From Thermodesulfobacteriota bacterium (lineage in GTDB: Bacteria > Desulfobacterota > WTBG01 > CAIYCZ01 > CAIRTM01): DNA of 32,980 bases. Position 1 is the first letter of the stretch. Each line of letters begins with the position of its first letter. This document shows positions 1 through 32,980 of the stretch, one piece after another. The position numbers and the translations under genes were made by a program. Location: assembly GCA_028282925.1 (NCBI GenBank), contig JANQGV010000254.1:1-32980 (forward strand), read 5' to 3'. The notes under the pieces were generated by a model. The model was not told the DNA's origin. It made no database searches and worked only from the letters and a program-made list of their open reading frames with translations.

Positions 1-1162
1 CTGGAGCCTCACGGCCCAGGATCCTTATAACAATATCATTCGAACCACCCTGGAAGCCCTGAGCGCAGTGCTCGGCGGCACCCAGTCGCTGCATACCAAT
101 TCGTTTGACGAGGCAATCGGCCTGCCGACCGACTTTTCGGCCCGCATTGCCCGTAACACCCAGATTATCCTGCAACAGGAGACCCAGATCTGTAACGTAG
201 TCGATCCGCTGGGCGGTTCTTACTATATCGAGTCCCTGACCAACTCCATTATCCAGGAAGCCCGTAAGATCATGCAGGAAGTTGAGGAATTGGGTGGTAT
301 GGCCAAGGCAATCGAGGCCGGTATGCCCAAGATGCGCATCGAGGAAGCAGCCGCCCGCCGCCAAGCCCGTATCGACCAGGGCAAGGATGTTATCGTGGGC
401 GTCAATAAGTACCAGATTGAAGAAGACGCCGAAATCGACGTGCTTGAAGTCGGCAGCGCCGTTCGCGATGAACAGGTTGCACGGCTGAAAGACATCCGCG
501 CCAAACGTAACGATGCCGATGTGCGCAGCGCTCTCGAAGGCATTTCCAACTGTGCCGCACAGGGCGGCAACCTGCTGGATGCATGTCTGCCGGCAGTCCG
601 CGCCCGGGCAACCCTGGGTGAAATTTCCGACGCCATTGAGAAAGTGTTCAACCGCTTTGTGGCTACCACCCAGTGCATTTCCGGTGCCTATGCTTCCGAA
701 TGCGGCGACAGCGAAACCGTTGCCTCCCTGCGTAAACGTACCGATGAGTTTGAACAGCGCGAAGGCCGCCGTCCCCGTATCTTTATTACCAAGATGGGCC
801 AGGACGGACATGACCGCGGTTTCAAGGTTATTGCAACCGCCTATGCCGACTTCGGCTTCGACGTAGACATCAGCCCCATGTTCCAGACCCCGGAAGAGGC
901 TGCCCGCATGGCAATCGAAAACGATGTGCATGTAGTGGGTGTTTCCAGTCTGGCTGCCGGCCATAAAGCGCTGGTACCGGCCCTGGTTGAAGAACTGAAA
1001 AAACAGGGTGCCAAGGACATGAAAATTGTAGTCGGCGGTATTATTCCTCCGGGCGACTATGATTTCCTGACGGGCGCCGGTGCCGATGCTATTTTCGGAC
1101 CAGGAACCCCGGTTACGGTTTCCGCCGACCAGGTGCTGAACCTGCTGGGACAGAGTACGTAA
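1..1162 (+). CDS. Methylmalonyl-CoA mutase, C-terminal part (5' truncated by window)
   Basis: The reading frame is open from base 2 to the TAA at 1160-1162, so the N-terminal part lies outside the window. The enzyme interconverts (R)-methylmalonyl-CoA and succinyl-CoA with adenosylcobalamin. The first visible residues, which include [15 protein letters not shown] and [13 protein letters not shown], match the end of the substrate-binding TIM barrel. A linker follows, then the B12-binding Rossmann domain: the cobalt-ligand motif DGHDRG is encoded at 803-820, with [10 protein letters not shown] and GGIIPPGDY after it. It ends in the cobalamin domain and so resembles the catalytic large subunit or a single-chain mutase. 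The start codon of meaB follows its stop directly, as expected for a mutase and its chaperone. Confidence 0.97.
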
Positions 1163-2146
1163 ATGAACAGTAATCCCGACTATTATGTCCAGGGAGTTCT
1201 TGCCCGGGACAGACGGATTCTCGCCAAAACAATTACCTTAATAGAAAGCTCGCTGCCGGCTCACCAGGAGCTGGCGCGGGCTATTCTCGATCAGCTTATG
1301 CCCGCAACCGGTAACGCCGTTCGGCTTGGTGTTACCGGTGTGCCCGGCGCCGGTAAAAGCACTTTCATTGAAAGTTTGGGGCTTCATCTTGTAAAAAATG
1401 ACTACAACGTGGCGGTGCTGGCCGTCGACCCAAGCAGTTCCCGCAGCGGCGGAAGTGTTCTGGCCGATAAAACCCGCATGGAACGTTTGTCGGCCGCTCC
1501 AAAGGCCTATATCCGGCCGTCGCCTTCGGGCGGAACCCTCGGCGGGGTGGCCCGTAAAACCCGGGAGACTATGCTGGTGTGCGAATCCGCCGGCTTTGAT
1601 GCCGTTGTTATTGAAACAGTCGGGGTCGGGCAGTCCGAAACCACGGTTGCCTCGATGGTCGATTTTTTCCTCGTGCTGATGATTCCAGGTGCCGGTGATG
1701 AAATCCAGGGCATTAAAAAGGGCATTCTTGAACTGGCCGATGGTGTTGTGGTCAATAAGGCCGACGGCGACAATATGGTCAGGGCCCGGCGTGCACAGCA
1801 GGACTATGCAAACGCCCTTCATCTGCTGCGCCCGGCAACCCTCACCTGGACCGTTCCGGTGCTGATGTGCAGCGCCCTTGAGATGAGCGGTATTGATGCG
1901 GTGTGGGAATCGGTCCTGGACTTTCATAAAAAAATGAAATCAACCGGCGAGCTTGATGAGAAACGCCGCGAACAGGCCCTGGACTGGATGTGGACCCTGG
2001 TCGACGAGGGGCTCAAAGAGCGTTTTCAAGCCAACAGTGATGTTAAAAAATTGCTTCCCTCTATTACCCGCGAGGTTGGGCATGGTACCGCCTCACCAAC
2101 AGCTGCCGCTAATCAACTGCTTGCATGCCTTGACAAAAATAAATAG
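1163..2146 (+). CDS. meaB: MeaB/ArgK-type GTPase, methylmalonyl-CoA mutase chaperone
   Basis: This 327-residue G3E-family P-loop GTPase guards methylmalonyl-CoA mutase during cofactor loading and reactivation. Visible motifs are the Walker A GVPGAGKST (residues about 59-67), the MeaB signature DPSSSRSGGSVLADKTRM, ETVGVGQSE, and the base-recognition motif NKADGD. The length is normal for the family. The ATG at 1163 follows the mutase stop codon without a gap, so the two are almost certainly translated from one message. The older name ArgK (arginine transport kinase) is not supported by this context. A family A repeat begins one base after the stop. Confidence 0.96.
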   Translation: MNSNPDYYVQGVLARDRRILAKTITLIESSLPAHQELARAILDQLMPATGNAVRLGVTGVPGAGKSTFIESLGLHLVKNDYNVAVLAVDPSSSRSGGSVLADKTRMERLSAAPKAYIRPSPSGGTLGGVARKTRETMLVCESAGFDAVVIETVGVGQSETTVASMVDFFLVLMIPGAGDEIQGIKKGILELADGVVVNKADGDNMVRARRAQQDYANALHLLRPATLTWTVPVLMCSALEMSGIDAVWESVLDFHKKMKSTGELDEKRREQALDWMWTLVDEGLKERFQANSDVKKLLPSITREVGHGTASPTAAANQLLACLDKNK

Positions 2147-2244
2147 GAGTCTGGAGGAAAACACTCATCTTCGGCGTTGTGCGGGTTTCTCGTCACTCCT
2201 CACAATACCGCACGCCTTGAATCTGGACATTTTCCCCCAGCCTC
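2147..2244. repeat. Family A palindromic intergenic repeat, short variant
   Basis: A 98-bp element starts immediately after the meaB stop. Its ends form an imperfect inverted repeat, GAGTCTGGAGGAAAA against TTTTCCCCCAGCCTC. The interior shares GGCGTTGTGCG, TCGTCA and CGCACGCCTTG with the other three copies (4672, 17431, 22122). It lacks a 27-base block present in the 4672 copy, which there lies between two TCA triplets. It may fold as the mRNA 3' end. Confidence 0.8.
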
Positions 2245-2587
2245 TCAGGTGATTGAGTTTTTTAAAGCCTCATCACTATCCCCTTAATCTCCATTGAAAC
2301 CCCACGTTACATTCATTATCTGCACGCCATCGTTTTTGCAGAGAAACTCTTCACATGTAGCTTAGATGTATATACCGCTTGTTTGGCCAAATAATAACTG
2401 ATTAAACTATTTGCATGCTAAATAAAAGTATAATTATAGAAAATAAAAATACTTGACAATAAAAAGGTAAAACCATAGTTTCAAGTTGAATTTATGCAAT
2501 ATGTTGTTTCCTGTGTCTATTATGAGCTATATTTAATATAGACGGGGTAAAAAATATAACCTAAACATTTCAATAAGGGGGTTGCGT
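2245..2587. other. AT-rich intergenic region upstream of the acyl-CoA ligase
   Basis: No gene is visible here. The stretch is much more AT-rich than the flanking coding DNA. It holds a candidate promoter at 2453-2481 and a short inverted repeat, GTCTAT (2515-2520) with ATAGAC (2538-2543), that could be an operator. A strong Shine-Dalgarno AAGGGGG stands six or seven bases before the ATG at 2588. Confidence 0.6.
2453..2481 (+). promoter_or_regulatory. Candidate sigma-70 promoter for acyl-CoA ligase
   Basis: A perfect -35 TTGACA (2453-2458) is followed after 17 bases by TAGTTT (2476-2481), a fair -10. It lies about 105 bases before the ligase start in AT-rich DNA. The -10 is weak, so this is only probable. 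Confidence 0.45.
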
Positions 2588-4180
2588 ATGGACCTTATAG
2601 GCACTAAAAACGTTCGTGATGTTATAGAGCTTAAGGCACAGCAGTTCGCGGATAAAGAATGCATTGTTTTTGAGGATCGCGACGGCAATGTTATCCGCTA
2701 TACGTATGCAGAACTGAACGAAATGGTCAACAGGTATGCCACTATTCTGCTCGACAAAGGTATTAAAAAGGGCGACAAGGTAACGGTCCATTTGCTCAAC
2801 TCTCCTGAATATCTTTTCTCCTGGTTTGCGCTGGCAAAGATCGGTGCGGTGATGATACCAACCAATGTACTGGCCGGGGCGTTTGAGCTTGAGTACTACC
2901 TGCAGTTTTCAGAATCGGTTGCAATCATCACCGAGCCGAACTTTATGGAGATGTTTACCGGGCTGCTTGAGAAGTGTCCGGAAGTTAAAAATATATTCCT
3001 GACCCGCACCTCACCGCGTTATCCAAGCCAGGCCCTTTATCCCGATGCAATCGTCATGGCCGATTTGCTGCGCGATGCCGCAACCGAGGTACCCGCCGTA
3101 GAGATTCACAACGAAGACGACCTGATGTGGCTGTTTACCTCCGGCACTACATCACGCCCCAAAGCGGTGCAGTTGACCCATGCCAATGCAGTGTTCACCG
3201 GCATATTCGGCGCGCAGTGGTGGAAAGTCATCCCGGAAGACCGGCATTTCATCGTATTGCCGCTGTTTCATGTGAACGGACAGTTTATCTCGGTCATGCC
3301 CACCCTTACGGCCGGTGCCACACTTATCATGGCTGAAGTGTTCAGCGCATCAAAATACATGGACCAAGTCCGGCGGCATTGTGCCACCACCACCAGCCTT
3401 GTGGCCGCCACGCTGAAGATGATTCTCAATCAGCCGCCTGAAGATCTCGACGGGCAGAACGGGCTGAGGCTGGTGATGTACGCCATAGCCATTCCCGAGG
3501 AAAAGTGGGTCGAGTTTGAAACCCGCTTTAATACCCGCCTGTGCGACCTCTGGGGAATGACCGAAACCCTGGGCGCAACCACGATCAATCCGGTTGACGG
3601 CGTGCTGAAACGTAACTGTATCGGCATGCCCCGGGCTGAAAACGCCATAAAAGTGGTTGATGATAAAGGTGTCGAGCTTCCGCCCGGTGAGGTTGGTGAG
3701 ATTGTGGTGCAGGGCGTTCCGGGCCGGACCCTTATGAAGGGGTACTATAACAACCCCGAAGCAACGGCCGACACCATCCGTGATGGGTGGCTGCATACCG
3801 GCGACAATGCTTTTATGGACGAAGACGGTTATTTCCATTTTGTAGACCGTAAGAAGGACATGATAAAGAGGTCGGGGGAAAACGTTGCGGCCAGCGAGGT
3901 GGAGTATGTTATCAGCCTGCACCCCAAGGTGAAAGAGGTTGCCGTTATCGGGGTTCCGGACCCCATACGGGACGAGGCGGTCATGGCCCTGATTATTCTC
4001 CAGCCGGGAGAGTCCTGCGCCGAGCAGGAGATTATAGACTGGTGCGCCGAAAAACTGGCCAAATTCAAAGTGCCCGGTTTTGTTAAATTCAAAGACGATT
4101 TCCCGCGCACCTCGATCGGTAAGGTGCAGAAAAATATCCTCAAGAAGGAAGAGGTTGAAATGATGGAATCATCCAATTAG
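2588..4180 (+). CDS. AMP-forming acyl-CoA synthetase, CaiC-like
   Basis: A 530-residue ANL-superfamily ligase that activates a carboxylic acid as acyl-AMP and transfers it to CoA. The P-loop is FTSGTTSRPKAVQLTH; the S-R in place of the usual T-G resembles, from memory, crotonobetaine/carnitine-CoA ligase CaiC. Other core motifs are GMTET, the hinge stretch GWLHTGDNAF with DRKKDMIKRSGENV, and the catalytic C-terminal lysine in PRTSIGKVQKN. The ATG at 2588 is chosen over the TTG at 2582 because AAGGGGG lies at proper spacing. It is followed within 65 bases by a GYD-domain gene. The substrate cannot be read from sequence; a short-chain or carnitine-like acid feeding the methylmalonyl-CoA route is a guess. 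Confidence 0.92.
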   Translation: MDLIGTKNVRDVIELKAQQFADKECIVFEDRDGNVIRYTYAELNEMVNRYATILLDKGIKKGDKVTVHLLNSPEYLFSWFALAKIGAVMIPTNVLAGAFELEYYLQFSESVAIITEPNFMEMFTGLLEKCPEVKNIFLTRTSPRYPSQALYPDAIVMADLLRDAATEVPAVEIHNEDDLMWLFTSGTTSRPKAVQLTHANAVFTGIFGAQWWKVIPEDRHFIVLPLFHVNGQFISVMPTLTAGATLIMAEVFSASKYMDQVRRHCATTTSLVAATLKMILNQPPEDLDGQNGLRLVMYAIAIPEEKWVEFETRFNTRLCDLWGMTETLGATTINPVDGVLKRNCIGMPRAENAIKVVDDKGVELPPGEVGEIVVQGVPGRTLMKGYYNNPEATADTIRDGWLHTGDNAFMDEDGYFHFVDRKKDMIKRSGENVAASEVEYVISLHPKVKEVAVIGVPDPIRDEAVMALIILQPGESCAEQEIIDWCAEKLAKFKVPGFVKFKDDFPRTSIGKVQKNILKKEEVEMMESSN

Positions 4181-4200
4181 CAAAAAGTGGGGAGCAGCCC

Positions 4201-4230
4201 ATGAAAATGCACGTACAGTATACATCATAG
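4201..4230 (+). CDS. Possible nine-codon minicistron before the GYD gene
   Basis: Between the ligase stop and the GYD gene there is a complete nine-codon frame, MKMHVQYTS then TAG, with GGGGAG six bases before its ATG. Its stop lies just before the GAGGAGGG ribosome site of the GYD gene, so it could couple translation. Frames of this size occur by chance. Confidence 0.2.
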   Translation: MKMHVQYTS

Positions 4231-4244
4231 AGAGGAGGGTCAGT

Positions 4245-4535
4245 ATGCCGGTTTATATCACACTTTGGAAATACACACGCGACGGCCTCATGGATATCAA
4301 GAACACAGCTTCACGGTTTGAAGCCGTCAAAAAGATTATCGAAAACAATGGAGGAAAGCTGTTACAGATTTACGGGCTTGTCGGGGAATATGATGTTATA
4401 ACCGTGATTCAGATGCCCAATAAAAGCGCAATGGCATCTACCATTTTGAAGATTTGTGCTTCGGGCAGAATTACTGCGCAAACGATGTCCGGAATACCGA
4501 TTGAAGAGTTTTTAAATCTTACCAAAGAGGTATAA
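4245..4535 (+). CDS. GYD domain protein
   Basis: A 96-residue protein matching the small ferredoxin-like-fold GYD family. The sequence shows the typical N-terminal beta strand (VYITLWKYTRDGL), a helix with AVKKIIENNGGKL, and the family's eponymous region as GEYDVITVIQMP (residues about 47-58). The family has no firmly known biochemical role; structurally it resembles ligand-sensing ACT/RAM-like domains. The start has a very good Shine-Dalgarno (GAGGAGGG). It sits 64 bases after the acyl-CoA ligase and before a terminator, so the two probably form an operon and the protein may sense or assist that pathway (inference). Confidence 0.82.
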   Translation: MPVYITLWKYTRDGLMDIKNTASRFEAVKKIIENNGGKLLQIYGLVGEYDVITVIQMPNKSAMASTILKICASGRITAQTMSGIPIEEFLNLTKEV

Positions 4536-4627
4536 AGCACAGGCAGCAATGTTTTGATACGGACTGCTCCCGTATGTATATTTTGAACGATGCGTGGTAA
4601 AAACGGTGCTTGACCGCCAGTCGACAT

Positions 4628-4665
4628 AAAAAGCCCCCTGTTGATATTTCAGCAGGGGGCTTTTT
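4628..4665 (+). terminator. Rho-independent terminator after the ligase/GYD operon
   Basis: A long stem with A-run on the left and T-run on the right: AAGCCCCCTG at 4631-4640 pairs with CAGGGGGCTT, the stem continues inward through TTGA/TCAG with one wobble around a TATT loop, and ends in TTTTT. The flanking A and T runs allow it to work in both directions. Confidence 0.9.
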
Positions 4666-4671
4666 ACCATC

Positions 4672-4796
4672 AGGCTGCTCAGAAACGCTCATCTGCGGCG
4701 TTGTGCGTATCGTTCGTCATTGCAGCGTACAACCAAGTACGCCTCACTCCTTACGATATCGCACGCCTTGTGCATCTGAACATTTCTGAGCAGCCT
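4672..4796. repeat. Family A palindromic intergenic repeat, full-length copy
   Basis: A 125-bp element with perfect 14-base terminal inverted repeats, AGGCTGCTCAGAAA (4672-4685) and TTTCTGAGCAGCCT (4783-4796). Inside it GCGTAC and GTACGC form a smaller stem, and GGCGTTGTGCG faces CGCACGCC. The whole unit can fold into one long imperfect hairpin. It lies just after a terminator and holds no gene. Confidence 0.88.
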
Positions 4797-4988
4797 TTTT
4801 AGGCGGTTTTTATTCTTTCAGCGTGTATGTATCTAATGATATCGCTAAAAATACTTGATATTTTTTGCCCTCCATACTAGAGTCATCTCTTAGACTAAAA
4901 CAGGTTTTGTAAGAAAAAGGTCATTGGATACGTACATAATAATGGTGCGTACGGTAAAGTACGCAATAACCGTAGGAGGGTAGAGGCC
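4797..4988. promoter_or_regulatory. Upstream region of mdh: weak promoter and leader hairpin
   Basis: TTGATA at 4855-4860 could be a -35, but no good -10 is seen at 17 bases (TAGAGT), so the promoter is weak or activator-dependent. In the presumed leader GCGTAC (4947-4952) and GTACGC (4959-4964) form a six-base stem with a six-base loop, a few bases before the Shine-Dalgarno TAGGAGGG. The same stem sequence occurs inside family A repeats. A role in translation control is possible but unproven. Confidence 0.35.
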
Positions 4989-5915
4989 ATGCGCAGTAAA
5001 GTTTCCGTTATAGGAGCAGGTAACGTGGGCGCCACCTGTGCGTTCAGAATTGCCGAACAGGGTTATGCAGATGTTGTTATGCTGGACATACTGGAAGGTG
5101 TTCCGCAGGGAAAGGCGCTTGACATGCTGCAAGCAGCCCCCATTATCGATACGGATGCGCTTATTACCGGTACAAACGATTATGCCGACACGGCCGGTTC
5201 CGAAATAGTGGTTATAACATCGGGTATGCCCCGCAAACCGGGTATGAGCCGTGACGACCTGGTGAAAGTCAATGCCGATATCGTTAAGCAGGTAACCGAG
5301 AATGTCGTGAAGCACTCCCCCGACTGTATCATCATCCTGGTTTCCAATCCGCTGGACGCAATGGTGCAGATGGCGCTGCATGTCAGCGGGTTCCCCCGGT
5401 CCCGCGTTTTAGGACAGTCGGGTGTGCTGGACAGCGCGCGCTTCCGTACCTTTCTGGCGCAGGAACTGAATGTGTCGGTTGAGGATGTGTTTGCCTGTGT
5501 GCTGGGCGGACATGGCGATACCATGGTTCCGGTTCCCCGCCTCAGCACAATCGGCGGTGTGCCGATTACCGACCTGCTTTCACAGGAAAGAATCGACGCC
5601 ATTGTGGAGCGAACGGTCAAGGGCGGGGCTGAGATTGTGGCACTCCTTAAAACCGGCAGTGCATACTACGCACCCGGCACGGCCGCTGCACAAATGGTTG
5701 ACGCGATCCTGCTCGACCGCAAAAAAATTCTTCCGACCGCTACACGGCTTGAGGGCGAATACGGCATCAACAATATCGTCGTCGGCGTGCCTGCCAAGCT
5801 TGGCAAGGCCGGTATCGAGCAGGTTATGGAAATACAGTTGACATCTGAAGAATCTGCGTCCCTGAAAAAATCGGCCGATGCGGTGCAGGCGCTCAACACC
5901 GTAATGGGAATCTAA
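4989..5915 (+). CDS. mdh: Malate dehydrogenase (LDH-like type)
   Basis: A 308-residue NAD-dependent dehydrogenase that oxidises malate to oxaloacetate, the last step of this window's pathway. The nucleotide fold shows GAGNVGA (residues 9-15) with the NAD-ribose acidic residue Asp33. The substrate loop carries two arginines, MPRKPGMSR (Arg82, Arg88); an Arg at the first position marks malate rather than lactate specificity. GVLDSARFR supplies the third arginine (Arg151) and GGHGDTMVP the catalytic His175. Length is normal. A strong TAGGAGGG precedes the ATG. Fumarase alpha begins about 50 bases downstream, consistent with one transcript. Confidence 0.96.
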
Positions 5916-5965
5916 AAACGAACCTGGTCACCGTACCAGCGTGCTCATTTTTTGGAGTGCTTTGT

Positions 5966-6811
5966 ATGAAAGAAATTCAGGCCGAAGAGATAACAAAAAC
6001 CGTTGCCCGGCTTTGTGAAGACGCCTGCCTGTACCTTGAGGAAGACGTGCTTGCGGTTCTAAAGCGGTCCCGCGAGCAGGAAGAATCGGAGGTCGCCCGT
6101 CATATACTGGACCAGATTCTTGAAAATGCCAGAATTGCCGCAGATGAGGGTATTCCGCTCTGCCAGGACTGCGGCGCTACGGTTGTTTTTGCGGACCTGG
6201 GACAGGATGTTCACATTACCGGCGGCGATTTCAACGAAGCCATCAGCCAGGGTGTCCGGCAGGGGTATGATGAGGGGTATCTGAGGAAATCAATGGTCGG
6301 TAAGCCGTTTTCTCAGCGGGTTAACACCAAGGACAATACTCCCCCGATTATTCATGCCCGGATCGTTCCCGGCGACCAGTTAAAAATAATAATCGCTCCC
6401 AAAGGCGGCGGCAGTGAAAATATGAGTAAATTCACCGTGCTGAAACCGGCACAGGGCCGACAGGCTGTTGTCGATTTTGTGGTGCAGGCAGTGGAGGATG
6501 CCGGCGGTAACCCCTGTCCGCCGTTGATCGTGGGAGTCGGTATCGGCGGCACCGCGGAAAAAGCAATGGGGCTTGCCAAGCGATCATTGATCAGGGAGGT
6601 CGGTCAAGCCAGCCCTGACCAGGAAGTTGCCGAACTCGAAGCGGAACTCTTGAAGCGTATTAATGCCCTGGGAATCGGTCCCCAGGGATTCGGGGGCAGG
6701 ACCACCGCCCTGGCGGTTCATGTAGAAACGTTTCCGAGTCATATCGCAAGCCTTCCTGTTGCGGTCAATATACAGTGTCACAGCGCCCGGCATAAAGAGG
6801 CGGTACTTTAA
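5966..6811 (+). CDS. Class I fumarate hydratase, alpha subunit
   Basis: A 281-residue N-terminal-type subunit of the oxygen-sensitive [4Fe-4S] fumarase, interconverting fumarate and malate. Probable cluster cysteines are visible in PLCQDCG (residue 66), NPCPP and QCHSARH near the end, with GGGSENMSK and VGVGIGGTAEKA in between. The family motif is usually CQDTG; here it is CQDCG. The ATG at 5966 is preferred over a GTG at 5957 because GGAG stands eight bases before it. The partner beta subunit is not adjacent: it lies at 11804-12382, beyond the SDH and Rieske/cytochrome b genes. A terminator follows at 6831. Confidence 0.94.
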   Translation: MKEIQAEEITKTVARLCEDACLYLEEDVLAVLKRSREQEESEVARHILDQILENARIAADEGIPLCQDCGATVVFADLGQDVHITGGDFNEAISQGVRQGYDEGYLRKSMVGKPFSQRVNTKDNTPPIIHARIVPGDQLKIIIAPKGGGSENMSKFTVLKPAQGRQAVVDFVVQAVEDAGGNPCPPLIVGVGIGGTAEKAMGLAKRSLIREVGQASPDQEVAELEAELLKRINALGIGPQGFGGRTTALAVHVETFPSHIASLPVAVNIQCHSARHKEAVL

Positions 6812-6830
6812 AAAGAGGTACTGTAAGGCT

Positions 6831-6873
6831 ACAGTCGAAACAGCTTCCGGCAGACACTGTTTCGGCTGTTTTT
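6831..6873 (+). terminator. Rho-independent terminator after fumarase alpha
   Basis: ACAGTCGAAACAG (6831-6843) pairs, with one mismatch, with CTGTTTCGGCTGT (6857-6869) and is followed by a T-run to 6873. It separates mdh-fumarase alpha from the SDH operon, or attenuates read-through. Confidence 0.85.
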
Positions 6874-6905
6874 ATCTGATGTAGTTTTTTTTGTTTTATA
6901 GATCT

Positions 6906-6933
6906 TTGCCGGATATGCCTGCAAGTGTATAAT
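6906..6933 (+). promoter_or_regulatory. Candidate sigma-70 promoter for the SDH operon
   Basis: TTGCCG (6906-6911) and a perfect TATAAT (6928-6933) are spaced by 16 bases, directly after the terminator at 6831-6873. Transcription would begin near 6940, giving a leader of about 85 bases before sdhC. Confidence 0.55.
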
Positions 6934-7023
6934 AGCTTGCAAAAATCAACAATTGGTGTAAAATTCGGGTTATTTGTATTTCCCTATAATTATTTTTCCA
7001 TAAAATATCTGGAGGGCTCGGAC

Positions 7024-7332
7024 ATGTTTGTGTGGGTATTTCACCGGATAAGCGGTTTGATTCTTATCTTTGGTATCGGTTTTAAGATGTACAGCGGTTT
7101 CGGGGTTGCAGGAGCGCTCGGCGAGGACATTATTCCTTACTGGACCCAGCTTCACAGCAATCTTGCCATAGACCTGGTTGTTATCCTGCTGTTCATCTAT
7201 CACAGCCTCTACGGGCTGCGGACATGTCTGGTCGACCTGGGCATTAAGAAAGAAAAACAGTTGTTCTGGGGACTGTCGGCCCTGGGGCTTGTTATCTACG
7301 CATTTGTTTGTTTTCAATGGTTGTTCGACTAA
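7024..7332 (+). CDS. sdhC: Succinate dehydrogenase cytochrome b subunit (SdhC-like)
   Basis: A 102-residue inner-membrane protein with three hydrophobic segments (about residues 1-22, 45-67, 80-99). The start of helix 1 carries HRISG, the quinone-site Ser/Arg motif of SdhC, and helix 2 ends in HSLYGLR, matching the heme-ligand histidine motif H-x-x-x-G-x-R (His60). The ATG at 7024 has CTGGAGGG before it; the longer upstream frame has no ribosome site. It anchors the SdhAB dimer and passes electrons to quinone. Only one anchor gene is present: 53 bases separate it from sdhA, so no SdhD-like partner is encoded here. Confidence 0.85.
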   Translation: MFVWVFHRISGLILIFGIGFKMYSGFGVAGALGEDIIPYWTQLHSNLAIDLVVILLFIYHSLYGLRTCLVDLGIKKEKQLFWGLSALGLVIYAFVCFQWLFD

Positions 7333-7385
7333 ATACAAGCGTTATGCGCAATGGATAAAACTGTTGACGAAATGCAGAGGACTAC

Positions 7386-9086
7386 ATGATTACACATGAT
7401 GTATTGATTATCGGTGCAGGGCTATCAGGCCTGCGGGCCGCGGTGGGGACGTCCCATACATTCGACACCGCGGTGCTTACCAAGGTTCATCCGGTCCGGT
7501 CCCATTCAATTGCGGCCCAGGGAGGTATGAACGCCGCGTTGGCCAATGTCGAAGGCTCAAAAGACGATACGACCGAGAAGCATACCTTCGATACCATCAA
7601 GGGTAGCGACTACCTGGCCGACCAGTCGGCTGCGCGGGTCATGTGCGAGCAGGCCCCGCTGCTGGTATATGAGCTGGAACATATGGGCTGTCCCTGGAGC
7701 AGGCTGGATGACGGCAAAATAGCCCAGCGTCCCTTCGGCGGCGCCGGGTACCCGCGCTGCTGTTATGCAGCCGACCGTAGCGGCCACATGGTGCTGCATA
7801 CCCTGTATGAAAAATCGGTTGAGCTCGGAGTGAAGGTCTATGAGGAGTGGCTGGCTCTCTCCCTGGCAGTTGACGGAGACCGGGTGCATGGGGTTGTGGC
7901 CATGGAGATGGCAACCGGCAAGCTGGAGATCATCAGTGCGAAAGTCGTGGTGCTTGCCACCGGCGGATACGGGCGTATTTTTTCCCGCAGCAGCAACGCC
8001 CTTATTTGTACCGGATCGGGTATTGCACTGGCCTATGAAGCCGGGGTGCCGGTTGAGGATATGGAGTTTGTGCAGTTTCACCCCACAACCCTGTACGGCA
8101 CCAATATTCTCATGAGCGAGGGTGCCCGTGGTGAAGGTGGTTACCTTGTAAACAACAAGGGCGAACGGTTCATGGAAAAGTACGCGCCCAGCGCAATGGA
8201 GCTTGCTCCCCGGGACATCGTTGCCCGCAGTATTCAGACCGAGGTTAACGAGGGCCGCGGCTTCAATGATGAATATGTCCACCTGGATTTACGCCATCTG
8301 GGACGTGAAAAAATCATTGAGCGGCTTCCGGGGATTCGTGAAATCGCGCTGGACTTTGCCCATATCGACCCCATTGATGAACCTGTTCCGGTTCAGCCGG
8401 GCCAGCATTACTCCATGGGTGGTATCGACACCGACGTGCATGGGGCCACCAGGGTGAAGGGACTGTACGCCGCCGGTGAATGTGCCTGTGTTTCTGTGCA
8501 TGGCGCCAACCGTCTGGGTGGCAACTCCCTGCTGGATACGACCGTTTTCGGAAAACTTGCCGGTGAAGCGATTGTGAAGTACCTTGAATCGGGGGTAGAG
8601 CCTCCCAAACAGACCGTACTGGCCGCTGAACTCAAGAAACAGGAAGAGGTTGTTCAGGAAATCTGTTCCCGGGAGAGTACCGGTGAAACCGTCGGGGCCA
8701 TACTTACCGAGATGCGCGATGTCATATTTAAAAAATGCGGAGTGTTCCGGCAAAGAGGGTTGCTTGAGGAAGCCCTTGCAAAAATCAAGGAGTTGCAGGA
8801 GCGCTATCAAAGGGTTTCCATTCAGAATAGTACCTCCCGCCGCTACAACCCCGGGCTGATGAACGTGCTTGAGTTGCGGGGCATGCTTGATATGGCGGAA
8901 CTGATTGTGGCGGGTGCAATACCGAGAGAAGAATGCCGCGGCTCGCACTGGCGGCTTGATTTTCCGGGTCGGGACGACAAAAACTGGCTGAAGCATACCA
9001 TGGCGGTATATTCGCCGGATGGACCCGTTTTCAGTTATACCGATGTGGAGATAACCGATTATGAGCCAAAAGAACGGAAATACTGA
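7386..9086 (+). CDS. sdhA: Succinate dehydrogenase flavoprotein subunit
   Basis: A 566-residue flavoprotein that oxidises succinate to fumarate, or reduces fumarate in reverse. The N-terminus shows the FAD dinucleotide motif IIGAGLSGLRAA and the covalent-FAD region VRSHSIAAQGGMNAA. Active-site stretches include FHPTTLYG, SEGARGEGGYLVN, HYSMGGIDTD and the C-terminal FAD contact GANRLGGNSLLD. Length is typical. The ATG has GAGG seven bases upstream. Its last 26 bases overlap the start of sdhB, so translation is coupled. Whether the enzyme works as SDH or as fumarate reductase in vivo cannot be told from sequence. Confidence 0.97.
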   Translation: MITHDVLIIGAGLSGLRAAVGTSHTFDTAVLTKVHPVRSHSIAAQGGMNAALANVEGSKDDTTEKHTFDTIKGSDYLADQSAARVMCEQAPLLVYELEHMGCPWSRLDDGKIAQRPFGGAGYPRCCYAADRSGHMVLHTLYEKSVELGVKVYEEWLALSLAVDGDRVHGVVAMEMATGKLEIISAKVVVLATGGYGRIFSRSSNALICTGSGIALAYEAGVPVEDMEFVQFHPTTLYGTNILMSEGARGEGGYLVNNKGERFMEKYAPSAMELAPRDIVARSIQTEVNEGRGFNDEYVHLDLRHLGREKIIERLPGIREIALDFAHIDPIDEPVPVQPGQHYSMGGIDTDVHGATRVKGLYAAGECACVSVHGANRLGGNSLLDTTVFGKLAGEAIVKYLESGVEPPKQTVLAAELKKQEEVVQEICSRESTGETVGAILTEMRDVIFKKCGVFRQRGLLEEALAKIKELQERYQRVSIQNSTSRRYNPGLMNVLELRGMLDMAELIVAGAIPREECRGSHWRLDFPGRDDKNWLKHTMAVYSPDGPVFSYTDVEITDYEPKERKY

Positions 9087-9816
9087 TACACGCTATACCT
9101 TTAAGATATTTCGCTACAATCCGGATGTTGACGCGCAACCGTACTATGATACGTTCGTCAAAAGCTACCCGCGCGGCACAACGGTTCTTGAAGCGCTTTT
9201 GAATATCCAGGAAACAGAGGATGACGGCATCGCCTTTCGCTTTTCCTGCAGAAGTGCCGTGTGCGGCTCCTGCGGTATGCTGGTCAACGGGGCGCCGGTA
9301 CTTGCCTGCCGGACACAGCTGGCAACCCTGATCGGTGATCAGGTGCTGATTGAGCCCCTGCCCAATATGGATATTGTCAAAGATCTTGTTGTCGATATGA
9401 AACCATTCTGGGAATCGTATCGCAGGGTGGAACCGTGGCTGCACGCCGATTCCGGCAACGAGCCCGAAAAAGAGCGGCTGCAGTCGCCCGACGACCTGCA
9501 TAAGCTCGATCCCTATATTAACTGTATTTTATGCGCCTGCTGTTACGGATCATGTCCGGTGCTGGGCATGGAAGAGGACTATGTCGGACCGGCTGCAATT
9601 TCAAAGCTGTTTCGGTTTATGCAGGATTCCCGCGATCAGCGCGGCGAGGGGTTCCTCGCAAAGTTCAACAATCAGCGGGGACTGTGGGCGTGTCATACCA
9701 TCTTCCGCTGTATCGATGCCTGTCCTAAGGATATTCGACCGACTGATACGATTGAAGCGCTGCGAAGGCGGCTCGTGGCGTACCGCTTTAAAAAATTCTT
9801 TCGGCTTGTGAAGTAA
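9061..9816 (+). CDS. sdhB: Succinate dehydrogenase iron-sulfur subunit
   Basis: A 251-residue electron-transfer subunit. All cluster ligands are present: [2Fe-2S] in SCRSAVCGSCGM plus Cys83 (Cys63, 68, 71, 83), [4Fe-4S] in CILCACCYGSCP (Cys155, 158, 161, then Cys217 or Cys221), and [3Fe-4S] in CHTIFRCIDACPKDI (Cys165, Cys211 and one of the later cysteines). It begins inside the end of sdhA in another frame. It carries electrons from FAD to the quinone site formed with SdhC. The next gene, a Rieske protein, starts 17 bases later behind AAGGAG, which indicates one operon. Confidence 0.97.
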   Translation: MSQKNGNTDTRYTFKIFRYNPDVDAQPYYDTFVKSYPRGTTVLEALLNIQETEDDGIAFRFSCRSAVCGSCGMLVNGAPVLACRTQLATLIGDQVLIEPLPNMDIVKDLVVDMKPFWESYRRVEPWLHADSGNEPEKERLQSPDDLHKLDPYINCILCACCYGSCPVLGMEEDYVGPAAISKLFRFMQDSRDQRGEGFLAKFNNQRGLWACHTIFRCIDACPKDIRPTDTIEALRRRLVAYRFKKFFRLVK

Positions 9817-9833
9817 TTGTATAAGGAGATGCC

Positions 9834-10298
9834 ATGAGGCTTAAAGAGTCACTGCTGTCACGGAGAGATTTTTTCACAGGCCTGCTGGGAGGCGGACTTG
9901 CTGCGCTGGCGGGCTTTATCGGATATCCGGTTGTCAGGTTTCTCTTTCATCGAAAAAAAATCCCTCTGCCCAAGGGGGTTACCATTGCGATGACGGACAT
10001 TGAAAAAATGGCCCCCAACAGCGCGGCCTATTTTACCTACGGCAATTTGCCGGGCGTCCTGCTGAAAACCGAAACCGGGGAGTTGCGGGCCTTTTCCGCC
10101 AAATGTACGCATCTGGACTGTAACGTGCAGTACCGGCCCGAGGAGAAAAAGTTTTTCTGTGCGTGCCACGATGGGTATTTTGACGACCAGGGGTTGAATA
10201 TCGCCGGACCGCCTCCGCGGCCCATGGATGTCTTCAGCGTTGAACCCGGAGAAGAGAACCTGGTGGTGCGCTATCAGGAAGAAAGCAAACATACATAA
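9834..10298 (+). CDS. Rieske [2Fe-2S] protein of a cytochrome bc/b6f-type complex
   Basis: A 154-residue membrane-anchored Rieske protein. The N-terminus has SRRDFFTG and one hydrophobic helix, as in Tat-exported QcrA/PetC. Box I is CTHLDC (residues 91-96) and box II is CACHDGYFD (109-117). Ligands Cys91, His93, Cys109 and His112 and the disulfide pair Cys96/Cys111 are all present; GPPPRPM is the proline loop. The serine and tyrosine that hydrogen-bond to high-potential Rieske clusters are replaced by Gly114 and Phe116, which predicts a low midpoint potential suited to menaquinol. It lies between sdhB and cytochrome b. No cytochrome c1 or f gene is in the operon, so the electron acceptor is unknown. 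Confidence 0.93.
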   Translation: MRLKESLLSRRDFFTGLLGGGLAALAGFIGYPVVRFLFHRKKIPLPKGVTIAMTDIEKMAPNSAAYFTYGNLPGVLLKTETGELRAFSAKCTHLDCNVQYRPEEKKFFCACHDGYFDDQGLNIAGPPPRPMDVFSVEPGEENLVVRYQEESKHT

Positions 10299-10325
10299 AG
10301 AATAATATATACGGAAGAATCAGCA

Positions 10326-11402
10326 ATGATTGATGTCAAAAAAATGATAAGTGAGCGTGTCGGCCTGGGTGCAGTCGTTTCGCTTGCCAGGAAAAAAATG
10401 GTGCCCATGCACCGCCACTCCGTTTGGTATTATATGGGCGGCATGCTGCTTTTTCTGTTTATGGTTCAACTGGTAACCGGCCCGCTCCTGCTTTTTTTCT
10501 ATAAGCCCTCGGCTGAATCCGCGTATCAAAGCATACAGGAGATTATGGTTACCGTGCCGTATGGCTGGCTGATACGCTCGGTCCACCACTGGGCGAGCAA
10601 CCTGATGATTGTGGTTGCCTTTGTTCACTTTTTTTCAACGTTTCTCATGAAAGCCTATCGCCGTCCGCGTGAGGTGACCTGGCTGACCGGAATGGCTCTT
10701 TTCGTGGTCGTGCTCTTCCTGGGATACACCGGATATACCCTGCCGTTTGATGAGCGGGCCTGGTTTGCCCTCAATGTCGGTACCGATATGCCGGGAGCCA
10801 TTCCCGTGGTGGGTCAATACATGCTTGAGTTTTTGCGCGGCGGTCCGACCGTTGGAGATCATACCCTGAACCGGTTTTTTGCTCTGCATGTCGGGATATT
10901 GCCCCTGGCCTTGATGGTTGTGCTGGGCGTGCATCTTCTGCTGGTGCAACTGCACGGCATGAGCGTCCCGAAATCGGTAGAGGAGGAGTCGGAGTCAAAG
11001 AAGGAGCCGATCCCCGCAAAACCCATGTTCCCGCATCTGGTGTGGCATGATATCATAAACTGCCTGATTCTTTTCGGCATGCTTGTCACCCTTGCGGTGT
11101 TTATGCCCTCAACCCTCGAAGCCCCGATCGACTACCTGAAACCTGCGCCGGAGGGTGTGAAGCCGGACTGGTTTTTTCTGTGGGTATATCAGATATTGAA
11201 ATGGATGCCGACCTACGTGCTCGGTCTGGAAGGGGAAGTGGTCGGTATTGTCGGCCTTTCGGTTGTAGCAGGTTTTGTTGCCCTTGCGCCGTTTGTCGAC
11301 TGGAAATCGCAACGCAATCAGCGCAGCCCCCTGTTTACCGTCATAGGAATCGCCAGCCTGCTTGTTTTTCTGCTCTGTACGGTAATCGGGTTTGTTTATT
11401 AA
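10326..11402 (+). CDS. Cytochrome b of bc/b6f-type complex (b6 and subunit IV fused)
   Basis: A 358-residue polytopic protein forming the quinol-oxidising core with the Rieske subunit. The N-terminal half is b6-like, with heme histidines at 87, 101, 188 and 203; the 14-residue gap between the last two is the b6f/menaquinol type rather than the mitochondrial 13. Residues 236-358 match subunit IV and carry the Qo-loop motif PDWF (280-283), a form of PEWY. A charged linker rich in Glu and Lys (217-232) joins the halves. The position equal to the b6 cysteine that binds heme cn is aromatic here, so that extra heme is not expected. The start is about 27 bases after the Rieske stop. Confidence 0.94.
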   Translation: MIDVKKMISERVGLGAVVSLARKKMVPMHRHSVWYYMGGMLLFLFMVQLVTGPLLLFFYKPSAESAYQSIQEIMVTVPYGWLIRSVHHWASNLMIVVAFVHFFSTFLMKAYRRPREVTWLTGMALFVVVLFLGYTGYTLPFDERAWFALNVGTDMPGAIPVVGQYMLEFLRGGPTVGDHTLNRFFALHVGILPLALMVVLGVHLLLVQLHGMSVPKSVEEESESKKEPIPAKPMFPHLVWHDIINCLILFGMLVTLAVFMPSTLEAPIDYLKPAPEGVKPDWFFLWVYQILKWMPTYVLGLEGEVVGIVGLSVVAGFVALAPFVDWKSQRNQRSPLFTVIGIASLLVFLLCTVIGFVY

Positions 11403-11415
11403 GAAGGAGACCGGT

Positions 11416-11754
11416 ATGACTCGAAACAGACTGATCATGGTTTTAACAGTAGCTGTGTTTTTAACGGGTATAGTGCTTTTCCCCGTTGTAAACGGAAAGC
11501 CGGTATGGTGCCAGGAGCCGGCCGCCGTGATGACGCTTGAGTCGACTGAAATAGAAGATGAAGAAGCGGCAGGGGACGCTGTAACGATTACCGCTGAACA
11601 GGTTGAAGAAGCGCGGGAGACTACCAGCGATCGAATATACGGCCTTGTCGGCCTGTGGGCGCTTATTGCTGTGGTTATTTACATCGTGAGGTTTCAGGTG
11701 AAGGACGATGAGAGGCTCTACCGGACCGGTTACTATAACCGCGATATCGAGTAG
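11416..11754 (+). CDS. Small two-helix membrane protein, candidate extra subunit of the SDH/bc complex
   Basis: I do not recognise a family. The 112-residue product has an N-terminal hydrophobic segment (residues 5-25, possibly a signal anchor), a very acidic middle (about 40-70, many Glu and Asp), and a second helix at about 75-92 followed by a charged tail ending in YNRDIE. It starts 13 bases after cytochrome b, with AAGGAG well placed, and precedes fumarase beta. Its position and topology suggest a small accessory subunit, as many respiratory complexes have, but nothing in the sequence binds a cofactor except possibly the single Cys32. Confidence 0.7.
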   Translation: MTRNRLIMVLTVAVFLTGIVLFPVVNGKPVWCQEPAAVMTLESTEIEDEEAAGDAVTITAEQVEEARETTSDRIYGLVGLWALIAVVIYIVRFQVKDDERLYRTGYYNRDIE

Positions 11755-11803
11755 CCTTTCTGACGCTCAGGACGGCTGGTTTTAATGAATAAGGAGTATA
11801 CCG

Positions 11804-12382
11804 TTGCCGAAACACATTACTTCTCCAATGACCCAGGATGTACTGGTAGACCTGAAAGCCGGTGACCAGGTGCTGATAAGCGGTACCCTGTACGTGGCCC
11901 GCGACGCCGCACATAAACGGCTTGTAGCAGCTCTGGATACAGGTGAAGAACTTCCACTGGATATTGCCGGGCAGACCATTTATTATATGGGTCCCTCCCC
12001 GGCAAAACCGGGCCAGGTGATCGGGGCTGCAGGTCCGACAACCAGCGGCCGCATGGATGCCTATGCACCGCGCCTGATGGCGGAAGGACTGAAAGGAATG
12101 ATCGGAAAAGGCGCCAGAACCGCAGCCGTAAAAGAGGCCATGCAGGAATATAAAGCGGTTTATTTTGCCGCGCTGGGTGGCGCGGGAGCTTTAATAGCAA
12201 AATGTATCAAAAAGGCGGAAGTTGTCGCTTATGACGATCTCGGTGCCGAAGCCCTGCGGCGACTTGAAGTTGAGAATCTTCCAGCTACTGTTGTGAACGA
12301 TATTTACGGAGGAGACCTGTACGAAGAAGGCAAGATGCGGTATCGTCTTGACCCGGACGGAGCGGCCGGGGCTGATACGTAG
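11804..12382 (+). CDS. Class I fumarate hydratase, beta subunit
   Basis: A 192-residue C-terminal-type fumarase subunit that completes the enzyme with the product of 5966-6811. Typical stretches are GDQVLISGTLYVARDAAHKR, YYMGPSPAKPGQVIG, AGPTTSGRMDAY, GMIGKG, FAALGGAGALIAKC and VVNDIYGGDLYEEG. The start is TTG at 11804, chosen because AAGGAG lies seven bases upstream and the conserved N-terminus begins there. It is the last metabolic gene of the SDH-Rieske-cytochrome b operon. Tartrate dehydratase beta is the close alternative family, but SDH and MDH as neighbours favour fumarase. Confidence 0.93.
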   Translation: MPKHITSPMTQDVLVDLKAGDQVLISGTLYVARDAAHKRLVAALDTGEELPLDIAGQTIYYMGPSPAKPGQVIGAAGPTTSGRMDAYAPRLMAEGLKGMIGKGARTAAVKEAMQEYKAVYFAALGGAGALIAKCIKKAEVVAYDDLGAEALRRLEVENLPATVVNDIYGGDLYEEGKMRYRLDPDGAAGADT

Positions 12383-12424
12383 CACAGAGAGTGTGACGCT
12401 GCCATACGAGAGGGGGTATCAACA

Positions 12425-14308
12425 TTGTCCCGGAATGTACCCGGCATGGATGATTTTGGTTCGGCACATGATATGAACAAACAGGAAAGCAAGGACAATG
12501 CGGACTCCGAGCCGTATTTGGAAAATGCCGACCTTCACGACGAGTACATCAAGGCGCTTCAGTCCGAAGACGATAAAAAGGCCGGGCGTATACAGTGGCA
12601 AATAGCCGTAGCCAATCAAAAACTCATCTGGTGGTTTGCCAGAAAGCTGTGGCGCAAGTGGAGCCCCTCCTGTTTAAGCACCCAAGACCTGGCCCATTAC
12701 GGGATGTTTGGTGTGTTACGGGCCGTGGAGAAATACAAACCGGAATTCGACACAAAACTGTCCTCTTATGCCGGATGGTGGATTCGCAGATATATCGAAT
12801 CGGCCATCTTTGAAAACGGTCCCACCATCCGTATCCCGGAATACCGTATCAATCAAAAAGCACACATCGATGCCGCAACCCTTGAGCTTCTGGAAAACGG
12901 GCTGGAACCCACCCTGCAGAGCATTGCCGATGAACTGAATCGCAAAGAGCATGCACGCAGCCTGGAAAATCCCGGCCGAAAAAAAACGGTCTGGACGCCT
13001 GAAATCGTCGACGAGGTAAACCAGACGACGATTCACATCATGAGCAGTATCGACAAGCCGGTTTACGAAGACGGCGCCGACAACCTGCACAGCTATATAT
13101 CGGACGCCAATAACTCAATGGTATATCCGGAGCAATCCTCAAGCGCTCCTTTTATGAGGAAAGGGTTCCGGAAAATACTGGAATCTTCAGGGTTGTCGGG
13201 CCGTGACCGGCTCATGCTGGAACTGTACTTTTACGGCGAGTCGCACAATAAAAACGAGGTTTCCCGTTTATTCGGCATAACAAAGGGTGCTTTTACCGAT
13301 ATTCTTGAAAGCTTCGAAGAAGATTTTCCCGATATTTTTAAAATGGTCAATGCCCGTCGGGAAAACCTGATGGATATCCTGAAATTCTGTTTTTTGCCGG
13401 AAAAAAACAGAATTGCTCTGGATGTTTTTTTTGCCGGACCATTGCACAGTGATACGGATGCGGCGCAGCAGGGACGCATGCCTGAAAAACAGTTTGCCTC
13501 AGTTCGCAAAACATTCGAAAAACGGTATCCAGAACTTTTCAGTATTGCTGTTTCAAAGCCGGATCTGTTTAAAAGTATCGTTGCGTTTTCACGCCTGCCT
13601 CGAAACCAGCGGGCGATGCTCGGCGTTTACTTTTGTGGAGACGATCTGACCAAGCAGGATGTCGGGGTGCTTTGCGGCGTCAGCCGGGAGCGTGTTCGTC
13701 AGATCGTGGAGAGCTTTACTGAGACGTTTAAAGGACCGTTGAGCCGTTTGTTTTTGCGGGATTTTGTCAGCCCACGGGAAGTATGTGAAAAACATATAAG
13801 CAAAAAATACGAGCGATATGCTCGTGATATCGATCATTTTTTCAGGGAACGTGGCCTGGAGAAATCGGCCGTTATCCTGAAACAGCTTTTTTTCCAGAGA
13901 ATGCACCATAAGGATATCTCCACTCATATGGGTGGAATACCGCCGGGAACAATTTCCAACCGCTTGAAGCGTGCTTCTTCGAAATTTACGGATATTCCGG
14001 AACACCTGGCCCCCTTTTTTTGCGGTGGTAATACGGGGCTCAGCCCAAAAGAAATCTTCGCCCGTCAGATATGGGATTTCCTGCCGTTAACCGTACAGGA
14101 AGAATTCCGCGAAGGATTAGCCGATGAAGATAAAGCCATTTTTATGGCGCGGCTTGCGTTGCAGGGGGAGCACCCCAAGCTGAAAGAACTTGTGCAACGG
14201 CTCGGTAAGAAGAATGCGGGCGAAGTCAGCGTTGCGCTGGAGAACATAATTCAAAACTTTGTGGAATTTGCGGGTGAATACCTGAAACAGCACGATCAAC
14301 AGGGCTAA
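12425..14308 (+). CDS. Sigma-70-like protein with tandem region-4-like repeats
   Basis: A 627-residue protein. Residues 60-140 are sigma region 2: QDLAHYGMFGVLRAVEKYKP, SSYAGWWIRRYIESAI and TIRIPEYR match the core-binding and -10 recognition motifs. Residues 155-172 look like region 3.0/3.1, and SSIDKPVYEDGADNLHSYISD (about 207-227) like region 3.2. Instead of one region 4 there are at least four similar units, with leading leucines at 257, 324, 391 (exactly 67 apart) and 478, and perhaps a fifth near 555. Only the third keeps a canonical recognition helix, GVSRERVRQI. A TTG start is preferred because AGAGGGGG stands at good spacing; the next methionine is eight residues in. It lies 42 bases after fumarase beta and may share its transcript. 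The function of the array is unknown. Confidence 0.82.
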   Translation: MSRNVPGMDDFGSAHDMNKQESKDNADSEPYLENADLHDEYIKALQSEDDKKAGRIQWQIAVANQKLIWWFARKLWRKWSPSCLSTQDLAHYGMFGVLRAVEKYKPEFDTKLSSYAGWWIRRYIESAIFENGPTIRIPEYRINQKAHIDAATLELLENGLEPTLQSIADELNRKEHARSLENPGRKKTVWTPEIVDEVNQTTIHIMSSIDKPVYEDGADNLHSYISDANNSMVYPEQSSSAPFMRKGFRKILESSGLSGRDRLMLELYFYGESHNKNEVSRLFGITKGAFTDILESFEEDFPDIFKMVNARRENLMDILKFCFLPEKNRIALDVFFAGPLHSDTDAAQQGRMPEKQFASVRKTFEKRYPELFSIAVSKPDLFKSIVAFSRLPRNQRAMLGVYFCGDDLTKQDVGVLCGVSRERVRQIVESFTETFKGPLSRLFLRDFVSPREVCEKHISKKYERYARDIDHFFRERGLEKSAVILKQLFFQRMHHKDISTHMGGIPPGTISNRLKRASSKFTDIPEHLAPFFCGGNTGLSPKEIFARQIWDFLPLTVQEEFREGLADEDKAIFMARLALQGEHPKLKELVQRLGKKNAGEVSVALENIIQNFVEFAGEYLKQHDQQG

Positions 14309-14397
14309 AACGTACACATCTCAGCAGTGAACCGGGCTGCTTTTGCGCCTGTCAAGGCCCTCTATCAAAACAGCGATACCCCAGGGCGTCCTTGTCT

Positions 14398-15870
14398 ATG
14401 AAAAAATATCCTTTTAAAAATGACGGCATCAATAGCCTCTTTTTTTTGTGCGGGGTTTTATTCTGGATTGCATTCCCGGCACTATCGGTTCCGGTGTTTG
14501 CCGACACTATCTATTTTAAAAACGGTACACGCCTTGATATCCCGGAAGCATGGGAAGAGGACGGACAGGTCAAATGCGTGCTGTACGGCCAGGTCGTGAG
14601 CTATCCGGTTGAAGACGTGGAACGAATTGAAAAAGAGGAGGTCGGTAAGCCTCCAGATCCACCGTCGGAAGCGTTGCAGCAAGCGCAGCGCTATCATATC
14701 CTTGCCGCTCAACATGCACGGGACGGCAAATGGTACGATGCCATTGCCTTTGAGCGGAAGGCCGTTGCCCTTGCTCCGGAAAATGCCGGATATAAAAAGA
14801 AACTTTCCCTGTTTTGTAATAATTATGGCATTGAATTGAAAAAAAAGAACAAGCTGCGGGAAGCCCTCAGCTATCTGCAGCAGTCCCTTACGTATGCGCC
14901 GGATCAGTTGCAGGTGAAAAAAAACATTGCCGCTCTCTATGTTCTCCAGGCGACAGCGGCGTGTGATAAAAGTGATTACCGCACCTGTGAAAAACTTTTG
15001 TCCAAAGCACAGCAGTATGATGATGCCAATGCGGAACTGTTTTTTCTGAAAGGCAAAGCAGCATATGCCGCCGACAACAATGAAAAAGCACGTGAATACT
15101 GGCTGCAGGCGTTAAAGATCGACCCCACCAGTCGGCATGTGCGAGCATACCTGCATAAGCTTGGACAGGAGGACTCGGTGGAGTCCGACCTGGCTTCAAG
15201 GGATACCGCCTGGTTTAAATTGAAATTTGAGGCTGAAGAAAACAGTGAAGTTGCCCGGGAAACGTTGAGAGTGCTACGTGATGCTGTAGAAAAAGTAGGA
15301 CGGGATCTGGATTTTCAGCTGCAGGATACCATTACCGTTATTGTGCACCCTCAGAGCGATTTAAAGCAGCTCGAATACTTTCCGGACTGGGCTGCCGGGG
15401 TATATGACGGCAAGATCCGTATCGGCGCTGATTTGTTTAAAAAGTCGATCTATGCCAAATCCATACTCTATCATGAGTATACCCATGCGGTTGTGTACCG
15501 GATTGCGGGCAAGGGGGTGCCCCTCTGGCTCAATGAAGGTCTGGCAGAGTATGAGGGTGCGCCTTTTTTTAAACCAAAAACCCGCAGGTTCAGGAATATC
15601 CTTTTGAGAAAGGCCCGGCGGCAGAACAAATTGATTTCCTTCTCAATGCTTGAGAACGTCAATCTGTCATTTCTCAACATGCTGACGATTCGGCTTGTGT
15701 ATGCCCAGTCTGAGTCCTTTGTCACTTATCTCATCAATAGATATTCGCTGTATGATATGCGCACCGTTCTGGAACGTATCGGGAAGGGGCATGATTTTCA
15801 GAAAATAGTTGTGGAGGTGTTCGGCGAGGACCTGGCGAGCCTGGAAAAGAAGTGGCGGGATTCTCTGTAG
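14398..15870 (+). CDS. Exported TPR protein with Peptidase_MA-like zinc protease domain
   Basis: A 490-residue secreted or periplasmic protein. A signal peptide ends near VFA/DT (residue 35). A short beta module follows (DTIYFKNGTRLDIP). Residues about 90-255 hold four tetratricopeptide-like repeats, such as KWYDAIAFERKAVALAPEN and KAREYWLQALKIDPTS. The C-terminal domain (about 280-490) is a gluzincin: HEYTH (359-363) gives two zinc histidines and the catalytic Glu, and NEGLAEYEG provides the third ligand. The ATG at 14398 is preferred over a TTG six bases upstream; the ribosome site is weak. The substrate is unknown. The gene faces the response regulator at 15914 tail to tail. Confidence 0.85.
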   Translation: MKKYPFKNDGINSLFFLCGVLFWIAFPALSVPVFADTIYFKNGTRLDIPEAWEEDGQVKCVLYGQVVSYPVEDVERIEKEEVGKPPDPPSEALQQAQRYHILAAQHARDGKWYDAIAFERKAVALAPENAGYKKKLSLFCNNYGIELKKKNKLREALSYLQQSLTYAPDQLQVKKNIAALYVLQATAACDKSDYRTCEKLLSKAQQYDDANAELFFLKGKAAYAADNNEKAREYWLQALKIDPTSRHVRAYLHKLGQEDSVESDLASRDTAWFKLKFEAEENSEVARETLRVLRDAVEKVGRDLDFQLQDTITVIVHPQSDLKQLEYFPDWAAGVYDGKIRIGADLFKKSIYAKSILYHEYTHAVVYRIAGKGVPLWLNEGLAEYEGAPFFKPKTRRFRNILLRKARRQNKLISFSMLENVNLSFLNMLTIRLVYAQSESFVTYLINRYSLYDMRTVLERIGKGHDFQKIVVEVFGEDLASLEKKWRDSL

Positions 15871-15913
15871 TTTCTCAGGACCGCCCCTTTTACCGGTGTG
15901 GTTCGGCCGCCCC

Positions 15914-16459
15914 CTAGGAATCGAGTATTTTCAAGGCCTTGTTAAGCCGTTTTTCCATATCTACGTTTTTGTTGGTAAGGGCCTGCTCCAGCCGATTGAA
16001 TTTATGCTGCAGCTTGGCAACCATCATTTGCAGGTCGTGCATTGCCTGGGCCTTGTTCTGTTCCGTACCGTCAAGTATTTCGCGCTGTTCCTTATCCCGG
16101 CCGATTTTTTCCAGGCGAAGATACAGCTCTTCAGTATTGAACGGCTTGCACAGGTAGTCATCGGCACCCATACGCATGGCCTGAATGGCCGAATCAATGG
16201 ATGCATACGCCGTCATGATAATGACCGGTATCGTACAATCCTTTTTCTTTACCGCTTCAAGGACGGCCAGACCATCGGCGCTTCCGGGCATCATCAGGTC
16301 GGTCAGCACGACATCATAGTCATTTTCAGCAATTTTTTCTATTGCTTCATCGCCGCTGGCCATGGTAACAATTTCGTAACCTTCTTTTTCCAGAAGTGCT
16401 TTCGTGTAGCCGCGAATATCTTCATCATCGTCAACCACTGCTATGTTAAGGTGATTCAC
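15914..16459 (-). CDS. Response regulator: receiver domain plus coiled-coil tail
   Basis: The receiver domain occupies about 120 residues. Numbered from an ATG at 16462, it has the acidic pocket at residues 11-13, phosphoacceptor Asp55 (LTDLMMPG), Thr84 (MTAY) and Lys106 (CKPF). No DNA-binding or enzymatic output follows; the last 60 residues are charged and heptad-like, probably a coiled coil for docking to a partner. AGGAGG is only two bases from that ATG but five from the next codon, GTG at 16457-16459, so GTG is the likelier start (181 residues). No kinase is adjacent; a soluble hybrid kinase lies at 29683. Confidence 0.9.
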   Translation of the reverse strand: MNHLNIAVVDDDEDIRGYTKALLEKEGYEIVTMASGDEAIEKIAENDYDVVLTDLMMPGSADGLAVLEAVKKKDCTIPVIIMTAYASIDSAIQAMRMGADDYLCKPFNTEELYLRLEKIGRDKEQREILDGTEQNKAQAMHDLQMMVAKLQHKFNRLEQALTNKNVDMEKRLNKALKILDS

Positions 16460-16644
16460 CATGCCCTCCTATGGTTGCTGAAAGATTACGTTAACCACGT
16501 GCCGTACACTCGGTAAAATCTATTTTTTAAGAATATAACGCAGTATTTTTCTCATTGCAATAGTATTATGAAAATTCCCAACCGGCCGCCTGTCGGCGCG
16601 TGGTCCGGAGGGAGGCTCTCCTGGGGCAAGGGTGAATATGCGGT

Positions 16645-16923
16645 TTATTGAATCTGTGACAGCGCTGCAGCGGTTGCAGGATAGCCTTCTGTTTCACGTT
16701 TGGCTTCGTCAATGGAGGATACTTTTTTCTCCCAGACGTTCAAATGCGTGTTCCATGAAAAATTCCGCTGTTCCAGGTCTTTCTTAATCGCGTCGGCATT
16801 GACAAAATAAACGGCAATGGAGTTGTCCGGCAGTAACAGTACTTTTGAATAAATCGAATGTGTTCCTGCCAGGGGTTCTGTTCCGAATGTTTCGACAATG
16901 TTCTGAAAAAGTGCTTTATCCAT
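16645..16923 (-). CDS. Hypothetical protein, 92 residues
   Basis: I recognise no family. The product is soluble, mixed alpha/beta in appearance, with NFSWNTHLNVWEKKV and a run of aliphatic residues SKVLLLPDNSIAVYFVNAD that looks like a beta hairpin. No signal peptide or membrane helix is seen. The ribosome site (GGAA about ten bases upstream) is weak. It lies upstream of, and on the same strand as, the response regulator at 15914, 185 bases away. Base composition resembles coding DNA and no better frame covers this stretch, so it is probably real. Confidence 0.55.
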   Translation of the reverse strand: MDKALFQNIVETFGTEPLAGTHSIYSKVLLLPDNSIAVYFVNADAIKKDLEQRNFSWNTHLNVWEKKVSSIDEAKRETEGYPATAAALSQIQ

Positions 16924-17430
16924 AGGTATGTTCCAGTTTTGTGTTATGTTGAAAATCCTTTTTTCCCTCTTTTGTAGAATACCAAAACTTTGCGCGGAAT
17001 AAAAGGGCTTTTGTGAAGGGCGGCAGGGTATGGCGTGCCGGGGGAGCGGTGTCTATACTACAGCAAAGCCCTTAATGGTATTTCACCTTAAGGGCTTCGT
17101 GTTTTGTCCGGTGGTGGCGTTCCGTTACCCACTGCTGAAAATCTCAATCTCTCATCCAAGCCCTACCACGGATCACTGTGACCAAAAGGGCTCATCTGTC
17201 ATTGTGTTAGATTTTCGCCTCTAACGGAGTCTCGCTCATCCCAGACTCATCTGTCTTCTAATTGTGATTATAATACCTTTCCGCAGCATTTCAAGTAGGA
17301 AGAATATATTGTCCTCCGCTGCGAATCGATGCGTCGGGAAATGATAAGCTATTGTGAAGTGTTATCAGAAACAGTCTCCCGTAAATTTTTTGTTTAGGGT
17401 TTCTCACCATACGTATGCTAATAAAACAAA
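16924..17430. other. Hairpin-rich intergenic region without a gene
   Basis: No convincing gene is seen. Three inverted repeats stand out: AAGCCCTTAA (17066-17075) with TTAAGGGCTT (17088-17097), extended by GGT/ACC; GTTAGA (17206-17211) with TCTAAC (17220-17225); and GAGTCT (17227-17232) with AGACTC (17243-17248). The ten-base word CTCATCTGTC occurs at 17191 and again at 17246. None has a clear T-run. It could be a remnant of a mobile element or hold a structured RNA. Confidence 0.4.
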
Positions 17431-17674
17431 GAGGCTGCCGGATACTGTCCATCTCCTGTGTTGCGCTCAGCTTTCGTCACTGCGGAGTACAGTCAAGTAC
17501 GCCTCATGATCAACAGAAAAAACAATAAAAAGAGTTTTTCCTGTTGAAGGAAACAATGCACGTACGTGCCCTTTGTTTTCCCATTTCAGGGAAAACAAGG
17601 CAACCGCTACGCGGTTGTTTATTGCCACCTCAAGGTTTCGCGCGCCCTGTATCCGAACATTCTCCGGCAGCCTC
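17431..17674. repeat. Family A repeat copy interrupted by a 126-bp structured insertion
   Basis: Ends GAGGCTGCCGGA and TCTCCGGCAGCCTC match the other copies, and the interior AAGTACGCCTCATG and CGCGCCCTGTATCCGAACATT are also family A. Between them lies extra DNA bounded by CCTCA at 17502-17506 and 17628-17632. The insert contains an imperfect stem (17511-17523 with 17534-17546), the palindrome GCACGTACGTGC (17558-17569), a ten-base stem TTGTTTTCCC/GGGAAAACAA (17573-17598) and CAACCGC/GCGGTTG (17601-17617). Confidence 0.82.
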
Positions 17675-17737
17675 TCATCATGGGGGAGTTCAAAAGCCTT
17701 CCAGAAATGTCGCCATTTTCCTCGTCCGCTTGTTTGC

Positions 17738-17766
17738 TTGACAGCCTTTTTTTTACTGCTTATACT
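17738..17766 (+). promoter_or_regulatory. Strong sigma-70-like promoter for the thioesterase
   Basis: TTGACA (17738-17743), a 17-base spacer and TATACT (17761-17766) form a near-consensus promoter. The predicted start near 17773 leaves a 40-base leader before the ATG at 17812, with AAAGGAGA as ribosome site. Confidence 0.75.
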
Positions 17767-17811
17767 GCGTGCTGATATGTATGTGACGGTGTTGAGAAAA
17801 GGAGATGTCCT

Positions 17812-18240
17812 ATGGAAAACCATGATCATTTGATTCTGGTGAAAGAAAAGTATAATGAAGATACCTTCAGCCACCATCTTGGTATTGTGCTTGATGAACT
17901 TACCGACGATGACATTATGATGCATATGGACCTGAGGCCCGACATGCTGAACCTCTATAACCGACCGCATGGGGGAGTTATCTACGCACTGGCCGATGCA
18001 GCTTTTTCCGTTATCGCCAACAGCAGGAATAATATATCCGTGGCGCTGGATTGTACCATCACCTATCACAACGGTCCTGACGTCGGTCAGACACTGTATG
18101 TGCATGGCCGTACCCTGTCGGTTTCAAAACGAGTGGGCAGTTACCTGTTCGATGTGTATTGCATGGAGGACGGTGAGCGAAAAAAAATTGCTACCATGAA
18201 GGGTACTGCCTTCCGCACCGGCCGAGCCATTGTTGATTAG
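17812..18240 (+). CDS. Hot-dog fold thioesterase, PaaI/4HBT type
   Basis: A 142-residue single-domain acyl-CoA thioesterase. The hot-dog signature is NRPHGGVIYALADAAFS (about residues 49-65), where HGG and the Ala-Asp on the central helix form the thioester site in PaaI-type enzymes. VALDCTITYHNG continues the sheet and FRTGRA closes it. Length and motif match PaaI-like enzymes, which hydrolyse aryl- or short acyl-CoA esters; the substrate cannot be predicted. It has its own strong promoter, and a family B repeat follows its stop. Confidence 0.85.
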   Translation: MENHDHLILVKEKYNEDTFSHHLGIVLDELTDDDIMMHMDLRPDMLNLYNRPHGGVIYALADAAFSVIANSRNNISVALDCTITYHNGPDVGQTLYVHGRTLSVSKRVGSYLFDVYCMEDGERKKIATMKGTAFRTGRAIVD

Positions 18241-18257
18241 TAAAACGAATAGCTCGT

Positions 18258-18537
18258 AGCGATTCGTGGAGAATATGTTTATAAGACGCTGTGCGTCTTT
18301 TCCCCCTTTTCTTTGTTCGCCCCAAAGAAAAGGGGGAAAAGAAAAGGCGCCCTGCAACTTGTCCCGCCTTATCAGGCGGGATACCCTCGCGGCACGATTT
18401 CAGTCGGCGGGTCAACAAACTCGCCCCTGAAAAACGGTGCTCAAACATGTCGACCCTTATCCCTCCTGAAATCGCTGCACTCGGCTGCGTTGCAATGGGA
18501 TTGAGAAAGTCCGTACCTAGCTAACAGTAAAAGCTTT
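18258..18537. repeat. Family B long intergenic repeat, copy 1
   Basis: About 280 bp that match, with few differences, the copy at 25701-25963. Shared landmarks are AGCGATTCG, GTTTATAAGACGCT, a perfect stem CTTTTCTTTG/CAAAGAAAAG, GGCGCCCTGCAACTTGTC, TCAGTCGGCGGGTCAACAAA, CTCAAACATGTCGACCCTT and CTGCACTCGGCTGCGTTGCA. This copy carries about 20 extra bases holding a CCCGCC/GGCGGG hairpin. Open frames on both strands across the repeat are not genes. Together with short flanks it fills 18241-18625. Confidence 0.85.
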
Positions 18538-18625
18538 TGTTCATCGATGCTTCATGTTCTGTTGTAGCGTTTTTTAAGTACTCAGAAGGGTTCCTCCTAA
18601 CCCCCCGCTTTATTGGCGATGGGAA

Positions 18626-19087
18626 TTACCGTTTCTCCAGCATCTTAAGGGCTTCCAGGATGGTTTCGGTCTGGGTGCGCACTTTATCCTTCCATTGCGG
18701 ATTATCTCCAAGATAGAGAACCGCCAGGCGGCTGAATTCCCGGGCCTGCTGAAGCCTTCCTTTTGCCAGCCAGCCTTCCGCAAGATAGTAGTAGTTTTCG
18801 CCGTTTTGCGGATTGAGTCCGATTGCGCGTTCAAAAAGGCGAATTGCATCGTCGATTTTTTTATTTTCAAGCAGCCTGCACCCGTGTTCCGTCAACTGCA
18901 GGGAAGCTACGGCATGAGGGGGAGGTTGTGGTGATGCTGTTCCCGGCTTTTCGTGCGGCGAAGAGGTGTTTTTGGTCTGGTCTTTTTGTGTGGCCGTTTG
19001 TACCTGTACGCCGCACCCCCACGTTATCCAAAGCAGCAGGGCAACAAGCAGGCTGCAGATCGGTTTATCTTTTTTTGAAAATACCAT
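18626..19087 (-). CDS. TPR lipoprotein
   Basis: A 153-residue predicted lipoprotein. The signal peptide has a basic start (FSKKDKP), a hydrophobic core and a lipobox-like WGC, so Cys25 would be lipidated. A proline- and threonine-rich linker (about 30-60) leads to two TPR-like helical repeats, TEHGCRLLENKKIDDAIRLF and YYYLAEGWLAKGRLQQAREF. Its first 23 bases overlap the end of the PBP1b gene, so the two are translated together. In other bacteria outer-membrane lipoproteins such as LpoB activate PBP1b; this protein is not LpoB-like in sequence, but its position makes it a candidate functional counterpart (inference). Confidence 0.78.
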   Translation of the reverse strand: MVFSKKDKPICSLLVALLLWITWGCGVQVQTATQKDQTKNTSSPHEKPGTASPQPPPHAVASLQLTEHGCRLLENKKIDDAIRLFERAIGLNPQNGENYYYLAEGWLAKGRLQQAREFSRLAVLYLGDNPQWKDKVRTQTETILEALKMLEKR

Positions 19088-21422
19088 GGATACCTTTCAT
19101 GATTTTATGCAAAGGGTTTTTAGTGTGGGGCCTGCGGCAAGGTTTTGAAGGTGCCAGGTTTTCAATAAAATATTCCTTTCCGGGATTCGGGCAGGTTTCG
19201 GACTTCGCAAGCATACCTGTTTGCGGGCAGATCACCTTTTGCACAATACCCGGAGGCGGCATGAACCAGGAACCTGAAATGTGTGGCGTGAGTGCCGACA
19301 TCAGCTCCGCCCATATCGGCACGGCCGCGCCTGCTCCGGTGGCCTGTATCGATGTCCCATCGTCGAAACCAACCCATATAAGGGCCAGAAGGTCGGGGGT
19401 ATAGCCGATAAACCATGCATCCCGGTAATTGTCGGTGGTTCCGGTTTTGCCGGCAGCGGGGAACGTGATGTCGAGGTCGTGGAGCGAACGGGCTGTGCCA
19501 TCTGTTACAACGCTTTTGAGCAGCGAATTCATGATAAATGCTTTTGCAGGGCTGACGGCCTGTACGATCTCTATGTGCGTGCGCTGCAGTACAGAGCCCC
19601 GGTCATTGACAACATCTTTGACGGCAAGGGGATACGGCAGCATCCCATCGGCCGCGAAACAGCAGTACGCGCGTGCGAGTTCCAGGGGTATTACCTCGAA
19701 TGAGCCCAGCGCAAGCGAGGGATAGGGCTTGAATTCGGTGGTGATGCCCATGGTTCGGGCTGTTTGTATTATGTTGTCGAGTCCTGCCTGCATTGCAACA
19801 GCCACAGCCGGACGATTGACCGACCCTGCAATTGCGTCACGCAACGGCAGTGTTTCGGCGAGAACCTCTGAAAAGTTGTCCGGTGTCCAGGGGGTTCCGT
19901 CGACCGTATACGTTTTTTCTGCATTGGAAACCAGCGTGGACGGTGTGAAGGAGTCCAGGGCGGTTGCATACACAAGCGGCTTGAAGGCACTGCCCGGCTG
20001 GCGCCGGGCCTGGGTGATGCGGTTGAACTGGCTTTCGGCATAATTGCGGCCTCCCACCAGGGCACGGATGGCGCCGGTCCTGGGCTGCATAACAATGATA
20101 GCTCCCTGAAGGCGCCGGCCGGGTTCGGCCCGCAGCAGGGAAGGATTTGTTTCCTCCAATCTGGCGAGCCCATTTGAAAGAGCTTTCTCAGCCGCCGATT
20201 GAACCCAGGTATCAAGGCTCGTATAGATGGAAAGGCCGAGGGATGCAAGATCGTCCGCCGAGTAAAGGTTTTTCAACTGCCCGGAAACATAATCAATAAA
20301 ATAGCCGGCCTGTCGTTGTCTGACGGCATAGCCGACGGTCTCCAGGTGTGTTTGGAGGGCCTTATGCAGGTCGGCGGCATACAGCCAGTTGTTTGTATGC
20401 ATGGCATTGAGCACGCTGTTTCTGCGTTGCAGACTGCGTTCTTTGTGACTGTAGGGGGAATAGAGGTTGGGGGCCTTGATGAGCCCTGCCAGGGTTGCGG
20501 ATTCTGCTATGGACAGGTGCTCGGCCGCTTTTCCGAAATAGAACTGTGCTGCTTCGCCTATACCGTTGATGGAAACAGAGCCCTGCTGGCCCAGATAGAT
20601 CTCGTTCAGATAGATTTCAAGGATGATGTTTTTTTCGTACATGGCCTCCATGGTCAGGGCAATGAACAGCTCTTTGCATTTGCGTATCAGCGTGCGCTCC
20701 GGGGTGAGAAAATAACATTTTGCCAGTTGCTGGGTTATGGTGGATCCGCCGGCACGGATGCCGCCGTGGCGGAGGTTGGTGTATATCGCCCGCAGGATGC
20801 CCCGTGGATCAACACCAAAATGGCTGTAAAAACGCCGGTCTTCGGCTGCCAGCACGGCATGAATCAGGTGCTGGGGAACCCTGTCGATGGAGACCAGTTT
20901 TCTGCGTTCTCTTTCAGCCCCGTAAAAGAGCATTATTTCTTCCGGCTCAATTTCCAGAACGGCAACCGGTTCTCCGTATTCCAGGTCGGTAATTGACGCT
21001 ATGATCGTACCGTCCATCCTGATATGTACCGGGAAACCGGGGCGGCGTTGCGAGGCGGTGACCAGATCGTGAAGATATATCCTGATACCATCGGGTGCGA
21101 CTGCGTATCTGCCTTTCTGGTCCACAGAGCTTTCGGAAGCACGATATCCGAGGTTCTTCAGTTTTTTAACCAGGAGTTCCTTATCAAGATGCTGCCCGGG
21201 ATACAGCAGGGTGCTGTCGGAGTAAACTTTTGACGGTATGCTCCAACGGCGTCCTGAAAAACGTTTGTCGATAAGGGCCGCCAGAAACAGGCAATACAGC
21301 AGCATGCCTGTCAATGCAAACAGGCAGGCAAGCAACACCGGATACCTCAGGCGTTTCCTGAACGGCTTTTTGGCCGAAGTGGATTTTTTTCTTTTCGGTG
21401 AGGATGGTCTCTTTTTCTTCAT
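19065..21422 (-). CDS. mrcB: Bifunctional penicillin-binding protein 1B (transglycosylase/transpeptidase)
   Basis: A 785-residue class A PBP that polymerises and cross-links peptidoglycan. A basic cytoplasmic tail (residues 1-27) precedes one membrane helix (28-50). Residues 60-165 resemble the UB2H region of PBP1B. The GT51 domain shows AAEDRRFYSHFGVDP (catalytic Glu194), GGSTITQQLAK and LNEIYLGQ. The transpeptidase has SAFK (478-481), SVN (534-536) and KTG (659-661). Start ATG at 21422 has GGGGA upstream. The C-terminus ends in a basic tail that overlaps the TPR lipoprotein gene. The UB2H-like region favours PBP1B over PBP1A. Confidence 0.93.
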   Translation of the reverse strand: MKKKRPSSPKRKKSTSAKKPFRKRLRYPVLLACLFALTGMLLYCLFLAALIDKRFSGRRWSIPSKVYSDSTLLYPGQHLDKELLVKKLKNLGYRASESSVDQKGRYAVAPDGIRIYLHDLVTASQRRPGFPVHIRMDGTIIASITDLEYGEPVAVLEIEPEEIMLFYGAERERRKLVSIDRVPQHLIHAVLAAEDRRFYSHFGVDPRGILRAIYTNLRHGGIRAGGSTITQQLAKCYFLTPERTLIRKCKELFIALTMEAMYEKNIILEIYLNEIYLGQQGSVSINGIGEAAQFYFGKAAEHLSIAESATLAGLIKAPNLYSPYSHKERSLQRRNSVLNAMHTNNWLYAADLHKALQTHLETVGYAVRQRQAGYFIDYVSGQLKNLYSADDLASLGLSIYTSLDTWVQSAAEKALSNGLARLEETNPSLLRAEPGRRLQGAIIVMQPRTGAIRALVGGRNYAESQFNRITQARRQPGSAFKPLVYATALDSFTPSTLVSNAEKTYTVDGTPWTPDNFSEVLAETLPLRDAIAGSVNRPAVAVAMQAGLDNIIQTARTMGITTEFKPYPSLALGSFEVIPLELARAYCCFAADGMLPYPLAVKDVVNDRGSVLQRTHIEIVQAVSPAKAFIMNSLLKSVVTDGTARSLHDLDITFPAAGKTGTTDNYRDAWFIGYTPDLLALIWVGFDDGTSIQATGAGAAVPIWAELMSALTPHISGSWFMPPPGIVQKVICPQTGMLAKSETCPNPGKEYFIENLAPSKPCRRPHTKNPLHKIMKGIHGIFKKR

Positions 21423-21721
21423 GGCACGTCCCCGCAGTATACCGCAATCCGGCAGTCGATGCTACAAAACAGACACTGCAATATTTACCTGCCGTACATC
21501 CTCCCGCACCAGGTCCGTTTGAAACCATGGGCTTTGTAACAGCCTGTATTTTGTCGCCTTTTTTTTTGCAGGAGACGATATTTTGACGGGTAACGTATGG
21601 CCACAAATCTGCTTTTTGGTTGAAAGTATAGATATTTCAAAACTTTACGTTTGATCTGGTAAAGATGGTATATTCCTTGCACTTTTATAAAGCAGAAGAC
21701 GAAAAAAAGGAGGCATACGCT

Positions 21722-22117
21722 ATGAAAGCTTTAGTCGTGGATGATAACAGCTGCTTACGGACACTTTTTCAGATGTTCTTACAGAACCTGGGATTTGTCA
21801 CAGACGAAGCTGCCGATGGTGATGTTGCTTTTCAGAAGATACAGCAGGAAGAGTACGATTGTATCATGTGCGATATGGAAATGCCCCAGGTATCCGGTCA
21901 GGAATTTTACAGTCTGGTTGAATCATATTTCCCTGAAAAGCTGCAGCGCATCTTCTTTGCCACCGGAAGCAGTTTGGATGGAGAGCATAGAGAGTTTTTT
22001 GATTCAATAGCCTGTCCGGTTTTGCAGAAACCCTTTACCATTGAGGAGCTAAAGGAAGTTCTGGAAACGTCACTGGGGGTGTGTTGTCATACGTCCTCTC
22101 GCAAGAAAGTCGCTTAA
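21722..22117 (+). CDS. Stand-alone response regulator receiver protein
   Basis: A 131-residue CheY-like protein. The pocket is Asp7-Asp8, the phosphoacceptor Asp51 (IMCDMEMP), Thr81 (FATGSS) and Lys103 (LQKPF). There is no output domain; a short tail with two cysteines and RKK follows. The ATG at 21722 is chosen because AAAGGAGG stands eight bases before it; a longer frame from 21665 has no such site. It must signal by protein contact, perhaps in a phosphorelay with the hybrid kinase at 29683. A family A repeat begins five bases after the stop. Confidence 0.9.
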   Translation: MKALVVDDNSCLRTLFQMFLQNLGFVTDEAADGDVAFQKIQQEEYDCIMCDMEMPQVSGQEFYSLVESYFPEKLQRIFFATGSSLDGEHREFFDSIACPVLQKPFTIEELKEVLETSLGVCCHTSSRKKVA

Positions 22118-22121
22118 GGGA

Positions 22122-22246
22122 GAGGCTGCCGGGAAACCTCCATCTACTGCGTTGTGCGAATCACTCACCATTGCGACGTACTCTAAAGTACGCCTCATGG
22201 TTCGTGATATCACACGCCTTGTATCTGAACATTTTCCGGCAGCCTC
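22122..22246. repeat. Family A palindromic intergenic repeat, full-length copy
   Basis: A 125-bp element with ends GAGGCTGCCGGGAAA and TTTTCCGGCAGCCTC, one mismatch between arms. The interior keeps TGCGTTGTGCG, ACGTAC with GTACGCCTCATGG, and ACACGCCTTGTATCTGAACA. It starts five bases after the response regulator stop. Confidence 0.88.
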
Positions 22247-22274
22247 CATTCGTGAAGGTATCGGGATAAACGTT

Positions 22275-22310
22275 GAAACTGCTCATTGCGCAAGCGCAAT
22301 GGGCAGTTTC
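22275..22310. terminator. Long hairpin between convergent genes, probable bidirectional terminator
   Basis: A 17-base stem with a two-base loop: GAAACTGCTCATTGCGC (22275-22291) pairs with GCGCAATGGGCAGTTTC (22294-22310), one wobble only. AATTTAATAT follows on the plus side. It lies between the response regulator and the membrane protein gene, which converge here. The lack of a long T-run lowers certainty about termination. Confidence 0.6.
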
Positions 22311-22382
22311 AATTTAATATAAGATGAGGGGTATTTTGGGTCGGTCCTGCTGATGCACGAAAACGATACGGAGGATCAGGCC

Positions 22383-23144
22383 CTATTCATAGGGGCATTC
22401 CCGCAGCATCCGCTCAATATAAAAGCCTCTGTCCATAACCAGCTTACCGTCGGTATTATAGGCTAGAATGTCAACACGGTTGAATTTCGGGCCGATATCG
22501 GGCTGCGTTATACGTGCCTGTACCTGCTTCAGGTATTTGATGCTGAAGTCTGATCCGCTTGTATAATCAACGGGCATACCGGAATACAGCAGGGTTTTGG
22601 GCCAGACATCGTATACCGGTGGAATGCTTTCGCGGTTGCTGGCTACAACAAAGACATAGCCGGACGCTGTTTTGTTCTTGCCGGTTGTGTTGAGTAATTT
22701 GAAAGAGCAGTTGAAGTCAAGAGACAGATTTATGCGGGTAACGTCCACGTTTTCAATATCCAGCACAGAAGGTCCGGGCAATGCTGTGTCGGTGTTGATC
22801 TCGCCGTCGAGAATTGTCTGGGAAGGGCCGTTGCTGCCTTTACCGCTGACATCAAAATGATTGAAGCGTTTTTTGATAATATCATCGGCCCACTTTCTGT
22901 AGTCGTCGGTTTCCCTTTTTTCGGCCTGCAGTTGCCGGACGCTTTCAGTCAACATGGCAACGGTTTTTTTACTGGATGTGCTGCGTTGCAGGATGTGCAA
23001 GTATCCGGCCGTGCTTATTATGCTGGCGCATACCGTACAGATCACAATTGTCGCCAGGGTTTTTATGAAGGAATAACTGATTCGGGCGGATATGCGCCTG
23101 CCGCTTTTTTCCGACATAAACAGAATCGTCATTTTAGGGTCCAT
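22383..23144 (-). CDS. Single-pass membrane protein with coiled coil, unknown function
   Basis: A 253-residue protein. The first 25 residues (MDPKMTILFMSEKSGRRISARIS) resemble the cytoplasmic start of M23-type cell-wall peptidases, followed by one membrane helix (about 28-50) and a coiled coil (SSKKTVAMLTESVRQLQAEKRE). The remainder, which should be periplasmic, is beta-rich and has no M23 zinc motif. It contains LSLDFNCSFKLLNT and a stretch near DVWPKTLLYSGMPV. The start MDPKM at 23144 is preferred because GTGAGG lies before it; six extra codons upstream lack a site. I cannot name its role; a cell-envelope function is likely. Confidence 0.75.
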   Translation of the reverse strand: MDPKMTILFMSEKSGRRISARISYSFIKTLATIVICTVCASIISTAGYLHILQRSTSSKKTVAMLTESVRQLQAEKRETDDYRKWADDIIKKRFNHFDVSGKGSNGPSQTILDGEINTDTALPGPSVLDIENVDVTRINLSLDFNCSFKLLNTTGKNKTASGYVFVVASNRESIPPVYDVWPKTLLYSGMPVDYTSGSDFSIKYLKQVQARITQPDIGPKFNRVDILAYNTDGKLVMDRGFYIERMLRECPYE

Positions 23145-23470
23145 TGGTAACCTCACCATCAATCGTTATGCTAATAGGTCTTTTTTGCAAAGTGTTTATA
23201 TTTCATACATCGGATGGTTTTTTGTGAAGTTAAGTATTTTTCATAAAAAAAAGGAAGCATTTCCAGTCTGTTGTCGGATAGTGTCCAATATGTTGTGGGT
23301 TGTTTTACATTGACACACAAGGCCACTTTCGTTATAGTTATAAATTTCAACTATTTGATATTTGTTTTTTTCTTGCACAAGCCTTTTAGTGATACAGTGA
23401 GGATTTCTCTAAAAGGACACCACAGGTGTGTCCCCTAATCGAAAGTATGATGGATTCTGGAGAAACGGCT
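23145..23470. other. Divergent intergenic region before the AOR-family gene
   Basis: This stretch separates the minus-strand membrane protein from the oxidoreductase. It holds a strong promoter at 23310-23338 and otherwise AT-rich DNA. No gene is seen. Confidence 0.6.
23310..23338 (+). promoter_or_regulatory. Strong sigma-70-like promoter for the AOR-family gene
   Basis: TTGACA (23310-23315), a 17-base spacer and TATAGT (23333-23338) are near consensus. Transcription would start near 23345, giving a leader of about 125 bases before the ATG at 23471. Confidence 0.7.
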
Positions 23471-25624
23471 ATGAAGTATGCGTCGCAGAGCTACACACGG
23501 GCTGAAATCGAAAAAGGGTATACCAACCGATTGCTTTCTATTGATTTAACCAGGAAGGAGATCACGGTTAAGGACATACCGGAAACAATGCGCACGCAGT
23601 TTGTCGGAGGGCGGGGATATTGTTTGAAACTCGTTTTCGACGGAACCACGGCGGATACCCGTTTCGACAGCCCCGACAACGTGCTGGCTTTTGCGGGAGG
23701 GCCTTTCTGCGGTGAGACATCTTTTGCCGGAACCGGTAAATTTATCGTTGGGACCATCTCCCCTTTGACCCAGACCTTTTGCGACTCCAATGTCGGCGGC
23801 CATTTTTTTCCGCTGGTAAAACTTGCCGGATTTGATGCGGTTGCCGTTACCGGAAAAACCGACCGGAACGTTCTGGTGGTTATCGACGGAAACAACTGTG
23901 AAATAGAAATAACCGAGGCCCCGCAAACAGAAAACACCCTGCTTGAGGCCGACGAGTTGATCCACCAATGGAACAGCGATACCCGGGTTGAGAATATCGC
24001 GTTTGTCTGTGCCGGTTCGGGAGCGCTGAACACCTATCACGGCTGTATCAACAGCGTTTATTACGATGCACGGCGCAAACGCTGCCGGGCCAAGCAGGCC
24101 GGCCGCGGCGGCACGGGGACCGTTATGCGCAATAAAGGCCTTTGGGGCATTGTGGTCAAATGTGATGAAGCAAAGGGCAACGCCAACAAACCGGCCGACC
24201 GTGACCGTCTGCGCATTGCCGGGCGCAAGTTGCGGCAGGTTATCCGCGATGTGGACCCCAAATCCATGAGTCTCGGAACACAGGGCACCACCTGTCTTAT
24301 CGACATGATGAACGAGCATCATCTGCTGCCGGTCAACAACTATCAGTACGGCATGCACGACCATCATGAACATGTTTCCGGGGATATTTTTGAAGAAAAG
24401 GTTTTTGAACAGCAGTATCCCGACGGCTGTTTTGCCGGCTGCAACCTGGCCTGCACCAAGGGCTGCGAACAGCACACACTGACCACCGGCCCCTTTGCCG
24501 GGCGAACCGTCCCGGTTGACGGACCTGAATATGAAACCGCGGCGGCGGTGACCAACCTGGGGATATTCGATATTCATACCGTGCTTGAGTTTGCATGGTA
24601 TTGCGATGAATACGGCCTTGATACCATCAGTGCCGGTGTTACGCTGTCGTTTCTCGTAGAGGCCTATGAACGGGGGCTGCTTACCCGCGAAGACACCGGG
24701 GGCGTTGAGTTGGGCTGGGGCAAGCCCGGTATGGTTATGGAACTGCTGCACAGCATTGCTACCGGGTCGAGTGCGTTCGGCCGGGAGGCCGGACGGGGTG
24801 TGCGGCATATGAAACAGTGGATAGCAGAGCGTGTTGTTGCCCGCACCGATAGATCAGCCGATGAGGTGTATCGGGAACTGGGCCTGTTTGCCATGGAGAC
24901 AAAAGGGCTTGAGTTTTCAATGTATATCACCAAAGAGTCCCTGGCCCAGCAGGGCGGCTACGGCTTTGCCCTGAAAGGTCCTCAGCATGATGAGGCCTGG
25001 CTTATCGCAATCGACCAGTTGAACAATGAATTACCCACCTTCAAAAAGAAAGCAGTCGCACTCTTCTGGTTTCCCATGATCAGGACCTGGTTCAACCTTG
25101 TGGGTGTCTGCAAGCTCCCCTGGATCGACGTGCGGCATCCCGAGGCCAAAAACACCGACCACCCGGCCAGAAACATGCCGACTATTGAATACTATCTGGA
25201 GCTGGTAAATGCCACGCTCGGCACGGACAAAAGCGTTGATGACCTGATTGAAGAGTCGGAACGATGCTATCTGCTGCACAAACTCATTAACCTGCGGCAG
25301 GGTTTCGGTACCCGCGAATACGACCGGATTCCTTTGCGGGCCATGGCCCCGGTATTCATGAACGAGTATCTTTTCCGTAAGGAGTACTACGAAGACTACC
25401 TGGTGAGTGTTGCCGGCCTTGATATCGAAGGTAAAACAGATGATCAGCGCCTTCAACTGCTGCAGGACTATCGGCGCAGCGAATATGAAAAACTGACCAA
25501 CGAGGTCTACGAAGAAAAGGGGTACGATCTGAACAGTGTGCCCCTGGATGCAACCCTGCAGCGCCTCGGCCTGAACGGTGATGAGTATCTGGGGATTGTT
25601 CGCAGTGCCAGGGAACGAACTTAG
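23471..25624 (+). CDS. Aldehyde:ferredoxin oxidoreductase family tungstoenzyme
   Basis: A 717-residue AOR-family protein, longer than the roughly 600 residues of archaeal AOR. Tungstopterin motifs include AGRGGTGTVMRNKGLWGIVV (about 210-229), GPEYETAAAV (351-360) and DTISAGVTLSF (384-394). Cluster cysteines appear as CFAGCNLACTKGC (residues 320-332) and the late Cys547 in LVGVCKLPW. The first spacing is C-x3-C, where AOR usually has C-x2-C. The family oxidises aldehydes, or reduces acids, with ferredoxin. The ATG at 23471 has GGAG eight bases upstream. No ferredoxin or MoaD-like partner is adjacent, so the redox partner and substrate are unknown. The gene appears monocistronic. Confidence 0.9.
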   Translation: MKYASQSYTRAEIEKGYTNRLLSIDLTRKEITVKDIPETMRTQFVGGRGYCLKLVFDGTTADTRFDSPDNVLAFAGGPFCGETSFAGTGKFIVGTISPLTQTFCDSNVGGHFFPLVKLAGFDAVAVTGKTDRNVLVVIDGNNCEIEITEAPQTENTLLEADELIHQWNSDTRVENIAFVCAGSGALNTYHGCINSVYYDARRKRCRAKQAGRGGTGTVMRNKGLWGIVVKCDEAKGNANKPADRDRLRIAGRKLRQVIRDVDPKSMSLGTQGTTCLIDMMNEHHLLPVNNYQYGMHDHHEHVSGDIFEEKVFEQQYPDGCFAGCNLACTKGCEQHTLTTGPFAGRTVPVDGPEYETAAAVTNLGIFDIHTVLEFAWYCDEYGLDTISAGVTLSFLVEAYERGLLTREDTGGVELGWGKPGMVMELLHSIATGSSAFGREAGRGVRHMKQWIAERVVARTDRSADEVYRELGLFAMETKGLEFSMYITKESLAQQGGYGFALKGPQHDEAWLIAIDQLNNELPTFKKKAVALFWFPMIRTWFNLVGVCKLPWIDVRHPEAKNTDHPARNMPTIEYYLELVNATLGTDKSVDDLIEESERCYLLHKLINLRQGFGTREYDRIPLRAMAPVFMNEYLFRKEYYEDYLVSVAGLDIEGKTDDQRLQLLQDYRRSEYEKLTNEVYEEKGYDLNSVPLDATLQRLGLNGDEYLGIVRSARERT

Positions 25625-25660
25625 GCCCAATATTTTGCGTTCAGCGTTTAGAAAGATTTC

Positions 25661-26050
25661 TAAACCCACGGCTTTCAGCCGTGCGACCTGATTATCTTTT
25701 AGCGATTCGGGGAAAATACGTTTATAAGACGCTACGCGTCTTCTCCCCCTTTTCTTTGTTCGCCCCAAAGAAAAGGAGGCAAAAGAAAAGGCGCCCTGCA
25801 ACTTGTCCCGCCACGGCGCGATTTCAGTCGGCGGGTCAACAAACTCGCCCCTGAAAAGCGGGGCTCAAACATGTCGACCCTTCTGTCCTCCCGAAATCGC
25901 TGCACTCGGCTGCGTTGCAATGGGATTAAGAAAGCCTGTAACTAATCAAGTGTAAATACTTTTAGTAATCAATGGTGCAAATGTTAGTGGGGTGATTATC
26001 AGACACCCCACTAATTGTGCTTAATAGACCACGCCCTTTAGGCGTGGACC
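25661..26050. mobile_element. Possible non-autonomous IS200/IS605-like element enclosing repeat B
   Basis: The left hairpin CACGGC-TTTCA-GCCGTG (25667-25683) and right hairpin CCACGCC-CTTTA-GGCGTGG (26029-26047) resemble the subterminal structures of IS200/IS605 elements. Between them lie a family B copy and a third hairpin, TAGTGGGGTG (25985-25994) with CACCCCACTA (26004-26013). No transposase is encoded. The right hairpin ends four bases from the brkB stop, so it could equally be part of a terminator. Confidence 0.35.
25701..25963. repeat. Family B long intergenic repeat, copy 2
   Basis: About 263 bp matching the copy at 18258. It shares the CTTTTCTTTG/CAAAGAAAAG stem, GGCGCCCTGCAACTTGTC, TCAGTCGGCGGGTCAACAAA and CTGCACTCGGCTGCGTTGCA, but lacks the extra hairpin of copy 1. 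No gene is present in 25625-26051. Confidence 0.85.
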
Positions 26051-26051
26051 A

Positions 26052-27383
26052 TTACTCACTGTTGGAGATATCCTTGAGGTATATATTGTCGGTCGATTCA
26101 GACAATTGATTCCTGAAGGCATTCAGCGCCGTCGAGATTTTTTCCAGTTCCGCTGACTGGATGACCGGCACGTTGTTGTTGCCGTGGCGTTCCAGGGTAT
26201 CGACAACCTGCCTGATCGTCAGCCGCTCTACATTGCAGGCGGGCTGATATGCCGTCGATTTTTCATCGGCAACCTTTATCTCGCTGATAATGCCGCAAGC
26301 GACCAACTCATCCAGCAGGGTGTGGGCCAGCCGTACCGGAATATCAAGCCGGCGCACGATGCTGTCCGCGGTTTGGGGTTGTCCGCAGTTCTGGAAGTTT
26401 ACCACCAGCAGGTTTGCTACGCGCAGGGACAGGAGTTGCTTGAAATCGTGGCTGATGTGCAGGCAGTCGGGCTCAAACTCATAGGTATGTTCGTTCTGGC
26501 AGGCAAAGGCGATCTCGGCACCCAGCAGCACAATCAGCCAGCTGATCTGCAGCCATACGAGAAAAAGCGGCAGGGCCGCAAACCCGCCATAGACGGCATT
26601 GTACTGGGCAACGCTTATTTGCAGGCTTATATACAGGCCCTGTATGACCTGGTAGAGAGTGCCCGCCGCGATGCCCCCCATTATTCCGGCCCCGATATGC
26701 ACCCGGGAATTCGGAATGAAAATATACAAAAAAGAGAAGAGGACCCACATGAACAGGTAGGGCAGTATTTTCAGACCTGCATACAGCAGCGGGCCGAAGG
26801 CCTGCAGTATGGTCAGCTTTTGCATGATAAGCGATACCTGGCCTGTTATCGCCACGGTTACGCTCCCGGCCGTAATAACCAGCACCGGGCACACCAGCAT
26901 AGCCGAGAGGTAGTCGCTGAGTTTTCGTCCCAGGGAGCGCCCCTTCTTGATGCCCCAGATGTCGTTGAAAGCATATTCAATGTTTCCCAGCAGTTTAATA
27001 ACGGTCCAAAACAGGAAAACGACCCCGATTCCGGCGATGAGGCCGCCACGCGTATTGGCCAGCAAATTGTTGGCAAAGGCTATAATGCGTTGAATAACTT
27101 CTTCCTGTCCCTGGAATTTAAGCAGCAGCTGTTCTTCGAAAAGGCGCTCGAACCCGAACCCTTTGGCTATTCCGAAAAACATGGCCATGACCGGCACAAT
27201 GGAAAGCAGGGTGTAGAATGTGAGGGCCGAAGCTTTGAGTGAACACTTGTCTTCATCAAATCCGCGTACGGCAAGGATGCAGATGCGCAGAGGCCTCAGC
27301 AGCAATGATTTTTTTCGAGGAGCACGGGCCAGCCGTATCCTCCAGATGTCTGTTGTAATGAACCTGATTGTTTTGTTCAGCAT
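26052..27383 (-). CDS. YihY/BrkB family inner membrane protein
   Basis: A 443-residue protein with about six membrane helices in residues 45-300. Family stretches include LKASALTFYTLLSIVPVMAM, FWTVIKLLGNIEYAFNDIWG and YGGFAALPLFLVWLQISWLIVLLGAEIAF. The C-terminal 130 residues are soluble and look like a winged-helix domain (DSIVRRLDIPVRLAHTLLDELVACGII). The family was once called ribonuclease BN, which is not supported; its role is unclear, with envelope or transport functions suggested. The start ATG is at 27383. Confidence 0.88.
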   Translation of the reverse strand: MLNKTIRFITTDIWRIRLARAPRKKSLLLRPLRICILAVRGFDEDKCSLKASALTFYTLLSIVPVMAMFFGIAKGFGFERLFEEQLLLKFQGQEEVIQRIIAFANNLLANTRGGLIAGIGVVFLFWTVIKLLGNIEYAFNDIWGIKKGRSLGRKLSDYLSAMLVCPVLVITAGSVTVAITGQVSLIMQKLTILQAFGPLLYAGLKILPYLFMWVLFSFLYIFIPNSRVHIGAGIMGGIAAGTLYQVIQGLYISLQISVAQYNAVYGGFAALPLFLVWLQISWLIVLLGAEIAFACQNEHTYEFEPDCLHISHDFKQLLSLRVANLLVVNFQNCGQPQTADSIVRRLDIPVRLAHTLLDELVACGIISEIKVADEKSTAYQPACNVERLTIRQVVDTLERHGNNNVPVIQSAELEKISTALNAFRNQLSESTDNIYLKDISNSE

Positions 27384-27705
27384 ATGACCTGTATATTTCT
27401 GGCTGTTTGATTTGAAAATAACGTTTTAACGAGTTTGACTTTTTGAATACCATATTTATCCGGTATTTTTCATGTTTTTCTTCTTTTCCTATTGGAAGGT
27501 TTCTGTTCAGTCTCATCGCTTAGCCGAAATTTCATGTCTTTTTGCGTAGATGCTGCGTCTGTGGGTCTGTGCATGTTCTGAAACGGTATATTTAAATGAT
27601 TTCAGGGTGTTTTTTTAAGAACAGGTATTGATTCCCCTTAAAAAATGCTTATTTTATCAGGAAATCTATGACGAGCGACAGAAATTGCACCTCAGGAGGA
27701 ACAAC
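27384..27705. other. Divergent region between brkB-like gene and htpG
   Basis: A 322-base AT-rich stretch with both flanking genes pointing outwards, so it should hold two promoters. I see no clear CIRCE element (TTAGCACTC inverted repeat) or sigma-32 box pair; GATTCCCCTTAAAAAAT near 27629 is only faintly similar to a heat-shock -10. A strong Shine-Dalgarno AGGAGG stands before htpG. Confidence 0.5.
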
Positions 27706-29574
27706 ATGACCAAGCGTAAATTTGAAACCGAAGTAAACCAGTTACTGCACCTTATCATTCATTCACTCTACTCTCACAAGGAGATTTTCCTGCGGGAACT
27801 GATATCCAATGCATCCGATGCCCTCGATAAGCTGAAACATGCAACATTGTCGGATGAGAAATTTAAGAATTTTCCGTTCGAGCCCCGCATTGATATCTCC
27901 TTTGATGCCGAAAACAGCACCCTGGACGTCAGTGACACGGGAATCGGTATGAACGAGCAGGACCTGGTAGAGCACATCGGCACGATAGCCCGGTCCGGCA
28001 CCCGCAACTTTATCGAGCAACTCACCGGCGACAGTAAAAACGATCTCAATCTGATCGGGCAGTTCGGGGTGGGTTTCTATTCGTCCTTCATGGTTGCCGA
28101 CAAGGTGGATGTTATCAGCCGCAAGGCCGGGGAGGATACGGCCTACAAATGGTCGAGCGACGGACAGGGCGAATATGAGATTACCGAGACGGAGCGGGAC
28201 ACTGCCGGGACGACAATCCACCTGCATCTGAACGAAAACGGCAAGGAATTTGCGAGCCGCTGGGGGACCGAAAGTGTCATAAGGAAGTATTCAAATCATA
28301 TACCGTTTCCCATTTTTCTCCATTACGAAGATACCCGATATGAAGGCGAGGGAGACGAACGCAAAGAGGTCAAGGAGCAGAAAACAGACCAAGTGAATGA
28401 CGGTTCGGCTTTATGGAAGCGCTCAAAACAGGATCTGAAAGAAGAAGACTACAAAGAATTTTATAAAACGATTTCTCATGGCGCCGAAGAGCCTCTTTTG
28501 TATGTGCATACCCAGGCAGAGGGTACCCTTGAATACACGACCCTGTTTTATGTGCCGGCCAAGGCCCCCCCTGATATGTACTATGCAAACTATGCCTCCG
28601 GGGTCAAACTGTATGTGAAGCGGGTTTTTATCACCGACGACGACAAGGAGCTTATGCCGACCTATCTGCGTTTTGTGCGCGGTATTATCGACTCCGAAGA
28701 CTTGCCGCTGAACGTCAGCCGGGAATTACTGCAGCAGAACCGGGTGCTGGCAAAAATCAAGTCTTCCTCTGTCCGCAAGCTGCTGGATGAGTTTAAAAAA
28801 CTGGCCGACGACGAAGAGAAATACGCAGCTTTTTACGAACAGTACGGCCGTCCCCTGAAAGAGGGACTCTATCAGGACTTTGAGAACCGGGAGAAGCTGC
28901 TGGAACTGGCACGGTATAAATCGACGAAAGGGGAGGGCTGGGTATCTCTGTCCGCCTATAAAGAGCGAATGCAGCCGGACCAGAAAGCAATTTATTACAT
29001 TACCGGCGAAAAGGAAGAAACTCTGCGTCAGTCTCCCCTGCTTGAGATGTACCGCGAGAAAGATATTGAAGTTTTGCTGATGGATGAGGAGATCGACGAA
29101 CTGGTTATACCATCGGTCATGAAGTATCAGGATATTGAATTTAAGTCCATCAACCGCAGCGATGCCGCTGAAGACCTGAAGACCGACAAAGACAAGGAAG
29201 AGGAGAAAGAGGCCGATCCCCTGATCGGCAGAATGAAGGACCTGTTGAAGGATGATGTAAAAGACGTCAAGGCGAGCACCCGTCTGAGCGATTCGCCGTC
29301 CTGTATTGTCGTGGATGAAAATGATCCCACGGTGCAGATGCAGGGCATTCTGAAATCACTGGGCCAGGACAAAGCTGCTGATATAAAACCGATTCTTGAG
29401 ATAAATCCCACGCACGCTATTGTGAGCCGGCTGAAAGATGTTCAGGATGACGGCATGTTTGAGGACATTTCTCGGTTGCTGCTGGACCAGGCGCTCTTGA
29501 TAGAAGGGGTGGAACTTAAAAATCCCGCCGGTTTCGTGCGACGGCTGAATGCAATCATGGACAAAGCTCTGTAA
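27706..29574 (+). CDS. htpG: Chaperone HtpG (bacterial Hsp90)
   Basis: A 622-residue ATP-dependent chaperone. The N-terminal GHKL ATPase shows LRELISNASDALDKL, DTGIGM, and GQFGVGFYSSFMVADKV. The middle domain has the family stretches GIIDSEDLPLNVSRELLQQ and YESDRKP-like region, and the C-terminal dimerisation domain ends near the stop. A charged segment rich in Lys, Asp and Glu (about residues 515-540) separates middle and C-terminal domains. The ATG at 27706 is used because AGGAGG lies six bases upstream; a longer frame from 27628 is not homologous. It is followed by a clear terminator, so it is probably monocistronic. Confidence 0.97.
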   Translation: MTKRKFETEVNQLLHLIIHSLYSHKEIFLRELISNASDALDKLKHATLSDEKFKNFPFEPRIDISFDAENSTLDVSDTGIGMNEQDLVEHIGTIARSGTRNFIEQLTGDSKNDLNLIGQFGVGFYSSFMVADKVDVISRKAGEDTAYKWSSDGQGEYEITETERDTAGTTIHLHLNENGKEFASRWGTESVIRKYSNHIPFPIFLHYEDTRYEGEGDERKEVKEQKTDQVNDGSALWKRSKQDLKEEDYKEFYKTISHGAEEPLLYVHTQAEGTLEYTTLFYVPAKAPPDMYYANYASGVKLYVKRVFITDDDKELMPTYLRFVRGIIDSEDLPLNVSRELLQQNRVLAKIKSSSVRKLLDEFKKLADDEEKYAAFYEQYGRPLKEGLYQDFENREKLLELARYKSTKGEGWVSLSAYKERMQPDQKAIYYITGEKEETLRQSPLLEMYREKDIEVLLMDEEIDELVIPSVMKYQDIEFKSINRSDAAEDLKTDKDKEEEKEADPLIGRMKDLLKDDVKDVKASTRLSDSPSCIVVDENDPTVQMQGILKSLGQDKAADIKPILEINPTHAIVSRLKDVQDDGMFEDISRLLLDQALLIEGVELKNPAGFVRRLNAIMDKAL

Positions 29575-29628
29575 TTAATCGGTCGGACCCCCTGGGGCCG
29601 CGCCATACACGGATATACTCTTTAGAAG

Positions 29629-29661
29629 ACACCCGTTTACTCGCTGAACGGGTGTTTTTTT
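29629..29661 (+). terminator. Rho-independent terminator after htpG
   Basis: ACACCCGTT (29629-29637) pairs perfectly with AACGGGTGT (29647-29655), followed by seven T. Confidence 0.92.
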
Positions 29662-29682
29662 CTTGCTTTTCTTGTTGAAAAT

Positions 29683-31788
29683 ATGCATTTTCGTTTTATG
29701 CCCGATTCTAAAATACCAGAAAAGCAGACAGATGACTTCCAGTGTCTGCACAAGCGTATCTCCGACCTTGAAGCGGAAAACGCCGCCTTGAAGTCGTGTG
29801 AACAAAACCTGCGCGATGCAATTGCGTATGTGGCCAAAGTGCTGGGCGCATCATTGGACTCTGTTTTGCTGACTGATGAAAAGGGGGATATCACCTGGGT
29901 GAACCGGTCGTTGCTTGACCTGATGCAGTGCGGGAAGAGCGATGTGCTCGGCAAGAGTACAGCCGAGTTTTTTTGGTATGCACCGGGAGTATATACGTCG
30001 ACCGATGGAGAGCAGGTGGAGATAGACGATTCGTACCGCGCAGCCGCAGGTGCTGTTATGCAGGAACTTCTTGAAAGCGGCAGAATCGACCACTGGGAAA
30101 CCTATGTCAGGCGTTTCGACGGGGTGCTTGTTCCGGTGGAGTTCAGCCTGGTGCTGCTTACTGCCGAGGACGAAACCCCAGTTGGTTCTCTGGCCCTTTT
30201 TCGTGACATGACGGGGCATAAAAAGGTGGAGAATGCCTTGCGTGAGAGCGAACAGATGCACAAAATTGCTTTGGAAGAGGCCAATGAGTGGGTCTGGGAC
30301 TGGCATGCCGATAAAGATCATGTCGTGTATACTCCAAAGGTCGTTGAGATGCTGGGATATGAGCCGGGTGAAATTGAACCGACCAGAGACTTCTGGGAAT
30401 CGCATATTCATCCTGATGATCTTGATGCGGCACTCAAGGACAAAGCGGACCACGTTGCGGGAAAAACAGATTATTTCGAAACCGAATACCGAATCAGGAC
30501 AAAAGACGGCAACTGGAGATGGATACTCGACCATGGGAGAATTATCGAGCGGAGGCCGGACGGCAGCGTGATGCGTGCGGTGGGTACCCGGGTGGATATT
30601 ACGGAAAGGAAGATGCTGGAGGAACAGCTTCAGGTCAGTCACAGAATGGAGTCGATCGGCACCCTGGCCGGCGGTATAGCCCACGATTTCAACAACCTGT
30701 TGACCGTTATTATCGGGTGCCTGGATATACTGGAACGCAACCCGGATGCCCCGCCGGCGCACCGGAAAAAGCATGTCGACAAGGCGCTTGCCACTTCCCG
30801 AAAAGCAGCCGATTTAATAAGTCGACTGCAGGCCCTGTCACGCGATACCACCCACGCCAAAGAATCTGTTGATGTGTATGCATGTATCAAGGATGTGTTC
30901 AATGTGCTGGAGCAGACAACCGATCGTCTGATCGAAAAACAGAACACCCTGAAAGCTGATCAGTTTCATGCCCTGGTAAACAAAGCACAGTTGAACCAGG
31001 TGCTGCTGAATCTCGGCACAAACGCCGTGCAGTCCATTGAGCAGAAGGGAGTAACGCCCGGATCATACCTGCGGGTATCCGCCGGGTACCATGTGATCGA
31101 CAAACCGGACACAAAGGGGCTTTCTGCCGGCAGGTATGTGCATATCCGGTTCGAGGACAACGGGATCGGCATGTCCGAGGAGGTCCGCCGCAAAGCCTTT
31201 GACCCGCTCTTTTCCACCAGGAACCGCGGTACGGAAAAGGGGCTTGGGATGGGGCTTGCCAATGTGTATGCGATTGTCCGCCGGGACCATAACGGCTATA
31301 TTTCCCTCGACAGTATCGAAGGCGAGGGCACCACCGTACATATCTATCTTCCCGCAAGCCGACATGCCGATGCCGCTCCGATGGGCGCTGAAGATGATGC
31401 CGGTGGAAAGGAAACAATATTGCTGGTTGATGACGAAGAGCAGATTCTTGAAGTGGCCCGGGAGTTTTTGCGCCACCAGGGGTACAGCGTCCTTACCGCT
31501 GCCGACGGAGAAACCGCGCTTTCCGTTTTCAGCGCCAACCGCGACAGGATTGATCTGGTTGTGCTTGACCTGGTGATGCCCAGGATGTCGGGTCTGATGG
31601 TTTTTGAACAGATGATGAATATACAGCCTGATGTGCCGGTTATTATTTGTTCAGGGCAATGCGAGGAGACGGCCATGGAAGGCATGCTGGAAAGCGCCGG
31701 GGCCTTTGTTAAGAAACCCTATAGAATTCATGCTTTCCTGCAGACAATCAGGACTGTTTTAGACCACGGTGTCGAAAAAAAGGCATAA
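29683..31788 (+). CDS. Soluble hybrid histidine kinase (PAS-PAS-HisKA-HATPase-REC)
   Basis: A 701-residue cytoplasmic sensor without membrane helices. A short coiled coil (15-45) precedes two PAS domains (about 55-180 and 195-310, the second PAS_3-like with HPDDLDAAL and ITERK). The kinase core has the H-box GGIAHDFNNLL (His334), N-box LLNLGTNAVQS, G1 DNGIGM and G2 GLGMGLANVYA. The receiver (about 577-695) has Asp583-Asp584, Asp629, Ser658 and Lys678. The start may be ATG 29683 or 29698; neither has a clear ribosome site. It could pass phosphate to the free receivers at 15914 or 21722, but no gene order supports this. Confidence 0.92.
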   Translation: MHFRFMPDSKIPEKQTDDFQCLHKRISDLEAENAALKSCEQNLRDAIAYVAKVLGASLDSVLLTDEKGDITWVNRSLLDLMQCGKSDVLGKSTAEFFWYAPGVYTSTDGEQVEIDDSYRAAAGAVMQELLESGRIDHWETYVRRFDGVLVPVEFSLVLLTAEDETPVGSLALFRDMTGHKKVENALRESEQMHKIALEEANEWVWDWHADKDHVVYTPKVVEMLGYEPGEIEPTRDFWESHIHPDDLDAALKDKADHVAGKTDYFETEYRIRTKDGNWRWILDHGRIIERRPDGSVMRAVGTRVDITERKMLEEQLQVSHRMESIGTLAGGIAHDFNNLLTVIIGCLDILERNPDAPPAHRKKHVDKALATSRKAADLISRLQALSRDTTHAKESVDVYACIKDVFNVLEQTTDRLIEKQNTLKADQFHALVNKAQLNQVLLNLGTNAVQSIEQKGVTPGSYLRVSAGYHVIDKPDTKGLSAGRYVHIRFEDNGIGMSEEVRRKAFDPLFSTRNRGTEKGLGMGLANVYAIVRRDHNGYISLDSIEGEGTTVHIYLPASRHADAAPMGAEDDAGGKETILLVDDEEQILEVAREFLRHQGYSVLTAADGETALSVFSANRDRIDLVVLDLVMPRMSGLMVFEQMMNIQPDVPVIICSGQCEETAMEGMLESAGAFVKKPYRIHAFLQTIRTVLDHGVEKKA

Positions 31789-31820
31789 AAAAACGGAGAC
31801 GCCTGTGCGGCGGTCTCCGT
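31786..31820 (-). terminator. Terminator of the RodZ-like gene (minus strand)
   Basis: Read on the minus strand, ACGGAGAC and GTCTCCGT (plus 31793-31800 and 31813-31820) form a GC-rich stem followed by a T-run of seven. It lies directly after the hybrid kinase stop, between the converging genes. Confidence 0.75.
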
Positions 31821-31881
31821 CCCGGTGCAAAACGGTTTTCCTGCAGGCGGGTATTGCTTACAGGACCCGCCGGGAGTTCTT

Positions 31882-32169
31882 TTAAAATTCTATGGTTGTC
31901 GCCTGCCAGGCATCCAGTTTGCTTTTAAAGTCCTGAACAACTTTTTCAGGATCGATGTTAAGAAAACGGGAATAGTTTTTCAGGTATCCGACAATAAATA
32001 CCGGGGGCGGCAGCATATTGAAATTCTCTTCTTCAATGCTTTTCAGGTATACCTTCTGGATTTTTGTTGAAACGGCAATTTGATCCAGATCGATATTTTT
32101 ATTTTCCCGAATTTCCCTGAGTTTGCTGCCGTCGTATACCTGCCCGGACCGGTCTGTATAGACCTGCAT
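31882..32169 (-). CDS. RodZ-like helix-turn-helix protein without membrane segment
   Basis: A 95-residue protein matching the cytoplasmic HTH_25 domain of RodZ: GSKLREIRENKNIDLDQIAVSTKI, YLKSIEEENFNMLPPPVF and VGYLKNYSRFLNIDPEKVV. RodZ links MreB to the cell envelope, and its HTH is normally followed by a membrane helix and a periplasmic domain; here the protein ends in QATTIEF soon after the HTH. It may therefore be a soluble partner or DNA-binding regulator. The ribosome site is AAGGA. On the same strand, the hydrolase gene lies 254 bases upstream. Confidence 0.82.
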   Translation of the reverse strand: MQVYTDRSGQVYDGSKLREIRENKNIDLDQIAVSTKIQKVYLKSIEEENFNMLPPPVFIVGYLKNYSRFLNIDPEKVVQDFKSKLDAWQATTIEF

Positions 32170-32423
32170 ACGTGATATCCTTTTTGCTGGTAATGCTTTA
32201 GTCCACCTATTTTATTTTCGGCATTTCTGACCAGTTTCTCAAATGCCGGGTGCCCAAGGACAGCGTGTGCCATATACGGTAGTCTTTATGCCATATCTAT
32301 ACTATACCCTACTATATTTTGTGTTTCAGTGAAGCATTGCGGGGTGTCTTTGTGAAATATTTACCTTTTTTAAATCGGCTCTGATTGAAGTTTCCTTGCT
32401 GCTGCGTGGTATTCAGTCTCATG

Positions 32424-32980
32424 CTACGCAAGGTGTTTCTGAAACCACTCCAATGCCTTTCCGGCGGATTGTTTAAAAAATTCCCCCTCATACACATCAT
32501 AATGCCGGGCGCCTTCAATAATCAAAAGGTCCTTGGGCTCGTTTGCCTTTTCGAACAGGATTTTCGACTCTTCAACCGGGCAGACAATGTCCTGATCCGC
32601 CCCGATAATCATCACCGGTACCTGCACCTGTGAAATCCGCTCTTCGGGCTTGTACTCCATGCTTTCTTTGATGGTGAGCAGCGGCAGCTTTGTTTTCAGG
32701 TTGGGGTGCTGCGCAACGGTTTTCTGATAGAAGGCCTTGGAATCTTCATCGGTAAGGATTTGTTCAAAGGTCAGGGCCATGGGTTTATTGCGCACAACTG
32801 CACGCTGCCATGCCTTGGCAAGGGTTGCCAGCAGCTTTTCTTTGTTTTCAGCGCTCAGGTCCCCGGTTACCATGCGCTCCCCACTGCCGAAAGTGACCTG
32901 CACCGAGATGCAGCGTATGCGCCTGTCAACGGCGGCAACGCTGACGGCGTTTGCACCGCCGAATGAGGTGCCCCAGAGCC
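32424..32980 (-). CDS. Alpha/beta hydrolase, 5' end beyond window
   Basis: The frame stays open to the right edge, so the N-terminus is missing. The translated edge includes LWGTSFGGANAVSVAA, where GTSFGG is the nucleophile elbow with the catalytic serine. MIIGADQDIVCPVEE supplies the acid residue and GARHYDVYEGEFF the catalytic histidine. A helical cap region lies between (ERMVTGDLSAENKEKLL to PEERISQV). The pattern fits esterase- or dienelactone-hydrolase-like enzymes. A GTG at 32903 is not the true start, because the nucleophile motif lies upstream of it. Confidence 0.88.
   Translation of the reverse strand, partial: LWGTSFGGANAVSVAAVDRRIRCISVQVTFGSGERMVTGDLSAENKEKLLATLAKAWQRAVVRNKPMALTFEQILTDEDSKAFYQKTVAQHPNLKTKLPLLTIKESMEYKPEERISQVQVPVMIIGADQDIVCPVEESKILFEKANEPKDLLIIEGARHYDVYEGEFFKQSAGKALEWFQKHLA

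Follow-up and report, generated by a model that had tools for sequence, protein, structure and literature searches.

The window analysed here (32,980 nt of contig JANQGV010000254.1, assembly GCA_028282925.1, from a Thermodesulfobacteriota bacterium) contains at 12425-14308 on the plus strand a 627-residue open reading frame encoding a sigma-70-family protein. Its TTG start lies 8 nt downstream of a Shine-Dalgarno-like GAGGGGG (12410-12416, plus strand). Since the same genome encodes a separate RpoD, two RpoS-like factors and RpoH, the protein is an additional sigma factor. The two RpoS-like factors are distinct (L003, 1123-2496, and L004, 1045-2418, both minus strand), and both groups are present in several genomes of the family. 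Upstream of the sigma gene, window positions 2-12382 carry genes that all run in one direction on the plus strand, for methylmalonyl-CoA mutase, MeaB, acyl-CoA ligase, malate dehydrogenase and fumarase alpha, then SdhA, SdhB, cytochrome b and fumarase beta; the last of them stops 42 nt short of the sigma gene. This set resembles a propionate/TCA-pathway cluster; the link of the sigma gene to it is not kept in the orthologues. No structured RNA was found at the sigma locus of the window and a promoter scan gave matches no more frequent than in shuffled sequence.

Region 2 (residues 61-145; 12605-12859, this and all features of the gene below on the plus strand) was placed by alignment and by Pfam Sigma70_r2 at E 2e-9 (PF04542, 37.5 bits against a cut-off of 24); the same model finds both orthologues. 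Alignment also shows a 4-residue insertion, common to a probable sister family with a single region 4 that is described below. E. coli residue numbers are used as assigned by alignment to the genome's own RpoD. The melting aromatics of region 2.3, Y115, W118 and W119 (E. coli Y430, W433 and W434), are invariant in all three array-bearing proteins. Other contacts have changed. In region 2.2, H91 and Y92 align in place of Q406 and E407, which have a role in core binding. The region 2.4 positions responsible for reading the -12 base pair are occupied differently than in RpoD (Q437 to R122, T440 to E125 or D, R441 to S126), and the -10 preference should therefore differ.

The segment that follows (residues 146-244; 12860-13156) aligns with a diverged region 3 and the sigma finger. 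Pfam region 3 (PF04539) is silent in this zone, which has about 17 extra residues, yet the alignment is continuous and RpoD models such as TIGR02393 run through it, covering residues 77-287 (region 2, diverged region 3, sigma finger and unit 1 of the array). The sequence-only reading had described regions 2 and 3 as well conserved; this is true of region 2 (79% identity to an orthologue) but not of region 3 (46%, Pfam Sigma70_r3 undetected). Pfam likewise gave no match to region 1.2 (PF00140) in the window protein; this model does match the RpoD, RpoS-like factors and RpoH of the same genome.

C-terminal to the finger, the promoter-reading end of the protein has been copied in tandem, in at least three and probably four or five units. 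The repeat unit comprises 67 residues and consists of a linker helix, a region-4.1 helix and a helix-turn-helix. Unit 1 (U1, residues 245-311, core from L257; 13157-13357) is region-4-like and strongly conserved, has an acidic recognition helix and in alignments follows the sigma finger without a break, the position that region 4 holds in RpoD. Unit 2 (U2, residues 312-378, core from L324; 13358-13558) is a degenerate copy. Unit 3 (U3, residues 379-445, core from L391; 13559-13759) is a canonical region 4, including the recognition helix SRERVRQI (residues 420-427; 13682-13705), which is invariant in 3/3 proteins and corresponds to about residues 583-590 of E. coli sigma-70. Unit 4 (U4, residues 466-532, core from L478; 13820-14020) is basic, with an invariant GG..PGT..NRL.RA motif, and is a probable region-4 unit by its Pfam matches, its similarity to U1, its predicted helices and its charge. 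A possible unit 5 (U5, residues 553-622, core from about L565; 14081-14290) is weak in its likeness and acidic to neutral. The unit starts at 257, 324 and 391, the PDIF (302-305) and PELF (369-372) motifs and the GVSRERVRQI helix were all as first read from the sequence. The fourth unit, placed then at 478, is probable rather than secure; the possible fifth was absent from that reading.

The repeat was evaluated by comparing residues 240-627 with themselves. The best ungapped match falls at a lag of exactly 67 and pairs residues 245-338 with 312-405 (94 residues, BLOSUM62 score 115); the next are at lag 134 (score 87) and lag 220 (U1 against U4, score 50). The maximum scores of 500 shuffles had a mean of 30, a 95th percentile of 38 and a highest value of 53. 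Pairs of units compared against 1000 shuffles gave z-scores of 13 (U1-U2), 15 (U1-U3), 8.5 (U2-U3), 6 (U1-U4) and 3.5 (U4-U5).

Profile searches tie the repeat to region 4. Pfam reports three Sigma70_r4 stretches in the window protein (E 4e-14 together). Single units were matched by Sigma70_r4 in U1 (E 0.009) and U3 (E 6e-8; 32.5 bits against a cut-off of 24.1) and by Sigma70_r4_2 in U4 (E 0.02), and there is thus region 4 similarity outside U3. Profiles of canonical region 4 with U3 pick up the window protein's U1 at P 8e-10, a U1 and U3 profile finds its U2 at P 1.5e-10, and the latter also recovers RpoD, RpoS and RpoH through their canonical region 4 (P 1e-7 to 3e-6). In profile comparison U3 matches canonical region 4 at 95%. 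This test is weak for U4 (P about 0.02-0.05) and U5 (P about 3e-4 to 9e-3), although Sigma70_r4_2 matches at U4 in 3/3 proteins (E 0.005, 4e-5 and 0.002). Judged by such sequence comparisons, the assignment of U1-U3 as region-4 units is secure, that of U4 probable and that of U5 possible.

AlphaFold2 models were built on three sequences. They are poor for regions 2-3; the array is usable, with a mean pLDDT of 79 when folded alone. Helices are predicted at 241-254, 259-270, 276-282 and 287-300 in U1; at 312-322, 326-337 and 354-367 in U2, which misses the third; at 379-389, 393-403, 410-417 and 421-434 in U3; and at 450-475, 479-489, 495-501 and 507-518 in U4. For U5 the model has two helices in 541-564, another at 567-578 and then a long helix with low confidence at 581-594. 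The predicted helices repeat in register across units, in agreement with the repeat assignment, and do not form one non-repetitive domain. Foldseek with the full model returned weak sigma-factor matches (best E 0.002, TM-scores about 0.2 or less). The array alone gave nothing significant against the PDB and viral models; its best region-4 match was 8cyf chain B, a SigA region 4-flap chimera (E 4.2, probability 0.60).

Two orthologues with the same layout, 46-48% identical over their whole length, were found; their two genomes belong to a single further genus of the family. Across 395 sampled genomes of the phylum, a whole-protein profile finds only the three array proteins at E 1e-25 and an array-only profile only the same three at E 1e-5. 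The scans of GTDB contigs and IMG/VR were keyed to short conserved peptides, so that remote relatives may have escaped them; on the GTDB contigs they matched the two orthologues only, both in metagenome-assembled genomes labelled Deltaproteobacteria, and no array was found in the IMG/VR, phage or plasmid records searched. A phage or plasmid origin was considered and rejected, as the only matches were ordinary RpoD-like N-terminal ones and the PHROG match was to a generic sigma family. Gene neighbourhood is not conserved between the window and the orthologues: the window gene comes after fumarase beta, whereas the orthologues follow a phosphohexomutase-like gene and precede a TilS-like gene (named by reading the translations).

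The orthologues also bear on the idea that the repeat is due to chance or to misassembly, to which we attach almost no probability. The same layout occurs in independent assemblies, the repeat score is far above that of shuffled sequences, and the copies are too diverged in DNA for an assembly duplication; between them, orthologues and shuffles rule out an artefact. The unit copies are mutually unlike in DNA and there is no DNA-level tandem repeat at the locus, from which it follows that the duplication is old. The original proposal of a region-4-like array on a sigma-70 factor is supported by (i) repeat statistics; (ii) profile matches; (iii) two diverged orthologues; (iv) repeated predicted helices.

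The units have evolved under unequal selection. Between the two closest orthologues (L013 and L014, 76% identical overall), dN/dS is 0.05 for region 2, 0.11 for U1, 0.84 for U2 (95% interval 0.47-1.5), 0.07 for U3, 0.21 for U4 and 0.49 for U5 (0.23-1.0). The equivalent of U2 (window 13358-13558) is only 40% identical between the two and is four residues shorter in both than in the window protein. These values, with the loss of residues in U2, indicate that U1 and U3 are strongly constrained, U4 moderately, U5 little and U2 hardly; by such sequence measures U2 evolves near neutrality and is decaying in the sister genus.

No part of the protein is better conserved than region 2, which is 95% identical between the two closest orthologues. 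This, the low dN/dS and the invariant melting residues Y115, W118 and W119 argue against the protein being a sigma-like DNA-binding or decoy protein that has lost sigma function. The changed core contact in region 2.2, the changed promoter residues of region 2.4 and the absence of both Pfam regions 1.2 and 3 would fit such a loss, which we nonetheless consider improbable. Region 2, region 4 and the melting aromatics place the protein, as far as sequence can, in the sigma-70 superfamily.

In E. coli sigma-70, R584, E585, R588 and Q589 contact or affect -35 DNA (PMC2613000, PMC8407463). Their equivalents in U3 (R421, E422, R425 and Q426) are invariant in 3/3 proteins and occur in no other unit, as the first reading had noted for the canonical helix. 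The recognition helix of U1 has a net charge of -4 in the window protein. Net charge is +3 to +5 in U3, +4 to +10 in U4 and -4 to 0 in U5. The earlier idea of extra units touching several -35-like sites finds no support in that form: the -35-reading residues survive in U3 alone, U2 is decaying, U1 has an acidic recognition helix, and the one further candidate with a basic charge is U4.

A sigma factor of 384-430 residues with a single region 4 occurs in three further genera of the family (L008, 790-2082, minus strand; L009, 1285-2535, plus strand; L018, 146-1300, plus strand). Like the array family, these proteins have the same N-terminal helix, carry four inserted residues in region 2 and have lost Q406/E407 in region 2.2; they join it in a tree of the part before region 4 (92/88), a grouping to be read with caution given the long branches. 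They differ in that their one region 4, which has a canonical helix, is interrupted between 4.1 and 4.2 by about 26 inserted residues, and in a region 3 that Pfam detects. Among 198 genomes of the phylum this type is confined to the family, and each genome searched has the array type, the single type or neither, never both. On this sequence evidence the three genes probably encode the sister sigma factor of the array family. As a probable sister with one region 4 occurs in three other genera, duplication within this small lineage is the probable origin of the array. It is likely that we are dealing with one lineage-specific sigma factor, in which region 4 and the preceding helix were duplicated at least twice before the array-bearing genera split.

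Comparison of the three proteins shows the array itself, its conservation in the two orthologues, the unequal selection on its units and a single putative -35 reader of canonical type, which is not in first place. We tentatively favour, at a little under even confidence, a lineage-specific alternative sigma-70-family factor in which region 4 was duplicated in tandem with its linker helix and the copies took different roles. U1, directly after the sigma finger, would take the usual place of region 4 on the beta-flap, having lost -35 reading. U2 would be a spacer, now eroding, and U3 the true -35 reader, displaced by two units. The basic U4, with or without U5, may touch a regulator or more distal upstream DNA. 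Such a holoenzyme would recognise either a -35-like element at an unusual distance or a -35 together with a second upstream element. The position of region 4 on the beta-flap helps to set promoter spacing in ordinary sigma-70 (PMC2613000), and altered spacing or a composite promoter is predicted on this basis. The specific arrangement in which beta-flap docking and -35 reading are split between region-4 copies and a further copy reads a second upstream element, giving composite promoters of non-standard spacing, is a possibility we hold with more reserve. Counting against the favoured model are H91/Y92 in region 2.2, the weak likeness of U4 and U5 to region 4, the weak fold matches and the derivation of the models from three sequences.

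The main rival keeps U3 as the working region 4, seated on the beta-flap and reading an ordinary -35, with U1-U2 looped out as an elongated linker and U4-U5 as a C-terminal extension. U3 alone is canonical in both region 4.1 and region 4.2 (Pfam E 6e-8; profile comparison 95%), which speaks for this arrangement. However, U1 is conserved about as strongly as U3 (0.11 vs 0.07), which a passive linker would not need, and it is U1, not U3, that adjoins the sigma finger. We judge this rival unlikely, if still to be reckoned with.

In a regulatory role, the extra units would provide the binding site of a ligand or partner, or would act as a built-in anti-sigma module by folding back onto U3 or region 2. 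At least 26 groups of ECF factors are reported to have regulatory N- or C-terminal extensions (PMC8999054), U5 is acidic to neutral, and none of the neighbouring genes was identified as coding for an anti-sigma factor. Against this, the extensions described for ECF factors are SnoaL, TPR or cysteine-rich domains, not copies of region 4, and Pfam finds no ligand domain in the window protein or the two orthologues. By analogy a regulatory use of U4-U5 is possible; as an account of the extra units as a whole it seems to us rather unlikely. The resemblance to ECF factors with extra domains (PMC8999054) lies in the additional C-terminal domains and their possible regulatory role. The window protein differs in that its extension consists of region-4 copies and in possessing region 3 and a sigma-finger segment; some 100 residues of region 3 and finger separate region 2 from U1, unlike the ECF layout of regions 2 and 4 joined by a short linker.

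With RpoD and RpoS (groups 1-2) the protein shares the melting aromatics of region 2, a sigma-finger segment and, in U3, the canonical RERVRQI helix. It differs in having three to five region-4 units where they have one, in lacking a detectable region 1.1, region 1.2 or Pfam region 3, and in its altered region 2.2 and 2.4 contacts. Curated equivalog models score it well below their cut-offs (RpoD 86.5 against 354 bits; RpoS 67.8 against 378.7). A single region 4 is the usual sigma-70 layout rather than a strict requirement of the superfamily, and the window protein departs from it. MzaA, the sigma factor of the MZA anti-phage system, resembles the protein over region 2-3 only; identity with MzaA was rejected, as 62.3 bits is far under the model cut-off of 800 bits. 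Literature searches, which covered few subscription journals, returned no paper on tandem region 4 domains in a sigma factor; a single phrase match proved to be unrelated. Within the searches made, we found no described sigma factor or family with a tandem region-4 architecture; the earlier statement that no such group is known agrees with all of them, though searches cannot prove absence.

Docking on the beta-flap and reading the -35 element are both tasks of region 4, which partly accounts for the fixed spacing of bacterial promoters (PMC2613000). Duplicated and diverging region 4 units, if the proposal is true, would constitute a natural experiment separating docking from -35 reading, and could offer a way towards promoters with changed spacing. 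Such a protein would also show that promoter specificity can evolve through domain duplication within one sigma factor, besides gene duplication.

Elsewhere in the window, two minus-strand open frames, of 212 residues (17467-18105) and 259 residues (22383-23162), match no Pfam family at E 0.001. The gene that comes straight after the sigma gene, 14392-15870 on the plus strand, encodes a protein with TPR and Peptidase_MA_2 domains, and close by, at 15914-16462 on the minus strand, lies a short response regulator of 182 residues, with a receiver domain and a short C-terminal tail.
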